Made by a program: the position numbers and the translations under genes. Shown here piece by piece: positions 1-64,000 of a stretch of 64,000 bases of DNA. The DNA is from Gemmatimonas aurantiaca T-27 (lineage in GTDB: Bacteria > Gemmatimonadota > Gemmatimonadetes > Gemmatimonadales > Gemmatimonadaceae): positions 3,231,646 to 3,295,645 of the forward strand of contig NC_012489.1 of the NCBI RefSeq assembly GCF_000010305.1, given 5' to 3'. Numbering within the stretch: the first letter of the stretch is position 1; every line of letters starts with the position of its first letter. The notes below the pieces were generated by a model. The model did no database searches and was not told the DNA's origin. It was given only the letters and a program-made list of their open reading frames with translations.

Positions 1-659
1 CAGTGAGCACGTGGAAAGAGAGCGATGTGACCACTCGCTCCCGCACCAACACGTTTCGCAGCAATGCCGCCACGATCGGCTGGAACAACACGCCGGCGGC
101 CGGCGCGGATTCCACTGTGGCGCGCTGGCCGGCTCGTGTGAGCATCAGCGTGCCCGATTCGCTCCGCCGTGCCTGGAACGTGGATGCACGCAGTGCGTTG
201 TTGTTCACGATCGGAACGACCGACCAGAAACCGGGCGCGCGCAAGGTACCCCGCGCCCCGCGCGCCGACTCCGCCGCCAGCGACACGGCAAAAAAGAAGC
301 CCGCCGCCAAGACGCCCAAGCCCCCTGCCAAGAAGCCGGAGAAAGACACCATCGCACCGGATTTCTCGGTGGAAGTGGAAGACGGGGCCGGCCGTGTGGC
401 GCGTGTGCCACTCAGCGCACTCGGCGCCGTGCGTATGCCCATCGAAAGTTACGTCTATCGTCGCAGGGGCCGCGACAAGGCACAGTTCTCCACGCTGAGC
501 GAACAGGTGATGCAAACGTACTCGGCGCCGTTGAGTGCGTTCACAACGGCCAACCCGGCGTTTGATCCGAGCGCATTGCGCACGATCCGGCTGGTGTTCG
601 ATCGCAAGCGTGTCGGTGCCATTCTGCTGGACGATGTCGGGCTGACCCGCCTGCCCTGA
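1..659 (+). CDS. C-terminal part of an uncharacterised, probably secreted protein (5' end outside window)
   Basis: An open frame enters from the left edge (codons in phase with base 3) and stops with TGA at 657-659. About 218 residues are visible. They fall into two beta-rich stretches separated by a low-complexity Ala/Pro/Lys linker (about residues 75-115), which suggests two extracytoplasmic domains on a flexible tether. The last part, with Phe-Asp-Arg and the ending ILLDDVGL, resembles the final strand of galactose-binding-like (jelly-roll) modules attached to secreted hydrolases; this is a weak pattern match. I do not recognise the family. A strong hairpin follows the stop codon. The true start lies upstream, so the GTG at base 3 should not be taken as the start. 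Confidence 0.6.
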   Translation, partial: VSTWKESDVTTRSRTNTFRSNAATIGWNNTPAAGADSTVARWPARVSISVPDSLRRAWNVDARSALLFTIGTTDQKPGARKVPRAPRADSAASDTAKKKPAAKTPKPPAKKPEKDTIAPDFSVEVEDGAGRVARVPLSALGAVRMPIESYVYRRRGRDKAQFSTLSEQVMQTYSAPLSAFTTANPAFDPSALRTIRLVFDRKRVGAILLDDVGLTRLP

Positions 660-689
660 CGCCTGTCGCAACCGAGTCGGACAGACACA

Positions 690-731
690 AGAAACCTCAC
701 AGAGACAGCCCATCGTCTCTGTGAGGTTTCT
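690..731 (+). terminator. Strong hairpin terminator
   Basis: A perfect 16-bp stem (690-705 with 716-731) encloses a 10-base loop, CAGCCCATCG. It is followed by TGTTTTT-like sequence starting at 731, so it acts best in the plus direction, ending the first gene. It also lies between convergent genes and could block readthrough from the minus-strand receptor gene, although T-rich sequence is weak on that side. Confidence 0.8.
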
Positions 732-774
732 GTTTTTGGGGCGCTACCCGTCTTCCCTCTTTTGCAGCGCCGGC

Positions 775-3456
775 CTAGAAGATCGTGCGCAGTCCGAAGG
801 TCAGCGTGCGTCCTGCCGTGACGGTCGCATTGTCCGGCGCGCCACGCTGCACATTCAGCAGGTTGTCGCCACCGGTCACGATGGACAGATCACCGCGCAG
901 GCGATAGGTGACGTTGGCCCGCCAACGTGTGAGGGGCTCGTACTGCGTCCAGTAGTTGCGCAGCATACCCCCTTCGAAGCTCTGACCACCGGCTCCCGTG
1001 CCATTGAGTTCGGAGCCAATGCGCGCGCGATCGTAGCCCACCCAGTCAGCGGCGCGTGTGGCGCTGGTGGCCAACGTGAAACGGCCAACGAGATACGACG
1101 CCGAGAGGCTGATGGTGTTGGCCGGCACATCGAACATGCGATCTCCTTCGCGCAGTTCGCCGCGGTATCCACGCGCCAGACGCGCCACGCGGCTATCGAC
1201 CAGCGACAGCGTACCGGCGAGCGACAAGCGCTGCAGGCGCGCCGAGCCCTCAACTTCCCAGCCACGATTGGTGATGGCCCCGACGTTCTGCAACGAATAC
1301 ACCATGGTGCGCTGCATACGGCCATTGGCCCCCACCGTGGTCTGCACCTGCGCCACGGGCTGGATGAGCCCGGACGCTCGCTGATCGAAGCGGGTGACAT
1401 GCACGCCGTAGCGCGAGCCGAACAACAGATCACCGCCAAACTCCGTACCCTGCTGCGATTCCGGCTGCAGGCTGGTCATCGCCTGCAATTGTCCGGTTCC
1501 CATCCAGGAGCTGGTGCGCATCAATGACCGCGCGGGCCGAATGCCGCGTCCGAACGCACCGCGGAACTTGAGCACCGTACCACCGAGGTCTTCGACGTAG
1601 GCGAGTCCCAGCATCGGCAACAGCGCATTCTGCGTGTTGCGCGTCGCGCCGGTGGTGCGCTCCGCGCGAACACCCGCTGAGGCAAACAGGCGATCACGCC
1701 ACCCCACCATGCCCTGCGCCGACAATCCCGTGCTGCCATACCAACTCAGATCGGAGATCATGCCCGACGGCGTACGGGCAATGCCCAGCAGCGACGCGTT
1801 CGATTCGAGGGGCTGGGCAAGCGGCGCCTCCGTCGACGTGGTCAGCTCGCGTGTGACGGACTGTTCTCCGGCAAACGTCATGGTGAGCAGCGTCTGCGGC
1901 GCAACATCGAAACGCCCCACGGAGCGCCACCGCAAAGTGCCACGGTCGCCCGTGCTTTCACCACCGCCGATCGCGGACGATTGCGGGCCATTCATCGTGG
2001 ACGGCACCGCGGAGACAGAGAGACCTTGTAAACGGAATCCGTCCACGCCCGCGATGAACGAGTGGGTCCAGTGCAGATCGGGCATGTACGACGCGCTACC
2101 GCCCACCGTGTACTGCATGAGGCGCTGCCCGCTCGCACTGTCGCCGGTGGCGTGTGTCATGGAATCGAGCGGGGGATTGTTCCCGACGGCAAGCGGTGGT
2201 GCCACACTCGTGTGTCGTTGTCCCATATCGAGTGCCATGCCACCACCAACCGTGCTGTTGGCACCGGCCCCACCGAACGGACCACCCAGCGGATCAAAGA
2301 GTCCATTGCTCGCGTTGGCACGCTGCAACGACAACCGTGCGGTGCCCGTGAAGACCGACTTGTCACGCGCCACCCGGCCATCGACATCGGCCAACAGTCG
2401 CTGTTCGGAAGCACCGGGCACGTACGCCCCGATGGTGCCGACATTGAGGCCCACACCCATGCTGCGCGACGGTGTGCCTGTGCGGAACGAGATCGCGTGA
2501 TCCTGCACGAAGGCGTTGCGCGGCGCATACGCCGTGGCCGACACACCGGCCGACGTGGACAGTTGCAACTGCGGGGCCCCGGTAGCGGTGCCATCGTGTC
2601 GCGTGAGGATGTTCACGACACCACTGATGGCGTCGGCGCCGTACAGCGCCGCCCCCTGCGGACCACGGATCACTTCCACGCGGGCCACACGCGATGGATC
2701 GAGCTGCGTGACCAGCAGCGGGTTCGCCACTTCGATGCCGTCGAGATAGATCTTGGGCGCGGTCACACCGAACGAGCTGGCGCCACGAATGCTGCCATAC
2801 CGCGCCGATACCGACCCGGCGCTGGCGGTCCACGTCCAGATGCCGGGCACGGCCAGATCGAGCGCTTCCCCAAGGGTACTCGCACCGTGCTGGGCCAACG
2901 TGGCGCCATCCACCACATCGAGGGCGAACGGTGAGCCGCGTTGTGGCGCACCGTCTGGCGAACCGGTGACCACCACCCGGTCGAGCACACTGGCCCGTCG
3001 CGGCACCACCGCATGCTCCACCGCATGTTCCACCGCGACGGTGCGTTCACGGGTTGGTGCCAACACAATCTGCGTGGATCCCAATACGATGGGCCGCAGG
3101 GTGGACCCCGACAGCAGCGACTCGATCACGGCGCCCACGGGCACACGATCGAGGGCGAGGCAGACCCGACGATCTCCCGGCAACAGGTCGTTGCTGTACG
3201 ACAGTTCGACCTTGGCGATGGCGGCCACCCGATCGAGCGCATCGCGCAGCGGCAGGTCGGTCAGGCGCACGTTGACAATGCGATCAAGCGGCGGCGCCCA
3301 AAGCGCCGAACGGTCATCGGATGCGAGTCGGGCCACACACGTGGGTTCGGCCGCATGCAACAACGCCGACGGGGCGACCGACAGGATCAGTCCTGTCGTC
3401 GCCCCCACGGCGGCACGCCGGAGCGTCACACCACGTGTCAGGGACCTGCGCTTCAT
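775..3456 (-). CDS. TonB-dependent receptor with N-terminal STN signalling domain (FecA-like transducer)
   Basis: An 893-residue outer-membrane receptor. A signal peptide (residues 1 to about 36) is followed by an STN (secretin and TonB N-terminal) domain at about 55-115. A plug domain covers about 155-290, with the typical segments VEVIRGPQGAALYGADAISG and GVVNILTR, and a 22-strand-type barrel runs to a terminal aromatic residue (GLRTIF). The STN domain is the hallmark of receptors that signal to a FecR-type protein, and a fecR-like gene lies 40 bases upstream on the same strand with an ECF sigma gene divergent beyond it. The substrate cannot be read from sequence: no SusD partner or siderophore genes are adjacent. 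A short repeat, EHAVEHAV, sits between STN and plug. Confidence 0.9.
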   Translation of the reverse strand: MKRRSLTRGVTLRRAAVGATTGLILSVAPSALLHAAEPTCVARLASDDRSALWAPPLDRIVNVRLTDLPLRDALDRVAAIAKVELSYSNDLLPGDRRVCLALDRVPVGAVIESLLSGSTLRPIVLGSTQIVLAPTRERTVAVEHAVEHAVVPRRASVLDRVVVTGSPDGAPQRGSPFALDVVDGATLAQHGASTLGEALDLAVPGIWTWTASAGSVSARYGSIRGASSFGVTAPKIYLDGIEVANPLLVTQLDPSRVARVEVIRGPQGAALYGADAISGVVNILTRHDGTATGAPQLQLSTSAGVSATAYAPRNAFVQDHAISFRTGTPSRSMGVGLNVGTIGAYVPGASEQRLLADVDGRVARDKSVFTGTARLSLQRANASNGLFDPLGGPFGGAGANSTVGGGMALDMGQRHTSVAPPLAVGNNPPLDSMTHATGDSASGQRLMQYTVGGSASYMPDLHWTHSFIAGVDGFRLQGLSVSAVPSTMNGPQSSAIGGGESTGDRGTLRWRSVGRFDVAPQTLLTMTFAGEQSVTRELTTSTEAPLAQPLESNASLLGIARTPSGMISDLSWYGSTGLSAQGMVGWRDRLFASAGVRAERTTGATRNTQNALLPMLGLAYVEDLGGTVLKFRGAFGRGIRPARSLMRTSSWMGTGQLQAMTSLQPESQQGTEFGGDLLFGSRYGVHVTRFDQRASGLIQPVAQVQTTVGANGRMQRTMVYSLQNVGAITNRGWEVEGSARLQRLSLAGTLSLVDSRVARLARGYRGELREGDRMFDVPANTISLSASYLVGRFTLATSATRAADWVGYDRARIGSELNGTGAGGQSFEGGMLRNYWTQYEPLTRWRANVTYRLRGDLSIVTGGDNLLNVQRGAPDNATVTAGRTLTFGLRTIF

Positions 3457-3496
3457 CCGTCCTTTCCGGGAGATGCGCTTCGTTCACCAGCTCCGT

Positions 3497-4597
3497 TCAC
3501 GGCGTCGACAGCGGCGTCGTGCCCTGCGGTTGCAGCAGCACACTATCTCCACGCTGCACCACATCGGCGCCCAGCGCGAGGGCGATCAGGCGCAACACCT
3601 GCGCCACGGAATCACCCTTGAAAGACGCGGTCAGTGTCCGGGATGCCAACGCGCTGTCGGCGATCTGCAGATCAACCCCGTACCACCGCTGGAGGTCCGC
3701 CCGCACTTCACTGAGCGGCGCGTCCCGGTACGCCAACTGCCCATGCGTCCACGCGACGTCCTCATCCGTGACCACACCACGCGACACGGCCAACTGACCT
3801 CCAGCCAGCACCCCACGATCACCGGCGTGCAACTCCACCGGCGCCACCGAGGCCGCGTTGCCCACCGACACGATGCCGTGGGTCACCGCCACCGACACCG
3901 CGCCATCGAGACCGGTCTTCACGCTGAAGGCCGTGCCGATATCGCGAATGTCGGCGCCGCCCGCATGCACCGTGAACGGGCGCGTGCTGTCGTGCACCAC
4001 TTCGAAAAACGCCGCCCCTTCGAGCGTCACGTCACGGGCACCATTCCCGAACGACGAGGCCAACACGAGGCGACTGCCCGGAGCCAGGACCACGGTGCTG
4101 CCATCCGGGAGGCGCACGGAATCGCGTTGTCCCACGGCGGTCTGATACTCACGCGGCGTCGTGCCACGGGAGCGGAACTGCGAAATGGCCAGGACCGCGA
4201 GCAGTCCGGCGGCAACCGCAACACCCGCCGTGCGCCAGCGTCGCGAGGTGGTACGCATCGGGGAAGCCGCAGCGCGAGGCGCTCCGCCCTGCTCCACCCG
4301 CAATGCCGGACGTACGGGCGGTGTGACGGCTTCCGCACCAGCCTCCGCCGCGATCCGGCGGCGCACCGCCTGCAACGCGACCTCGGGGTCGAGCACGCGA
4401 TCGATCGCGGTATCGGCCACCCGGTCGAATCGGGCGGCACGGGTATTAACAAGCGAGACCAGCGCGGCGTCTTCCGGATGGGCGGCCAACCACGCCTCCA
4501 CGACCGCGGACTCGCCGGCATCACTTTCGCCGGCGATGTAGCGGCCGATCGCATCCCAATCGGCTTCTGCTGGAACTGGACGGATTTCCTCGGACAT
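3497..4597 (-). CDS. FecR-family anti-sigma factor / transmembrane regulator
   Basis: 366 residues. An N-terminal cytoplasmic region (1 to about 118) probably binds the sigma factor. One membrane helix follows (about 122-142, AGVAVAAGLLAVLAISQF), then a FecR domain (about 155-260, with the pattern VRLPDGSTVVLAPGSRL). The C-terminal domain (about 280-350, starting LAYRDAPLSEV) resembles DUF4974, an STN-like fold common in FecR proteins of SusC/FecA systems. In known Fec-type systems this protein relays the occupied-receptor signal from the periplasm to the ECF sigma factor. It lies upstream of and co-directional with the STN receptor, so the two are probably one operon. Confidence 0.9.
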   Translation of the reverse strand: MSEEIRPVPAEADWDAIGRYIAGESDAGESAVVEAWLAAHPEDAALVSLVNTRAARFDRVADTAIDRVLDPEVALQAVRRRIAAEAGAEAVTPPVRPALRVEQGGAPRAAASPMRTTSRRWRTAGVAVAAGLLAVLAISQFRSRGTTPREYQTAVGQRDSVRLPDGSTVVLAPGSRLVLASSFGNGARDVTLEGAAFFEVVHDSTRPFTVHAGGADIRDIGTAFSVKTGLDGAVSVAVTHGIVSVGNAASVAPVELHAGDRGVLAGGQLAVSRGVVTDEDVAWTHGQLAYRDAPLSEVRADLQRWYGVDLQIADSALASRTLTASFKGDSVAQVLRLIALALGADVVQRGDSVLLQPQGTTPLSTP

Positions 4598-4790
4598 GCC
4601 CGGAAGACACCGTGTTGGTGGAGTACCCTACGTCACCCCGGAAACGGGCGGCCTCGCTGGAGGCAAATCCCGACGCCCACGACACTGGCGGGCGCCGGTT
4701 TAGTATATCAGCGTACGACGAACCGGGCGCCCCACACTGGGAGCGATCCGTCCCGAGTCTTTACTTTCGCCTTCCTCGCCACCGCACGCC
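4598..4790. promoter_or_regulatory. Divergent promoter region of fecR-like and ECF sigma genes
   Basis: This 193-base non-coding stretch separates the minus-strand anti-sigma/receptor operon from the plus-strand sigma gene and must hold both promoters. The AT-rich run TTTAGTATAT near 4699-4708 is the only obvious -10-like element. I could not find a convincing -35 or an ECF-type AAC/CGT pair, so no exact promoter is assigned. Confidence 0.4.
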
Positions 4791-5339
4791 GTGACCGATT
4801 CCGATCTGCTGGCCCGTCTGCGCGACGGCGACCATGCGGCGTTCGACACGATCTTCCGGGAGTGGTATCCCCCGGTGGTGCGGGCCGCCAATCGGATCCT
4901 GCACGAGCCGGGTGTGGCCGAAGAACTGGCCCAGGACGTCTTCCTGGAACTGTGGCGTCGACGGGAAAGCTTGCCCGATGGCAGCAGCATTCCGGGATAC
5001 CTGTTGCAGGCGGCGCGGAATCGTGCGCTCAATCATCTCCGCCACCTGCAGGGACGTCGCAAAACCCAGGTGTTCGTGGAAGCGCTGGTCGAACCGGCCG
5101 AGCACGCCGATGCTGACACCCAGGCCGCGGAGCTGGAGGTCGCCATCCGCGATGCCATTGCCGAATTGCCACCGCGCACACGTGAAGTGTTTCTCATGAG
5201 CCGTGAACGCAATCTTCGCTACAGCGAGATTGCCGAACAATTGGGTGTAACGGTCAAGGCCGTGGAAGCGAACATGAGTCGCGCGCTCCGCCAATTGCGT
5301 GAAAAACTGTCGCCCTTCCTGAACCGCGGCGACGACTGA
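4791..5339 (+). CDS. ECF-family RNA polymerase sigma-70 factor
   Basis: 182 residues starting at GTG 4791. Region 2 (about 5-75) has the core-binding and -10 recognition pattern, including AEELAQDVFLELWRRRE. Region 4 (about 118-172) contains a helix-turn-helix (LRYSEIAEQLGVTVKAVEANMSRALRQLREKL). There is no sigma region 1 or 3, which is typical of ECF factors of FecI/RpoE type. It points away from the FecR-like gene, unlike the usual fecI-fecR-fecA order, but its position makes that protein the natural partner. A putative lipoprotein gene follows 152 bases downstream on the same strand and could be a target or operon member. Confidence 0.92.
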   Translation: MTDSDLLARLRDGDHAAFDTIFREWYPPVVRAANRILHEPGVAEELAQDVFLELWRRRESLPDGSSIPGYLLQAARNRALNHLRHLQGRRKTQVFVEALVEPAEHADADTQAAELEVAIRDAIAELPPRTREVFLMSRERNLRYSEIAEQLGVTVKAVEANMSRALRQLREKLSPFLNRGDD

Positions 5340-5491
5340 CTCAAACGCGCGACATCGTCGATCAACACACCTCCACGATGTCGAAGCCCCAATAGGGTGC
5401 CGCGGCGGGTCCGTGTTCCCTGCTCCGGACGCTCGTTTCTGGCGCCGACGACGATCGTTGGCGACGGCGGGCCCAACTTCGGAGTCTTTCC

Positions 5492-6424
5492 ATGGCACGT
5501 GCACGCCTGCATCCGACACTCCTCGCCATCGCGTTCGGCACACTGACCGCACTCGGGGCGTGTCGCACGGACAATGTTGGATCGCCCGCCAATGCGCTCT
5601 CGTTCGAAAGTGCGCTGAACACCACGCCATCCGGCATGGAGTACGCGTCCTCCAGTTACGCAGCGGCGGCCAGCGATAGTGGCATGCCGTGGGGTGGCCC
5701 GCGACGCGGCGGTCCGGGTGGCCCTGGCGCGGGAGGTCTCATGGGTGGCGGTCTCGATGGTCACTTCCTCGGCACGTTCACACCGGGACGCGGTCCCGGA
5801 CGTGGACCGTTCGGCATCCACATCGATTCCACCTGCGTGTTCGCCGCTGGCGCTGGAGAACTCACCTGCGGCCCCAACACCCGCAACGGTCTGACCGTGA
5901 CCACGATCTACACCATCACGTCAACGGCAGGCGCGGCGCAGTCGAAGATCGACACCCTCACCACCAACGCGGTGCGCAGCCGCACCACGGTGAGTGGCAC
6001 CACGACCCGCAGTCGCGATGGCAGCGTGACGGCCACAGTGAGCAGCCGCAGTGATCGCACAGTGACCGGCCTCGCGCCATCGAGCACTGAGCGCACCGTG
6101 AATGGCACGTCCTTCGGCACCGAGTCCGCTTCGGGCACCAATCGCGACGGGAACAAGTTCACGGCCACCCGCACCGCCGCAGACACCACCGTGGGTCTCG
6201 TGATTCCGATCTCCGCGACCAGCACGACGTATCCGAAAGCCGGCACGGTGACGCGCGTGATGTCCGCCACCACAACCCTCGAGGGCAGCGCGACGAAGTC
6301 CACATCACGTCGCGAGGTGCTCACCTACGATGGCACCGCCACGGCCAAGCTGATCATCACGGAGAACGGCACCACGAAGAACTGCACCGTTGCTCTGCCT
6401 CGCGGACGCCCGAGCTGCTCATGA
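5492..6424 (+). CDS. Ser/Thr-rich putative lipoprotein of unknown function
   Basis: 310 residues. The N-terminus has a type II (lipoprotein) signal: a hydrophobic stretch ending LGA-Cys24. A Gly/Pro-rich segment follows (about 65-105), then a highly Ser/Thr-rich region (about 130-290) with many short beta-like TVSGTTTRS-type runs. Two Cys pairs (around residues 113-129 and 302-309) may form disulfides. I recognise no family. It is downstream of the ECF sigma gene and is closed by a strong terminator, so it may belong to the cell-surface stress or uptake regulon of that sigma factor (inference only). Confidence 0.75.
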   Translation: MARARLHPTLLAIAFGTLTALGACRTDNVGSPANALSFESALNTTPSGMEYASSSYAAAASDSGMPWGGPRRGGPGGPGAGGLMGGGLDGHFLGTFTPGRGPGRGPFGIHIDSTCVFAAGAGELTCGPNTRNGLTVTTIYTITSTAGAAQSKIDTLTTNAVRSRTTVSGTTTRSRDGSVTATVSSRSDRTVTGLAPSSTERTVNGTSFGTESASGTNRDGNKFTATRTAADTTVGLVIPISATSTTYPKAGTVTRVMSATTTLEGSATKSTSRREVLTYDGTATAKLIITENGTTKNCTVALPRGRPSCS

Positions 6425-6465
6425 TGGACGAGTGATCGGCGCGCAAGTCTGATCTGATCTCTCTG

Positions 6466-6511
6466 CGACAACGGCCGAACACTCCGTGCATCGAGTGTTC
6501 GGCCGTTGTCG
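6466..6511. terminator. Long perfect hairpin between convergent genes
   Basis: An 18-bp perfect stem (6466-6483 with 6494-6511) encloses a 10-base loop, CCGTGCATCG. It lies between a plus-strand gene ending at 6424 and a minus-strand gene ending at 6532, so it can serve both. Neither side has a strong T-run. Confidence 0.75.
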
Positions 6512-6531
6512 TGTCTGCCCTGCTCTGACGA

Positions 6532-7548
6532 CTATTTGATGCGCAGGCCAATGCGATGTGACACCGGCCGACCACCACGCATGGGTTCCATTGCGTAGTC
6601 GATGGAGATGCGATCGACCGTCACACCAAGTCCCGCCGTCACCAGTGACTCATCCCGTTCGCGCGGCAAACGCAAGCCGTTGCGAAACAGGATCGACACG
6701 CCTTCGATGGGCACGTAACCCAACTCCACACCACCGGCCGGGCGCACGAACCAGTCGTCACCTTCCACGGTGACCTGCGCCTGCATGCCAAGGTCCCAGT
6801 GTTCCCACAGGGACATCGGCCCACCGCCCCACCCCACACCGATACGACGCGGTAAACTGGCTTTCACGCCGTTGATGCTGGTGCCGACACCGAGATTCTG
6901 CGCGGTGATGGAAAGCATGGCTGGCCCAAAGGGTCGGACCATGCCAACATCGAACGCCGCCACCCCATCGGTATTCGCGCCGATGCGATCTTCGGCGTAC
7001 TTGACCGCCGCGCCAAGACGCAGCCCTTTCACGGTGCGGGCGATGCCCACCGTGAACGCACTGCTGCCCGCATTCACCGGCGTGACAGCGTTGGCACCAT
7101 CGGAGAGATGGGTGGCACCAAAGCGCAGGGCATCACCGTAGTGCGCTGTCGGCGACTGCCAATGCAACATCTGGCCGGCCACGCCCAGAGTCATCGAACC
7201 AATCGTGGTAACAGTGGCGATCGATCCTGCCGTGGCCGCCGAGCCATAGCGTTGCATGGATACGGCCAAACCGCGCGCCGACGACAGCATGCCGGGATTG
7301 TACAGCATGGCGTCGGCATCATTGGACGCGAGCCCCGCGTTGGCCATACCCAACACCCGTGCGCTCGATGGCAAACGCAGTACGAGCGGACCTTCGATGG
7401 CGGACTGCGCGTGCACACGCGCCTGTGGCAGGAACGAGAGTGCGGCAACAACGGCGGTGACGGTCGCGACTACGCGACGCGACGACACGCCGCGCGACGG
7501 ATTCTTCGAGATCAGTTGCGGATACCGCTTGCGGATTCGGAGGGTCAT
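6532..7548 (-). CDS. PorV/PorQ-like outer-membrane beta-barrel protein
   Basis: 338 residues. An Arg/Lys-rich N-terminus and hydrophobic segment ending near Ala-Gln 48 form a signal peptide. The first mature part, LPSSARVLGMANAGLASNDADAMLYNPG when read across the junction, matches the opening of the PorV/PorQ (UPF0164) family, in which an LGxAxAxxA..DAxAxxxNPA motif starts a FadL-like barrel. The rest alternates Gly-rich strands and ends in a short basic residue. PorV proteins are best known as type IX secretion partners in Bacteroidetes, but homologues occur more widely. No other type IX genes are in this window, so the role is open. Confidence 0.75.
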   Translation of the reverse strand: MTLRIRKRYPQLISKNPSRGVSSRRVVATVTAVVAALSFLPQARVHAQSAIEGPLVLRLPSSARVLGMANAGLASNDADAMLYNPGMLSSARGLAVSMQRYGSAATAGSIATVTTIGSMTLGVAGQMLHWQSPTAHYGDALRFGATHLSDGANAVTPVNAGSSAFTVGIARTVKGLRLGAAVKYAEDRIGANTDGVAAFDVGMVRPFGPAMLSITAQNLGVGTSINGVKASLPRRIGVGWGGGPMSLWEHWDLGMQAQVTVEGDDWFVRPAGGVELGYVPIEGVSILFRNGLRLPRERDESLVTAGLGVTVDRISIDYAMEPMRGGRPVSHRIGLRIK

Positions 7549-7555
7549 GCGTCAA

Positions 7556-8176
7556 ATGAACGCCATGTCCCGCCCACTCGCCAGCGCACCCGCCGCCGAC
7601 TGGCACCTTGGTCCCAATGTGCCGCAGTCCCGCCATCCTTGGCTCCAGCACCTGGGCCTCTGGTGGATGCGACGCACCGGCTGGCAGTTCGAGGGACAAA
7701 TGCCCGACCTGCCAAAATTCGTGGTGATCGTGGCCCCCCACACGTCCAATTGGGATTTTTTCATTGGGCTGGCCGCCAAGTGGGCCCTCGGCTTTGGTAC
7801 GAGCTGGTGGGGCAAGGCCTCGCTCTTCATCCCGCCGTTGGGCTGGTTCATGCGGGCCATCGGTGGTATCCCCATCGATCGGCACAACAAGGCCAATGTC
7901 GTCGAACACACCATCGCGGCGTTTCGGGCGCGCTCGCAGTTTGTGGTCAGTCTCGCACCGGAAGGCACCCGCCGACAGGTGACCGCCTGGCGCAGCGGCT
8001 TCTGGCATGTCGCCCAGGGCGCTGGGGTGCCGATCTGCTGTGTCGCATTCGATTGGGGGCGACGCGTGGTGCGACTGGGGCCGACCACTGAAGCACATGA
8101 AACGAACGCCACGGAAGGCATCGCCCGTATCCGCGCGCTCTACGCCGGGGTACAAGGGCGTCACCCTCAGTCGTAA
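7556..8176 (+). CDS. PlsC-like glycerolipid acyltransferase
   Basis: About 206 residues. The 1-acyl-sn-glycerol-3-phosphate acyltransferase signature is present: the HX4D catalytic motif as HTSNWD and the substrate motif as PEGTRR. This family transfers an acyl chain from acyl-ACP or acyl-CoA to lysophosphatidate or related acceptors at the inner membrane. Divergent from the PorV-like gene. ATG codons at 7547, 7556 and 7565 are in frame; I chose 7556 because GGAGGG at 7539-7544 is then about 11 bases upstream, whereas 7547 would be too close. The short size and single-domain form resemble soluble or peripheral PlsC relatives rather than full-length PlsC. Confidence 0.8.
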   Translation: MNAMSRPLASAPAADWHLGPNVPQSRHPWLQHLGLWWMRRTGWQFEGQMPDLPKFVVIVAPHTSNWDFFIGLAAKWALGFGTSWWGKASLFIPPLGWFMRAIGGIPIDRHNKANVVEHTIAAFRARSQFVVSLAPEGTRRQVTAWRSGFWHVAQGAGVPICCVAFDWGRRVVRLGPTTEAHETNATEGIARIRALYAGVQGRHPQS

Positions 8177-8191
8177 CACCACGGTGGCAAG

Positions 8192-8213
8192 AATATGACG
8201 CCAGCGTCATATT
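8192..8213. promoter_or_regulatory. Perfect-arm palindrome, candidate operator of the beta-oxidation operon
   Basis: Two 10-bp arms, AATATGACGC and GCGTCATATT, are separated by 2 bases. The site lies 16 bases after the acyltransferase stop and 72 bases before the fadN-like start. The size and symmetry match a site for a dimeric regulator such as a TetR-family acyl-CoA sensor, which often controls fad operons. A 2-base loop would be too tight for a good terminator. The regulator is not in the window. Confidence 0.55.
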
Positions 8214-8285
8214 TATCGCGATCTTGCCCTTCCGTGCCGGGAGTCCGGAGCGGATCTTTTCCGTATCTTTCACGGAGAGACTTGC

Positions 8286-10598
8286 ATGCGTGTGACGACT
8301 GTCGGCGTGGTAGGCGCCGGCGCCATGGGCAGCGGGATCGCCGCCCTCGCGGCGTCAGCGGGCTGCCGCGTCGTGCTGCTCGATATTCCGGGTGACACCG
8401 ACCCGACCTCGCCCAATCGCAGTGCGCCGGCGCGCAACGGGTTGCAGAAAGCCATCAAGAGCAAACCCGCGTCGTTCATGGAAACGGCGGCCGCCGCGCG
8501 TGTGCGTACCGGCAACACCGAGGATCATCTCGCGTGGCTGGCCGAATGCGATTGGATCTGCGAAGCCATCATCGAACAACCGGCACCGAAGCAGCAGCTC
8601 TTCACGCGCATCGAAGCGTTGATGAAGCCAACGGCCATCGTGTCCTCGAACACCTCGGGGATTCCGATGGCGGTGTTGCTCGAAGGGCGCAGTGAGAAGT
8701 TCCGCCGCCGGTTCCTCGGCACGCACTTCTTCAATCCGCCGCGGTACATGCATCTGCTCGAAATCATCCCCACGCCGGAAACAGATCCGGCCGTGATCGG
8801 GGCGATGCGCGAGTTCGCCGAGCGTACGCTGGGCAAGGGCATCGTGATTGCGAAGGACGTGCCGGGGTTCATCGCGAACCGCCTCGGCGTGTATGGCATG
8901 GTCGCCACGATGCGCCGCATGCAGGAACACGGTCTGACCATCGACGAAGTGGACGGACTCACCGGCTCGCTGATCGGTCGCGCGCGCACGGCCACCTTCC
9001 GCACCGGCGATCTGTCGGGGCTCGATGTCTTGGCCCACGTGACCAAAGGCATCGGCGCTGCAACGGGTGAAGACTTTGCCTTGCCGGGGTGGATGCTGAC
9101 CGACCTCGTGGCGACCGGCAAACTGGGCGACAAGACGGGTGGTGGTTTCTACCAGAAGACCAAGACCGGCACGCTCACGTACGACTGGAAGACGTCGCAG
9201 TATGTGCCGCAGCAGCGCCTCGAAGGGGGAGACATCGGACAGGCCATCCGTCTGCCGATCGCGCAACGTTTGCCTGCCGCGAAGGCGGTGCCTGGAGCAC
9301 AGGGGGCTTTTCTGCGCGATCATCTGGTCGACGCGGCACACTACACCCTGACGCTGGCCTCGCAGCTCGGCTACGACCTCGTGGCGATCGATCGGGCGAT
9401 GGAATGGGGCTACGGTTGGGAAGCCGGTCCGTTCCAGGTGATGGACGCGCTTGGCCTCGACTGGTTGCGCGAGGAGTTCCGTGCGCACGGTCTCGACATT
9501 CCAGCGCTACTCGATCTGGCACAGGGTTCGTTCTACAAGAACGGCGAATACCTCACGTTCGAAGGCACGTACGAGCCGGTACCGGCCATCCCCGGACGCA
9601 TCTCGCTGGCGGGTCTCGCGCAAAGCGGACGTGTGCTGGAGGACAACGGGCTCTCGCGTCTCATCGATCTGGGCGACGGCGTGGCCTGCTTCGAGTTCCG
9701 CTCGAAGATGAATAGTCTGGGCGCCGGCGTACTGGAAGGGCTCGAGAAGTCGCTGCGCAAGATCGAGAAGCTGGGCTTCAATGGCCTCGTCATCGGCAAC
9801 GAAGATGCGCGCGCGTTCAGCGTGGGTGCGGATCTGTCGCTGGTATCGTTTGCGATCTCTGCCGGTGCGTGGGACGACATCGCGGTGTCGTGCAAGGCGT
9901 TTCAGGACGCGGTGATGTCCATCCGTCGGGCGCCGTTTCCCGTGGTGGTGGCGCCGGCGGGCATGACGCTGGGCGGTGGCGCCGAGTTCACGTTGCATGC
10001 CGATGCGGTGCAGGCACACGCCGAGACGTACATGGGGCTCGTGGAAGCTGGCGTGGGGCTGATTCCCGGTGGTGGTGGCACCAAGGAGTTGCTGGTGCGT
10101 TTCACTGGCGAGTTGCAGCAATACGAAGAGGTGGATCTGTTCGCCGCCGTGAAGCGCGCGTTCAAGTTGATTGCGTTCGCAACCACCAGCACGTCGGCGC
10201 CGGAAGCGAAGGCACTCGGGTTCCTGAGTTCACGCGATCGCATCAGCATGAATCGGGACCACCAGATCGCCGATGCGAAGCGACGCGTGCTCGATCTGGC
10301 GCCGGGGTATCTCCCGCCGATCGAACGCACGGTGCGCGCGCTGGGCCGCGAAGGCCTGGGCAATCTCGAGTATGCCTTGTGGGCCGCCAAAGAAGCTGGC
10401 CAGGCCAGTGCGCATGACGTACGGGTGGGGCGTGCGGCAGCCTACGTGCTGTGTGGTGGCGACGGCGCCGCGCGTGATGTGACGGAACAGGATCTGCTCG
10501 ACCTCGAGCGCGAGCAGTTCATGAGCCTCCTCGGTACCAAGGAGACACAGGAGCGCATCGCCTACACCCTCAAGACCGGCAAGCCGCTGCGCAACTGA
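8286..10598 (+). CDS. fadN: 3-hydroxyacyl-CoA dehydrogenase / enoyl-CoA hydratase fusion (FadN type)
   Basis: 770 residues. The N-terminal Rossmann fold starts VGVVGAGAMGSG (residues about 6-17, NAD binding), followed by the two dehydrogenase C-terminal domains to about residue 410. A crotonase-like hydratase domain follows (about 445-680) with FSVGADL and GMTLGGGAEF oxyanion-hole segments and a catalytic-type Glu in YMGLVEAGVGLIPGGGG. Dehydrogenase-first order matches Bacillus FadN (YusL), the reverse of E. coli FadB. It hydrates enoyl-CoA and oxidises 3-hydroxyacyl-CoA in fatty-acid beta-oxidation. GGAGAG at about 8275 is a good ribosome site. The thiolase gene follows after 23 bases. Confidence 0.92.
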   Translation: MRVTTVGVVGAGAMGSGIAALAASAGCRVVLLDIPGDTDPTSPNRSAPARNGLQKAIKSKPASFMETAAAARVRTGNTEDHLAWLAECDWICEAIIEQPAPKQQLFTRIEALMKPTAIVSSNTSGIPMAVLLEGRSEKFRRRFLGTHFFNPPRYMHLLEIIPTPETDPAVIGAMREFAERTLGKGIVIAKDVPGFIANRLGVYGMVATMRRMQEHGLTIDEVDGLTGSLIGRARTATFRTGDLSGLDVLAHVTKGIGAATGEDFALPGWMLTDLVATGKLGDKTGGGFYQKTKTGTLTYDWKTSQYVPQQRLEGGDIGQAIRLPIAQRLPAAKAVPGAQGAFLRDHLVDAAHYTLTLASQLGYDLVAIDRAMEWGYGWEAGPFQVMDALGLDWLREEFRAHGLDIPALLDLAQGSFYKNGEYLTFEGTYEPVPAIPGRISLAGLAQSGRVLEDNGLSRLIDLGDGVACFEFRSKMNSLGAGVLEGLEKSLRKIEKLGFNGLVIGNEDARAFSVGADLSLVSFAISAGAWDDIAVSCKAFQDAVMSIRRAPFPVVVAPAGMTLGGGAEFTLHADAVQAHAETYMGLVEAGVGLIPGGGGTKELLVRFTGELQQYEEVDLFAAVKRAFKLIAFATTSTSAPEAKALGFLSSRDRISMNRDHQIADAKRRVLDLAPGYLPPIERTVRALGREGLGNLEYALWAAKEAGQASAHDVRVGRAAAYVLCGGDGAARDVTEQDLLDLEREQFMSLLGTKETQERIAYTLKTGKPLRN

Positions 10599-10621
10599 GC
10601 GCGCGACAGGAGAAACGAGCA

Positions 10622-11785
10622 ATGACCGAGGTCGTGATCGTCAGTAGTGCCCGCAGCGCCGTGGCCCGAGGCAAGGCCGATGGTGCGCTGGCCGCGGTGC
10701 ATCCGGTGGATCTGTCTTCGGCGGTGATGAAAGCCGCTATCGATCGTGCGGGTATCGATCCCGAGATCATCGAAGATGTGCAGTGGGGCTGTGCGATGCC
10801 GGAGGCGTCGCAGGGGCTCAATCACGCGCGGCTGGCATGGCTGCGCGGCGGTTTTCCCGTGTCGACAGCGGCGGCAACCATCAACCGCTTCTGTTCATCG
10901 GGGCTGCAGTCGGTGGCCTATGCATCGCAGGCCATCATTGCTGGCCAGGGTGACGCCGTGATGGCCGGTGGCATCGAAATGATGTCGCAGGTGCCGATGT
11001 CGGGTTACAACGCGCGTCTGTCACCGGAGATCACCGAGTCGTACATCGGCATGGGCTTCACGGCAGAACGTGTCGCGAAGCGCTGGGAGATCACGCGCGA
11101 ACAGCAGGACCAGTTTGCCTACGACAGCCAGCGCAAGGCCGTGGCTGCGTTGGCCTCCGGCGTGTTCGCGAAGGAGATCGTGCCCATCACCACGCAGCGG
11201 TACTCGTGGAAGGGCGCCGAGAAGACGGTGAAGGACGTGGTGTTCGATGTGGACGAATGCCCGCGTGCGGAAACCACCGTGGAGGGTCTGAACAAACTGC
11301 GTCCCGCGTTTGTCCCCACGGGTTCGGTCACGGCCGGCAACGCGAGTCCCTACTCCGATGGCGCGGCGGCCGTGCTGATGATGCGCGCCGACAAAGCGAA
11401 GGAACTCGGACTCACGCCGATCGCACGCTTCGTGAGTTTTGCGGTGGCTGGTGTCGACCCCGACATCATGGGCGTGGGGCCGATCAAGGCCGTACCCAAG
11501 GCGCTCAAGCGCGCTGGCCTCACCCTCGCAGATCTCAAACTGATCGAGTTCAACGAAGCCTTCGCCGCGCAGGCGCTGGCCGTCATCAAGGAACTCGATA
11601 TGCCCACCGACATCATCAACGTGAACGGTGGCGCCATCGCCCTGGGCCATCCGCTCGGAGCCACCGGCGCCAAGCTCACCACCCAACTGGTGCACGAGCT
11701 GCATCGCCGCGGTGGCGGATACGGCATGGTGACCATGTGCATTGGCGGAGGTATGGGAGCAGCGGGGGTCTTCGAGGTGTTTTAA
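10622..11785 (+). CDS. fadA: Acetyl-CoA acyltransferase (3-ketoacyl-CoA thiolase)
   Basis: 387 residues, the usual length for a thiolase II subunit. The nucleophile is Cys91 in [10 protein letters not shown], the His is H343 in GHPLGATG, and the second Cys is C373 in TMCIGGGMG. It catalyses the last step of beta-oxidation, releasing acetyl-CoA. AGGAGA lies 8 bases before the ATG, and the gene sits 23 bases after the fadN-like gene, so both are one operon carrying hydration, oxidation and thiolysis. No acyl-CoA dehydrogenase is adjacent. Confidence 0.95.
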
Positions 11786-11811
11786 CTGCTTGGACTGCGG
11801 GGGCTGGAACG

Positions 11812-12032
11812 ACGGAAGCTGGTGAAACGGGAGCTGGGACCACGGGAGCTGGTGGGACGGGAGCTGGACCTACGGGGAAAAACGGGAGCTGGCACCACGG
11901 CTCCGCTGAAGCGGCCGTTGGTCCAGCTCCCGTTCTTACCCGTTCCACCAGCTCCCGTTTCACCAGCTCCCGTTCCACCAGCTCCCGTGGGTCCAGCTCC
12001 CGTCGTTCCAGCTTCCGCCCCACCAGCCCCGC
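11812..12032. repeat. Inverted pair of 15-bp tandem repeat arrays
   Basis: Left array: ACGGGAGCTGG-type units at 11812, 11827, 11842, 11857 and 11882, plus a degenerate one at 11872, with a strict 15-bp period for the first five. Right array: CCAGCTCCCGT units at 11923, 11948, 11963, 11978 and 11993 with degenerate ones at 12008 and 12023, again on a 15-bp grid. The right array is the reverse complement of the left, so a transcript could fold into a hairpin with arms of about 90-110 bases and a centre near 11893-11922. It fills the space between the convergent thiolase and 5'-nucleotidase genes. The frames through it encode only Pro/Ala/Val or Arg/Glu/Leu repeats and are not likely genes. Confidence 0.9.
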
Positions 12033-12071
12033 AGTTCACGCCCCCTCCCAATCCGCCGAAGCCCTGCCGTA

Positions 12072-13631
12072 CTACCGATCCAGCCGCCTCACGCGTCCCG
12101 TAGGCGGCATGACGATCCGGCCGTTCATGCGCTCGAGATGTTGCATGACCAGATCCGCCGTGCGCGGAAAATTCGCCGGCGTGCGTTCATGCTCGGCACA
12201 CACCGCCGCCGCTTCGGGAATGCGATAGCCATCGCCACTCCGGCAGGCCGGGTACGTCACGAACGACAAACGCACCGTGTCATTCGGTGCGATCACACGC
12301 CCGTCGTCCCGGGTGAGCGGTCCGATCACCCGCGCACCACTCGGCTGGCGCGCGTCGAACTGGAAACGCACCCCGCTCACCTGCGGATAGGGCCCCCCTC
12401 CCAGTCCACCGCGGCGGATGCCCACTTCGATCAACTCGCGCAGGCGGGCACCGGTGATCGGGAACGTGACCGCGCGCGTTTCATCGGCAAACAGGAAGAT
12501 CCCTTCGATCATGTGCCGTGTGATCGGGCCCGCCGGCATGATGTCGTCGAAACGCAGTGCACCGGAGTTGATTATCGCAACATCGGCATTGGTGCCCGCG
12601 CGCATCGCATCCACGATCATGTTGCCGAACGGACTCTCCCGCTTGGAGATGGAGTCGATGGCGTTGATGGGCTCGGGGGCGATGCCGAGCACACGATCGG
12701 GGCCAATGCGCCGCGTGAGCGTGTCGCGCCAACGATGCACCGCCGCACGGGTGACCGGATCGTCCGGCATGCCCGCGACAAAATGCACCTCCTGATCGTG
12801 CACGGCCCAGCCGGTGCCGCTCTTCGTGAACGTCACCAGATAGGCCGTGCGGGAGTTGGACACCGCCTTCACCACCACACGACCACCCAGTGCCACACGC
12901 TTGCCGTCGTGATCGTGTCCGCCGAGGATGCTGTGAATACGCGGTTCACGGGCCAGCGTCGTCGAATCCTCGTACATGAGCCGATGGGTGAGTCCCACAA
13001 TCAGGTCGGCCCCCTGCTGCTGGAGCGTGTCGACCAGCGCCGTCGTCACGGAATCGGCGTTGCGGCAGCGCACATAGGCGGGATACTCGAGCACGATGTT
13101 GGTGCCAAAGATGCCGACCTTGGCGCCGGCCACACGGACCGTGTCCCATCCGCGCACCCCGGGAAACGCGGCACCATTCGACTCGGTGCAATTGCCAGAC
13201 AGCCACCGGAACTTCGATTCACCCAACCGCGCCACCAGATTCGCGCGCGAACCGTCGAACTCGTGGTTGCCAAGTGCCGCCCAATCGAGACGCGCCGCGT
13301 TGAAGCCGTCCACCATCTGTGCACCACCGTACCACTTGCTCAGCACACTGGGTGACAGCACGTCACCGGCCAGCACGAACAGCACACGCGATCCGGTGAC
13401 CCGCTCTACTGAATCGCGAAACGCCGCCACGCGCGCCAGTCCGCCTGTGCCATCACGCAGTGTATCGGTGACGTAGACGTCGTTGACCAACAGCATGCGC
13501 ACCGTTGGCGTCGCTGAAGCCGCTGCGAGTGGGCCAGCAGATTCCGCACCACGTCCCGTCCGACAGGCCGCGGCGACGGCCACACACACACTCGCGAGCA
13601 CCGCACCACGCCACATGGTGCGCCAGGACAT
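12072..13631 (-). CDS. UshA/5'-nucleotidase-family lipoprotein
   Basis: 519 residues from ATG 13631, which overlaps the ispH stop by one base (TGATG), so translation is probably coupled. The hydrophobic leader ends at Cys23 (AAAC), a weak lipobox. The metallophosphatase domain (about 43-290) has AGDVLSPS (D90), GNHEFD (N122, H123), GLTH and GGHDHD. The first motif reads NDVY, so the metal ligand His of the usual NDxH is Tyr53 here. The C-terminal 5'-nucleotidase domain (about 320-500) contains NSGALRFD and a substrate-type loop. Expected role: periplasmic hydrolysis of nucleotides or related phosphoesters. A longer frame upstream overlaps ispH and is rejected as start. Confidence 0.85.
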   Translation of the reverse strand: MSWRTMWRGAVLASVCVAVAAACRTGRGAESAGPLAAASATPTVRMLLVNDVYVTDTLRDGTGGLARVAAFRDSVERVTGSRVLFVLAGDVLSPSVLSKWYGGAQMVDGFNAARLDWAALGNHEFDGSRANLVARLGESKFRWLSGNCTESNGAAFPGVRGWDTVRVAGAKVGIFGTNIVLEYPAYVRCRNADSVTTALVDTLQQQGADLIVGLTHRLMYEDSTTLAREPRIHSILGGHDHDGKRVALGGRVVVKAVSNSRTAYLVTFTKSGTGWAVHDQEVHFVAGMPDDPVTRAAVHRWRDTLTRRIGPDRVLGIAPEPINAIDSISKRESPFGNMIVDAMRAGTNADVAIINSGALRFDDIMPAGPITRHMIEGIFLFADETRAVTFPITGARLRELIEVGIRRGGLGGGPYPQVSGVRFQFDARQPSGARVIGPLTRDDGRVIAPNDTVRLSFVTYPACRSGDGYRIPEAAAVCAEHERTPANFPRTADLVMQHLERMNGRIVMPPTGRVRRLDR

Positions 13632-14944
13632 CAGATGATGCTCCCCGCGTCCACGCCACGAATGGCGAAGACCCGCGCCACAGCCTGACCGATCTTGTTG
13701 TTCGGCGTGCTGGCCCCTGCCGTGATACCAATGCGCAGCGGACCCGTCGTCGGCAGCCACGACGACATTTCGTCTTCGTGGTGTTTGGCACCAATGCGAC
13801 GATATCGCACGCGGTTTTCCGCGACGTCGATCTCATCGGGGTCCGCAATGTGATACGTCGGCACCTGTTCGGCGCACAACGCCGCCAGTGAGATGGTGTT
13901 GCTGGAGTTGTAGCCGCCCACCACCACCATCAGGTCGAGCGGATCACGCAACAGCTCCATCACCGCATCCTGCCGGTCCTGCGTGGCACTGCAGATAGTG
14001 TCGAAGGTGCGGAAATGCTCGGCGCGATGGGCCTCGCCGTACCCACGCGTCATCGACTCTCCAACGGCCGCCCCGATCGCCAGCGACTCACGCGCCAGCA
14101 TCGTGGTCTGGTTGGCCACACCGACCCGCTCCAGATGCACATCCGGATCGAATCCATCACTGGCCGCCTTGGCAAACCGCTCCAGGAACGCCTCGCGCGA
14201 GAGCGGCTCACGGGCCGGTTGCACACCAGCCCGGTCCTCCAGGTAGTCCATCACCAGCTCCGCCTCAGCCATGTCGCGCACGACGAGATACTGCCCGCCA
14301 TTGTACTTCTCCACCTGCGACGCGGTGGCCCGCGTCTCTTCGTGGTAGTACTTGCCATGAATCAGGGACGTGAACCCATCACGGGCGTAGGCCTCCACCC
14401 GTTTCCACACGTTGAGCACCGAACCACAGGTGGTGTCGACCACCACACACCCCAGCTCACGCAGGGTCTGGAAATCCTGAATGGTCACGCCGAACGCGGG
14501 CAGGATCACCACATCTTTGGGTTCCACAGGGGCGTAGTCGAACCCTTTGCCTTTCGCCGACAGGAAGATGACCCCCATCTCCTGCAGCTTGGCATTCACG
14601 TGCGGATTGTGAATGATCTCGCCAGCGAGGAAGATGCGTCGCTCCGGAAACTTGCGGCGCGTCTGGTACGCATAGTCCACGGCCCGCTCCACGCCGTAGC
14701 AGAACCCGAATTCACGGGCCAGGCGGATCGTGGTATCACCGGCCTCGAGCGCGTAGTCGCGCTCGCGCAGCAGGTCGACCAAGTGACCGGTGTAGTCAGC
14801 GGCCAATGTCTCCTGCACTTCGGCCTTGAGCCCAAATCCCTTGCGGATATAGGCACCGGAGGCGTCGGCGGCGGCGGAACCGGGAGCGCCGGTGGTGCGA
14901 ACGCCGGCCGCGGTCGCCGACGTGTCTGACGGGGTATTCGACAT
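13631..14944 (-). CDS. ispH: 4-hydroxy-3-methylbut-2-enyl diphosphate reductase (long, plant/cyanobacterial type)
   Basis: 437 residues. It makes isopentenyl and dimethylallyl diphosphate in the last step of the non-mevalonate (MEP) isoprenoid pathway. The three cysteines of the iron-sulfur cluster are C82 (AREFGFCYGVERAV), C173 (VDTTCGSV) and C318 (DTICSATQDRQ). The sequence is longer than the roughly 310-residue E. coli enzyme and matches the plant/cyanobacterial subgroup. Residues 1-30 are a low-complexity Ala/Ser/Thr leader that may be dispensable. The downstream nucleotidase overlaps its stop codon. Confidence 0.95.
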   Translation of the reverse strand: MSNTPSDTSATAAGVRTTGAPGSAAADASGAYIRKGFGLKAEVQETLAADYTGHLVDLLRERDYALEAGDTTIRLAREFGFCYGVERAVDYAYQTRRKFPERRIFLAGEIIHNPHVNAKLQEMGVIFLSAKGKGFDYAPVEPKDVVILPAFGVTIQDFQTLRELGCVVVDTTCGSVLNVWKRVEAYARDGFTSLIHGKYYHEETRATASQVEKYNGGQYLVVRDMAEAELVMDYLEDRAGVQPAREPLSREAFLERFAKAASDGFDPDVHLERVGVANQTTMLARESLAIGAAVGESMTRGYGEAHRAEHFRTFDTICSATQDRQDAVMELLRDPLDLMVVVGGYNSSNTISLAALCAEQVPTYHIADPDEIDVAENRVRYRRIGAKHHEDEMSSWLPTTGPLRIGITAGASTPNNKIGQAVARVFAIRGVDAGSII

Positions 14945-15082
14945 ACGTCTAATCTAGCAATTCGTCGGCAGGGCACGTCCCCGTGCCTGCGAGGTACAAC
15001 CCAAGGTGTCGTGACCGCGTCGTGACGCGGGTCGGGGAATCCCCTCTGGCCGATTCGTGCGCACGCCCGCACCCTCCAAGCC

Positions 15083-15991
15083 ATGTATCGGACCATTCTC
15101 GTACCCCATGACGGCTCCGCGCCCAGCGCTCGGACCTTGCCGCTCGCGGCCGCCATCGCCCGTCACACCGGCGCCGCTGTCCACGTGGCCATCGTACACG
15201 ACCCCAGCACCTACATCCCGTTTGTGCCAGGCGAAGTGGCCATCCCCGTGTTTGACCAGGAACTCGTGGCCACACACCGGCAACACGACCAGAAGCTGCT
15301 CGACGGCGCGGTGGAGCAACTGCGGGCACTTGGCGTGACGGCCAGCGGCGCCCTGCTCGAAGGCACGGTCGTGGAGGCCCTGGTGGAGTATGCCCAGCAA
15401 GCGGCTGTGGACATGACCATCATGGGCACGCACGGGCGCAGTGGCTTCGAGCGCATGCGGTTGGGGAGCATTGCCACGGCCTTCCTCACGCGGGCGACCA
15501 TGCCGGTGCTGCTGGTCCCGGCGGCCGACGAATATGTCGGCGACCACCTGCCTGGCGGCACCTTGTTGTGCCCACTGGATGGCTCGCCGTTCGCCGAATC
15601 GATGCTGCCGCACGCCACAGCCTTCGCCGAAGCGCTGGGACTCCGCATGCACCTGATCGGCGTCGCTGTGCCGCATGCCATTCCCATGGCGCCGTTCGGG
15701 GCAGAGGCACTCCTCGCAGACCACGACGCATTGGACGCCGAGGCGTCGGGACGCGAAGACTATCTCGAGCGGGTGGCGAGCGAATGCCCGGCTGGCACCA
15801 CCTGGTCTGCCGTGCACGACATGAGTGTCGCGCGTGCGGTGCAGGACGCGGCCGGTGATCAGGGGGCTGGTGCGATCGCCATGGCCACACATGGCCGCGG
15901 CGGATTCAAGCGCCTCGTCCTGGGCAGCGTGACGGACGAAGTACTGCGTGGCGCCAAGGTGCCCGTTCTCGTGTACCGGAAACAGGACTGA
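15083..15991 (+). CDS. Tandem universal stress protein
   Basis: 302 residues holding two UspA domains (about 1-148 and 153-300). Both carry the ATP-binding type loop: [16 protein letters not shown] in the first and [16 protein letters not shown] in the second. Each begins with a LVPHDGS- or LCPLDGS-type strand. Such fused Usp proteins are cytoplasmic and linked to stress survival; the ligand is inferred from the motifs. The gene stands alone between a divergent ispH and a convergent gene, with 91 bases of upstream sequence to its start. Confidence 0.9.
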
Positions 15992-16013
15992 CCGACCGCC
16001 GTCTCAGTCGTTG

Positions 16014-16565
16014 TCAGTCATTCGAGGCGGCAAACAACTCGGGCGCCAGCCACGGGGCCAGCGCGTACGCGACCATCGGTTCGTAGGCGCGCTGGCGATC
16101 CACCAGACCAGCCGTGAGAATGCCCACTGCGCCCTGTCCGTGTTTGGTGCCGGTCACTCGGGCCACGGCGTCCATCGCGTATCCCAGCTCCTGCCCGTCG
16201 CGAATGCGCGCGGCCACGATGTCGGGGATGGGCATCGACAACGATCCGCCCATCCCCTCCTGTCCATTGGCATCCACCACCACGGCCCAGGCGCAGCTAC
16301 GCATCGCGCCGTCGGGGAGAACCACGATGCCCCCTTCCAACCCGACCCCCAGCGTGCCCGCACCGGCCACCAACGCGAGTTGGGCCCGCTGCCTCGCACC
16401 ATCCTGAGTTTCCGCGTCGCCCACGGGTTGATCCGGCACACCACTGGGCACCGACACGCCCATCACGTCGGCATCCGGAACGAGTCGCGTCACGATCGCA
16501 CGCACCGCCGCGATCTTGACCGGATTGGTGGAGCCGACGACCACACGACGAAAAGAATCGAGCAC
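16014..16565 (-). CDS. Inosine/xanthosine triphosphatase (YjjX / DUF84 family)
   Basis: 184 residues from GTG 16565. The core begins [19 protein letters not shown], the family's nucleotide-binding start. GLEGGI and the C-terminal segment [19 protein letters not shown], with the conserved KHGQGAVG, are also present. Members hydrolyse non-canonical ITP/XTP to keep them out of nucleic acids. The frame extends in phase to GTG 16664, adding 33 residues without family similarity. A -10-like TATACT at 16668-16673 would put transcription start at or after that codon, so I favour the shorter form. No clear ribosome site supports either start. Confidence 0.8.
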
Positions 16566-16732
16566 GGGCAGTGAGCGAGCGGTGAGCAGAGCGTGGTCGC
16601 AGAGCGGGGACACCAAGCGCGGGCGCACAATTCCCTGCCGCGGCTTGCTCGCAGCGACCTGCACCCCAGTATAAGCTTAACCAACACCAACGGGCGCCCA
16701 CCGCATGGGCGTTCACCGATCACCCCCGCTGC

Positions 16733-17386
16733 ATGACCGTCTCGCACACCGACGCGCGGACTGTGGCGGCGAGCGAGCGACTTTCCGGTCCGCTGCCGCC
16801 CCGCACGCGCCTCTGGCTCGATTTCGTCAATACCGATGCCGCCGCGCAATCGCCTGGCGGGGATTTGTTGCGGGACTTCGAGGCGTTGCTGCACTGGTTG
16901 CAGCAGCAGGTGGCGGTCGACGATGAACGGGCGGCTGGTATCCGGCGTCGTGCCGTGTTGCAGCCGGCAGCCGCTGCGGCGACCCTCGTGGATGCCCGCC
17001 GCGTCCGAGCCGCCCTGCGGGCGCTTTCAGAACGCGGGGAACAGGTCGTCCGCGTACGTGACGACGCGGTGGTGGAGATCAATCGCGTGCTGGGACGCAG
17101 TGCGGGCACCCGTCGCATCGATCCACACACCGACGGTGGCTACACGCGCAGCTTCGTGCCCACGGGTGACGCCTTCGCCGGCCTGATGATCCCGATCGTG
17201 GAGTCGGCCGCCGAATCTCTGGTGTATCAGGAGCTGGGACGTATCCGGCGTTGCGCCGATCCCCGCTGTCATCGGGTGTTCCTCGATGCCACAAAAAACG
17301 GCCTGCGTCGCTGGTGTGACATGGGCACCTGTGGAAATCGGGCCAAGGCCGCGCGTCACCGGGCGCGGAGTGCGGGGGCGCGTTGA
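16733..17386 (+). CDS. CGNR zinc-finger protein (ABATE-domain putative regulator)
   Basis: 217 residues. The N-terminal ABATE domain (about 27-160) begins LWLDFVNTDA. The C-terminal CGNR motif follows: C174-x4-C179, then C195-x4-C200 with CGNRAKAARHRAR. Four Cys should bind zinc, and the basic tail suggests DNA contact. The family is described as putative stress-induced transcription regulators; few members are characterised. GTG and ATG starts are possible and I kept the ATG at 16733. Confidence 0.88.
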   Translation: MTVSHTDARTVAASERLSGPLPPRTRLWLDFVNTDAAAQSPGGDLLRDFEALLHWLQQQVAVDDERAAGIRRRAVLQPAAAAATLVDARRVRAALRALSERGEQVVRVRDDAVVEINRVLGRSAGTRRIDPHTDGGYTRSFVPTGDAFAGLMIPIVESAAESLVYQELGRIRRCADPRCHRVFLDATKNGLRRWCDMGTCGNRAKAARHRARSAGAR

Positions 17387-17427
17387 GTAAAGGCCTGTTC
17401 CGCGATGAGAGGTTTCGGCACTTACCA

Positions 17428-17482
17428 CGTTTCGCATCGTCGCGCGTCGCGCTGTCGCGCTTCGTGTTGTCGCGTTTCGCAT
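17428..17482. repeat. Short low-complexity GTCGCG repeat before a start codon
   Basis: The 10-mer CGTTTCGCAT occurs at 17428-17437 and 17473-17482, with degenerate TGTCGCG units between. The second copy includes the start ATG of the next gene, so the repeat occupies its leader. I see no obvious ribosome-binding site. Confidence 0.5.
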
Positions 17483-18146
17483 GATCACGCCACATACACC
17501 AGCGGGCACGGTCGACGCACAGGACCCGGCGCACACCCCGGATCGGGATCTCACACTCGAACGCGGCTTTGTCGCCTCACTGCGCTGGCTGGTCTCGGAA
17601 GGGGATGCCCGTGGCGTTCGACGCATCGCGGTGGAACTGCGCGCGTTGCGCGAGGCGCTGACCACGCTCGACGAGACCCGTCTTGCCCGCGACGAACATG
17701 CCCGACGCGCCTCAGAGCTCGATCGAGAACTGCACGCCGCCATCGCGATGCTCGGCCCGGGCACAACGGTCAACGGCAGCGGCGGCCTGGTACAGCGCCT
17801 CATACGCCTGCGGGAGCGCCTGGCCGAAGACACCATGTCGCGCGAACAACTGGCCGTCGAACGGGACGCCTGGCGGGCAATGTGTTCGTTGCTCACACAA
17901 ACCCGCGCTGGCATGCAGGACCTGCTCGAGCGCACCGAACGCGACCATCGACGCACCTCGGCGGAAGTCGCCGTCCTGCGCGAACGGGTGGCGGAGCTGA
18001 CGGCCATGCATGACGACACCGCCGCGCAAACTGCGCTCGCCCGACAGCAACTGGTCGACCTGCGCGAACAACTCACCCGCTGGAGTGGCACCGTCGAGCG
18101 GGCGTTGGGCGAATTGTTGCAGGGTGCGCGCGAGCTCGCAGACTGA
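17481..18146 (+). CDS. Predicted coiled-coil protein of unknown function
   Basis: 221 residues, almost entirely charged helix. Two long heptad-rich regions (about 35-95 and 105-215) are split by a short Gly-rich turn, LGPGTTVNGSGG (about 92-103), which suggests a helical hairpin. There is no signal peptide or membrane segment, so it is probably cytoplasmic. I recognise no family. It lies 94 bases after the CGNR gene and 23 bases before the acetyltransferase gene on the same strand, so co-transcription with the latter is likely. Confidence 0.7.
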   Translation: MITPHTPAGTVDAQDPAHTPDRDLTLERGFVASLRWLVSEGDARGVRRIAVELRALREALTTLDETRLARDEHARRASELDRELHAAIAMLGPGTTVNGSGGLVQRLIRLRERLAEDTMSREQLAVERDAWRAMCSLLTQTRAGMQDLLERTERDHRRTSAEVAVLRERVAELTAMHDDTAAQTALARQQLVDLREQLTRWSGTVERALGELLQGARELAD

Positions 18147-18169
18147 CCGCACACTCGGGCTGCCTACAC

Positions 18170-18715
18170 ATGCCGCGCACCGTCGACGTCACGCGGACGT
18201 ATCTCGGTATCGAACGTCTGGACGACCTGATCCCGCCGCCTGGAGCAATCGACCCGGCGGCCGTTCCGCCACTCACCCTCGAGCGGCAGGAAGCCTGCAC
18301 GATTCCCGAGTGGCGCACACTCTATGCACAGATCGGCGGGCCGTGGCACTGGCACGACCGTGATGCCTGGACCAACGACGCGCTGCGCGCGCACCTCGAC
18401 CGCGATGCGGTGCATGTGTACGTCGTGCGTGCGGCAGGGGATTCTTCGACCGCCGCCGGGGGCATGCTCGAACTCGAACACCACGAGGACGGCAGCGTGG
18501 AGATCGTGTATCTCGGTCTCGATCAGCGATTGATCGGTCGTCGACTTGGCGCATGGCTGGTGCACCTCGCCGTACAGGAAGCCTTTCGCATCGACGGCGT
18601 CCGGGTGTGGCTGCACACCTGCACCCTCGACGCCCCCGCGGCCCTGCCCAACTATCTCGCGCGCGGGTTTTCCGTCACCCGTACCGAGCAGTATCAAACA
18701 GCACTGCCCGACTGA
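18170..18715 (+). CDS. GNAT-family N-acetyltransferase
   Basis: 181 residues. The GNAT core covers about 75-175: strand 4 VEIVYLGLDQRLIGRRLG contains a variant of the acetyl-CoA pyrophosphate loop (Q-R-L-I-G-R-R-L-G), followed by helix 3 and the CTLDAPAALPNYLARGF segment typical of strand 5/helix 4. The N-terminal 45 residues are less typical. The substrate cannot be inferred. Related proteins of this layout are often annotated as histone-acetyltransferase-HPA2-like without evidence. Confidence 0.82.
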   Translation: MPRTVDVTRTYLGIERLDDLIPPPGAIDPAAVPPLTLERQEACTIPEWRTLYAQIGGPWHWHDRDAWTNDALRAHLDRDAVHVYVVRAAGDSSTAAGGMLELEHHEDGSVEIVYLGLDQRLIGRRLGAWLVHLAVQEAFRIDGVRVWLHTCTLDAPAALPNYLARGFSVTRTEQYQTALPD

Positions 18716-18731
18716 GCAGGCCGGCGACACG

Positions 18732-21428
18732 CTAGCGCCGACGGCGTCCCTTGCCCGGATGCCGATGGCCGCCGCGCCCCTTGTGCCCGCCTCCCTGACC
18801 ACGTGAACCGGAACGCCCGTCGCCATCGCGTCCACGACGCGGTCCATGACGATCACGTCCCCGTTGGTCTTCACGCGCCCGATCGCGAGCAGCCCGTTCT
18901 TCGTCGGTGAATGGCAGATCCAACCGCTCCTGCAAGGTGAGCAGATCGGCCGCACGCACAGCTCCGCGTGCACCACGCACCACGATGAACCGCAGCACAC
19001 GATCCAGCGCCGGCAACTCCTCTTGGACCAGTGTGCGCGCCAGCTTCTCGGGCAACCGGAGCCGCGCGACTTTCACGGCGGTGCCATCGTCGTGCTCTTC
19101 GAAGTCGTACTCGATGCCAACTTCGCGATCACGCACCTCCACCGTGTCAGGCAACGCACGCGCCGCCGCCAACTGCGCATCAGTGAGGAAATCGCGTCGA
19201 TCGATCAGGAGTGGAATGGCACGAATCGCATCCCAGCTCGTGGCTTCACCGAAGCGCGACAAATACCATGCTGCCAGCTCTTTCTGGCCGAGGCGCGGTA
19301 CGTCACTGCCAAGTCGCCGGCGCACTTCGCGAATCTCATCCACCACCGGCTGATTGCGGCGCACCGACGGATGACGCAATTCACCGCGGGCCGCCGCATC
19401 GGCGATCAGTTGCCGCGCGCCCTCGGCATATTCACCCACGAACACCGGCAACGGCTCCATCTCCCGTGAGAGATCGAACCCGTAGTAGGTGACCCGTCGC
19501 TGCAACAACACCGGACTCTGCTTGCGCTCCGCATCGAGCATGAGCTCGGGCGCGTGCCGATGCGCGTACTTCTGCACCAGATCCATCGACAACTGCGTGC
19601 CTTCGATCGCCGCGCGCGGCACACCGTGTCGATCGGCGAAGTAGCGCAGGGAACCCGCCACCGCTCCCCACGATCCACACACACTGGTTTTCGAAACACG
19701 CGCTTCGTGACCATCGGCCGTCTGCTCCTCGATGACGAGATCGAACGGCATGTACCGCGCCAACAGATCGGCGAACTGCCGATGCACCGCAGCACCGGCC
19801 AAGGGCATCGTGGTCGGCAAGGGCAGCCCCACCGAACGATACACACTGGCCATCGCGAGCGCGGCATCTTCGAGCGACTTCACCAGCACACCACGTTGCT
19901 CGGCCCAGTGTGCGATCCGCTCGGCGTCGAACATGTGGCGCGGCAACCCGAACACTTCACCGATGTAGCCACTGACGCGGAAACCCTCCGCATACAGGTT
20001 GTAGGCCGTCAGGTGATCACTGCCGCGCACCACCAGTCCTTCGAGTTCGCGCCCTTCGCGCGTCATGCGATGCAGCGAGTCGATACCGCTCATGACGGCG
20101 AGCATGGGCAGCAGCGCATCGTCACCATTGACGATGAGCTCCCCCCAGGCGCGTTCCACGGGCAGCGCTTCCACCGCGCGACCGTAGGGCGTGAGGTGGC
20201 CGTTTTCGATGAGGCCACGCGACTCGAGATGCGACACGGCCTTGCGGTATGACGCCCGATCGAGCGGCACGGGCAGGTCGAGCGCATCGGCTCGCACGCC
20301 GAGCCCCGCGCACGTCAGTGCCACGCGCTCCGAATCGCCGGCCAACTGAAATTCAGGCTCGGTGGGGCGCAGCGCTTCGAAGCGAATGTCGCGATCGCTG
20401 AGGATGAACACCCGACCGTCTTCCACGCGACCGTGCACACGCCCCGCCATCTGCAGGATCTCGTTCGAGCCCAGATGCACGCGGGTGAGCACGTTGCGGC
20501 CACGATCGATGATGTTCGTGAAGCGCGTGTCATTGATGATCACCGTGTCGAGCCCGGGCACATTGAGCGCGCTCTGCCCGGCGGCGGTCATCGCCAGGAA
20601 AAACGGCTTCGGGATCTCGCCTTCGAGAAACGGACGGATCACCCGAATGGGCTCCCCGCCGTGATAGTGCGCGGCACTGATGCGCGGAAAGCGGGTGCGC
20701 ACCCATTCGGCAGCTTCTTCCACACCGGCACGCGTAGGGAGAAAGATCGCCACACCACGCGCCGATCGGGCCAGCTTCTGCAGGAACTTGTCGTCCAGGA
20801 ACTGGAGAGGCTCTTTGCGCTCCACCTGCACCTTGGCGGCCTTCTTCGCGTCGAAAGCCGACACCTGCAGGACGTCGGCGCTTTCGAGGTAGCGGGCGTA
20901 GAACGTCGGATCGACCGTGGCCGAAAGCCAGATGTAGCGGCAGCCCACGCGCTTCCCCAGCGCGAGACAGAGCTCGAGTTCGGCGCTGGTCTGGTGGATC
21001 TCGTCGACGATCAGCGTATCGTGCGGATGGATGTCGCCATCCTGGAACCACCGCCGAGCGATGCCGGTGGTGATGATGACGACATTCCAGGTAGGCGTTT
21101 CGGGTGTGGCTTCCCGCTCGCGATTGACCACCCCGACCTTGAGTTCTGTGGTGCCAAGAATCGTCTCGGCGATCGGTCGGATCCCGAGGGTCTTGCCCGT
21201 GCCGGTACCCGCTACGATGCCGAACCCCTGACCACTGGCGGCCAGAGCCCGCAGGTCGTCGCCGCGGGTGCGTTCCAGAAACGTGTCGAGGTGTAGCCCC
21301 ACTGCCAGCTCGATGGTTTCGCAGGCAGCCCGGGTGGGGGCGATGACAATGACCCGGCCCGTGGCGGGCTTGGCTGCCACGAAGGCATCCCGGTCGGGCG
21401 GCAAGTAACGATCCTGGGGAGTGCGCAC
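18732..21428 (-). CDS. DEAH-type (DEIH) superfamily 2 RNA helicase with RG-rich tail
   Basis: 898 residues. Walker A is GTGTGKT (74-80), Walker B is DEIH (142-145), motif III is LSATVD, and motif VI is QMAGRVHGR. DEIH-box helicases of the HrpA/HrpB-DHX group unwind RNA using ATP. The region after the helicase core (about 430-850) does not closely resemble the HrpA C-terminus to my reading. The last 50 residues are an Arg/Gly/His-rich basic tail, suited to RNA binding. Unusually, an APTRAAC segment that looks like motif Ia precedes Walker A. The gene is alone and convergent with the acetyltransferase gene. Confidence 0.85.
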   Translation of the reverse strand: MRTPQDRYLPPDRDAFVAAKPATGRVIVIAPTRAACETIELAVGLHLDTFLERTRGDDLRALAASGQGFGIVAGTGTGKTLGIRPIAETILGTTELKVGVVNREREATPETPTWNVVIITTGIARRWFQDGDIHPHDTLIVDEIHQTSAELELCLALGKRVGCRYIWLSATVDPTFYARYLESADVLQVSAFDAKKAAKVQVERKEPLQFLDDKFLQKLARSARGVAIFLPTRAGVEEAAEWVRTRFPRISAAHYHGGEPIRVIRPFLEGEIPKPFFLAMTAAGQSALNVPGLDTVIINDTRFTNIIDRGRNVLTRVHLGSNEILQMAGRVHGRVEDGRVFILSDRDIRFEALRPTEPEFQLAGDSERVALTCAGLGVRADALDLPVPLDRASYRKAVSHLESRGLIENGHLTPYGRAVEALPVERAWGELIVNGDDALLPMLAVMSGIDSLHRMTREGRELEGLVVRGSDHLTAYNLYAEGFRVSGYIGEVFGLPRHMFDAERIAHWAEQRGVLVKSLEDAALAMASVYRSVGLPLPTTMPLAGAAVHRQFADLLARYMPFDLVIEEQTADGHEARVSKTSVCGSWGAVAGSLRYFADRHGVPRAAIEGTQLSMDLVQKYAHRHAPELMLDAERKQSPVLLQRRVTYYGFDLSREMEPLPVFVGEYAEGARQLIADAAARGELRHPSVRRNQPVVDEIREVRRRLGSDVPRLGQKELAAWYLSRFGEATSWDAIRAIPLLIDRRDFLTDAQLAAARALPDTVEVRDREVGIEYDFEEHDDGTAVKVARLRLPEKLARTLVQEELPALDRVLRFIVVRGARGAVRAADLLTLQERLDLPFTDEERAARDRAREDQRGRDRHGPRRGRDGDGRSGSRGQGGGHKGRGGHRHPGKGRRRR

Positions 21429-21566
21429 CCTGCAAGCTACACCCGGAAGCGGGAGAGTTACGGGCTGAACCGGGGTGAGGTAGATTTTAAGACTGTTATG
21501 GTTCCGTTCGCTTGAAAGGCGGCCCGCAGGGGCCGGTCTTCACCTGTCTTCCGACGTTTCTCCCCC

Positions 21567-22412
21567 TTGCTGCGCGACGCTGTATTCCGCTCTGGTGCCC
21601 CGGCGCTGATCGCTTCGGTGTGCCTTTTGGCCATGGCCTACCTCGCCACTGTTCATCGTGAACGGCTGGCGGGTTATTGGACAGTGGCCTGGGCGCTGTT
21701 GCTCGCCAGATACGGGTGGAATGCGACTTTTCTGCCCTTCACGGACACATGGGTGCTGGTGGTCGCACTCGTGCTGCGCGTGGGCTTCAGCGCCACGGTA
21801 CTGGCAGGCGCGTTTGCACTCCGTGGTGAGCGGTTTTCGGCGGCAGCCATTGTGGCGATTTCGTTGGTGGTGCCGCTGACAGGCTTTGGGATTGCGACGG
21901 CGGTCGGCAATTCCCAGATCACGCCGCTGGTGTCGATGGGTGCCATGCTCATCATGCTCGCCCTGGCGGCCTGGCGACTTGCCACGGCGGCCGGGCTGCC
22001 AGCCGTGGAGCGTATCGCCACTGCGACTGCTCTGGCGACCTACGCCGTGTTGTCGGTCATCTCGCCCCGCCTCGATGACTCAACGACGGCATTTCAGGTC
22101 GTGACCCTTGGCACCTGGGCGGCGCAGCTCATCACCAGCTTTGGGCTGCTCGCGACGTTCCTCCGTATCTCACACGACCGCCAGGTGTCGTCGCACCGCA
22201 CGATGGAATCGCGCCTGACCGACGCACTGGGCGGTTTTGTGCAGTTGTGCATGCACTGCAAGTCGGTGCGCGACGAACGGCTCCAGTGGCAGCCCCTCGA
22301 ACGGTTCGTCGCGCGCCGCACGTCCTCGAAGCTGTCGCACGGCATCTGCCAGGACTGCGCGAAAGAGCACTATCCGGATGACTGGGAAGATATCCAGCCC
22401 CAGAGTGCCTGA
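21567..22412 (+). CDS. Seven-helix membrane protein with C-terminal Cys4 zinc-knuckle-like domain
   Basis: 281 residues from TTG 21567. Seven hydrophobic helices (about 10-28, 36-55, 62-82, 92-112, 118-138, 148-166, 174-198) are followed by a cytoplasmic tail. The tail has C228-x2-C231 and C261-x2-C264 in the context QLCMHCKSVRD...SHGICQDCAKEHYPDDW. This closely matches the short ICxxCKKIRD...FSHGICPDC module found at the end of many bacterial PAS and response-regulator proteins, where it presumably binds metal. The helices resemble a 7TM sensor region. A role as membrane signal receptor is inference. The TTG start fits the first helix; no in-frame ATG precedes it. Confidence 0.7.
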   Translation: MLRDAVFRSGAPALIASVCLLAMAYLATVHRERLAGYWTVAWALLLARYGWNATFLPFTDTWVLVVALVLRVGFSATVLAGAFALRGERFSAAAIVAISLVVPLTGFGIATAVGNSQITPLVSMGAMLIMLALAAWRLATAAGLPAVERIATATALATYAVLSVISPRLDDSTTAFQVVTLGTWAAQLITSFGLLATFLRISHDRQVSSHRTMESRLTDALGGFVQLCMHCKSVRDERLQWQPLERFVARRTSSKLSHGICQDCAKEHYPDDWEDIQPQSA

Positions 22413-22419
22413 ACGTGGT

Positions 22420-22442
22420 GTGGAGTGAACCACTCACTCCAC
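22420..22442. terminator. Bidirectional hairpin at convergent gene ends
   Basis: GTGGAGTG (22420-22427) pairs with CACTCCAC (22435-22442) over a 7-base loop. It overlaps the 3' end of the minus-strand copper protein gene and lies just after the plus-strand membrane protein gene. It lacks a T-run. Confidence 0.5.
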
Positions 22443-23567
22443 GTGCAGAATACCGACGGCGCCCTTTTGGCCGTGCCCAAATGCATGGTTCACGAACGGG
22501 AATTCACCCGGAATATCGCAGATCAGGTCGAACACCAGACCACCGCCCGCGGGCACCGTGAAGGTCTGCACTCCTCGGATGGGATTGGCCGGTGGCGCAC
22601 CGAGCCACACCGAGTCGAATTGTTCGCCGACCACGTGGAAATGACACGGGTGTGACGGCCCGGCTGCGACCACCCAGAACCGCACACGGTCACCGACTTT
22701 CACACGAATCGGTTCCTTCATGTACTGCCCCGGCCGACCGTTGAAACAGACATGATCGGGCAGCGTGGAGAGCATCTTCTGGTAGTCGGACACCTGCACC
22801 CCGCCATTGCCAGCCGAGAGATAGTACTCGCCCTGTACGAGCACGAATTCCTTGGCCGGCGGCAAGCCCTCACGCGGCGACACAATGAGAGCCCCGTACA
22901 TGCCTGCACCGATGTGCATCAACACGGGCGCGGTGCCGCAGTGATACATGAACGCGCCGGCATACTTCGGCGTGAACGTGAACGTGACCGACTCGCCTTT
23001 CGGGACTGACCGAAAAGCGACCTTGGGATCGATCTGCGCTCCGTGAAAATCGATCGAGTGCGGAATCACCACATCGTTGGTCAGCGTGAATTCGATGGTG
23101 TCTCCCACGCGACAATGCAGGATCGGTCCAGGCACGTCGCCTTCAAACGTCCACGCGGACACCACGACATCGTCGGTGATGCGCACCGGCACCTCGCGTG
23201 CATGCCAATGCAGGACCAGACGGCCGTTGGCCGGTGGTGGTGGCAACTCCGGCGCATAGCGGTGATACGTGACGGCCGATGCATCATTGGCCACACCGGC
23301 GACGGAGGTGTTGGCATGATGTTCTTCACGAACCACTGTGGAATCGAGGCGGCTGTTGGAGTTATCGGGGTACTGTGTTGGCGGACTCTTGGTCGGCGGC
23401 GCAGCAGATGACTGCGCGGCGTCGGGCCGATCACATGCCGAGAGTGCAGCCATCCCTGGGATAGCCAGACTGAGTGCCGATGCACGTGTGAGAAATGTGC
23501 GGCGGTCGCTGGCGGCATCACTCGCGGCGATCAGATCGGACAGCCGCGGGGTCGGGTCATTTGACAT
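22434..23567 (-). CDS. AniA-type copper nitrite reductase homologue (Tat-exported lipoprotein)
   Basis: About 377 residues from ATG 23567. A twin-arginine motif (SDRRTFL) is followed by a hydrophobic stretch ending LSAC, so export by Tat and lipid anchoring are likely. Two cupredoxin domains follow. Domain 1 has HSIDFHGA (type 1 His, Asp and type 2 His) and FMYHCGTAPVLMHIGAGMYG (His-Cys, His and Met of type 1 copper). Domain 2 has CHFHVVGEQFDSVW and FPFVNHAFG, the positions of the active-site His and third type 2 ligand in AniA/NirK. All expected ligands seem present. It would reduce nitrite to NO in the periplasm, though a laccase-like relative cannot be excluded. A longer frame adds 25 residues without reason. 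Confidence 0.78.
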   Translation of the reverse strand: MSNDPTPRLSDLIAASDAASDRRTFLTRASALSLAIPGMAALSACDRPDAAQSSAAPPTKSPPTQYPDNSNSRLDSTVVREEHHANTSVAGVANDASAVTYHRYAPELPPPPANGRLVLHWHAREVPVRITDDVVVSAWTFEGDVPGPILHCRVGDTIEFTLTNDVVIPHSIDFHGAQIDPKVAFRSVPKGESVTFTFTPKYAGAFMYHCGTAPVLMHIGAGMYGALIVSPREGLPPAKEFVLVQGEYYLSAGNGGVQVSDYQKMLSTLPDHVCFNGRPGQYMKEPIRVKVGDRVRFWVVAAGPSHPCHFHVVGEQFDSVWLGAPPANPIRGVQTFTVPAGGGLVFDLICDIPGEFPFVNHAFGHGQKGAVGILHVE

Positions 23568-23692
23568 AGTTCGGATATGTGACGGGATTTTCCGGAAAGA
23601 CGCGAATACGCCTATTCTGCGGAACCAGCCCAATACCCGCAATCCTAATGGGATATGGCCGCGCCGTCGATGTGCGCGGCGCGGCGGTCCCT

Positions 23693-24706
23693 TTACCGCT
23701 GGATCAGTTTGGTACGCTGGCCATTGCGGAAAATCTCCACACGATCGGCACGCCCGTCGCGATTGGAGTCGGTCCAGACCTGCAGCAGTTCACCCTGCGC
23801 ATCGAGGAAGATGGCGCGCCAGGGCGCGCCGCCACGCCCCTGCTCTGGCACACGCACGATGAATTCGTTCGTGCCGATCCACTGCATGACCTCCACGCTA
23901 CCGCGGCCGTCGATCACGTCGAGCGCACTGCGCATCTGTGGCAGCACCTGCGGATACGCGCGGGACGCAAACTCGGGCAGATCGTCGCAGCGGCCGTCGC
24001 GATCGGTATCGGTGCACACCGGCGGCCCGTATCGCAGGTCGTCGCACCAGCCGTCGCCATCACGATCGAGACAGGTGGACGATCCCGTTCCGGGAGGACG
24101 CACGTTGGGGTTTTGCGTGAAATACCGCGGATCGACCACCGCACCGGGCACAACGACACCACCGGGCGTGATATACCCGCCCTGTGACGATTGTGGCCCC
24201 TGCGGTGACACCGCGCCCCCTGGATACGACGAAGCCGGCGAAGAATTCGCCGGCCGGTCGCCATACAACTGTTCGTCCGTGATCTTTTTCTGCTCCCAGG
24301 CCTCACGCGCTCGTCCATCGGGCGCCGAGGCCAGCGGCGGAATCAGGGGTGGCCCCTTTTTCTCACTGCTCTTGAGCCGGTTGACAGGCAGTTCATCCAT
24401 CTTCTTGCCGCCCGACTTGGCCTTGTCTTCACCGTAAATCACGCGGCCGTTGGCTGGCTTGTTCCGCACCGCCGACGCGCAGTCGGTGGGAGCAGGCTGC
24501 TGCGCGGCCGGCACACCGTCGACCCAGACACGGCACATGCCGGCGGGAGGCAGATACTCCTTCGGCACCTCGACCTTCTCGACACGGCCTTCGCGATCAC
24601 CGGCCTTGTCTCTATCGGTCTTGGCCTGTGCAGACGCGCGACTTGCCGACACGGAAAGGCCCAGTGCGGCAAGCGCGGCGAGAACACGCCAGGATGTGTG
24701 TTTCAT
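23693..24706 (-). CDS. Secreted protein with calcium-binding-type DxDxDG repeats
   Basis: About 337 residues from ATG 24706. A signal peptide ends near Ala-Gln (about 26). A conserved-looking segment around PPAGMCRVWVDGVPAAQQPAP precedes NGRVIYG. After a Ser/Pro/Gly-rich linker come three acidic loops, DRDGDGWCDD, DTDRDGRCDD and DSNRDGRADR, which resemble EF-hand or thrombospondin type 3 calcium loops; the first two carry Cys that may pair. The end, after a short alpha/beta stretch, repeats the loop in a WTDSNRDGRADRVEIF context. I do not recognise the family by name. It lies downstream of pfk with 240 bases between, so it probably has its own promoter. Confidence 0.75.
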   Translation of the reverse strand: MKHTSWRVLAALAALGLSVSASRASAQAKTDRDKAGDREGRVEKVEVPKEYLPPAGMCRVWVDGVPAAQQPAPTDCASAVRNKPANGRVIYGEDKAKSGGKKMDELPVNRLKSSEKKGPPLIPPLASAPDGRAREAWEQKKITDEQLYGDRPANSSPASSYPGGAVSPQGPQSSQGGYITPGGVVVPGAVVDPRYFTQNPNVRPPGTGSSTCLDRDGDGWCDDLRYGPPVCTDTDRDGRCDDLPEFASRAYPQVLPQMRSALDVIDGRGSVEVMQWIGTNEFIVRVPEQGRGGAPWRAIFLDAQGELLQVWTDSNRDGRADRVEIFRNGQRTKLIQR

Positions 24707-24946
24707 GACTACCTCCAACAGGACCTCTTGCCGTCCACCATGGATGGCATGTCAGGGCTCCCGACGGTCTCTAGCGCAGGGAGCGTGCCAACGCGTTCAG
24801 GCCGGCTCATGCACCGTAAGTATCGGCAATACGGTACCCTGAGGATAGTACCGGGATCCGGTTCCCCTCAGCATGTCCTTCTCTGGGGACAGCGGAGGCA
24901 GTCTCAGGGGACATATCGGATGCCGAAACAGAGCTCTGGTGCGCGC

Positions 24947-26026
24947 TCAGTCCCCGAACGAGATCCCCATCATACGCGCGGCCTGCACGACATCGTGCGA
25001 CGGATCCACCCGCTTGGTCTCGGCCAACACCTGCTCGATCGGGATGGTCACCAGATGTGGCGACTGCAGCGCCACCATGTGGCCCCACTTCTTGTCGGCC
25101 ACGGCCTGCACCGCCGCCGCTCCGAACCGGGTCGCCAGCAAGCGATCGTAGCCGGTGGGACCACCACCACGCTGCAGATGTCCGAGCACCATGGCGCGCG
25201 TCTCTTTGCCGGTCTTGCGCTGAATGTCAAAACCCAGGCGCTCGGCAATGCCACCCAGTCGCCGGTCCTGCCCCGGCAGGGACTCGCCAATGATGGACTC
25301 CTGCCCCCCACGGGGCTTGGCGCCTTCGGCCACGACGACAATGCTGAAACGCCGCCCCGTGGCGTCGCGGGCCATGATCTTCTCGCAGACCTTGTCGAGA
25401 TCCCATTCGATTTCCGGGATCAGGATCACGTCGGCGGTGCCGGCCACACCGGCATGCAGCGCAATGAACCCAGCTTCGCGGCCCATCACCTCCAGCACCA
25501 TCACGCGGTCGTGCGACTCGGCGGTGGTGTGGAGCTTGTCGATGGCTTCCATCGCCGTGTTGACGGCGGTATCGAAGCCGAATGTGGTGATCGTGCCCGC
25601 CACATCGTTGTCGATGGTCTTGGGCACGCTCACCACCCGCACGCCCTTGGCCACGAGCTTCTGCGCGATCGCCAGTGATCCGTCACCGCCGATCGAGATG
25701 ATGGCTTCGATGCCGAGGTTGCGGGCGTTCTCGACCAGCTCGTCGGAACGATCCACCGTGCTCCACGTGCCGTCCGGTGCCTGAACAGGATAGGCGAACG
25801 GACTGCCGCGGTTGGTGGTCTTGATGATCGTGCCGCCCTGACCGGCGATCCCGCGCACGGTGTCGGCGGTGAGCGGGACGATTTCGTCTTCCCCCAGCAG
25901 CCCGGCGAAGCCGCGCTTGATGCCGAGGACGTCCCAGCCACGGGTGCGCGCCGAGAGGACGGCGGCGCGAATGACGGCGTTCAGACCGGGAGCGTCGCCG
26001 CCGCCGGTGGAGATGGCAATGCGCAT
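24947..26026 (-). CDS. pfkA: 6-phosphofructokinase (mixed-substrate group III type)
   Basis: 359 residues from ATG 26026. It opens MRIAISTGGGDAPGLNAV, the nucleotide-binding start. The phosphate-donor determinants read SIGGDGS (Gly, favouring ATP) and VPKTIDND (Lys where E. coli PfkA has Gly). This Gly/Lys combination is the mark of group III PFKs related to actinobacterial ATP- and PPi-enzymes. The catalytic Asp is in TIDND and the fructose-6-phosphate segment MGREAGFIA is present. It phosphorylates fructose 6-phosphate in glycolysis. The longer frame (to 26188) adds 54 residues without similarity; family alignment fixes the start at 26026. Confidence 0.93.
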   Translation of the reverse strand: MRIAISTGGGDAPGLNAVIRAAVLSARTRGWDVLGIKRGFAGLLGEDEIVPLTADTVRGIAGQGGTIIKTTNRGSPFAYPVQAPDGTWSTVDRSDELVENARNLGIEAIISIGGDGSLAIAQKLVAKGVRVVSVPKTIDNDVAGTITTFGFDTAVNTAMEAIDKLHTTAESHDRVMVLEVMGREAGFIALHAGVAGTADVILIPEIEWDLDKVCEKIMARDATGRRFSIVVVAEGAKPRGGQESIIGESLPGQDRRLGGIAERLGFDIQRKTGKETRAMVLGHLQRGGGPTGYDRLLATRFGAAAVQAVADKKWGHMVALQSPHLVTIPIEQVLAETKRVDPSHDVVQAARMMGISFGD

Positions 26027-26252
26027 GTTACCGAAAATAATCGGAGGTGGTCGAACCGCGATGCGTAATTCCGGACCAGGCAGCGACGTTCCGGTGACAC
26101 ACCCGGCTCCTCGCGAACCCATCTTCGTCTGCCCAACGGGTGCACTACATGACGCTTCACGCGGTGCATCGGTTGCGACAACGCCCACAACTTGCCACTG
26201 ACGCCGTCACCGCACCGATCTAGCGCACTCGGCGTTCGGAGGAAACCCGCAT

Positions 26253-26681
26253 ATGTCGCCGACTCGTCGCGGATCCACCACCATCGAGCAACTGGTGACG
26301 ATGACCATTCTCGCGATCACCGCAACCATCGCGCTCGTGGGCGGTGGTCCCGTGCTCGATGCGGCGGCCGTGGAGGCCGCGACGCAAGAAGCCGCCGCGC
26401 TGTTTGCGCTCGCCCGAGATCATGCATTGGCCACCGGCACCCCCACTGCGGTGCGCATCGACGGCCCGGCACAACACCTCATCGTACATGCGGCACGCGA
26501 CACCATCGCCATTGCCCGCTTTGCCGAATCACACGTACGCATTGAAGCCTCCCGCGACTCCATGGCATACGGCCCTTCTGGGCTTGGCACCGGCGCCGCC
26601 AACCTGCGTCTCACGCTGACACGCGGGCACCGGGCCGATACCATCACCGTCTCTCGCCTCGGCCGGGTGTCCCACCTGTAG
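26253..26681 (+). CDS. Type IV pilin-like / GspH-like pseudopilin
   Basis: 142 residues. The prepilin peptidase site is clear: a basic leader (MSPTRRG), then cleavage Gly7/Ser8, mature STTIEQL with Glu at +5, and an 18-residue hydrophobic helix (VTMTILAITATIALVGGG). The remainder (about 45-142) is a small alpha/beta pilin head. GspH/FimT-type minor pilins of this size help prime pseudopilus or pilus assembly. No prepilin peptidase, ATPase or secretin gene lies nearby, so it must work with machinery encoded elsewhere. Confidence 0.8.
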   Translation: MSPTRRGSTTIEQLVTMTILAITATIALVGGGPVLDAAAVEAATQEAAALFALARDHALATGTPTAVRIDGPAQHLIVHAARDTIAIARFAESHVRIEASRDSMAYGPSGLGTGAANLRLTLTRGHRADTITVSRLGRVSHL

Positions 26682-26703
26682 CCGTCCCGTACATCCTGCG
26701 TGA

Positions 26704-26721
26704 ACCGGCAGCAACACCGGT
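26704..26721. terminator. Weak hairpin between convergent genes
   Basis: ACCGG (26704-26708) pairs with CCGGT (26717-26721) over 8 bases, between the pseudopilin gene and the DEAD-box helicase gene end. There is no T-run. Weak evidence. Confidence 0.25.
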
Positions 26722-26725
26722 CCGG

Positions 26726-27886
26726 TCAGGTACCGAAATCGAACCCGGGCACACTGACGCGGGGAATTTCCTGGCCGATGGTGCGTTCGATGGTACGCAC
26801 CATGCCGATCTCTTCTGCCGACATGAACGTGTATGCATCACCCGTGCTGGCCGCGCGACCGGTACGGCCGATGCGGTGCACATAGTCCTCGGGCTGCTGC
26901 GGCACGTCGAAGTTGATCACATGCGTGATGCCCGAGATATCGAGTCCACGCTGCGCGATGTCGGTGGCCACCAGCACGCGCAGCTTGCCCGACTTGAAGT
27001 CCTCGAGCGCCTGAATGCGTTCGCGTTGCGACTTGTCGGCGTGCATGGCCCCGGCGTGGATCTTCGCCTGCGCCAGATCACTCACCACCCGATCGGCGCC
27101 ACTCTTGGTGCGCGTGAACACCAGCACCGACTCGTGATCGCTGTTGGTGAGCAGGTGCACCAGCAGTTCGTTCTTGCGATGGCGCGGCACGGGGTACACG
27201 GCGTGGGTGACGGTGGTGGCTGCCGACGAACGACGCCCCACCTGCACCACCACCGGCTTGCGCAGATACTTCCGACCCAGCGCTTCGACTTCCGGCGGCA
27301 TCGTCGCGCTGAACAGTAGCGTCTGCCGATAGCGCGGGATCTGGTCGACGATGCGGTTGATCTGCGGCGCAAACCCCATGTCGAGCATGCGGTCGGCTTC
27401 GTCGAGCACCAGCGTTTCGAGGTATGTGAAGTCGACGTTGCGCTTCTCGAGATGATCGAGGAGACGGCCTGGCGTGGCGACCACCACATCCACACCGCGA
27501 CGCAGCGCCTTTTCCTGCGGCTCATACCCAACGCCGCCGTATACCGGAATCACATCCACCGGCGAGCGACTCGAGTATTTCCGCACACTCTCCTCCACCT
27601 GGAGACACAGTTCGCGGGTGGGGGTGAGCACGAGGACGCGGGTGCGGCGCGGGCCACCGAGCAGCCGATGTACGACGGGGAGCGTGAAGCTCGCCGTCTT
27701 ACCGGTACCCGTCTGGGCCAGCCCAATCAAATCCCGCCCCAGCAGGGCCAGCGGAATAGCCTCACGCTGAATAGGAGTGGGCCGTTCGTACCCGGCATCG
27801 TGCAGGGCATCCAGCAGCGGGCGTGCAAGCCCGAGGTCAGCGAAGGTCACGTCGCCGACAAGCGTTTCAGGATCGATGACAGTCAT
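26726..27886 (-). CDS. DEAD-box ATP-dependent RNA helicase
   Basis: 386 residues from ATG 27886. The Q motif (GYERPTPIQREAIP), Walker A AQTGTGKT, PTRELCLQVEE, TPGRLLD, DEAD (VLDEADRMLD), SAT, ATDIAQRGLD and HRIGRTGRA are all present and in order. It has the compact RhlE/CsdA-like core with almost no C-terminal extension, so no special RNA-binding domain is added. Likely roles are ribosome assembly or mRNA turnover. An upstream in-frame ATG at 27910 adds only 8 residues. It is followed on the minus strand by nothing but the weak hairpin. Confidence 0.93.
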   Translation of the reverse strand: MTVIDPETLVGDVTFADLGLARPLLDALHDAGYERPTPIQREAIPLALLGRDLIGLAQTGTGKTASFTLPVVHRLLGGPRRTRVLVLTPTRELCLQVEESVRKYSSRSPVDVIPVYGGVGYEPQEKALRRGVDVVVATPGRLLDHLEKRNVDFTYLETLVLDEADRMLDMGFAPQINRIVDQIPRYRQTLLFSATMPPEVEALGRKYLRKPVVVQVGRRSSAATTVTHAVYPVPRHRKNELLVHLLTNSDHESVLVFTRTKSGADRVVSDLAQAKIHAGAMHADKSQRERIQALEDFKSGKLRVLVATDIAQRGLDISGITHVINFDVPQQPEDYVHRIGRTGRAASTGDAYTFMSAEEIGMVRTIERTIGQEIPRVSVPGFDFGT

Positions 27887-27941
27887 GTTCAGTGCCGGAA
27901 ACCTAATCACTCCGGGTCCGGATGCGGGGAGTCCCCGTCGA

Positions 27942-29117
27942 CTATCGGATCTCCAGGGTGCGTCCGGCCAGTCGGGCGATGAGCGCCAGCCGGAACGTCA
28001 CATCGATGGACGCCCCGGCTGGCCGCTCCCGATCGGTGAGGATCATCGACGGCCAGGCCCAGTCGGGGACATTGGTGGGCATCACCACGGATCGCCGGGG
28101 CACCCACACATCGCGACGATCCCGATCGGCCAGCAACCGGTCGAGCAGGCGTCCCCACCCCTCGTGCCGTTGCAGGAAACCCATGCGGGCCATGGTCTCG
28201 AGCCAGGTCAACGCCGACGGCATGGCCGCATCGAGATCACCACGGGTCGCCATGAGGTCACCCAACACCAATTGTGGCTGCTCGAGCTGGCGCGATCCGA
28301 TCTGTTGTACCGCCGCCTGCCGAGGCCAGGGTTGGCTCACATAGGCGTAGAGACGCTCCATGCTCTCGAAGTGCTCGCTTCGGAACTGCGGCATGAACGC
28401 GAGCATCTGCAGAAAGTGAAAGGAGGGCGGCTCCGCGTCGGCCGCCAGCAGATGTTGATTGCCCACCCGCACCCAGGGCTTGGCAGCCAGTGGTGAGCGC
28501 AGGAAGTCATCCACGCGTTGCAGCAACCGACGGGCAGCACCGCGCAGGCGTGGATCGGACTCGAACCCGGCCTGTGCGAGCGCCGCGGCCGCCGCTTCCC
28601 GCAGTTGATGCCGTCCCCGAACGACCAGCTCCTCGTCATCCAATGCCGGGCGCAGCTCCGCCATCAGCGTCGGATCGTCATCGGCGGCGAGCAAGCGGAA
28701 CAGCCACCGTCGAGCGGCCGCCATGCCGGGCGATTCACGGTCCCAGCCCAGTTCCAGCAGCGCCCGGAAGGCGACAATGCTCCCGGCCTGGTCCACCCCA
28801 TCGCCGTCTGGCACGGTGAGCCACCCGGCGGGCCACTGGCCGTCCGCATCTTGGCGTCCCAGCAATTGCCACCCACGCCGGCTGCCATACGGAACCAGTG
28901 ACCAGCGACCGGCACTTGGGGCGGGCATCGCGAGCACGTCTCGCATCAGCCGCACGGCGATCACCTCCCCTCCCTCCTGCATCAACCAAGTGGCGGGCAC
29001 CACCACTGGCGGCGGAGGAGGGGGCGGCAAGACTGCCACCGGGCGAGGAACCACCGGTTCCCCCGGAACGAGCACGAATTCGGTCGCGTCAGTCGGCGAC
29101 GAAGGGAGAGTCGTCAC
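27942..29117 (-). CDS. Uncharacterised protein, possible alpha/alpha-toroid (terpene-cyclase-like) fold
   Basis: 391 residues. The N-terminus is Pro-rich with eight consecutive prolines and no signal peptide. After residue 80 it is mainly helical. LLGRQDADGQWPAGWLT resembles the QxxDGxW (QW) repeats of the squalene-hopene cyclase/prenyltransferase toroid, followed by helix pairs (WLFRLLAAD, AAAAALAQAGFESDPR). The catalytic DXDD motif of the cyclases is not seen, so enzymatic activity is uncertain. The gene lies 56 bases before the DEAD-box helicase gene on the same strand. Confidence 0.6.
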   Translation of the reverse strand: MTTLPSSPTDATEFVLVPGEPVVPRPVAVLPPPPPPPVVVPATWLMQEGGEVIAVRLMRDVLAMPAPSAGRWSLVPYGSRRGWQLLGRQDADGQWPAGWLTVPDGDGVDQAGSIVAFRALLELGWDRESPGMAAARRWLFRLLAADDDPTLMAELRPALDDEELVVRGRHQLREAAAAALAQAGFESDPRLRGAARRLLQRVDDFLRSPLAAKPWVRVGNQHLLAADAEPPSFHFLQMLAFMPQFRSEHFESMERLYAYVSQPWPRQAAVQQIGSRQLEQPQLVLGDLMATRGDLDAAMPSALTWLETMARMGFLQRHEGWGRLLDRLLADRDRRDVWVPRRSVVMPTNVPDWAWPSMILTDRERPAGASIDVTFRLALIARLAGRTLEIR

Positions 29118-29177
29118 AATCGCGCTATTGTACCCCTCCGCCGAACAAGCGCCAGAGGTCGGATGGCACCATCGTAT

Positions 29178-29188
29178 GTGAATTTCAC
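29178..29188. promoter_or_regulatory. Short perfect palindrome in a divergent intergenic region
   Basis: GTGAATTTCAC is an 11-base palindrome about the central T, in the 223-base gap between the toroid-like gene (minus) and the Spy-like gene (plus). It may be a regulator half-site pair, but it is short and may be chance. Nothing else clear was found in this gap. Confidence 0.25.
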
Positions 29189-29340
29189 GGCTCAGTTCGG
29201 CATTTCACCCCACATGAGGGGCCACTTAACACCCCCGCAAGCATCGACGTCTACCTTGGGCCGCATCTGCGGTGTGAAGCCCGCGATGGCGCGCCTGCGC
29301 CGTCTGCGAGGATGAACCTCCCGACTTGGGAACCCCATCG

Positions 29341-29739
29341 ATGAAGAACACGCTTCGCCTGATCGCTGCCGCTGCAGTCCTTGCGATCGCTGCGCCCGCC
29401 TACGCCCAGGGTGGCGGTGGTGGTGGTGGCATGGGCCAGATGTCCCCTGAACAGCGCACCGCCCGCCAGAAGGAGATGCTGTTCAAGGACATCACCCTCG
29501 ACGCGGCGCAGACCACGAAGATCGACGCCGTCTTTGCGGAGTCGATGAAGAAGCAGCAGGAGCTGATGCAGTCCGGTGGCATGGAAGCCATGCGCAGCCC
29601 CGAAGGGCGCGAGAAGATGCAAAAGCTGAACGCCGACCGGAACGACGCCATCAAGGCGGTCCTGACGGCGGACCAGAAGAAGAAGTTCGACGAGAACGTG
29701 GCCGCCATGCCGCAGGGTCGCCCACGCGGCGGTCTCTGA
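29341..29739 (+). CDS. Small Spy/CpxP-like periplasmic protein
   Basis: 132 residues from ATG 29341. Signal peptide to about residue 24 (AYAQ), then a Gly-rich linker (GGGGGGGMGQ). Helices with an LTADQKKKFDEN segment at the end and DITLDAAQTTKIDAVF in the middle match the LTxxQ repeats of Spy-family periplasmic chaperones. Spy proteins bind unfolded periplasmic proteins; specific function here is inferred. An in-frame ATG at 29326 lies upstream, but 29341 fits the signal peptide better. A strong hairpin follows the gene. Confidence 0.75.
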   Translation: MKNTLRLIAAAAVLAIAAPAYAQGGGGGGGMGQMSPEQRTARQKEMLFKDITLDAAQTTKIDAVFAESMKKQQELMQSGGMEAMRSPEGREKMQKLNADRNDAIKAVLTADQKKKFDENVAAMPQGRPRGGL

Positions 29740-29790
29740 ACGAGTCCTGAGTGGCGCCTGAACGACCGCCGATAGCGGCCGAAGCGTGAC

Positions 29791-29818
29791 AACGGGGGCA
29801 CCACACGGTGCCCCCGTT
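29791..29818 (+). terminator. Hairpin terminator after the Spy-like gene
   Basis: A 12-bp perfect stem (AACGGGGGCACC, 29791-29802, with 29807-29818) with the 4-base loop ACAC. Followed by GCATTGC, no long T-run. It ends the Spy-like gene 51 bases after its stop. Confidence 0.7.
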
Positions 29819-29889
29819 GCATTGCAGGGATTAGCGTTCTGGGTCATGCCGGCCGCTCGCCTTTCCACCCCTGCTCACACCGCTGCCTG

Positions 29890-30744
29890 ATGCGCGGTGA
29901 GTTCGTCGACCTCGACGGGGTCCGGCTGTACTGCTACGCCTTTGGTCACCGGGGTGCCGGTGATCCGATCGTGCTGGTACATGGCTCGTTCACCTCGTCG
30001 CACCTGTGGCAGGATGTCCTGCCGCGGCTTCCCAAGGGACACCGCGTCCTCGTGCTCGACCTCCTGGGCCACGGACGCTCGGACCCACCAGGGACGCATG
30101 CCCTGACCGTGGCCGCACACGCACGGCGCCTAGGCCAACTGCTCGATGTCATGGGCGTGCAACAAGCCATGCTGGTGGGGCACGGCATGGGCGCCGCCGT
30201 CGTGGCTCGCTTGGCGCAGGAGCAGCCCGCGCGGGTCGGTCATCTGATGCTGGTGAATCCCACCATGTTGGCCGGCTGTCCCGCCGATGCCGTGATCAGC
30301 CACCGACTCTCCCGGCTCACGTGGTTGGTGCCACTTTGGCGTCGACTCTCGCCGGCCTGGTTGGCGTCGGCCCTGCACAGTGCCCTGTTGCCCTGCTTTG
30401 CTCACCGTGACACCGGCGCACGTTCGCTGGACGTGTACCTCATGCCGTTCCGGCTGCGCGATGGCCGTGACGCGGCCTGCCAGCAATTGCATGACCTGCG
30501 GGCCTCGCGCGCCGACACCGTCGATGCACTCGCCCCGAAGGCACTGCACTGCCCGACCGCTCTGGTCGTCGGTGCGAACGACCCGTTCCTGCCAAACGCC
30601 CGGGTCGCCCGGTTGCGCACGGCGCTGGAATCCGCGACCTCAGGGCAGCTTTCAGTGCACACGCTGCCCAGCGTCGCACACGTGACTCCCGAAGAGGCAC
30701 CTGACCGCCTCGGCACACTCGTGAGTGAACTGCTCACCCGCTGA
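29890..30744 (+). CDS. Alpha/beta-hydrolase-fold protein lacking the nucleophilic serine
   Basis: 284 residues. The alpha/beta hydrolase core is complete: oxyanion-type HGSFTSSHLW (31-40), nucleophile elbow GHGMG (97-101), the acid in GANDPFLP, and a His in SVAHVTPEEAPD. The nucleophile position, Ser in GxSxG, is Gly99 here, a single A-to-G change from an AGC Ser codon to GGC. Without Ser or another nucleophile the protein is either inactive, non-hydrolytic or uses another mechanism. No signal peptide is present. Its partner on the same strand is a small TPR protein 51 bases downstream. Confidence 0.78.
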   Translation: MRGEFVDLDGVRLYCYAFGHRGAGDPIVLVHGSFTSSHLWQDVLPRLPKGHRVLVLDLLGHGRSDPPGTHALTVAAHARRLGQLLDVMGVQQAMLVGHGMGAAVVARLAQEQPARVGHLMLVNPTMLAGCPADAVISHRLSRLTWLVPLWRRLSPAWLASALHSALLPCFAHRDTGARSLDVYLMPFRLRDGRDAACQQLHDLRASRADTVDALAPKALHCPTALVVGANDPFLPNARVARLRTALESATSGQLSVHTLPSVAHVTPEEAPDRLGTLVSELLTR

Positions 30745-30795
30745 CGTGTTCACGCGAGACTCCATCGATTTTCACTGCGTTCACCTGACACCGAC

Positions 30796-31101
30796 ATGTC
30801 CACGGACAGACTGGCCACCATGCGCGCCATGGCTGCAAAGCAGCCGAACAATGCCCTCGCCCGATTCGGCCTCGCCAACGAGCTGCAAAAAGCCGGCTTA
30901 CTCGATGAAGCGGCAACCGAATTCTCGGCCTATCTCGCCATGCACGATGACGAAGGCAACGCCTGGCTGCGATACGCCGACATCCTGCACGCGCTGGGAC
31001 GTCACGACGAAGTGCGCGATGCGGTGACGCGTGGTATCGACGCGGCGCACCGCTACGGGCATTCCGGATTGGTGGCCGAGTTCGAAGAGCGCGGCTACTG
31101 A
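30796..31101 (+). CDS. Small tetratricopeptide-repeat protein
   Basis: 101 residues. About two TPR units are seen: NALARFGLANELQKAGLLDEAATEF and NAWLRYADILHALGRHDEVRDAV, the standard 34-residue helix pairs, with a capping helix. It probably acts as a cytoplasmic binding adaptor. It lies between the hydrolase-like gene and the kinase operon, stopping 3 bases before the end of the convergent kinase gene, with no space for a terminator. Confidence 0.75.
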   Translation: MSTDRLATMRAMAAKQPNNALARFGLANELQKAGLLDEAATEFSAYLAMHDDEGNAWLRYADILHALGRHDEVRDAVTRGIDAAHRYGHSGLVAEFEERGY

Positions 31102-31104
31102 ACG

Positions 31105-33216
31105 TCAGAGCCGGCGGCTTTCTTCTGCGGCGTCGATGACGTAACCGAGGTCGCGCGACAGGGCGCGTGCCTCCTGGGTGGCGCTGGTGATATCCTCAGC
31201 CGCCGCCCCCACCCCCATGGTGCGCAGCTTCACGATATCGAAGCGCAGCGTGCGCAGTGCCATCGAGGCACTTTCGAGTTGGCGCTGCATGGTATCCCGC
31301 CGCGCCGACAGCTCTTCCAGCGACGACACCTGTCGCGAAAGCAGCGACAGCCGGCGGTCGCGATCCGGTGACGTTGACGGCTCGGCTTCCGTCGCCGCAA
31401 GACGAGCGCTCAATTCGCCGTGCAGGTTGCCGGGCAGATCCCGATCGAGGCGCTCGAGTCCTGATGCCAGCGCTCCCACCCGTTCCATCAACGCATCGGC
31501 TGTCGGTGCGACATCGGGGATCATATCGCGGTCTGCGGCCGACAGTTTGCTGGTGACATCGGCAATGACCAGTCGATCGTCAGCCGCATTGCGCACCGTC
31601 TCGGCAAAGCGGGAAGCCATCACGGCGGGCCCTGCCACCCGATCGAGCAGCTCCTGCACCTTGGCGGAATGCGGCCGCACATCGGATACCGCCGCGATGC
31701 GTTTCCACTCTTCACCCAGCGCGGCGGACGGCGAAATACCCATGCGCCGCAGCTTGATGAAATCGACCAGCGACAACTGCGCCCCAATGACCGCACCGAT
31801 GATGCCGGCCACAAAGGGCACGGCCATCGGATCGACATTGAAACCGGCACCAATGAACAGGCTCACCGCCGCGCCGACCGACGCACCGGCGGTCCATTTG
31901 AGGTGCCGTCGGAATCCCATCACTCGGGCGGCGATGCGTTCGGGGGTGGTCACCGCACGCGCAGCGGCCTGCATCGCCACACGCAATTCATCGCGTTGCG
32001 CGACGCGCGCCACCGACGTGTCGTGCTTGCGCTGATCACGTACCGCCGCGCGCCACCCTTTGAGGGCTTCCTTGTTGGCCTTGCGCCACTCGCGCGTCGT
32101 GCGCCGGTCGGCGCCATCGGGCAGCGGCGGCAACTGCGGAATGGGTGGCAGCGCGCCCGGTGATGGCAGCGCGCGTGGCGCCGGCGCGGGCTCGAACACT
32201 TTGCGCGGCGCCCAGTCTTCGGCCCGATGACCGAATCGCTCGAGATCCCGATCGGGCCGAGGCTGCGGTATGGTCGCGGCGGTGGCGCCATGCATGGAAC
32301 CATCGCGCTGCACACGACGAAGTGCGTCCCGCAATTGCAGGGCGTTCTCCCACCGATCCTGCGGACGCTTCGCGAGACAGCGTTCCACGATCTCGGCGAG
32401 GGCCCGTGGCGCGTCGGGACGCATGGAACGCAGTGGCGGCGGCGTGTCGCTGACATGTTTCATCAGCATCGCCGGTGTGCTGCTGGCCTCGAACGGCAGA
32501 CGCCCGGCAAGCATCAGATATCCCACGATGCCCACCGAATAGAGGTCACTGCGTCCATCGACCTCCTTGTCGCCCATGGCCTGTTCAGGGCTCATGAACG
32601 CCGGCGTGCCCACGGCAATACCGGTCTGCGTGAGTCGGGACCCACTCTCGGCGGCACGCGCGATACCGAAGTCCGTCACCATGGCCCGGCCGGACTCGCG
32701 GTCGAGCAGGACGTTGTCAGGCTTGATATCGCGATGCACCACACCTGCGGCATGTGCATAGGCGAGCGCATCGGCCATCTGCTCCATGACTTTCGCCACG
32801 AAGGCAAAATCCGGACGTGTTTCACGCAGAATGCGGGCGGCGAGACTTTCACCGCGCACAAGCGCCATGGCGAAACACACCAGTCCCGCCGCCTCATGCA
32901 CCGCATAGATGGGCACAATGTGCGGATGATTCAGGCGCGCGGCCGTCTGCGCCTCCCGGACAAAGCGCTCGCGCACATCGGGGCGGAACGCCAGATCCGG
33001 CGGCAACACCTTGAGCGCCACGGGCCGCTGCAATCGCACGTCTTCGGCCGCGTACACCACGGCCATGCCCCCACGACCGACTTCTTCGTGGATCAGGTAT
33101 TGCTCGCCGATCGCGGCACTGACACGATCGCGCAGCAGCGCCGCATCAGTACCATGAGCTCCATTCGCTCCTCCTCCGAGCGGGGCTGGAGCGCGGTCGA
33201 CAGGAGTCATCGGCAT
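31105..33216 (-). CDS. Ser/Thr protein kinase with membrane segment and C-terminal coiled coil
   Basis: 703 residues. The kinase domain (about 38-305) has the Gly-rich loop GRGGMAVVY, catalytic K69 (VALKVL), HRDIKPDN with D163, DFG with D182, and a GTPAFMSPEQ activation segment. After a Pro-rich linker comes one hydrophobic segment pair (about 440-490, GASVGAAVSLFIGAGF and MAVPFVAGIIGAVIG) and a C-terminal cytoplasmic or extracellular helical region (about 520-700). It lies 31 bases downstream of a second kinase gene of the same length, so the pair is one operon. The targets are unknown. Confidence 0.9.
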   Translation of the reverse strand: MPMTPVDRAPAPLGGGANGAHGTDAALLRDRVSAAIGEQYLIHEEVGRGGMAVVYAAEDVRLQRPVALKVLPPDLAFRPDVRERFVREAQTAARLNHPHIVPIYAVHEAAGLVCFAMALVRGESLAARILRETRPDFAFVAKVMEQMADALAYAHAAGVVHRDIKPDNVLLDRESGRAMVTDFGIARAAESGSRLTQTGIAVGTPAFMSPEQAMGDKEVDGRSDLYSVGIVGYLMLAGRLPFEASSTPAMLMKHVSDTPPPLRSMRPDAPRALAEIVERCLAKRPQDRWENALQLRDALRRVQRDGSMHGATAATIPQPRPDRDLERFGHRAEDWAPRKVFEPAPAPRALPSPGALPPIPQLPPLPDGADRRTTREWRKANKEALKGWRAAVRDQRKHDTSVARVAQRDELRVAMQAAARAVTTPERIAARVMGFRRHLKWTAGASVGAAVSLFIGAGFNVDPMAVPFVAGIIGAVIGAQLSLVDFIKLRRMGISPSAALGEEWKRIAAVSDVRPHSAKVQELLDRVAGPAVMASRFAETVRNAADDRLVIADVTSKLSAADRDMIPDVAPTADALMERVGALASGLERLDRDLPGNLHGELSARLAATEAEPSTSPDRDRRLSLLSRQVSSLEELSARRDTMQRQLESASMALRTLRFDIVKLRTMGVGAAAEDITSATQEARALSRDLGYVIDAAEESRRL

Positions 33217-33247
33217 GGACAGTGACCGTGGTGACTCGTGCGACCGC

Positions 33248-35359
33248 TCAGGTGCCCGAGCGTGCGCTCGTGAGGTCGCGCACCTCAGCGGCGGCCTGCA
33301 CCGCGATATCCACTTCGCGCGCCATGGCCATCGCCTGCTCCGCCACCAGCGTCACACTCTGCACGGAGCTGTTGCCAGTACGCAGCCGCACCAGGTCGAG
33401 TCGCACATTCTCGAGCGCAATCCGGCAGTTCTCGAGCTGCGCACGGCGCGTCTCGAGCTTCTTCTGCGAGTCGATGAGTACACGCCGCTCACGACGCAAC
33501 GCGGCCAGGCGCCGCACACGCGACTCACTACGCGAGGTATCCAGTGGATTGGCCTCCGCTTCGAGCGTCGCAATCTCGGATTCGGTGCGCTGCAACTGTT
33601 CGGGGCTGCTGGTGACTTCGATCAGCGCCAGATCCTTGGCGATGACCTCGACCTTGCCCACGAGGTCCACCGCCATGCGCGCGACGTCCGGAATACGTGA
33701 GCGCTCCGTATTGGGCAGCGTGGCCAGCAAACGTCCGATCTCTTCACGATCGGCCCGTGCGCCGCGCACGAGCTCCAGGTAGCGCCCCAATTCATCGTCG
33801 CGCACGGGAGCCCCAAGGGCCTGTGGGATGTTCATGCCCGGAGCCACGCCTGACGGCATCCCCCCACGCGGCTTGGAGCTCAGGGCCCCCTTGAGACGGC
33901 CCCGCAGCTTGCCCTGGGCGCGCAGCTCTTCGCGCTTCTTGCTGCTGAAGGTGGCGTTGATGCTGTCACCCATGTCCTCGAAGACTTCGCCGAGCATGCG
34001 ATGCCGCGGCTGACGCAGCACATCGCGCCAATCGAAATCGTCGGACCAGAGCTGTGCGTATTTCCACGCGATGTAAACCGTCCACAGCGTGGTGATACCG
34101 AAGAAGTCGCCGTTGCTGAAGATGCTGAGCAGCACCATCGGCGTGTTGACGAACAGGTACACCGCGAACCGACGACGGAACTTCACGACCCGCGGGTCTT
34201 CGAAGCGGGTGGTCTCTTCGAGCGTGATGCTGTCGTTCGTGTCCTGCCGGTATGGCACAGGGGACTGCCCCGCACTGCCATACGACGCCGGCGTGGACGT
34301 CAGCGTGCGCGACTGATACGCCGGTGCCTGATAGCCCGGCGTCCCGTAGTGGCTTCCAGCCTGTGCACCGCCTCCGCCGTTGCCCGACATTCCGCCCATC
34401 GGCATGCCACCGATCGGTGCGCCGTTGAACGTGATGGGGCGGTTTCCGGGCGACGTGACCGCCCCGAGCGGCATCGGCGGTATGAGGCCCGTCTTGACGG
34501 CCTGCGTCAGTTCGGTGGCGCTCTGAAACCGGTGATCCGGGTTCTTTTCCAGCAATCGCATCACGATGGCGGCCAGATCGGGCGGCACATCGGGACGCCG
34601 CTGCGAGATCGGCACCGGCATTTCGGCCAGGTGCTTCACCAACAGGGCCGGCGTGGTATTGCCAAGGAACGGGGGCTCACCGCACAGCATCTGGTACGCC
34701 ACGATGCCCAGCGAATACAGATCGCTGCGGGCGTCGAGATCCCGGTCACCCGACGCCTGCTCGGGGGACATGTAGGCCGGCGTGCCGATCGCCACACCCG
34801 TGGCGGTCAGTCGGGAGGTCTCCCCGCTGTCGCTGGCCGCCCGGGCGATGCCAAAGTCGGTCACCAGCGCCCGGCCGTCGATGCCGTCGAGCAGGATGTT
34901 GTCGGGCTTGATGTCCCGGTGCACCACCCCACGCGCATGGGCGTAGGCGAGCGCATCCGAGACTTCCTGGAGCCAGCGACGCGTTTCTTCGATGGGCAGC
35001 GGCCCGCGCTTCTGCAGCTTCGTGGCGAGGTTGTCGCCATCGATGCAGGCCATGACAAAAAACACGAGGTTCCCGACTTCGTCGACCGAGTAGATCGGGA
35101 CGATGTTCGGGTGGCTCAACTGGGCGGCCGTTTCCGCTTCACGCAGGAATCGTGACCGCACGTCCCGCCGGAATGACAACTCGGGCGGCAGCAGCTTGAT
35201 GGCGACATAGCGCTTGAGCCGCCGATCGCGCGCCCGATAGACGATGCCCATGCCCCCACGACCGATTTCCTGATCGAGCTCGTAGGTGGCGCTGAGCGCC
35301 TGCTCCACGTGCGCGCGGAGCTCGACGTCTTCGGCATGTGGGGCTACGGGATCGGACAC
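33248..35359 (-). CDS. Ser/Thr protein kinase with 2TM domain and C-terminal coiled coil
   Basis: 703 residues from GTG 35359. The kinase domain (about 27-295) has GRGGMGIVY, K55, HRDIKPDN with D149 and DFG with D168. A Gly/Pro-rich linker follows, then a 2TM-like domain (about 395-440: two helices around AVYLFVNTPMVLLSIFSNGD and ITTLWTVYIAWKYAQLW). The long C-terminal helical region (about 480-700) matches the layout of the neighbouring kinase, with a shared VRLDLVRLRTG-like ending. It opens the kinase operon; the non-coding stretch to the lon start is divergent. Confidence 0.9.
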   Translation of the reverse strand: MSDPVAPHAEDVELRAHVEQALSATYELDQEIGRGGMGIVYRARDRRLKRYVAIKLLPPELSFRRDVRSRFLREAETAAQLSHPNIVPIYSVDEVGNLVFFVMACIDGDNLATKLQKRGPLPIEETRRWLQEVSDALAYAHARGVVHRDIKPDNILLDGIDGRALVTDFGIARAASDSGETSRLTATGVAIGTPAYMSPEQASGDRDLDARSDLYSLGIVAYQMLCGEPPFLGNTTPALLVKHLAEMPVPISQRRPDVPPDLAAIVMRLLEKNPDHRFQSATELTQAVKTGLIPPMPLGAVTSPGNRPITFNGAPIGGMPMGGMSGNGGGGAQAGSHYGTPGYQAPAYQSRTLTSTPASYGSAGQSPVPYRQDTNDSITLEETTRFEDPRVVKFRRRFAVYLFVNTPMVLLSIFSNGDFFGITTLWTVYIAWKYAQLWSDDFDWRDVLRQPRHRMLGEVFEDMGDSINATFSSKKREELRAQGKLRGRLKGALSSKPRGGMPSGVAPGMNIPQALGAPVRDDELGRYLELVRGARADREEIGRLLATLPNTERSRIPDVARMAVDLVGKVEVIAKDLALIEVTSSPEQLQRTESEIATLEAEANPLDTSRSESRVRRLAALRRERRVLIDSQKKLETRRAQLENCRIALENVRLDLVRLRTGNSSVQSVTLVAEQAMAMAREVDIAVQAAAEVRDLTSARSGT

Positions 35360-35601
35360 TCGAATGGGATCGGGGACAGACCTGATTGACCTCCCTAGTG
35401 TAGCACCCGGGAGTATGGGGCGACAGCATCCGGAGGGACCAGCGGCTGAGATCGTGCTCCGATCGGCCGTCCCGGCAGGCTGTTGTCAGCCCCTACGTCA
35501 TCGGGTCAGGGAAAAGTTGCAAACCCTGCCGCGATGGCGTAAACCGGACGGTGCGGATCGTGCCATGCATTGGGCGCAATTCCTCTTGCTCAGGATTTCT
35601 C
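35360..35601. promoter_or_regulatory. Divergent region between kinase operon and lon
   Basis: 242 bases without a gene. On the minus strand TACACT (around 35396-35401) is a possible -10 element for the kinase operon. On the lon side I found no CIRCE element and no convincing sigma-32-type promoter. ATTGGGCGCAAT near 35569-35580 is a short imperfect palindrome. Nothing here is strong. Confidence 0.3.
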
Positions 35602-38145
35602 ATGGGTCAGCGTCAAACTCTTCCAGTCCTGCCACTGCGCGGGACGGTCATGTTCCCCGGGATCACCGCGCCGATTGCGGCGGGGCGCCCGGGCACCCTG
35701 CGTGCCATTGAAACGGCCCTCAAGGGTGACCGCCTGGTCTTCGCCGTCGCCCAGCGCGACAACACCGAAGAGCCGGCGCCGGACATTCTCTTCACCACGG
35801 GCGTCATTGCCCGCATCGGGCAGGTGCAGCGCGGCCTTGGCGGCGTCCAGCTCCTGCTGCAGGGCGAGCAGCGCGCCACGGCCCTCCACTACTCCGAAGT
35901 GGAGGGGCATCTCACGGCGGTGATTGTCCCGGCCGAGGAGATGATGCCGCTGGATCTCAAGGATCCGGCCTTCGAGGCGCTCCATAAGGAAGCGCGCGAA
36001 CGGGCGGCGGAACTGGGCGAAAAGCGCGGTCTCCCCGAGGAAGTCGTGCACCAGGTGCTCGATTCCGTCGAGGACGCCGGTCGCTTCGCCGACCTCGTCG
36101 CCGGTTACATCGAACTCACCGTGCCGGAAAAGCAGGGGCTCCTCGAAACGCTCAGCGTGGAGGAACGGCTGCGCCGGGTGCTGGTGCACGTGCAGCGCCA
36201 GATCGGCCTCCTGGAAGCCCAGGAAGACATCAAGAGTCAGGTGCAGGAGGAACTGGGCGAGCGCCAGCGCGAGATGTTCCTGCGCGAGCAGCTCAAGGCC
36301 ATTCAGAAGGAGTTGGGTGACGATGACTCCAGCAAGGAGATCATCGAACTGCGCGAAAAGCTCAGCAAGCTCGAACTCCCCAAGGAGGCGCGCGCGGAAG
36401 TGGAGCGCGAGCTGGGACGTCTCGAACGGGCCGGCCGCGAAAGCATGGAAGCGCAGGTCATCCGCACCTATCTCGAGTGGATCGCCGAGCTGCCGTGGAA
36501 TGAGCGCTCGGATGACCATCTCGAACTGGCCCGGTCGGGCGAGATCCTCGACGAGGACCACTACGGCCTCAAGGAAGTGAAGGATCGCATCCTGGAATTC
36601 CTGGCGGTCCGTCAGTTGCGCGCCCAGCAGGTGGCTGCCGAAGTGGCGACCACGGGTGAATTCCCGGTGTCGAAACTCAAGGGCGACACCTCGGATGCCA
36701 ATCCGGCACTCAGCACCACGGCCAACGAAGACCGGCAGATCACGGACACGCGCGAAGCCAAGTCCCGTGCCATGGCACGCGGACCGATTCTGCTGTTCAA
36801 CGGCCCGCCGGGCGTGGGCAAGACCAGTATCGCGAAATCGATCGCGCGCTCGCTGGGCCGTGAATACGTGCGTGTCGCGCTTGGCGGTGCCCGCGACGAA
36901 GCCGACATTCGCGGTCACCGGCGCACCTACGTGGGTGCCATGCCGGGACGCATCATCCAGGGGATGAAGCAGGCGGGCAGCCGCAATCCGGTCTTCCTGC
37001 TCGACGAAGTCGACAAGCTGGGGCAGTCGTATCAGGGTGACCCGTCGAGTGCCCTGCTCGAAGTGCTCGACCCGGCGCAGAACGATTCGTTCACCGATCA
37101 CTATCTGGGCGTGCCGTTCGACCTGAGCGAAGTGCTGTTCATCGCCACGTCGAACTTCATCCAGAACATTCCCGGTCCGCTGCTCGACCGCATGGAAGTC
37201 GTGGACTTCTCGGGCTACACCGAGCGGGAGAAGAAAGAGATCGCGCTGTCGTACCTCATTCCGCGGCAGCTCGAGGAATCCGGTCTCGCCGGGCGTGGCC
37301 TGTCTTTCACCGACGATGCGGTGATGAAGGTGATCAGCGAGTACACCCGAGAGTCGGGCGTGCGTCAGCTCGAGCGCCAGCTTGGCGCCGTGGCTCGCAA
37401 GGTGGCGCGTCGTGTGGCCATGGGAGACAGTGGCACGATCGACGACAAGGTCATCAGCGCCGACGAAGTGCGTGAACTGCTCGGTCGTCCCAAGGTGCAC
37501 CCCGAACGGGCGAACGAGCACGACGAGGTGGGTATCTCCACCGGCATGTATTACACGCCGATGGGTGGTGACATCATGTTCGTGGAAGCCAGCATCCGGC
37601 GCGGGATCACTCGGTCGAGCGACGAGGAAGAGCCCACGCGTGTTGGTCCCATCGCGCTGATTCTCACCGGACAGCTCGGCGATGTGATGAAGGAAAGCGC
37701 CCGCGCAGCGCTGACCTACGCCACGAACAACGCCGACCTGCTGGGCATCCCGCGTGAGCGGATGCAGAGCGCGAGCGAAGCGCACATTCACGTACCGGCG
37801 GGCGCCATCCCCAAGGATGGTCCCAGTGCCGGTATCGCGATTGCCACCGCACTCGTGAGCGAGCTGTCCAACCGCAAGGTACGGCGCGACGTCTCGATGA
37901 CCGGCGAGATCACGCTGCGTGGTCGTGTGTTGCCCATCGGCGGCGTGAAGGAGAAAGTCCTGGGTGCCCATCGTGCCGGCATCAAGGAAGTCATCATCCC
38001 CAAGGCCAACGAAGCGGATCTCGAGGATGTGCCGGACGAAGTGCGCGCGCAGCTCACGTTCCATCCCGTGGAGACGCTGAGCGAAGTGCTGGCGATTGCG
38101 CTGGTGGAAGCACCGGCGCCGGCCGAAGAACTCGTCGGCGTGTAA
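35602..38145 (+). CDS. lon: ATP-dependent Lon protease
   Basis: 847 residues from ATG 35602 (MGQRQTLPVLPLRGTVMFPG, matching known Lon N-termini). The N-terminal substrate-binding domain is followed by an AAA+ domain with Walker A GPPGVGKT (about 401-408) and Walker B FLLDEVDK. The serine-lysine dyad is Ser742 (PKDGPSAG) and Lys783 (GGVKEK). Lon degrades misfolded and regulatory proteins. Compared with E. coli Lon, about 45 residues are inserted between the helical domain and Walker A (about 345-392). A short in-frame extension upstream to 35551 does not fit the family. A long terminator follows. Confidence 0.96.
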   Translation: MGQRQTLPVLPLRGTVMFPGITAPIAAGRPGTLRAIETALKGDRLVFAVAQRDNTEEPAPDILFTTGVIARIGQVQRGLGGVQLLLQGEQRATALHYSEVEGHLTAVIVPAEEMMPLDLKDPAFEALHKEARERAAELGEKRGLPEEVVHQVLDSVEDAGRFADLVAGYIELTVPEKQGLLETLSVEERLRRVLVHVQRQIGLLEAQEDIKSQVQEELGERQREMFLREQLKAIQKELGDDDSSKEIIELREKLSKLELPKEARAEVERELGRLERAGRESMEAQVIRTYLEWIAELPWNERSDDHLELARSGEILDEDHYGLKEVKDRILEFLAVRQLRAQQVAAEVATTGEFPVSKLKGDTSDANPALSTTANEDRQITDTREAKSRAMARGPILLFNGPPGVGKTSIAKSIARSLGREYVRVALGGARDEADIRGHRRTYVGAMPGRIIQGMKQAGSRNPVFLLDEVDKLGQSYQGDPSSALLEVLDPAQNDSFTDHYLGVPFDLSEVLFIATSNFIQNIPGPLLDRMEVVDFSGYTEREKKEIALSYLIPRQLEESGLAGRGLSFTDDAVMKVISEYTRESGVRQLERQLGAVARKVARRVAMGDSGTIDDKVISADEVRELLGRPKVHPERANEHDEVGISTGMYYTPMGGDIMFVEASIRRGITRSSDEEEPTRVGPIALILTGQLGDVMKESARAALTYATNNADLLGIPRERMQSASEAHIHVPAGAIPKDGPSAGIAIATALVSELSNRKVRRDVSMTGEITLRGRVLPIGGVKEKVLGAHRAGIKEVIIPKANEADLEDVPDEVRAQLTFHPVETLSEVLAIALVEAPAPAEELVGV

Positions 38146-38150
38146 GGGAA

Positions 38151-38202
38151 ACGACAAGGGGGCCGGCGGGAGCGATGGTGCTCCTGCCGGCCCCTTTGTC
38201 GT
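38151..38202. terminator. Long bidirectional hairpin after lon
   Basis: A 23-bp stem (38151-38173 with 38180-38202) encloses the 6-base loop GATGGT; two positions are G-T wobbles. CCCCTTTGTCGT on the right arm is only weakly T-rich. It lies between convergent lon and the small lipoprotein gene ending at 38231. Confidence 0.8.
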
Positions 38203-38230
38203 TGTCACCGTTGACCTGCGGAATGAATGT

Positions 38231-38734
38231 CTACGGCCGCACCGTGAAGTTCAGCGACGGCGCCTCCCAGATCGTGGTACTGCCCCGCAGCACACGGAAC
38301 GTCATGCGTGATGCCCCGGCGGCCTGGCCAGTCAGTGTGCCGCCACGCCGGTCGCCTTCCCATCGCGCCCGCGTGGGATCTTCGATCACCACGGGCACGG
38401 AATAGTCCGTGCGGCTCTCGAGTGACTGCCATTCCGATCGGGGTGGCACATCGTGATCGTCCGCCGCGCGGCCCTGCGTGATGAAGTACACCCGCAACTC
38501 CCGTCGGCCACCGACGTTCACCACCGGGAAACCATGCCAATGGGCGTCATGAGAGAACATGACCTCACCAGTACCCACATCCTCCACGACCATGCCGGCC
38601 ACCTGTAGCGCGGGAGGTGTCACCGTGGGATTGGTGGCATCACTGCCACCACAGGCAGCCAGCAATGTGGCGACCGGCAAGGCACGCACGAGAAAATGTT
38701 GACGGCGCAGAGCGCGCATCAGGCGTCGAGTCAT
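38231..38734 (-). CDS. Small lipoprotein, last gene of a putative zinc-uptake operon
   Basis: 167 residues from ATG 38734, overlapping the previous gene's stop by 4 bases (ATGA). The lipoprotein signal ends ATLLAAC. A His-containing segment, MFSHDAHWHGFPVVNV (about 56-71), lies near the N-terminus. The C-terminal MTFRVLRGSTTIWEAPSLNFTVRP-type ending (read from position 140 on) aligns with that of the neighbouring lipoprotein, TRVRFLIWHETHADLV and so on, although the His residues of that motif are absent here. I recognise no named family. Its place in the operon with AztD-like and ZnuD-like proteins suggests a periplasmic metal-handling role, which is inference. Confidence 0.7.
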   Translation of the reverse strand: MTRRLMRALRRQHFLVRALPVATLLAACGGSDATNPTVTPPALQVAGMVVEDVGTGEVMFSHDAHWHGFPVVNVGGRRELRVYFITQGRAADDHDVPPRSEWQSLESRTDYSVPVVIEDPTRARWEGDRRGGTLTGQAAGASRMTFRVLRGSTTIWEAPSLNFTVRP

Positions 38735-39219
38735 ACCATCTCCAGAAAGCGGGACATCTGGCACTGACCGGCCGGCCGCACCTGCACATCGAGCCATGGC
38801 GTCACGAGATCGGCGTGCGTTTCGTGCCAGATGAGAAAGCGCACGCGGGTGGTGCCCGGTGCCAACGGAATGAGTCGCCCGCGTCCGCGCAGCGGCTCCC
38901 AGGTCACGAGTGGGTCTTCACTTTCGCCGCGCACATCGAGGTCGCGGCGCGAGACCAGATCGACCGGCATTCCGCGAAAGTCCAGCGCGTGCGGAATGAA
39001 CGTGCGCACCTGGCCGTCGCACAGGACCAGCGGTCCACCACTCCACGTACGGTTGTCCGTGGTGCGGACCATGATCGACGCATCGGTGGAATCCGTCAGC
39101 ATCAACTCGGCCACTTCAGCGTGCGGCGTGACAACGGCAATAGGATGCTCACACGCCGACAGCAGTGCGGAACTCGCCAGCAGGCATGCCATGGTTCGCA
39201 GAGACAAGGAGCCTACCAT
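38731..39219 (-). CDS. Small lipoprotein with C-terminal WHETHAD motif
   Basis: 162 residues from ATG 39219, two bases after the receptor's stop codon. The signal ends LLSAC (Cys at about 23). The mature part is beta-rich. Its end has the pattern VRFLIWHETHADLVTPWLDV, read to the last residues, with two His that could bind metal. It shares this ending with the next gene, so the two are tandem paralogues. I recall similar His-containing endings in proteins near bacterial zinc-uptake genes, but I cannot name a characterised family. It lies between the receptor gene and its paralogue and overlaps the latter by 4 bases. Confidence 0.7.
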   Translation of the reverse strand: MVGSLSLRTMACLLASSALLSACEHPIAVVTPHAEVAELMLTDSTDASIMVRTTDNRTWSGGPLVLCDGQVRTFIPHALDFRGMPVDLVSRRDLDVRGESEDPLVTWEPLRGRGRLIPLAPGTTRVRFLIWHETHADLVTPWLDVQVRPAGQCQMSRFLEMV

Positions 39220-39221
39220 GG

Positions 39222-41549
39222 TTACCAACTCCAGCGATAAAGAAGGCGCATATTGCGGCCCGGTTGCGGGGCCACCTGCTTGGCACGCCACAGGTGATCA
39301 CGCCAATCGGTGTTGAGCGCGTTCTCCAGTGACAGCGTGACCTCATGCAGTTGTGTGCCCAGCATCCAGCGTCTCCCCACACTGGCCTGCAGTTGCATCC
39401 ACGCCGAGGTACCACAGAACTCGGCGGGTAGGAGAGCGGGAGCGGCGTGGCCAGCCACTTGGCTTCCGGTCTGCGCCGCAGCCAGCACACAGGTGGTGGC
39501 GCCCAACGTGAACGGCGCTGGTGGCACACGCGACTGACGGGCCGCCGCATCGATGCCCAAGGACCCACTCCATCGCCCACCTTCCCAGCGGCTTTCCGCA
39601 CGCGCCCGGAGCGGAGGCATGGCGGGTAGTGGTACCCATACACTGTCGGCGCGCTGCGTTCCATGCACCCACGACACGGTGCCGTCGATGCTCAACGCCC
39701 GCAGCCGTGGTGCGCGCCACACCACACGCGCCTCGGCACCATGCATGCGGGCATTGGCCTGATCGGCCTGATACACGTTGTATCGACGCAACCGCGGATC
39801 ACGCACAGGCTCGCCGGTCACCGAGTCGACGAGGGGCCGTTGATAAATGAAGTCTCGGACACGCATGACAAACCACGCCGCGTCCACGCGCCATGCTCCG
39901 CGTTCGATGCGCGTGAATACATCACCGCCCATACCATGTTCAGCGCGCAATTCGGGGTTGCCCACCTCGTACGCGTAGGTGGCAAGGTGTGGACCGGCCG
40001 AGAAGAGTTCTTCGATGGCGGGCGGACGAAACGCTCTTGTCGCGCTCATGCCCATGGTGACACCTGCATACGGCTCCCACGCCAGCCCGACACTGCCGGT
40101 GGGTGCCGAAAAGGCACGGGTCCGCACGTTGCGCACCAGTCGCGTTTCCGTGCTGTCGAGCGGTGTGATACGCGCGCGGTCCACGCGCAGTCCCCACTGC
40201 AATCGCAGCGGTCGATTGCGGCCGACAAGCGAGTCGAGTGCCCACTCTTCCATCACAAACAACGCCGAAGAACGCAGCACACCTGGGCGCGTGCCGGTGT
40301 AGCTACCGGCGGCGCGAAAGTCGCGCCATTGATGCCACACGCCCACACTGCCCTGCACCGGCACTCCCATGCGCCGATGGTACTGTGCCAACGCGTCGGT
40401 GTTCGACATGAGCTGACCGAAGCGTGTGCCAACAAAGCCACCGCGCTCCAGTTCGGACTGTTCGAATCGCACATACTGCGAAGACGCGGTCACCTGCGTG
40501 ACCCGGGGCCATGCGCCCCCACCGGTCACCTGCGCGGCGTCAGGCGCGCGCCACGAGGCATCGACACGGCCACTGCGACGCGCGAGATCCACATACACAC
40601 CGCCGTCGTGTGCACCTGGCAGGACCACACCACCGAAGCTTCCCGGTACGCCATAGGCACTTTGCACATCGCGTACGGCAGCCCCAACACGCCACGTGCC
40701 ACCAAGCGCCGGAAGATCGACCAACGCACCACCCGCCCCGACATCGTGGCCCCGGACATCGGAGAAGGGCAGTTGCCCGTGCGGCGTGCGCGTATCGCCG
40801 GCCGTGCGCCAGGAACCGCTTGTGCGCCAACTGAACGCGCCAAGCCCGCCACGCAACTGTCCGTGCGCCACCCCTCCGTCATTCACCGACTCACCCTGCA
40901 CACTGAACACGCCGGCCAACACGCGCGTCTGTCGCTCGGCGGGAACATCGTCGCGCACCACATTGATCACGCCACCCAGACTGTTGCTGCCGAACAGCAG
41001 CCCCGCGGGACCACGCACCACTTCCACACGCCGCGCGGTCATCGGATCGATCGTGACAGCGTGATCCGGCGCGGTGGTGGCAATGTCACCGGTGCGCTGT
41101 CCATCCTCGAGCACCAGTACACGATCACCCGACAGCCCACGGATGACTGGTTGAGTGGCCATGGGGCCGTTGCTGCGCGCGGTGACGCCGGGCTCACCGG
41201 CCAGTGTGGCGGCAATGGACGGCGCCAGTCGTCGATCGAGTTGGCGTCCCTCGAGGACCGTGGCCGGTCGCACCAGTGTGGGCCCACTGCCTTGCACGGC
41301 GCTGATCCGCACGGCCCCGAGCACCTGCGCGCGAGACAAGTCACGAGACGAGTCGCGAGAGGCGGCCCGTTGCGTTGTATCGCGTCGCACGGTGTCAGCG
41401 CCCGTCGTAGCAGGTCGTGTCTGCGCGATGCCCTGCCCGGTGGTCGTGCACGAGAACGCGATCACCCACCATGCCACATGCCCATGGCACCACCGCCGCA
41501 GCACCGGACGGTCGGGAGACCGCCCAGTGCATTCGTATCCGAGATTCAC
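39222..41549 (-). CDS. TonB-dependent receptor, ZnuD-like (putative zinc receptor)
   Basis: 775 residues. A hydrophobic leader (to about 42) is followed by a plug domain (about 75-200) with PVIRGLSGDRVLVLEDGQR, TTAPDHAVTIDP and VEVVRGPAGLLFGSNSLGG, then the barrel. The segment around FSAGPHLATYAYEVGNPEL and the plug signatures match the ZnuD subfamily of zinc receptors (Neisseria ZnuD has GPHxAT...EIGNP). Unlike the receptor at 775-3456 it has no STN domain, so it does not signal through FecR. A Cys pair late in the barrel (around residues 693 and 714) may form a loop disulfide. The gene starts 9 bases after the AztD-like gene and a lipoprotein gene begins 2 bases after its stop. Zinc as substrate is inference from family and neighbours. 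Confidence 0.85.
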   Translation of the reverse strand: MNLGYECTGRSPDRPVLRRWCHGHVAWWVIAFSCTTTGQGIAQTRPATTGADTVRRDTTQRAASRDSSRDLSRAQVLGAVRISAVQGSGPTLVRPATVLEGRQLDRRLAPSIAATLAGEPGVTARSNGPMATQPVIRGLSGDRVLVLEDGQRTGDIATTAPDHAVTIDPMTARRVEVVRGPAGLLFGSNSLGGVINVVRDDVPAERQTRVLAGVFSVQGESVNDGGVAHGQLRGGLGAFSWRTSGSWRTAGDTRTPHGQLPFSDVRGHDVGAGGALVDLPALGGTWRVGAAVRDVQSAYGVPGSFGGVVLPGAHDGGVYVDLARRSGRVDASWRAPDAAQVTGGGAWPRVTQVTASSQYVRFEQSELERGGFVGTRFGQLMSNTDALAQYHRRMGVPVQGSVGVWHQWRDFRAAGSYTGTRPGVLRSSALFVMEEWALDSLVGRNRPLRLQWGLRVDRARITPLDSTETRLVRNVRTRAFSAPTGSVGLAWEPYAGVTMGMSATRAFRPPAIEELFSAGPHLATYAYEVGNPELRAEHGMGGDVFTRIERGAWRVDAAWFVMRVRDFIYQRPLVDSVTGEPVRDPRLRRYNVYQADQANARMHGAEARVVWRAPRLRALSIDGTVSWVHGTQRADSVWVPLPAMPPLRARAESRWEGGRWSGSLGIDAAARQSRVPPAPFTLGATTCVLAAAQTGSQVAGHAAPALLPAEFCGTSAWMQLQASVGRRWMLGTQLHEVTLSLENALNTDWRDHLWRAKQVAPQPGRNMRLLYRWSW

Positions 41550-41558
41550 TGGCTGGTG

Positions 41559-42830
41559 TTACTTCTGCAGCGTGCGATTCTCCGGCACGCCGAGCAACAC
41601 GATACGTTCCGGTGTGCCACCCACGGTCATCGTGCGGGCAAGCGTCGGCACACCAGTGGCACTGATGGCCAGTTCGAGCACACGTCCCTGCGTCGGGCTG
41701 GTGAGATACACGGTGCCTTCTGCCACCGCGAAGAACGGCGTGAGCACGGTACCACTGGTCGGCATGACCGGTGTGGCCGCGTTCAGCGTGCCAGTCACCT
41801 GTCGGGTGGCGATGTCGACGATGTAGAGATTGCCGGAACGCCCCAGCACCACGGCGTACTTGCCACTGTAGTCGAAGCCGGCGGTCCAATCGAGATCGCT
41901 GTTGGGCAGCACGATGGGCTGCATGGTGCGTGCACCGGCATTGGTGACCCCCAGACTGCGGGTCTGCGTGCTCACCGTCTGTCCGCGAATGGACATGAGC
42001 ACCAGGAACTGCGTCTGACTGTGATGCGCCCACACGGTGCTGACGCCAAAACGCGGATCGGTGGCGTGTGTGAGCTTGGTGAACGTCGGACCAGTGCTCG
42101 TGGCGCTGACGAGCAGCCCGCCATCAGCACAGCCATACAGGGAGCCAGTGCTGTTTCCGGCCAGTCCGTGCAGTCCCGTGCAATCACGATTGCGAGCCAC
42201 TTCCTGTCCGGCGCGGTTGTAGACCACCACCCCAAGCGGTGACGTGCCAACGGCGGGATCGCGCAGCGAGGCAGAGAAGAAGTTGCCGTCGGCCATCGCC
42301 ATGCCGGCACCGTGGTGCGCGGAGCCGGTGTTGATGGTCATGTTTGGCGCCAGGCTCCCGCCTGCCACGGCCTGTTCGCTGAAGAAGCGCACATTGCCGG
42401 AGCCATCGAAGTGCACGGAAACCTGGTCACCGATGTAGTTGCCGTGGATGGGCACCGAGTCGGTGAAGTAGCCGATCAGACGAGGAGTACTCAACACGCC
42501 GCGGTCGCCTTGGGCGTACACGCCGCCATCGATGAAGCCCACACGATTGCGCGTCTGGAAGTGCGCGAACGCGACCCGGCCCTTGGGCGAATAGAGGTAC
42601 GTGATGCGGGACGGCAGCCCGCCGAGGGAATCGACGCGCTGTCCGGTGGCCGCATGGAACACCCGCGCAAACGGCGCCGTGTCCGACACCACGAGGCGGC
42701 GGTACTCCGAACTGGGCGCAGTGTTGCCGCCATTGCCCCCGGTCGGGCTGTCGTCGTCGCTGCAGGCGGCGAGTGCGAGAGCGCCGAGAGCAACAATCGG
42801 CAGGCGATGGCGGAATCGATGAAGCGACAT
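41559..42830 (-). CDS. AztD-like beta-propeller lipoprotein (putative zinc metallochaperone)
   Basis: 423 residues from ATG 42830. The lipoprotein signal ends LALAAC, Cys23. The remainder is a repeated beta structure (YRRLVVSD..VFHAATGQRVDSL, LVVYNRAGQEV-like units) consistent with a seven-bladed propeller. His motifs include the HGNYIGD region, SAHHGAGMAMADG and VWAHHSQ, which recall the propeller zinc chaperone AztD that feeds the AztC solute-binding protein. It is the first gene of an operon with the ZnuD-like receptor. AztD is soluble periplasmic in characterised systems, so a lipid-anchored form would be a variation. Alternative: a generic propeller lipoprotein. Confidence 0.65.
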   Translation of the reverse strand: MSLHRFRHRLPIVALGALALAACSDDDSPTGGNGGNTAPSSEYRRLVVSDTAPFARVFHAATGQRVDSLGGLPSRITYLYSPKGRVAFAHFQTRNRVGFIDGGVYAQGDRGVLSTPRLIGYFTDSVPIHGNYIGDQVSVHFDGSGNVRFFSEQAVAGGSLAPNMTINTGSAHHGAGMAMADGNFFSASLRDPAVGTSPLGVVVYNRAGQEVARNRDCTGLHGLAGNSTGSLYGCADGGLLVSATSTGPTFTKLTHATDPRFGVSTVWAHHSQTQFLVLMSIRGQTVSTQTRSLGVTNAGARTMQPIVLPNSDLDWTAGFDYSGKYAVVLGRSGNLYIVDIATRQVTGTLNAATPVMPTSGTVLTPFFAVAEGTVYLTSPTQGRVLELAISATGVPTLARTMTVGGTPERIVLLGVPENRTLQK

Positions 42831-42858
42831 GGCGGGCATACCGGGGATGGGGTGGGCA

Positions 42859-42878
42859 GTTGGCTATTGATTACCAAC
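42859..42878. promoter_or_regulatory. Inverted repeat downstream of the zinc-operon promoter
   Basis: GTTGG (42859-42863) and CCAAC (42874-42878) flank 10 bases in an otherwise AT-rich run. On the minus strand it lies just after the probable transcription start and would suit a repressor site such as a Zur-like protein, but it does not match a Zur consensus I can quote. Confidence 0.35.
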
Positions 42879-42893
42879 TATCATCTACATCCC

Positions 42894-42923
42894 AGCATAC
42901 AACCGTCGCTAGTGCGATGTCAA
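42894..42923 (-). promoter_or_regulatory. Sigma-70-type promoter of the putative zinc operon
   Basis: On the minus strand TTGACA (42918-42923) and TATGCT (42894-42899) are separated by 18 bases, a full -35 and a 4/6 -10 match. It lies about 64 bases before the AztD-like start, in an unusually AT-rich pocket. Confidence 0.65.
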
Positions 42924-42967
42924 TATCATTAAAGACTGGAAGAAATTTCGCTTGCCCTGCACGCTGC

Positions 42968-44155
42968 TCAGGCGCGGGTCAGCTCCCGCAACACGAGACG
43001 GGTCACACGTCGGGCCACCCCTTCGGCCGAGGCGTCCCCGTGTGCAATGGCCGCGGCCACGGCCCGCTCTTCGAGCGCGCCAAGCCGCGCCCCCAACTGC
43101 AAACGATGTGTCGCCCGGGCATACCGATCGAGCTCGTGCTGCAGAGCACTGGAGGCACGTCGGGTGCGTTCCACCTGCAGTAGTGGAGCCTCCGCGCCAG
43201 CGATGGCCTTGAGTGGAACGACCTCGACCTGTGATGCCTGGAAGTCGGTCGAGACCGCCCCCGGCACACCCAGATCGATCCAGAGCGCCGGCTGCTCACG
43301 TGTGACAACGGCCGCTTCAAATGCCGGCAGCACCAGCGGCGATGTGACATGCACCGCGAAGATCACGACATCCGCCGCCACCATGGCCGTGTCGCGCTCC
43401 GTCCATGGCAACGCCGTCACGTCGAATCGTTCGGCAGTGGCGGCAGCCCGTTCGTCAGTGCGGCTGGTGACGTCGATGTGCATGGGAGGCAACGCAGCGC
43501 CGCCCCCTGCACTGCGCTCACGCAGCGCTTCGAGTGTACTACGCGCGGCGTCACCGGAACCGACGACGAGCACACGCAGCGGTGTCAGCGGATCACCATT
43601 CGCAGACGCCGTGCGCGTGCGGCACTGCATCAGGATCCGCTCGGCTACGCGATCACCCAGCGTTGGATCTCCATCGGATCCCATGGCGCCGCGGATATGC
43701 CGCGCGGCATCGATGGACTGACGAAACAGCGCATCGATGGGCCCACACGCGGTGCCGGCCTCACAAGCCGCCGTCCACGCGCGCCGCACCTGCCCCAGGA
43801 TCTCCGGTTCACCATAGCGCGCCGACTGCATACCGGACGCCACCGAAAACAGGTGGCGCACCGCGAGGTCAGCATCGACACGATCGATACGGACATTGGG
43901 CCCGCCTGAGCCACGGGCCGCATCACCGGTGTCCCCGATGACTTCGGTCACGAACCACTCACCGAGTTCTTCTTCACCCCACCAGTACAACTCGGTGCGG
44001 TGGCAGGTGCTGAGCAGCACGGCCGAGGACTCACGCGCCCGGAGCGAAGCCAGCAGTGCGTCGGTGCGTTCGGCGGAGAGGCGAAGACGACCCACACGTT
44101 CCGCGGAATTCGCGGCGTGGGATACGCCAATGACATGGAAGGGAAGCAGGAACAC
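42968..44155 (-). CDS. hemA: Glutamyl-tRNA reductase
   Basis: 395 residues. It makes glutamate-1-semialdehyde from glutamyl-tRNA with NADPH, the first step of C5-type tetrapyrrole synthesis. The catalytic Cys51 lies in STCHRTELYW, where the usual STCNRTE has Asn replaced by His52. GEPEILGQVRRAW is the GExQILGQV segment, and LVVGSGDAARSTLEAL is the NADPH site. The C-terminal dimerisation helices are complete. It follows hemH by 18 bases and the two form a heme operon. The start MFLLPFHVIGVSH fits the family's first strand. Confidence 0.92.
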   Translation of the reverse strand: MFLLPFHVIGVSHAANSAERVGRLRLSAERTDALLASLRARESSAVLLSTCHRTELYWWGEEELGEWFVTEVIGDTGDAARGSGGPNVRIDRVDADLAVRHLFSVASGMQSARYGEPEILGQVRRAWTAACEAGTACGPIDALFRQSIDAARHIRGAMGSDGDPTLGDRVAERILMQCRTRTASANGDPLTPLRVLVVGSGDAARSTLEALRERSAGGGAALPPMHIDVTSRTDERAAATAERFDVTALPWTERDTAMVAADVVIFAVHVTSPLVLPAFEAAVVTREQPALWIDLGVPGAVSTDFQASQVEVVPLKAIAGAEAPLLQVERTRRASSALQHELDRYARATHRLQLGARLGALEERAVAAAIAHGDASAEGVARRVTRLVLRELTRA

Positions 44156-44173
44156 GGGAGCGTCTCGAACGCG

Positions 44174-45364
44174 TCAGTGCGTCACGGCGGGCGCCGCGAC
44201 GGTCCGTGTTGCGGCGCGCGGCGTCACCTGCGACACCGACGACTTCTGCTCCGATGCGGCCGTGCGGCAACCGGTGGGGCCGGACACCACCCGCGACGGA
44301 ATGCCCCGGCACTGATCGTTGGTGCAGCCGGGGCACCGTGTGACGTACTGCGGGCTCCATGGCGTACGCGCCGCCAAGTGCTGCGCCACGATATCGGCCA
44401 GCGCGTCGAGAAACTCGGTGCGCACGTTGAGCGCTGGAGCGCGCCGGAACCCCGTCATGCCGAGCGAGTGCGCGAGCTCCGCGTACTCGATGTCGAGTTC
44501 AGAGAGCGTTTCGATGTGGTCGCTGGTGAACGCGATGGGCACGATGAGCAGATTCTTGCGCCCCGACTTCGCGAATTGCTCGATCACTTTCTCGGTGCTC
44601 GGCCCCAGCCAACGTACCGGTCCGACCTCCGACTGGAACGACACGAGATGCGGATTACGCAGGCCGATCGCCTGCACCACCCGACTCACCGACGCGCCGA
44701 TTTCCGCGGGATACGAATCGCCACGGTCGATGATGGACAGCGGCAGGGAGTGCGCGCTGAAGAGCACCATCACATCGTCACGCTCCGCCTCGGGAAAATC
44801 CTCGAGGCCATCTTCCACCGCGCCGGCCATGGCTTCGATGAAGCCGGGATGTTCGCCCCAGCGATCGATGATGCTCCATTCGAACGCATCCTTGAGTCCC
44901 GTGCGATCGAGCGCGCGCCACAGATCGTTGAGGCTCGATCCCGTGGTGGCGCAGGACCACTGCGGATACTGCGTGAACGCGATCGCGCGCGTGATGCCAT
45001 CGGCTTTCATCGCCTGCAACGCGTCATCGGCGAACGGCGTGGTGTAGCGAAAGGCGATGTAGAAACGATGCGGAGCCGTCTCCGGCGACATTTCGTCGAG
45101 CCGGCGGCACATGGCCTCGCCCTGCGCTTCCGTCCACCTCCGAATGGGCGATCCACCACCGATCGCTTCGTACAGCTTGCGCACTTTGGGCGCACGGCGC
45201 GTGGCGATGAACTTGCCAAGCACGTCCTGCCACGGCAGTTGAATGATCTCGCGATCCGCGAACAGCCGCACCAGAAACGGTTCGACATCATCGAGCGTGG
45301 CAGGCCCGCCAAGGTTCATCATGACGATGCCGGTGCCGCCGCCTGTTCCGCTGGATGAAGTCAT
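44174..45364 (-). CDS. hemH: Ferrochelatase with probable [2Fe-2S] cluster
   Basis: 396 residues from ATG 45364. It inserts ferrous iron into protoporphyrin IX. Active-site His205 is in FSAHSLP, and a SDHIETLSELD segment matches the acidic Glu path. Four cysteines line up with the cluster ligands of animal ferrochelatases: C138 in QYPQWSCATTGSSLN, and C344-x2-C347-x4-C352 in RCPGCTNDQC near the C-terminus, a spacing of 205 residues between first and second (206 in the human enzyme). Most bacterial ferrochelatases lack this tail. The longer in-frame start at 45418 has no support. hemA follows after 18 bases. Confidence 0.94.
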   Translation of the reverse strand: MTSSSGTGGGTGIVMMNLGGPATLDDVEPFLVRLFADREIIQLPWQDVLGKFIATRRAPKVRKLYEAIGGGSPIRRWTEAQGEAMCRRLDEMSPETAPHRFYIAFRYTTPFADDALQAMKADGITRAIAFTQYPQWSCATTGSSLNDLWRALDRTGLKDAFEWSIIDRWGEHPGFIEAMAGAVEDGLEDFPEAERDDVMVLFSAHSLPLSIIDRGDSYPAEIGASVSRVVQAIGLRNPHLVSFQSEVGPVRWLGPSTEKVIEQFAKSGRKNLLIVPIAFTSDHIETLSELDIEYAELAHSLGMTGFRRAPALNVRTEFLDALADIVAQHLAARTPWSPQYVTRCPGCTNDQCRGIPSRVVSGPTGCRTAASEQKSSVSQVTPRAATRTVAAPAVTH

Positions 45365-45487
45365 GCCGAAGCATCGACAGTTGCACACAGCGGAACCATT
45401 CCGGTTCTCTACGGGCACCGCTCCGTACTGTTACCTACCTCGTGTACGACGCACACCACCTACGTCACACATGAGAATTTCTACAAA

Positions 45488-47587
45488 TCAATTCCCGATT
45501 GGTCCGAGACGGAAAAGACTCCACGGCCACGCCAACGCACCAGGTTCCGTACCTTCCAGAAACCACTCCATGTAGCGCTGATCGGCAGGCGTGTTGGCGG
45601 TGGTCGGCTGCCCGGTGCTGCGATCGAGCTCGACCGCTACTACACCTGGCGGCGGTGACCAAACGCTGCTGGCGCGCGACTCATACGCCGATGCAAGGAT
45701 GTGCCCGGCGATAGGTGCCGCCAGGGTCCCGCCCGCTGCTCCAGGCGCGATCATGGCCGGTTTATCGAACCCGAGCCACACACCGGTCACCAACTCCGGC
45801 GTCATCCCCACGAACCACACATCAGTGTTGTCGTTCGTGGTGCCGGTCTTGCCAGCCACCGGAACGCGGGCCGGCACCAAGCGGCGCAGGGCCGTCGCGG
45901 TGCCGCGGGTGACCACGTCCTGCATCATGTCGCGCATGATGAACGCCACACGCGGATCCATGGCCGGGCGCGTGGGGGCACCGGTGGGGCTCAACACCGT
46001 ACGCCCGGTCCGATCTTCCACGCGCACAATGAAACGCGGGTCGACCCCCACCCCACCGTTGTCGAATGCGGCATACGCGGCCACAAAGTCGAGTGGCTGC
46101 ACCACACTCGCCCCCAATGCACTCGAGGGATACGGGGCGATCGGCGCCCGCAGACCCGCCCGACGGGCCAGTGCGGTCACCGAATCCATGCCCACCGACA
46201 GCGCGAGTTGCACGGCCACCGGATTGCGCGAGCGGGTCAGTGCCTCGCGCAACGTGAGTGTGCCGAGGAATGCGTTGTCGGCGTTGTCGGGGGAGTAGAT
46301 CTGGCCATTGTCGAGGCGCACACGGAGCGCGGTGTCAGCCACGGTCGCGTTGGCCGTGAGCCCCTGCGCGATGGCCTGCGCATACACGAACGCCTTGAAG
46401 CTCGATCCGGGCTGACGATTGCCGTCGACCGCACGATTGAATGACGAACGCGCGTAGTCGCGTCCACCCACCAACGCGCGCACGTCGCCGGTGGCCGGAT
46501 CCAGCACGACAGCGGCGCCTTCGAGGCAGGCCGAGACCTTCGGCGCCTTGGCCCCCGGCTTGGTGGTGGTGTCCGCCGAGGCTCGGCATCGCTGACCGCG
46601 AAAACCCTGTCGTCCCTCGATTTCTTCGATGCCGCTGGTGAGCGACTGCTGCGTCGCGCGTTGCAGCGCCAAATCGATGGTGGTGTGGATGCGATAGCCG
46701 CCCTGCATCACCGGCACCCCCGCCCGCTCAGCCTGCACGCGGACCACGTCCACCACCCACGGTGCCTGCTGCCGGCTGGTACTGACGGTCCGCACGGGTT
46801 CTTTCTGTGCCGCCTGGGATTGGGCGGCGGTGATGTAGCCCTGGTCGGCCATCAGCGCGAGCACCGTATTGCGGCGCACCCGATTGCGCTCGGCGTAGCG
46901 CACCGGATCGTAGAGCACGGGGCTTTTGGGCATGGAGGCGAGCGACGCCGCCTCGGCCAGTGTGAGATCGGCCGCGCCCTTGGCGAAGTACTGCCGAGCG
47001 GCCATCTCGATGCCATAGGCACCGCGTCCGAACGAGATCTGGTTCAGGAACGCCTCGAGAATCTGTTCCTTCGAGTAGTGCCGTTCCATTTCGCGCGCCG
47101 CCTGCTGCTCTCGCAGTTTGCGGGTGGGCGAACGATCGCGCCGGTCGATGACATCGGGGTGCATGTTGCCCACCAGTAGCTGCGTGATCGTGCTGGCCCC
47201 ACGCAGGTTGCCCTTGGTGACGGCGTCCTTGAGGGCACCCGCCACGCCCACCAGATCCACGCCATCATGCTGGTAGAAGCGCTTGTCTTCCACCGCGATG
47301 AACGCCTGTCCCACGTACTTCGGCAGCGTGCGCACCGAAATGCTCACCCGCCGCTCGCGTCCGAGTTCTCCCAGCAGTGCGCCATCGCGGGCCAAAACCA
47401 GTGTGGCCTGCGGTGGGGTGATGATGCGCCACGGCTCGCCGGTGGACACCGGGGCCGCGGCTTGCGTGGGTGGGGTGCCCTGACCAGCCGCCTGGGCCAA
47501 CAGCGCCGGCGCCATGCCCAGGGTCAGCGCCACCTGCAGCATGGTGAACAAGGGGCTCGGCCGGACGCCGGGGCGGAATCGGATCAT
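45488..47587 (-). CDS. Class A penicillin-binding protein (PBP1A-like, bifunctional)
   Basis: 699 residues. A hydrophobic N-terminal anchor (to about 35) leads to a GT51 glycosyltransferase domain (about 65-245: AVEDKRFYQHDGVD, STITQLLVGN, QILEAFLNQISFGRGAYGIE). The transpeptidase domain (about 305-640) has GSSFK (SxxK), SRN (SxN) and KTGTT (KTG). It polymerises and crosslinks peptidoglycan in the periplasm. The ending, after residue 640, is short with no extra domains. Divergent from the nadE gene with 59 bases between. Confidence 0.94.
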   Translation of the reverse strand: MIRFRPGVRPSPLFTMLQVALTLGMAPALLAQAAGQGTPPTQAAAPVSTGEPWRIITPPQATLVLARDGALLGELGRERRVSISVRTLPKYVGQAFIAVEDKRFYQHDGVDLVGVAGALKDAVTKGNLRGASTITQLLVGNMHPDVIDRRDRSPTRKLREQQAAREMERHYSKEQILEAFLNQISFGRGAYGIEMAARQYFAKGAADLTLAEAASLASMPKSPVLYDPVRYAERNRVRRNTVLALMADQGYITAAQSQAAQKEPVRTVSTSRQQAPWVVDVVRVQAERAGVPVMQGGYRIHTTIDLALQRATQQSLTSGIEEIEGRQGFRGQRCRASADTTTKPGAKAPKVSACLEGAAVVLDPATGDVRALVGGRDYARSSFNRAVDGNRQPGSSFKAFVYAQAIAQGLTANATVADTALRVRLDNGQIYSPDNADNAFLGTLTLREALTRSRNPVAVQLALSVGMDSVTALARRAGLRAPIAPYPSSALGASVVQPLDFVAAYAAFDNGGVGVDPRFIVRVEDRTGRTVLSPTGAPTRPAMDPRVAFIMRDMMQDVVTRGTATALRRLVPARVPVAGKTGTTNDNTDVWFVGMTPELVTGVWLGFDKPAMIAPGAAGGTLAAPIAGHILASAYESRASSVWSPPPGVVAVELDRSTGQPTTANTPADQRYMEWFLEGTEPGALAWPWSLFRLGPIGN

Positions 47588-47646
47588 AGCACAATCTTAC
47601 ACGGACTCGGCCCGACGGTTCGGCCACCGTTCGCTAGTTTTGGAAG

Positions 47647-49572
47647 ATGCTTGGTGATCCGATCCGCCCGCTGACTATCGCCCTGTGCCAGTTCGCCCCT
47701 CGAAAGGGTGACACAGTCGGCAATCTCGCCCGAATTGGGCGCCTCTGCGCGCAAGCCGCGTCGCTGGAGCCGCGCCCGCAGGTGGTGCATTTCCCGGAGA
47801 CGGCACTTTCCGGCTATTTCGTCGAGGGAGGGGTGCGCGAAGTGGCGGTCACCGCCGGCGTGCTCGCCTACGATCTCGACGACGCCTATCGCGCCGCCTG
47901 CCTCACGGCGGGGCTGGACCTGGTGCCGCTGGATGTGGTCATCGGCTTCTACGAGCGTTGGCGCGATACCCTGCACAACAGCGCGGCCTACATCACCATC
48001 GGACTGGACGACGGCCCGCCGGTACTGCGGCATGTGCATCGCAAGAACTTCCTTCCCACCTACGGCCTCTTCGACGAAGAGCGTTTCGTGGAACGGGGCA
48101 CCGACATCCGGGCGTTCGAAACGCCGTGGGGGCGCGCGGCCCTGCTGGTGTGTGAGGACGCGTGGCATTCCATCAGCGGCACCCTGGCGGCGCTCGATGG
48201 CGCACAGTTGGTATTCGTGTCGTCCGCCGCGCCAGCCCGTGGCTCCTGGCCGCGGGAAGATGGCATCCCCGGCCCGTACAGCGCGGCGCGCTGGGAACGG
48301 CTCATTCGCGATATCGCGGAAGAACACGGTGTGTACACGAGCTTCGTGAACCTCGTGGGCTCCGAAGGTGGCAAGCGTTTCTTCGGCACATCACATCTGG
48401 TAGGCCCGGGCGGCGACGTGCGTGGCCGTGCGCCGGTGTGGGAAGAAAGTTTTGTCACGTTCACGGTGGATCTCGACGACATCGTGCGCGCGCGCTCCGA
48501 CAGTCCGCTGCTCAGCGATCTGCGCGTGGCGTTGCCACACGTGCTCGACAACGTGCGTCGTGTGACCGATGGCGCCCCCACGGCGCTGGCGTATGACGGA
48601 CCCGAGCCCGGTGCGGCCGACTTGCTCCGTCAGGCCCGTGGGTTCACCACCGGGGAATTTCCCATTCCCTCGGACTTGCTGCAGAAGGCCAACACGGTGG
48701 TGCGTGCACTGCCCGAGCAGTTGCCCGTCATCCGGCACAGTATGCGCGATCACGGCGGTCCGCCGCCGCTGGCCATCGACGCCGAGCTCACCGAGGAATG
48801 GCTCACGGGCTTCCTGCGCGAAGAGATGGCCCGTCGCGGTTTTGGCAAAGCCGTCGTTGGGATCTCGGGCGGGGTGGATTCGGCCGTGACGGCGGCGCTC
48901 GCGGTGCGTGCACTTGGTGCGTCCAATGTCATCGGTGTGCGCCTGCCCTACCGCACCTCCAGCGCCGAGTCGCTGGATCATGCGCAGTTGGTGATCGACG
49001 CGCTGGGGATCGAGTCACGTACACTCGACATCTCGCCGGCGGTGGACGGCTATCTCGCCAACGAGCCCGACGCCGATGGTGCCCGTCGAGGCAATGTGAT
49101 GGCTCGCGTGCGCATGATTGCGCTGTTCGATCTCTCGGCCCGCTATCGTGCCCTGCCCCTCGGTACCGGCAACAAGACGGAACGACTGTTCGGGTACTTC
49201 ACGTGGCATGCCGACGACTCACCGCCGGTGAACCCGATCGGTGATCTGTACAAGACACAGGTGTGGGAGCTGGCCCGTCATCTCGAATTGCCGTCGATCG
49301 TAATCACCAAAGCTCCGACGGCCGACCTGATCGTGGGTCAGACCGACGAGAGTGACCTCGGCATCTCGTATCCTCGGGCCGACGAAATCCTCAACGGCTT
49401 GTTGCACGGCTACTCCGATGAGGCCATGCGCGCGCGTGGTTTCTCCGAGGAAGAGTTGGGCATCGTATCCCGTCGCCTGAACGGCACCCACTGGAAGCGG
49501 CGACCGCCGGCCACGGCACTGGTCAGCCAGTCCGGCATCGGCGAATCGTATCTGCGTCCGGTGGACTACTGA
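47647..49572 (+). CDS. nadE: Glutamine-dependent NAD+ synthetase
   Basis: 641 residues. The N-terminal nitrilase-type glutaminase has its triad: Glu in HFPETALSGYF, Lys in HRKNFLPTYG and Cys in LVCEDAWH. The C-terminal amidotransferase domain (about 370-640) has the PP-loop SGGVDSAV, and LGTGNKTERLFGYFTWHADDSP is the NadE signature. It converts nicotinic acid adenine dinucleotide to NAD+ with glutamine-derived ammonia. The start ATG 47647 follows GGAAG, a modest ribosome site. It is followed by the response-regulator gene 39 bases downstream. Confidence 0.95.
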   Translation: MLGDPIRPLTIALCQFAPRKGDTVGNLARIGRLCAQAASLEPRPQVVHFPETALSGYFVEGGVREVAVTAGVLAYDLDDAYRAACLTAGLDLVPLDVVIGFYERWRDTLHNSAAYITIGLDDGPPVLRHVHRKNFLPTYGLFDEERFVERGTDIRAFETPWGRAALLVCEDAWHSISGTLAALDGAQLVFVSSAAPARGSWPREDGIPGPYSAARWERLIRDIAEEHGVYTSFVNLVGSEGGKRFFGTSHLVGPGGDVRGRAPVWEESFVTFTVDLDDIVRARSDSPLLSDLRVALPHVLDNVRRVTDGAPTALAYDGPEPGAADLLRQARGFTTGEFPIPSDLLQKANTVVRALPEQLPVIRHSMRDHGGPPPLAIDAELTEEWLTGFLREEMARRGFGKAVVGISGGVDSAVTAALAVRALGASNVIGVRLPYRTSSAESLDHAQLVIDALGIESRTLDISPAVDGYLANEPDADGARRGNVMARVRMIALFDLSARYRALPLGTGNKTERLFGYFTWHADDSPPVNPIGDLYKTQVWELARHLELPSIVITKAPTADLIVGQTDESDLGISYPRADEILNGLLHGYSDEAMRARGFSEEELGIVSRRLNGTHWKRRPPATALVSQSGIGESYLRPVDY

Positions 49573-49611
49573 GCGGAATACGGGTGAGGGTTTCCGCATG
49601 ACGGCGGACGG

Positions 49612-50328
49612 ATGACGGCCGTCCGACTGCACCTCCTGATCGTGGAGGATGATGAACACGTCCGCCACGCGCTGCGTGAGACGCTGCAGGAGTACGCGGC
49701 GGACGTGAGTGAAGCGGCGACGGCGCAGGAAGGACTGACCATCGCCTCGCGGCAGACGTTGGATGCCATCATCCTCGATCTGGGTCTGCCCGATTCCACA
49801 GGGCTGGCGTTGTGTCAGTCATTACGTGCGTTCACGCAGGTGCCCATTCTCGTGCTCTCCGCCATGCACGATGAGAACAGCAAGGTGGCACTGCTGAATG
49901 CCGGTGCCGACGACTATGTCACCAAGCCGTTCTCGAGTGCAGAGTTGGTTGCCCGCATTCATGCACATGTCCGTCGTGTCAGTGATCGCCGTGATGGCAT
50001 TTCTCCGGTGCTGCTGCGCTTGGGTGATGTCGAGCTCGACCTGCAACAACGGGTCGCCACCCGGGCCGGTCAGCCATTGCGATTGACGCCCACCGAGTGG
50101 ACGCTGCTGCGCGTGTTGGTGGCGCAGCGTGGCCGAACCATGACTCACCGGCAGTTGTTTCTTGCCGTGTGGAACCGTGAGTACGGCGATGCGAGCCTGC
50201 ACCTGCGCGTGCACCTCACACACCTGCGCCGCAAGATCGAGGCAAATCCGGCCGAACCGCGATTCATCGTCACGGATCCGGGCGTCGGATATCGATTCGA
50301 GCCACCTGCTGCCGACGAGCCGGCCTGA
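49612..50328 (+). CDS. OmpR/KdpE-family response regulator
   Basis: 238 residues. Receiver domain about 7-120 with the acidic pair (VEDDE), phospho-acceptor D56 (IILDLGLPD), a Ser/Thr switch and Lys (YVTKPFSSAEL). The winged helix C-terminal domain (about 130-230) has the recognition pattern RLTPTEWTLLRVLVAQRGRTMTHRQL when read along. Sequence signs such as LGLPDSTGLALCQ resemble KdpE. The histidine kinase overlaps its stop by one base (TGATG). No kdpFABC genes are here; downstream lies a metal efflux operon whose leader carries an 11-bp repeat array. Confidence 0.9.
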   Translation: MTAVRLHLLIVEDDEHVRHALRETLQEYAADVSEAATAQEGLTIASRQTLDAIILDLGLPDSTGLALCQSLRAFTQVPILVLSAMHDENSKVALLNAGADDYVTKPFSSAELVARIHAHVRRVSDRRDGISPVLLRLGDVELDLQQRVATRAGQPLRLTPTEWTLLRVLVAQRGRTMTHRQLFLAVWNREYGDASLHLRVHLTHLRRKIEANPAEPRFIVTDPGVGYRFEPPAADEPA

Positions 50329-51464
50329 TGTGGGCTCGCCATCGTCGCTCGCTGATCCTGTGGTTGCTTTGGGTGGTGGCGCTCGCGGCACTGGTGGCGA
50401 TCCTCGTGCCATCGCGCGAGCAGGTCGAACAAACGCATGCCGCACTGATGATGCTGCTCATCGTGTTGGGTGCGAGTGCCACGGTGGGCTTCACGGCCGG
50501 AGTGAGCATCGCCTTGCTCGCCTTCGCGCTGCTCAGCTACTACTTCGAGTCGCCACTCGACACGATTGATCTGCCAACGGGCGTGGACCTCATCGAGCTC
50601 ACGTCGTTCCTGATCGTGGCGGTGGTTGCCGCGCGTTTGCTCACCATTGCACGTACGCGCGCCACACTGGCCGAGCTGCGGGCGCGGGAGATCGAGCGAC
50701 TCGCCGCTGAACGCACGGCGTTGGCAACCCAGGCCGCGCAGGCCGAAGGACTGGCGGAAGCCAATCGCATGAAGGACGCGCTACTGGCCACGGTCTCGCA
50801 CGATCTGCACACCCCACTCACGACGATTCGCGCGCTCGCCGGCCGTCGCTCCGTGGCCGACGATGCCGACTGGCTGCTCGTCCAACAGGAAACCGATCGA
50901 CTCGCACATCTGGTGCGTGAACTGCTCGACTACTCCCGTATCCGGGGAGGAGCCTTGCCGGTGCGCATCGAATCGTATCCGGCCGAAGATCTGGTGGGAG
51001 CGGTGGCGCGAGAGTGTGCGCATCGCCTGGGTGCGCACACCTTGCACACGCACGTGCCCATGTCCGGGCCGGTGCTTGCCGGCATGTTCGACCTGGTACT
51101 CAGCACCCGTGTGTTGGTCAATCTCGTGGAGAATGCGGCAAAGTATGGTACGGCCGACAGTCGTATCGATCTCCACGTGGAGCGCATCGGCAGCACACTG
51201 CGTTTCGCCGTGTCGAATCAGGGACCGACCATTGCGGACGCCGACCGTGAACGCATCTTCGAGCCGTTCACACGTGGCGGCAGCACCGTTGCTCAATCAC
51301 GCGTGCCTGGTGTAGGGCTGGGGCTCGCCATTGCGCGGGCGCTGACGGAGGCGCAGGCGGGATCACTCGCCCTCGCGGTGACGCAGGGTGCCAACGATTC
51401 CGGAACCACCACCTTCGTGCTGACGCTGCCGGCGACCGACTGGACGGAGATGGCTCCGGAATGA
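50328..51464 (+). CDS. Sensor histidine kinase with KdpD-like four-helix membrane domain
   Basis: 378 residues from ATG 50328. Four helices (about 8-27, 38-56, 58-76, 88-107) resemble the DUF4118 region of KdpD. HisKA follows with H158 in ATVSHDLHTPLTTIRAL and an HATPase domain (about 265-370: LVNLVENAAKYG, VGLGLAIARAL). The KdpD N-terminal kdp-sensing and Usp domains are missing, so it is a truncated KdpD-like kinase of about 380 instead of about 900 residues. It pairs with the upstream regulator; the signal is not evident. Confidence 0.9.
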   Translation: MWARHRRSLILWLLWVVALAALVAILVPSREQVEQTHAALMMLLIVLGASATVGFTAGVSIALLAFALLSYYFESPLDTIDLPTGVDLIELTSFLIVAVVAARLLTIARTRATLAELRAREIERLAAERTALATQAAQAEGLAEANRMKDALLATVSHDLHTPLTTIRALAGRRSVADDADWLLVQQETDRLAHLVRELLDYSRIRGGALPVRIESYPAEDLVGAVARECAHRLGAHTLHTHVPMSGPVLAGMFDLVLSTRVLVNLVENAAKYGTADSRIDLHVERIGSTLRFAVSNQGPTIADADRERIFEPFTRGGSTVAQSRVPGVGLGLAIARALTEAQAGSLALAVTQGANDSGTTTFVLTLPATDWTEMAPE

Positions 51465-51520
51465 ACTACGCAGATGCTGCCAGCTCTTGTGGCATCAGCA
51501 CAAGCCGCAATGTGCCGACG

Positions 51521-51604
51521 TAGCGCATGCTAGCACGACCTTAGCACGACTTTAGCACAACAGAACGCGGCACAACGTGGCATAGCAGAACATTAGCAGC
51601 GGCA
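51521..51604 (+). promoter_or_regulatory. Array of TAGCA-type direct repeats with 11-bp spacing
   Basis: TAGC-starting units begin at 51521, 51531, 51542, 51553, 51583 and 51594. Three (51531, 51542, 51553) are TAGCACGACCT, TAGCACGACTT and TAGCACAACAG, exactly 11 bp apart, and the last two are again 11 bp apart. Eleven-bp direct repeats are the usual spacing of OmpR/PhoB-family binding sites. The array sits between the two-component genes and the efflux operon, about 76 bases before its first gene. A -10-like TACGAT lies at 51631-51636. Confidence 0.55.
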
Positions 51605-51679
51605 TGGACGATCGCGCCGACTTGTATGGCTACGATGCGGAGGTATCCAGCAACACTCCCGCATCGACCACCTACTGCC

Positions 51680-51979
51680 ATGCATCTGCACACGCTTCGC
51701 CTGGTCCGCATCATTGCGGATCCCTCGCAGACCGCCGCGATTGTCGCGCTGCTCGCCGCGCGAGGTGCGCGCACCTGTCTGCACAGCAGCGTCGCCACAT
51801 CGGATCCGGAACGATCCCGTGCAACGGCACAACCGGCACTCACGCTCACCGAATCGCTCGTGTCCGCCCTGGACGCCGAAGCGATCCTGCGTGCTGTGCA
51901 CGACGAGCTGCAGCCGTACCACGCCGCCGTGGCCTATGCCGTGGAAGCACAGGCCTACCTCCGTGAGCAGCGGTTGTGA
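51680..51979 (+). CDS. PII-like small protein at the head of an RND efflux operon
   Basis: 99 residues from ATG 51680. It opens MHLHTLRLVRIIAD, a beta-strand start like PII proteins, then a helix (AAIVALLAARGA) and a second half with AILRAVHDELQPY and a final strand YAVEAQAYLREQ. This ferredoxin-like layout recalls GlnB/DUF3240-type proteins found beside czc/cus efflux genes. The T-loop uridylylation tyrosine of GlnB is not recognised. The stop overlaps the next gene's GTG start by 4 bases. An in-frame upstream ATG exists at 51626 but the strand start fits 51680. Identity as PII-like is tentative. Confidence 0.55.
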   Translation: MHLHTLRLVRIIADPSQTAAIVALLAARGARTCLHSSVATSDPERSRATAQPALTLTESLVSALDAEAILRAVHDELQPYHAAVAYAVEAQAYLREQRL

Positions 51980-53358
51980 GCAACCCGAAGAAGAGAGCGA
52001 AGGCATTCGCTGGGCGCGACCAGGATCGGTCGATCGGTGACCCGCTTCCCATGGCGTTGCTGACGGGGTTGATGCTGTTGGTATGCGCGGCGCCACTGCC
52101 CGCGCAGCTCCCAGCGACAGCGCCAAGGAGCGTGGAGTCCGACACACTGCGCCTTCGCAGCACGGACCTGCCCGCGCTGGTGCAGCGCAATAACCCTGCA
52201 GCGCGCTCGGCACGCTTCGAGATGGCGTTGTCGGATGGAGACGTGACCACCGCACGCCTGCGCCCGAATCCGGAACTCGAAGTCATGGCCGACGTGTTGC
52301 CGTTGGGTGGCGGAGAAACCCATCCGAACAGCCGGCAATACGGCATCCAACTGGCCTTTCCGATCGAACGGGGCAACAAACGCGGACTCCGCACGGAAGT
52401 AGCCACGCGTGCTCAAACACTCTCCGAGCAACGGGCACGCGACGTGTTTCGGCAGCAGATGCTCGATGTCCAGCTCGCGTGGACGGAACTGCTCGCATCG
52501 CAGGCCGAGGAACGCATCGCATCCGCCACGCTCGACAACTACGACCAGTTGGTGACGGTCAGTCGGGCCCGTCGCGACGCACGACAGATCTCCGAAGCCG
52601 AACTGGCTCGTATCACGGTGGAGCGTGGACGTGCCGCCGTCGCACTAGATACGCAGCGTGGTGAAACGGCCGATGCCCGTGCCACCTTGGCGCGCCTGCT
52701 TGGCATTGCCGCCATCGTCGTTCCAATAGACACACTCGCGCCAATGCCCATCCCCGACAGCAGCGCCGCTGCGCCAACAGCGGATCCGACTCGTGCGGAG
52801 GTCCTGGAAAGCGAGGCATTGCGTGCCCGCGCCGACCTGCTCGCGGCACGTCAATCCGTGGAAGTGGCACAATCCGACCAACGGCTGCAGCACGCCATGG
52901 GCAAGCCTGACGTGTCACTGGCGGTGGAGTACAGCATGCAGCAGTACATCCCGCTGTACGGCGCATCCGTGCGCGTGCCCCTGCCTCGACACAATCGCAA
53001 TCAGGGCGAGCGACAGAAAGCCACGGTGCGTGTGGCCCAGGCCCGCGATGATGTCGAACGCATCGAACGCGAAGTCCGCGTGGAACTGCGCCGTGCGCTG
53101 GCAATCGTCAGGGCGCGCACGGCGGCCCTGTCGCGATTCGGTTCCACGGACGATGGCATCCTCGCCCGTGCCCTCGCCGCGCGCACGGCCGCCGAGTTCG
53201 CCTATCGCAACGGCGCAACGTCGTTGGTCGAGCTGCTCGATGCAGAACGCAGCTATGACGACATCCGCCGGGCCCACGTCGATGCGATCGCAGACGTGAA
53301 TCGCAGCCTCATTCACCTGCACTTCGTGGCAGGCTTCACACTGGAAACCCGGCCATGA
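51976..53358 (+). CDS. CzcC/TolC-family outer-membrane efflux protein
   Basis: 460 residues from GTG 51976, overlapping the PII-like gene. A basic leader and hydrophobic segment (about 25-45) form a signal peptide. The rest is helix-rich with two OEP repeats (about 55-245 and 285-455), including LPALVQRNNPAARSARFE and the long heptad helices typical of TolC-type trimeric channels. It forms the outer-membrane exit of a tripartite exporter. The adaptor gene overlaps its end by 4 bases (ATGA). Confidence 0.88.
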   Translation: MSNPKKRAKAFAGRDQDRSIGDPLPMALLTGLMLLVCAAPLPAQLPATAPRSVESDTLRLRSTDLPALVQRNNPAARSARFEMALSDGDVTTARLRPNPELEVMADVLPLGGGETHPNSRQYGIQLAFPIERGNKRGLRTEVATRAQTLSEQRARDVFRQQMLDVQLAWTELLASQAEERIASATLDNYDQLVTVSRARRDARQISEAELARITVERGRAAVALDTQRGETADARATLARLLGIAAIVVPIDTLAPMPIPDSSAAAPTADPTRAEVLESEALRARADLLAARQSVEVAQSDQRLQHAMGKPDVSLAVEYSMQQYIPLYGASVRVPLPRHNRNQGERQKATVRVAQARDDVERIEREVRVELRRALAIVRARTAALSRFGSTDDGILARALAARTAAEFAYRNGATSLVELLDAERSYDDIRRAHVDAIADVNRSLIHLHFVAGFTLETRP

Positions 53359-54347
53359 GCATGCGCCTCCTGACTTTGTCGCTCCTGCTCGCTGTCACCG
53401 CGTGCACCACCGTGGAACTGTCGATGGATCCCGACGCTGGAGACTCGACCACTGTTCGCACACCGATCACAGCGACGCCACCAACCACGACCAGCACGCT
53501 GGCCAGCGGTGACCGCATCCTGTTGGACAGCACGCGGGCGTCGCGCTTCGCCCTCACCGTCGCCGAGCGCCAGACATTCGCCGTGGCGCAACGACTGCCT
53601 GGGCGCGTGATGGCCACGGCCGTCGCGGCCCGGGAACTCGCCACGCCACTGCTGATCTTCGAAACGCCGGACCTGTCACAGGCATACGCGGAATCTCTGC
53701 GTGCCCGTACGGAGCTGGCGCGCACACGCCGTGTATCGGAGCGACTGGGCGCCCTCGCCCGCAACGGGGCAGCGGCCGGCAAGGATCTCGACGATGCCGA
53801 GGTGGATGCCCTGCAGGCCGAATCGCATGTGCGCGAAACCGAGGCTCGGTTGCGCGAAGCCGGACTCGACCCCGGTGTGTTGACTCGCATCGGTGCCGGC
53901 GCGGCACTGGTCAGCGCCGACTTGCCGGAAGCCCGCATTGGGCTGGTGCGGGTGAATGCCGTGGCGTTGGTGGACCTTACGTCTTTCCCAGATGCACCGC
54001 AGCGCGGTCGTGTCATCGCAGTCAGCGACGCAATCGATCCGCAGACCCGCACCGCACGGGTCTCCATTCTGGTGAATCAGCCCGGTGGTGTACGGCCGGG
54101 CATGTTCGCATCGGTGCAGGTGGAGCAACGCGCCGCGCAGGCAGTGGCGATTCCGCGCACGGCGTTGGTGCAGGCGGATGCCCGAACGTTCGCTTTCGTG
54201 CGGATCAGTGATGGATTCGTCCGTCGGGAACTCACACTTGGCCCCGATGACGGCACGATGGTGGCCGTGTTGAGTGGTATCGAGCCCGGTGAGCAGGTCG
54301 TGACATCGAATGTCATGCTGCTCAAGGGCCTCTCCTTCGGGTATTGA
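53355..54347 (+). CDS. RND efflux periplasmic adaptor (CzcB-like, lipoprotein)
   Basis: 330 residues. The leader ends AVTAC, so it is probably lipid anchored, and is followed by a disordered Thr-rich stretch. A helical hairpin (about 110-175, RTRRVSERLGALARNGAAAGK and so on) and beta-barrel and membrane-proximal domains (about 180-330; AVALVDLTSFPDAPQRGRVI and QADARTFAFVRI) match the HlyD/CzcB membrane-fusion fold. It is short for a CzcB and the lipoyl-like part is reduced. It links the RND pump to the outer-membrane channel. Confidence 0.85.
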   Translation: MSMRLLTLSLLLAVTACTTVELSMDPDAGDSTTVRTPITATPPTTTSTLASGDRILLDSTRASRFALTVAERQTFAVAQRLPGRVMATAVAARELATPLLIFETPDLSQAYAESLRARTELARTRRVSERLGALARNGAAAGKDLDDAEVDALQAESHVRETEARLREAGLDPGVLTRIGAGAALVSADLPEARIGLVRVNAVALVDLTSFPDAPQRGRVIAVSDAIDPQTRTARVSILVNQPGGVRPGMFASVQVEQRAAQAVAIPRTALVQADARTFAFVRISDGFVRRELTLGPDDGTMVAVLSGIEPGEQVVTSNVMLLKGLSFGY

Positions 54348-54349
54348 CG

Positions 54350-57300
54350 ATGCTCGATGCCCTTGCGCGTTTTTCGCTGCGGCAGCGCCTCATGGTGCTG
54401 GTGCTCGCAGCGCTGTTGGTCATAGCCGGTGTGGCGAGTTGGCGTACACTCAAACTGGAGGCTTACCCCGACGTCTCCGACACCGAGGTCGCCATCATCA
54501 CGCAGTACGATGGCCGCGCCGCCGAAGAAGTGGAGCAGCAGATCACCATTCCTGTAGAGCGTGCGGTGAACAGTGTGCCGCGCGTGATCAATCGACGATC
54601 GCGTACGATCTTCGGCCTCTCCATTGTCAAACTCACCTTCCAGGAAGGCACCGACGACTTCTTTGCTCGTCAGCAGGTGCTGGAGAAGTTGCGTGACGCC
54701 GACCTGCCCGAGGGCACGCAGCCGCAACTGGCACCGTTGTCTACGCCGGTGGGCGAGATCGTGCGCTACGTGGTGGAGAGCGATGGCCGCCACAACCCGA
54801 TGCAACTGCGCGAACTGCAGGATTGGGTGGTGATTCCGCGACTGCTGCAGGCACCCGGCGTTACCGATATCACGAACTTCGGCGGGCTGGTCCGGCAATA
54901 CAATGTCGTGATCGACCCCGAACGTCTGCAGCGATTCGGACTCACGCTCGAGCAACTCGCGCAGTCCATTCGGGAGAACAACAGCAGCACCGGCGGCAAT
55001 GTCATTCGCAGCGGGGCTTCGCAGCTTGCCGTACGGGTCGTGGGCCGCATCACGGGTGCCGAAGACCTGGGCCGAACAGTCGTGGCCACCCAGCGCGGTG
55101 TACCGTTGTTTCTGCGCGATGTGGCGAGTGTAGAGACCGGCCCCCTGCCTCCCACCGGCGTGCTGGGGTTCGTGGACCTCACCCGAGGTGAAGATGTGGA
55201 CGATGGCGTGGAGGGCATCGTGCTCATGCGCCGAGGAGAGAATCCCTCCGAGGTGCTGGATGCGGTCAAGGAACGCATCGCGGCCCTGAATGCCGGCGGA
55301 CTGCCTGATGGCGTCAGTGTGCGGGTCCTCTACGACCGCTCGGAGCTGGTGGAAGCCACACTTCGCACCGTGACGCACACGTTGGCGGAGGGACTGTTCA
55401 TCGTGGCCATCGTGCTGCTGCTCTTTCTGGGCGATCTACGCTTGGCTGCCGCGGTCGCGGTGACCATTCCGTTGTCGCTGTGCGGCGCGTTTGTGCTCAT
55501 GAAGCTCACGGGCATTCCTGCGAACCTGCTTTCACTGGGCGCCATCGACTTCGGCATCATCGTAGACGCCTCCGTGGTCATGGTGGAGGCCATTTCGCGC
55601 ACGCTGTCCCACCAAACGGTGGAAGAGAGGCGCCTGGGCAACCGACGCGCGATTTTTGCCGCAGGTGGAGAAGTACGTCGGCAGATCGTGTTTGCCGTCC
55701 TCATCATCATCCTCGCCTTTCTGCCGCTGTTCACGCTGCAGCGGGTGGAGGGCAAGCTGTTCCGGCCGATGGCCTTCACACTGTCGTTCGCTATTGGCAC
55801 CTCACTGGTCCTGGCCCTCACGATCGTCCCGGTGGCCTGTTCGCTGCTGTTGGGGCGCAACTATCGCGAGCGACACAATCCTGTTCTGCACTGGATGGGA
55901 GAGCGATATGCGCGCCTCGTGTATGGCGTGCTGCGGCGGCCGCTCCCCGTGCTTGCCGGTGCCGGCGCGCTCATCGTCATGTCATTGGCGGCCGCGCGAA
56001 TGGTGGGTACAGAGTTCCTGCCCCAACTCGACGAAGGGGGCTTCAACATCCGTGGCATCCTGCCGTCTGGCATCGCTATCGATGAGGCACGGCAATACCC
56101 TACGCAGATCCGCGCGACGCTGGCCCGCTTCCCGGAGGTGCGAGTGGCCATCTCCTCACTCGGCCGGAACGACGATGGCACCGACCCCTACGGCCCGAGC
56201 CGGATCGAGACACTCGTACAATTGCGCCCCTACGACACCTGGACCACCGGGCGCAGCAAGAGCGACCTGCAGCGTGCCATGCAGGAAGCCCTCGACGCAC
56301 AAATGCCGGGAGCAAACTTCAGCTTCTCGCAGCCCATCCTCGACAACGTGAGCGAGGCAGTGACCGGATCGGCGGCCGATCTTGCGGTGCTGGTGAACGG
56401 CAACGATCCGGCCGTGCTGCGAAGGATCGCACTCGACGTACTGGAGCAGATACGTCAGGTGCGTGGGGCATCGGCCAGCGGACTCGAACAGGAAGGGCCG
56501 CAGACGCAGTTGCTGGTGGATGTGGATCGTGAAGCACTCGCACGCTACGGTATCGATATCAGTGACGTGAACACGGTTATCGATCTGGCGGTCGCTGGCA
56601 GTCCGGTCAGTGAGGTGTACGAAGGCGATCGACGGTTTGCCATCACGTTGCGCTACACCCGCGAGGCACGGTCGAGCATTCCGGCCATCGAAGCGCTGCA
56701 GATACTCACCGCGAGTGGGGCCCGCATTCCCCTCTCCCAGGTCGCACGCGTGAAACTGGTGGAGGGGCAGACGCTCATTGCGCGTGAAAATGGCATTCGG
56801 CAGATGGGCGTGCGCACCAATATCGTGGGACGCGACCAGGGCAGCTTCGTCGCGGAAGCCCAGGAGCGCGTGGCGACCGCCGTGCAGCTCCCCGACGGCT
56901 ATGACATCCGGTGGGGCGGACAATTCGAGAATCTCACCCGCGCTCGTGGCCGTCTCGCGCTCATCGTGCCGATCACGGTGGTGCTCATCTTCGTCGTGCT
57001 GTTTGTGCTGTTCGACAACAGTCTTGTAGATGCCGGCATCGTACTGATGAACGTGCCATTTGCGATGGTGGGAGGTATCGCCGCGCTGATTGCGCGAGAC
57101 ATCAACTTCAGCGTATCAGCCGGCGTGGGCTTCATTTCGCTCTTCGGCGTGGCCGTGATGTCCGGTGTCCTGCTGGTGAGCTACATCAACATGCTGCGAC
57201 AGGAGCGGCTGATGCGCCTGCACCGCGCCGTGCTGGAAGGTGCGACCACGCAGTTCCGCCCGATTCTCATGATGATGTCGGTGGCGCTGATCGGGCTCAT

Positions 57301-57505
57301 TCCGGCTGCACGGGCCGAAGGTATCGGCAGCGATATTCAGCGTCCGCTTGCGTCCGTGATTGTGGGCGGACTGCTGTCAGCGTTGTTGCTCACGCTGTTC
57401 GTGATGCCGGCACTGTACTTCGTGGTGGAGCGGGCACGTCTGGCGCATCGCTATCGACAGCGGCACCGCCTGCGTGGAAAGACCAGCGAGCAGGATGTGT
57501 TCTGA
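54350..57505 (+). CDS. CzcA-family heavy-metal RND efflux pump
   Basis: 1051 residues from ATG 54350 (a TTG at 54344 overlapping the adaptor stop is an alternative). Twelve helices and two large periplasmic loops are present, opening MLDALARFSLRQRLMVLVLAALLV. Helix 4 carries D400-x5-D406-x6-E413 in AIDFGIIVDASVVMVEA, matching the CzcA proton-relay residues D402, D408 and E415 and the signature of pumps for divalent cations (zinc, cobalt, cadmium or nickel) rather than copper/silver CusA. It exports metal from periplasm and cytoplasm using the proton gradient. It is the last gene of the operon. Confidence 0.92.
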   Translation: MLDALARFSLRQRLMVLVLAALLVIAGVASWRTLKLEAYPDVSDTEVAIITQYDGRAAEEVEQQITIPVERAVNSVPRVINRRSRTIFGLSIVKLTFQEGTDDFFARQQVLEKLRDADLPEGTQPQLAPLSTPVGEIVRYVVESDGRHNPMQLRELQDWVVIPRLLQAPGVTDITNFGGLVRQYNVVIDPERLQRFGLTLEQLAQSIRENNSSTGGNVIRSGASQLAVRVVGRITGAEDLGRTVVATQRGVPLFLRDVASVETGPLPPTGVLGFVDLTRGEDVDDGVEGIVLMRRGENPSEVLDAVKERIAALNAGGLPDGVSVRVLYDRSELVEATLRTVTHTLAEGLFIVAIVLLLFLGDLRLAAAVAVTIPLSLCGAFVLMKLTGIPANLLSLGAIDFGIIVDASVVMVEAISRTLSHQTVEERRLGNRRAIFAAGGEVRRQIVFAVLIIILAFLPLFTLQRVEGKLFRPMAFTLSFAIGTSLVLALTIVPVACSLLLGRNYRERHNPVLHWMGERYARLVYGVLRRPLPVLAGAGALIVMSLAAARMVGTEFLPQLDEGGFNIRGILPSGIAIDEARQYPTQIRATLARFPEVRVAISSLGRNDDGTDPYGPSRIETLVQLRPYDTWTTGRSKSDLQRAMQEALDAQMPGANFSFSQPILDNVSEAVTGSAADLAVLVNGNDPAVLRRIALDVLEQIRQVRGASASGLEQEGPQTQLLVDVDREALARYGIDISDVNTVIDLAVAGSPVSEVYEGDRRFAITLRYTREARSSIPAIEALQILTASGARIPLSQVARVKLVEGQTLIARENGIRQMGVRTNIVGRDQGSFVAEAQERVATAVQLPDGYDIRWGGQFENLTRARGRLALIVPITVVLIFVVLFVLFDNSLVDAGIVLMNVPFAMVGGIAALIARDINFSVSAGVGFISLFGVAVMSGVLLVSYINMLRQERLMRLHRAVLEGATTQFRPILMMMSVALIGLIPAARAEGIGSDIQRPLASVIVGGLLSALLLTLFVMPALYFVVERARLAHRYRQRHRLRGKTSEQDVF

Positions 57506-57525
57506 CGATTCAGGTCACGCGGCAA

Positions 57526-58317
57526 TCAGCCAGCTTTCCAGAGCGCGTCAGGATCGGCTACGGCCAGTTGGGCGCAGAAACCACTGATGCGCTCGACCGC
57601 CTGCGCCATGAACTGGGCGCCGGCGGTTTCGGTGGCCGATCGTGGGTCACCAACACCGGTATCAGCCGAGAGCTGTGTCCAACGACGTGGCATCCACGCC
57701 CAACCCTTGCGCACGGCTTCGAGTGCGCTGGGGTTGACGGCCCCATCGCCCCACTGGCTGCGGTCTTCCACCACCAGCCCCGGCGCCACATGCATCACAG
57801 CCGCCGTCTCGAGTTCACCAGCATGGTCACCCGGTTCGCGAAACACACTGACGTCGGCTGTCTGCCACCAATTCACGATCGCCAGCATCATGGACGTCTC
57901 GGGCTGCAACTCACGCACCACGGCCCGTAGCTCGTTCCCTCCGTGCGCATTGAGCAACACGAGGGCGCGTACACCATGCGGTTCGAGACTCTTCACGATG
58001 TCACGCAACAGAATGAGCTGTGTTGTGGGCATGACATTGATCGTGAATCGCAGGTCGAGCTGCGTGGTGTTCACGCCGAACGGAATGGGGGGCAAAGCCA
58101 ACACACCCGTGCCGTGCGCAATGGCGTGCGCCGCCACCCGCGCGGCGACCTCCGCGCCCAATAGCGTGTCCGTGCCATATGGCAGGTGTGTGTTGTGTGG
58201 TTCGGTGGCGCCAAACGGCAACAGCGCCACCGGCCAATGGCCGTCGCGCAGGGCCGGCCACGTCTGTTCAGCCAACACACCCGGACGTGGCCCACGCCCG
58301 CTCGACGCTTCGCTCAT
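57526..58317 (-). CDS. Creatininase-family amidohydrolase
   Basis: 263 residues from ATG 58317, which overlaps the upstream metallopeptidase stop by 4 bases. Creatininase-fold metal ligands are seen: Glu and His in GATEPHNTHLP, Asp in YGTDT, His in LNAHGGN, and Glu in GDHAGELET. Members (creatininase, FAPy deformylase and the MftE-type peptidase) cleave C-N bonds in cyclic or formamide substrates with two metal ions. The precise substrate cannot be read here. The gene is last in a minus-strand run and convergent with the czcA-like gene after 20 bases. Confidence 0.88.
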   Translation of the reverse strand: MSEASSGRGPRPGVLAEQTWPALRDGHWPVALLPFGATEPHNTHLPYGTDTLLGAEVAARVAAHAIAHGTGVLALPPIPFGVNTTQLDLRFTINVMPTTQLILLRDIVKSLEPHGVRALVLLNAHGGNELRAVVRELQPETSMMLAIVNWWQTADVSVFREPGDHAGELETAAVMHVAPGLVVEDRSQWGDGAVNPSALEAVRKGWAWMPRRWTQLSADTGVGDPRSATETAGAQFMAQAVERISGFCAQLAVADPDALWKAG

Positions 58318-59183
58318 CGGCCTGCCGCCGCAAAGGTGTCGCACTGCCGCGGGTCGCCGCTGTCGAACCCACGACGGAACCAGCGTGAACGTTCGGCCGA
58401 CGAGCCATGCGTGAACGATTCGGGACTCACCCGACCGGTGGACATCTTCTGCAGGTGATCATCGCCCACCGCGGCGGCAGCGCCGAGTCCTTCTTCCAGA
58501 TCGCCGGGTTGCAGAACACCCGACTTGGCCGCGTCATGCCCCCAGACGCCGGCATAACAATCGGCCTGCAACTCCATGGCCACCGACAACCGATTGGCCG
58601 CTGACGGATTGCGCTGCTGCGCCGAACGCAATTCCCGCTCGGTGCCCAACAGGTTCTGCACGTGATGACCGATCTCGTGCGCCAACACATAGGCCTGCGC
58701 AAAATCACCCGGCGCGCCAAACTGCCGATCGAGCTGATCGAAGAACGACAGATCGACGTACACCTTGGAGTCGCCCGGGCAGTAGAACGGTCCCGATGCC
58801 GACTCGGCCGCGCCACACGCCGACTGCACCGCATCGCGGAAGAGCACGAGCTTGGCCGGCTGGTACTGCGGCAGGATTCGTGTCCAGGTCGCCTGCGTGG
58901 TGTCGAGCACAAACGACACGAATTGCACCATCTGTTCTTCCTGCGGATCCTGCACGCCCGTGGGAGCGGTGGCCGACGGCAACTCGGCACCCGGCACACC
59001 ACCGCCCGTGAGCGGCGTGATGAGATCACGCTTGAAGACGAGACTCAGGATGAGCAGCACGACCATGCCGCCCAGTCCGATACGCATGCCGCCGCCGGGA
59101 CCGCCGCGCATACCACCACCGCCGCCACTCTGCCCGCGACGGTCTTCGAGATTGTCACTGCGTCCACCAGGGGTCCAGCGCAT
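58314..59183 (-). CDS. ypfJ: YpfJ-family zinc metallopeptidase
   Basis: 289 residues. A Gly-rich N-terminus leads to one membrane helix (about 37-50, GLGGMVVLLILSLVF). The periplasmic part has the zincin motif HEIGHHVQNLLG, the family's GPFYCPGDSKVYVDLSFF and ADCYAGVWGHDA. The family (pfam04228) is a neutral zinc metallopeptidase with unclear substrate. The downstream creatininase gene overlaps its stop codon, and the DUF3857 gene lies 36 bases upstream on the same strand. Confidence 0.92.
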   Translation of the reverse strand: MRWTPGGRSDNLEDRRGQSGGGGGMRGGPGGGMRIGLGGMVVLLILSLVFKRDLITPLTGGGVPGAELPSATAPTGVQDPQEEQMVQFVSFVLDTTQATWTRILPQYQPAKLVLFRDAVQSACGAAESASGPFYCPGDSKVYVDLSFFDQLDRQFGAPGDFAQAYVLAHEIGHHVQNLLGTERELRSAQQRNPSAANRLSVAMELQADCYAGVWGHDAAKSGVLQPGDLEEGLGAAAAVGDDHLQKMSTGRVSPESFTHGSSAERSRWFRRGFDSGDPRQCDTFAAAGR

Positions 59184-59219
59184 GATGCCTCCGCGATCCG
59201 ACGTTGAGCGCCAATTCTG

Positions 59220-61232
59220 TTACGGTGCGCGCCCGGCTTTCAAGGTGAGAAACTCCTGGTCATCCGCACCAACCGACTTCAACCACACCCGCACCTCGGG
59301 CAACCGTTGGGGGCCAAACACCCCACGTCCGCCCTCGAGCTCCCGCACCAGGCGCAGCTCCTGTCCTTCCAGCGTCCAGGTGGAGCGATAGCGTCCAAAG
59401 AAGCTCGTCGCGTTCACGTTGGGTGGCAGGTCCACGGTCCATCCATCCGGCAGCGTCACGCGCCATTCGATGGTCGCCGCAGCCGGCGGAATGATGCGCG
59501 CCGCATCGATCGGCAGCCGCCGCGGCTGAACCGAATCGATCTGCCCGCCCAGGATGCGCAACTGCGAGGCAGGACCGCGCATGGACAATGGCAGGCGCAA
59601 CAGACGCACACCAGAGACCGTGCGCACGACATCGGGCAGGCGGATGTGATATTGCAACTGCGGCGGGGTAGCGAGATCCCGCCCACGGCTGCCTCCCAGC
59701 GAGTCAATGGTCACGCTCCCCGCCGCCTCGTTGCCGGCGATGCGTTGCGCAAAACCACGCACCGCCTGTGGACGGCGTGTGGGATCTTCCGCCGCGGCCA
59801 ACAGCGCACGCAATGGCGGCGCCGATGCACCCTGGGCCGCTTCGCGCACAGTGCCAACCATCGCGCCACTGGCATCGATGCGGGCCACCACCTGCTGGCG
59901 CGCATGATTGAAAGCGACGAGGGTCGTTGGCAGTGTCACCCGTTCCGCACCGCCGGCCGCCGTGACACGTATCGCAAACGCGCCTTGATAGGACTCGGGA
60001 ATCTCGCTGTACGGAAAGATGTCCGCCGTCAGATCCGTGTACTGCCACGACGCCCCATCACGCACGGCGGCGATGACATGGTTGAACTGGAAGATGCTCG
60101 GCACGGCCGGATCCGGCTTGCCGGTGAGCGCCAGTACCACCGGCTCCGCTTCGATGCCCGCACGGCGCAACACCGCAATGAAGAGAGAGGCCTTGTCCTT
60201 GCAGTCACCAAATCCCGTGCGCAACACTTCATCGGCCGTGCGCGGTTGATAGCCGCCGATGCCGAGTGCCACGGACACGTAGCGGATATCCTGCGTCACC
60301 CAGCGATGCCAGGCGCGCAGAGAATCGGCCCGGCTGCGTGGACTCGCCGCAGCAACCACGGAATCGACCACGCGTCCCACCGCCGGCGACACGAGGTAGC
60401 GATCGCGGGCCAGTGTGTTGTACCACGCGGCGACGGCACTCCAGGTCCCGGCTCCCGACACCGTGATCGACTGTGCCACACCATTGGAGTCGGCCGCGAA
60501 TGGCTCCGCACGCAGTGGGGTCTGATCATTGGCCATCCAGCGATACCGACGCCGACCATCGCGGTCTTCTTCCTGCCGACGCGCCACCAGGTTGCGCTCG
60601 ACAATGGTGGGCATGTATCCGGTCGGCACATCGAGCGTGAACAACGAACGCCGCACCGGAAACAGACCATTCAATGCCCAGCGATGCAGAAAGTCGCCGG
60701 GCCGTTGAGGCGTCTGCTCTTCCAGCGTGAATGCGATATCCACGATGGTGTTGGGCGCGACTCCCGCGAGCGACAACCGTCGGACCCGCTGATCCTGGTA
60801 GATGGGCGCATTCATGGCAGCCGGCACATCGGCATCCTGTTCCTGCGCCGCGCGGTCGCTGATGACCTCACCGTTCGGCCGCAGCACCCGCACCCAACGC
60901 ACCGTGAGTCGCTGATGGCTGCGCGCAAACGTCAGCGCGCGTTCGGCGAGCGCTCCGACGCCATTGGCATCGAGCACCTGCATCACCTGGCGCACCTCAT
61001 TGCGCCACGTGCCATCATGTTCCACGCGAAACACCCCTTCGTCGAGCAATACCACGAAGGGAGCCCCACGCACCCGCGTCGGATCGAGCGCGAGGGCCGT
61101 GATCGAATCGGACGGCGCCTTGGGCAACCCCTGCCCCTGCGCGACTCCTGCCCCAACGGTGATCGCCAGACAGGAGGCGAACGCAGGCGTCAATACATCG
61201 AGCAGGCGGCGGAGCCGCGCGGAAAGCGACAT
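59220..61232 (-). CDS. DUF3857/transglutaminase-like secreted protein
   Basis: 670 residues from ATG 61232 (a TTG two codons upstream is an alternative). Signal peptide to about residue 34. A DUF3857 domain (about 60-220) precedes a transglutaminase-like core with the triad Cys in GFGDCKDKASLF, His in FQFNHVIAAV and Asp in QYTDLTADIF. The C-terminal third is beta-rich. Members of this pair of domains are periplasmic or surface proteins in Gram-negative bacteria; crosslinking or hydrolase activity is inferred. The gene follows the HNH gene by 48 bases on the same strand. Confidence 0.88.
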   Translation of the reverse strand: MSLSARLRRLLDVLTPAFASCLAITVGAGVAQGQGLPKAPSDSITALALDPTRVRGAPFVVLLDEGVFRVEHDGTWRNEVRQVMQVLDANGVGALAERALTFARSHQRLTVRWVRVLRPNGEVISDRAAQEQDADVPAAMNAPIYQDQRVRRLSLAGVAPNTIVDIAFTLEEQTPQRPGDFLHRWALNGLFPVRRSLFTLDVPTGYMPTIVERNLVARRQEEDRDGRRRYRWMANDQTPLRAEPFAADSNGVAQSITVSGAGTWSAVAAWYNTLARDRYLVSPAVGRVVDSVVAAASPRSRADSLRAWHRWVTQDIRYVSVALGIGGYQPRTADEVLRTGFGDCKDKASLFIAVLRRAGIEAEPVVLALTGKPDPAVPSIFQFNHVIAAVRDGASWQYTDLTADIFPYSEIPESYQGAFAIRVTAAGGAERVTLPTTLVAFNHARQQVVARIDASGAMVGTVREAAQGASAPPLRALLAAAEDPTRRPQAVRGFAQRIAGNEAAGSVTIDSLGGSRGRDLATPPQLQYHIRLPDVVRTVSGVRLLRLPLSMRGPASQLRILGGQIDSVQPRRLPIDAARIIPPAAATIEWRVTLPDGWTVDLPPNVNATSFFGRYRSTWTLEGQELRLVRELEGGRGVFGPQRLPEVRVWLKSVGADDQEFLTLKAGRAP

Positions 61233-61280
61233 TCCCAACTATAAAACGGTCGCCCTCCACGCGGAGCACTTCCGTGCCGG

Positions 61281-61814
61281 TCAGGCCGCGAACGCGTCCT
61301 GGGTTCGGGCAAATGCCAGACTGATGGCCCGGCGCGCCCCACGCTTGAGCGCCCGGTGAACCGTCCGGGCCTGGCGCACAAAGTTCTCCCCCGCCCACGG
61401 ATGCCGGGTGAAAAACTCAAAGGGCAACTGGTCACCCTTGAGGCGATTGCAGAGCGCACAGGCCGCCACCAGGTTGCCCGACTCGTTGGCACCCCCCAGG
61501 GACCGCGGCATCACATGGTCAAGCGTGGCCGTCTCGAGGCGCAGTGGGGTGGCGCAATACGCACAGCGGTGTCCGCAGTCCCGCAGCGCCTCTCGCCGCA
61601 GGGCGTGTTTGAGGTCGAGCGGCGAAAAATGTCCGTGGCCACGCGGCGAACGCGCAGCCCGGTTGGTGAGCGACCGGCGGGCAGAGCGTCGTGGCCCCTG
61701 AACGGCCTTACGACGGTCCACAAACGACGACGCCCCGGCGGAGGCAGTGAGCCTCACATCGGGGCGATTGAGCGGATTCCGGTTCGACGCGCGCATCATC
61801 CTCCTTGCCATCAC
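61281..61814 (-). CDS. HNH endonuclease
   Basis: 177 residues. A basic N-terminus (about 1-65) is followed by an HNH core: CAYC, TATLDHVMPRSLGGANESGN and LVAACALCNRLKG give the His-Asn-His/Cys4 zinc-finger-type nuclease with metal ligands. The C-terminal region is short and basic. Single-domain HNH proteins with this layout (McrA/phage type) are common in genomes and mostly uncharacterised. It is in a housekeeping neighbourhood, not next to a mobile element. Confidence 0.85.
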   Translation of the reverse strand: MMARRMMRASNRNPLNRPDVRLTASAGASSFVDRRKAVQGPRRSARRSLTNRAARSPRGHGHFSPLDLKHALRREALRDCGHRCAYCATPLRLETATLDHVMPRSLGGANESGNLVAACALCNRLKGDQLPFEFFTRHPWAGENFVRQARTVHRALKRGARRAISLAFARTQDAFAA

Positions 61815-61939
61815 ACGGGGGTGATCCTGGAGACTGCCTGCTGTTCGACGACATCCGCACGTTGAATCACGTTCCTGCTCTCGTCAAGACCGAACCGGGC
61901 CGTGCGACACCATCGAAACGGCGTCGTGACGAGAGCGCC

Positions 61940-62437
61940 TCAGTTGCGCTTGCCGTGGCCGCCGCCTGTCCGGGCCAGGGGATCACGCAGCAGACTGCCA
62001 ATCCGCGCCGCCATGCCGTCGAGCTGCTGGCGGTTGGGCATCTCGGAGGCCGGGAACGGCAGGGGGATGTCGAAGCCATCGCCATCGCGCCGGGGAATGA
62101 GATGAATGTGGTAGTGCATCACATCTTGCCCCGCCGCCGCGCCGGATTTGATCACCACATTGATGTCCGGCGCCCCAGAAGCGGTCTGGAGCGCGGGCAC
62201 CAGGGTCAGTGCCACGTCGAGCAAATGCGTGCTCAGCGACTTCGGCACTTCCTCGATCCGTTCGTAGTGCTCACGTGGGACGACCAGTACATGGCCGGGG
62301 TTGACCGGCTGAATATCGAGGAAGGCGATCGCTGTCGCGTCCTCAAAACAGATCGAGACCTCGGCGGCGCCGCCGATCAGATCGCAAAAGATGCAATGAC
62401 CGGTGGACGGCTTGAGTGGAGCAGTGGGCGCGTGCAT
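61940..62437 (-). CDS. HIT-family nucleotide hydrolase
   Basis: 165 residues from ATG 62437. The histidine-triad motif is HYHIHLIPR (HxHxH) with the catalytic His in the middle. CIFCDLI near the N-terminus gives the CxxC-type zinc site common in bacterial HIT proteins. GHVLVVPREHYE is the typical central strand pair. It hydrolyses AMP-linked or other nucleotide derivatives. An upstream in-frame start at 62521 adds 28 residues without family similarity. Divergent from the E1 gene. Confidence 0.92.
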   Translation of the reverse strand: MHAPTAPLKPSTGHCIFCDLIGGAAEVSICFEDATAIAFLDIQPVNPGHVLVVPREHYERIEEVPKSLSTHLLDVALTLVPALQTASGAPDINVVIKSGAAAGQDVMHYHIHLIPRRDGDGFDIPLPFPASEMPNRQQLDGMAARIGSLLRDPLARTGGGHGKRN

Positions 62438-62626
62438 GGCGCGTGCGGGACAGTGGCGGAGGAGTCGACAGGCTTCCGTGCCAACCTGCCCGGCGTCGCA
62501 CCTGGAGGCAAGCGCCGACACGCCGACTGCAGCCCGACCGGGGGCACGTCAACCTCTGCCCCCCTCAGCGCGTTTCACTAAGTTGAACAGTTGCCCGTTT
62601 TTCCGACGTCCCTTCAGATCCCACCG

Positions 62627-64000
62627 ATGGCCACTTCGACCCGTCCGAGCCGCGCCCGTCAGGCGGCGACTTCAGAGCCGGCGCCGGGCGCGCCCGCCCT
62701 TTCGCGCGACCAGCTGCTCGACGCGTTCCGCGTGATGTACACGTCGCGCCGACTCGACGACAAGGAAATTCAGCTCAAGCGCCAGAACCGGATCTTCTTC
62801 CAGATCTCGGGCGCCGGGCACGAAGCGATCATGACCGCCGCTGGTCTGGCCACCAAGCCGACCTACGACTGGTTCTATCTGTACTACCGTGACCGCGCGC
62901 TCTGCCTGCAGTTGGGCATGACGCCGGCCGAGATGCTCTACAGCGCCGTCGGCGCCGCCATCGACCCGAATTCGGGCGGCCGGCAGATGCCGAGCCACTG
63001 GGGCCACAAGGACCTGAACATCGTCTCGGTCTCGTCCCCGACCGGTACGCAGTTCCTCCAGGCCGTCGGCAATGCCGAAGCCACGCTGCGCGCCGCCAAG
63101 ACGGATCTGGCCGACGACAGCTTCCATGGCGACGAAGTCACCATCGTCACCACCGGCGACGGCACGACGTCCGAAGGCGAGTTCTGGGAGTCGCTCAACA
63201 CGGCCTCCAACCTCAAGCTCCCGGTCGTCTACATCGTCGAGGACAACGGCTATGCGATCTCGGTGCCGGTGGAAGTGAACACCGCCGGTGGCTCGATTTC
63301 CAAGCTGGTGTCGTCGTTCCCGGGTCTCTACATCCAGGAAGTCGACGGCTGCGACCTGCTCGCGTCGTACGACGTCATGCAGCGCGCCGTGGCCTATGCC
63401 CGTGAGCGCAAGGGTCCGGCCCTCGTGCACGCGAAGGTCATTCGCCCGTACTCGCACTCGCTGTCGGACGACGAAGTGTTCTATCGTCCGCCCGAAGAGC
63501 GCGAAGCCGATGCGGCACGCGATCCGATCACGACGTTCCCGGCCTGGTTGATTGCCGAAGGCCATGCCACGGAAGCCGAGATTCAGGCCATCCGTGATGC
63601 AGCCGACGCCGAAATCCTGGCCGCTACCGACGACGCGCTCGAACAGCCGCAGCCGTCACCCGATTCGGTGATGTACGCGGTGTACTCGCCCGATGTCGAT
63701 CCGACCTCGGAACAGTTCGATACCGAAGACGATCCGCAGTTCAGCGGCGAGCCGACCACCATGGTGGATCTGCTCAACGCCTGCATGCGCGACGAAATGG
63801 CCCGCGACGAACGCATCCTCGTGTTCGGTGAAGACGTGGCCGACGTGTCGCGCGAGCAGTACCTGGGCAAGGTCAAGGGCAAGGGTGGCGTGTTCAAGGT
63901 GACACACGGCCTGCAGACCAAGTTCGGCAGCGCGCGCGTGTACAACTCGCCGCTGGCCGAAGCCAACATCATGGGCCGCGCAATCGGTCTGGCGCACCGC
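62627..64000 (+). CDS. Fused E1 alpha/beta component of a 2-oxoacid dehydrogenase complex (3' end outside window)
   Basis: 458 residues are visible from ATG 62627 and the frame runs off the right edge. The alpha part (about 30-340) has the thiamine diphosphate motif [19 protein letters not shown] to EDNGYAIS, and [12 protein letters not shown] near the substrate site. At about residue 385 the beta part starts ([32 protein letters not shown]), so both chains are in one polypeptide. Such fusions are known in Bacteroidetes and related phyla. It decarboxylates pyruvate or branched-chain 2-oxoacids to feed a lipoyl E2. The substrate is not clear. The gene was not cut by a stop codon anywhere in the visible part. 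Confidence 0.9.

Follow-up and report, generated by a model that had tools for sequence, protein, structure and literature searches.

To our knowledge, most of what is known of TonB-dependent zinc uptake comes from Neisseria, Acinetobacter and a few other bacteria, where it usually operates without a dedicated lipoprotein partner, and the metal physiology of the Gemmatimonadota is almost unstudied. Most TonB-dependent receptors take up metallophores or haem, and some TonB-dependent metal receptors are encoded together with lipoproteins, for example TbpB, HpuA and HmuY. The neisserial zinc receptor ZnuD (TdfJ), which earlier annotation had mistaken for a haem receptor, contains a high-affinity site formed by D99, H100, E340 and H499 (PMC4557270). 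The chaperone AztD of Paracoccus and Citrobacter (PDB 6cmk and 6ck1) possesses a site 1 (H124, H167 and H218), a disulfide (C214-C231) and a site 2 (H99, H102, D104 and H408); transfer to AztC comes from site 2 alone, and a role in affinity tuning or storage has been suggested for site 1 (PMC6689063). The Vibrio zrg operon (zrgABCDE), as described in PMC9820375, contains no receptor gene.

The window, a stretch of 64 kb from Gemmatimonas aurantiaca T-27, contains four genes on the minus strand: g1 (42839-41559, 426 aa, ATG start), g2 (41549-39222, 775 aa, GTG start), g3 (39219-38731, 162 aa) and g4 (38734-38231, 167 aa). The gaps between g1 and g2 and between g2 and g3 measure 9 and 2 bases, respectively, and g3 and g4 overlap by 4 bases; these ORF coordinates agree exactly with the tight packing described in the first-pass annotation, which also placed one strong promoter ahead of the genes. 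A sigma-70-type promoter (TTGACA-18-TATGCT, 42923-42894, minus strand), with a similar element in close relatives, is indeed the sole promoter-like match in 5 kb and agrees at 10 of 12 positions, but the match alone is not significant because shuffled sequence gives 0.7. The genes hemA and hemH are located upstream of the operon.

Comparison across the Gemmatimonadota revealed all four genes in unchanged order in 16 genomes, so the gene set reflects more than chance. Gene calling relied on a home-made codon model, which left some starts uncertain and missed some genes; g3 of the loci L111, L113 and L114 was recovered by tblastn after such missed calls. The flanking regions vary, and the recurring metal-related neighbours are Fur-family regulators, ZigA/COG0523 GTPases, ZrgA and a Zrg-type ABC transporter. 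In locus L143, which stems from a complete genome, the receptor, g3 and g4 are present without g1 and adjoin genes for ZrgA, DUF3299, an ABC ATPase, a MacB-like permease, COG0523 and a Fur-family protein, and in locus L024, Fur-family and ZigA-like genes lie just upstream of the operon. The homologues are mostly not found beside siderophore, cobalamin or copper genes; exceptions are L119, with a FecCD-type ABC transporter upstream, and L024, with an HmuY-like gene and a second TonB receptor downstream.

The palindrome TAATGATA-N6-TATCATTA was discovered de novo in the promoters of Zur-type, ZigA-like, permease and RpmE2 genes. RpmE2 is the zinc-free form of L31, and its gene in relatives carries the box. 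The discovery used random starts on 16 zinc-gene promoters, with the g1-g4 operon left out and the training confined to regions in which a site was already observed or anticipated, and yielded a palindromic motif score of 387 compared with 174-187 for shuffled input. Palindrome 1 (42909..42932, minus strand; core TGATATTGACATCGCA at 42913-42928) overlaps the -35 hexamer and is the best PWM match in the window (23.2 vs 8.5 for the best match outside the operon promoter), and palindrome 2 (42864..42887, minus strand; core TGATAGTTGGTAATCA at 42868-42883) lies about at the transcription start and is the second-best match. The pair, 43-45 bp apart, is kept in eight Gemmatimonas-type promoters. Using a PWM trained without operon promoters, the box is the top match of its stretch in 9/12 operon carriers and again in further loci; the seed of this PWM was drawn partly from operon promoters, a circularity that the random-start discovery avoids. 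In L143, the top matches are three boxes. A genome-wide scan with the mismatch pattern TANTGATAN6TATCANTA, not with the PWM, detected at up to two mismatches only the operon promoter and two sites at the Zur/COG0523 (ZigA-like) locus, which is 60 kb from the operon; at three mismatches, there is no genome-wide enrichment (12 matches vs 24 for the backwards-read control). No box is detectable in L022 and L024, even though a Fur-family gene adjoins the operon in L024, and the paralogous receptor genes at 2533557 and 1462011 have no strong box (best scores 8-9). The Zur-type locus encodes a ZigA-like GTPase (E 4e-165), ZrgA (E 1e-28) and a Fur-family protein at genome position 3337837 (FUR E 8e-20); the best NCBIfam model of the latter is PerR, below its cut-off, and the label Zur therefore rests on the neighbours. 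Judged by sequence, the palindrome qualifies as an operator-like element common to the operon and other zinc genes, the Fur-family protein would sense zinc and bind to it, and TAATGATA-N6-TATCATTA offers a testable operator for the zinc regulon of Gemmatimonadota.

The locus is very probably a Zur-repressed outer-membrane zinc-uptake operon. The zinc-acquisition role proposed in the first-pass annotation is supported by the palindrome shared with zinc genes, the conserved gene order, the ZnuD ligands and the Zrg, COG0523 and Fur neighbours. When zinc is scarce, the Fur-family repressor, acting as zinc sensor, would leave the two promoter palindromes, and the four genes would be made. The ZnuD-like g2 would then move Zn2+ across the outer membrane using TonB energy; its channel site matches the alignable part of the ZnuD high-affinity site, but the His/Asp-rich capture loops of ZnuD are absent. 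g3 and g4 may bind zinc beside the receptor, either catching it at the surface in place of these loops or receiving it in the periplasm. In the periplasm, g1 would hold zinc at the pore site (AztD site 1) and either pass it on or buffer it, and a Zrg-type ABC transporter would carry it over the inner membrane. Taken together, these steps form a candidate route for zinc all the way from the cell surface to the cytoplasm in Gemmatimonadota. A zinc-type TonB receptor is here tied to a new pair of His-cluster lipoproteins and to an AztD-like chaperone apparently without AztC, and the four-gene set suggests a new variation on the bacterial scavenging of scarce zinc, here in a soil bacterium.

g1 was initially described as an AztD-like lipoprotein with His motifs. 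It is homologous to AztD over nearly its whole length, matching the NCBIfam model NF038015 with 91.7 bits (E 3.8e-26) and the AztD structure 6cmk with E 1e-14, and is predicted by this homology to fold into a beta-propeller. A scan of genome contigs with g1 alone gave no matches. The equivalents of the site 1 His triad (H132, H176 and H224) and of the disulfide (C220-C237) are kept in 19/19 homologues; however, site 2 is replaced by Q110, R113 and V115 without a C-terminal His, and the score lies below the curated cut-off of 400 bits. The description thus stands for the overall match (E 4e-26) and site 1, and g1 is, as far as its sequence tells, AztD-like and not AztD. It further differs from AztD in being a lipoprotein and in having no aztABC partner genes nearby, and since the AztC-donating site 2 has been lost in the lineage, g1 should not serve an AztC-type partner. 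Only L027 (HGDHAH) and L123 (HDDHAH) among the 19 homologues retain a nearly intact site 2. Retention of site 2 goes with the presence of ABC-3: two of the three carriers have a near-complete and one a degraded site, and it is absent from the 16 non-carriers (Fisher p 0.001 with the degraded case counted as kept, about 0.02, by hand, otherwise), an association that is only suggestive because the carriers may be closely related. The lineage provides a natural experiment on the role of AztD site 1 once site 2 is gone. An unlikely, if still credible, explanation is that the gate imports zinc and the lipoproteins stand outside the capture route as a periplasmic zinc buffer or store or as a receptor scaffold, with g1 serving for storage. 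The storage or affinity tuning proposed for AztD site 1 (PMC6689063) favours it, as g1 keeps this site alone; however, the conserved order with an outer-membrane importer and the apparent Zur operator fit import better, and in L143, which lacks g1, the two small lipoproteins g3 and g4 still accompany the receptor.

The two small lipoproteins have lipobox-type N-termini, and AlphaFold models them as Ig-like sandwiches. Invariant in g3 are C23-x-H25, H33, E35 and W131-H132-x2-H135-x-D137, and in g4 H62-x2-H65-W-H67 and D92-D93-H94-D95. Both had been noted as related His-cluster proteins, in agreement with these invariant clusters and with the hhalign comparison of the two (probability 96.6, E 6e-10), and they are paralogues with complementary His motifs. 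Neither has a match in Pfam, NCBIfam or the PDB sequences, profile searches of Pfam and PDB gave nothing usable, and 72,556 plasmids contain no relatives of g4; the two appear to represent a previously undescribed lipoprotein family with histidine clusters that has no Pfam family. Foldseek/VIA structure matches (best Z about 9.9) were to generic Ig-like sandwiches, and no function was taken from them. By analogy, g3 and g4 resemble TbpB, HpuA and HmuY in being lipoproteins encoded beside a TonB-dependent metal receptor; however, no sequence relation was found, and they are small Ig-like domains with His clusters. A triple-repeat lipoprotein of genome G216 (L146) carries H-x2-HWHG and WH-x2-HAD motifs in each repeat. 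A tentative scenario, with a modest chance of being right, is that an ancestral Ig-like domain with both motifs was duplicated, g4 keeping H-x2-HWHG and g3 WH-x2-HAD, that the g3-g4 pair forms a zinc site feeding the loop-less receptor, that the AztD-like chaperone, on losing site 2, exchanged AztC for a Zrg-type importer as its target, and that g3 and g4 are a new zinc-capturing outer-membrane family.

The assignment of g2 as a ZnuD-type receptor without an STN domain held up: the Pfam search detected Plug and barrel alone, and ZnuD is both the best NCBIfam model (NF038289, 132.6 bits, E 2e-38) and the best PDB match (4rdr, E 5e-33, next best 1e-12), with homology over two long stretches. The score is far below the curated ZnuD cut-off of 950 bits. 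D162, H163 and H521 of g2 align with ZnuD D99, H100 and H499, a single chain offset of 14 fitting both stretches, and are invariant in nine g2 homologues; the E340 region fell outside the alignment. As the palindrome is shared with zinc-homeostasis genes, g2 may also resemble ZnuD in being under Zur control. Unlike ZnuD, g2 is encoded with three lipoproteins and has no His/Asp-rich loop clusters: no 11-residue window contains more than two His, the windows with two sit in the signal region, and residues 269-390 contain one His. It is improbable that the receptor instead imports haem or a metallophore loaded with zinc or iron and that the lipoproteins bind that compound and not free zinc. Points in favour are that haem-receptor models also score on g2 (TonB-hemin E 4e-35), that ZnuD itself was formerly taken for a haem receptor (PMC4557270), that the window has hemA and hemH upstream of the operon, and that L119 has the FecCD neighbour and L024 the HmuY-like and second-receptor neighbours. 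However, the operon adjoins co-directional hemA/hemH in just two cases, the window and its closest relative, and is elsewhere in other genomes; the stretches read revealed no genes for metallophore biosynthesis; the promoter palindrome is common to Zur-type, COG0523 and RpmE2 genes; and the alignable ZnuD ligands are kept, with ZnuD ahead of every other solved structure by 20 orders of magnitude. Copper, or a different divalent metal such as Ni or Mn, is a very improbable substrate: SCO1-like and copper-chaperone-like genes (by eye) follow the regulator at the Gemmatimonas Zur-type locus and the AlphaFold models weakly match copper-protein sandwiches (pMMO/AMO), but the SCO1-like and chaperone-like genes are encoded downstream of the regulator, the promoters with boxes are those of COG0523, permease, L31 and AztD-like genes, the TonB-copper model reaches only E 1e-11 on g2 vs 2e-38 for ZnuD, and the sandwich matches are generic.

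Counted against a Zur-repressed zinc-uptake operon were PerR as best model of the Fur-family protein, the box-less L022 and L024, the FecCD transporter of L119, the HmuY-like gene of L024, the unaligned E340 and the lack of enrichment at three mismatches.

For the inner-membrane step, no ABC-3 (ZnuB/AztB) permease was found at E<=1e-10 in the G. aurantiaca genome, and a weak ABC-3 match at 358202 belongs to an operon whose layout resembles that of a BtuFCD/FecBCD transporter. ABC-3 is present in 152/298 genomes of the phylum and lacking in 14/15 Gemmatimonas genomes regardless of the operon, which weakened a proposed tie between its absence and the operon. A 574-aa gene at the Zur locus was considered as a ZIP importer and rejected; its ZIP match is partial, and its Pfam/NCBIfam matches are weak ones to ArsP/SO_0444-type efflux permeases. 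The step is most likely carried out by a Zrg-type ABC transporter, as genes for ZrgA (PF10986), the ATPase and the MacB-like permease are found in the same genomes. Unlike the Vibrio zrg operon, the Zrg genes of the window's genome are located at two places away from g1-g4, ZrgA at the Zur locus and the ATPase and MacB-like permease at 0.75 Mb, whereas in L143 they lie beside the receptor, g3 and g4.

The four genes lie on the minus strand of the window, which spans positions 3231646-3295645 of the complete Gemmatimonas aurantiaca T-27 genome (4,636,964 bases): g1, encoding an AztD-like lipoprotein (42839-41559), is followed by the receptor gene g2 (41549-39222) and by g3 (39219-38731) and g4 (38734-38231), encoding two small lipoproteins. 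The ORFs are separated by gaps of 9 and 2 bases, then overlap by 4, and a single promoter (TTGACA-18-TATGCT, 42923-42894, minus strand) precedes all four; an ORF check reproduced every coordinate, gap and overlap of the first-pass annotation. Zinc acquisition is a computationally well-supported prediction for the role of this operon.

The g1 promoters share a TGATA-N6-TATCA palindrome, which overlaps the -35 element. To avoid circularity, a palindromic motif model was trained from random starts only on 16 promoters of other zinc genes (Zur-type, COG0523, permease and RpmE2 genes); it converged on TAATGATAnTnnAnTATCATTA with 387 bits, compared to 174-187 for shuffled controls. The top two matches among the 64,000 positions of the window, 42910 (23.2) and 42865 (20.4), are both located in the operon promoter, and the best match elsewhere in the window scores 8.5. 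Genome-wide, the only matches with at most two mismatches are at 3274555 in the operon promoter and at 3335507 and 3336577, the COG0523 promoters beside a Fur-family gene. Eight promoters of the Gemmatimonas type contain a pair of boxes with a spacing of 43-45 bp, and the RpmE2 gene, a classical Zur target, carries the box in relatives. No account of a Gemmatimonadota Zur operator was found in the openly accessible literature. Besides the Fur-family regulator, the zinc locus encodes ZrgA (PF10986), two COG0523 proteins, one of them a ZigA-like GTPase (E 4e-165), and a permease. The permease, a possible importer or exporter (L079:3851-5575, genome 3332350-3334074; 574-620 aa) lies beside the candidate zinc regulator, is part ZIP-like and part ArsP/SO_0444-like, and has Zur-type boxes upstream in relatives.

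The reading of g2 as a ZnuD-like receptor was borne out: its best model and best structure are both ZnuD, and it consists of plug and barrel and lacks an STN domain. ZnuD D99, H100 and H499 correspond to the invariant g2 residues D162, H163 and H521, mapped with one offset of 14 that is consistent with both aligned stretches; the first is printed as D90 in the methods of PMC4557270. In contrast to ZnuD, g2 has no His-rich loop clusters. A second ZnuD-like receptor of this genome (L029:9048-11405, genome about 2533047-2535404; 33-38% identical) has AADHM rather than APDHA as its plug motif and lacks a strong Zur-type box.

g1 matches the NCBIfam AztD model below the cut-off (E 4e-26) and AztD structures with E 1e-14. 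The AztD-like His motifs proposed for it hold for only one of the two zinc sites on residue-by-residue comparison: site 1 (H124/H167/H218) is kept as H132/H176/H224, as is the disulfide, whereas site 2 (H99/H102/D104) is replaced by Q110/R113/V115 and, with the C-terminal His also missing, is lost. AztC receives zinc from site 2 only (PMC6689063). All 19 of 19 g1 homologues retain site 1 together with the disulfide, but only L027 (HGDHAH) and L123 (HDDHAH) have a near-complete site 2; these two genomes have an ABC-3 permease, and site 2 is gone in genomes without one. In one Longimicrobiales MAG, g1 is immediately preceded on its own strand by genes for a FecCD permease and an ABC ATPase (L119:2182-3995).

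Sequence searches of Pfam, NCBIfam and PDB with g3 and g4 matched no family. Both are related to each other, as suspected earlier (hhalign E 6e-10), and their AlphaFold models are Ig-like sandwiches (pLDDT 85 and 83). Invariant residues are H25, H33, E35 and W131-H132-x2-H135-x-D137 in g3, and H62-x2-H65-W-H67 and D92-D93-H94-D95 in g4. A lipoprotein with a Zur-type box upstream of its gene (score 18.3; L146:9494-10534, G216:C81) is built from three His-rich Ig-like repeats in tandem, and every repeat contains both HGDHWHG (g4-type) and WHDxHADxxTP (g3-type). Since the g3 and g4 profiles match different halves of each repeat, the two proteins look like complementary descendants of one domain that had both motifs.

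No ABC-3 permease was found in the T-27 genome; a Zrg-type DUF3299-ATPase-permease cluster is present at 0.748-0.750 Mb, and ZrgA is encoded at the zinc locus. The MacB-like permease of this cluster (L150:7737-9353, genome 748736-750352) has an extra middle segment compared to its relative in the complete genome G068. Zinc would likely pass from g2 to g3/g4 and g1, and then to ZrgA and the Zrg permease, a likely order of transfer that we infer from the genes. In Vibrio, the Zrg set for zinc uptake is made up of ZrgA, an ATPase and a MacB-like permease (PMC9820375). In G068, a Zrg-type set adjoins the receptor and lipoprotein genes (L143:6332-17205, G068:C1), in the order box, ZnuD-like receptor, g3, g4, a third g3-like gene, ZrgA, DUF3299, ABC ATPase, MacB-like permease, box, small membrane protein (MerC-like by eye), COG0523, box and Fur-family gene. 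Judged by its genes, this is a complete putative zinc-uptake neighbourhood with three Zur-type boxes. It has no g1 alongside, and a search of the whole G068 genome gave no g1 match.

The order g1-g2-g3-g4 is present in 16 Gemmatimonadota genomes, including the window, and is cut by contig ends in two more (L022, and G288 with g1 and g2-g3-g4 at the ends of two contigs); in G191, g2-g4 do not adjoin g1 (L028). The operon genes are patchy in the phylum and occur in only part of the genus, with g1 in 12/298 genomes and g4 in 16/298, several of the latter matches being weak. A scan of 84,980 species genomes with only two exact receptor peptides yielded 15 loci, all from Gemmatimonadota or a MAG with a Gemmatimonas-type locus. 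Zur-controlled TonB-dependent zinc uptake is an already known kind of system; as far as our searches reach, the novelty lies in the pair of lipoproteins, the variant of AztD and the combination. No paper combining ZnuD, AztD and TonB-dependent was found in the openly accessible literature.

At L024, a ZigA-like GTPase gene and a Fur-family gene lie directly upstream of the operon, and genes for an HmuY-like lipoprotein (Pfam E 3e-4, below the cut-off) and another TonB receptor are found just downstream (15341-18579). In the window, sequence inspection suggested that the genes at 49612-57505, roughly 7-15 kb away from the operon, encode a response regulator, a sensor kinase and a CzcCBA-like RND efflux set, a possible metal efflux counterpart.
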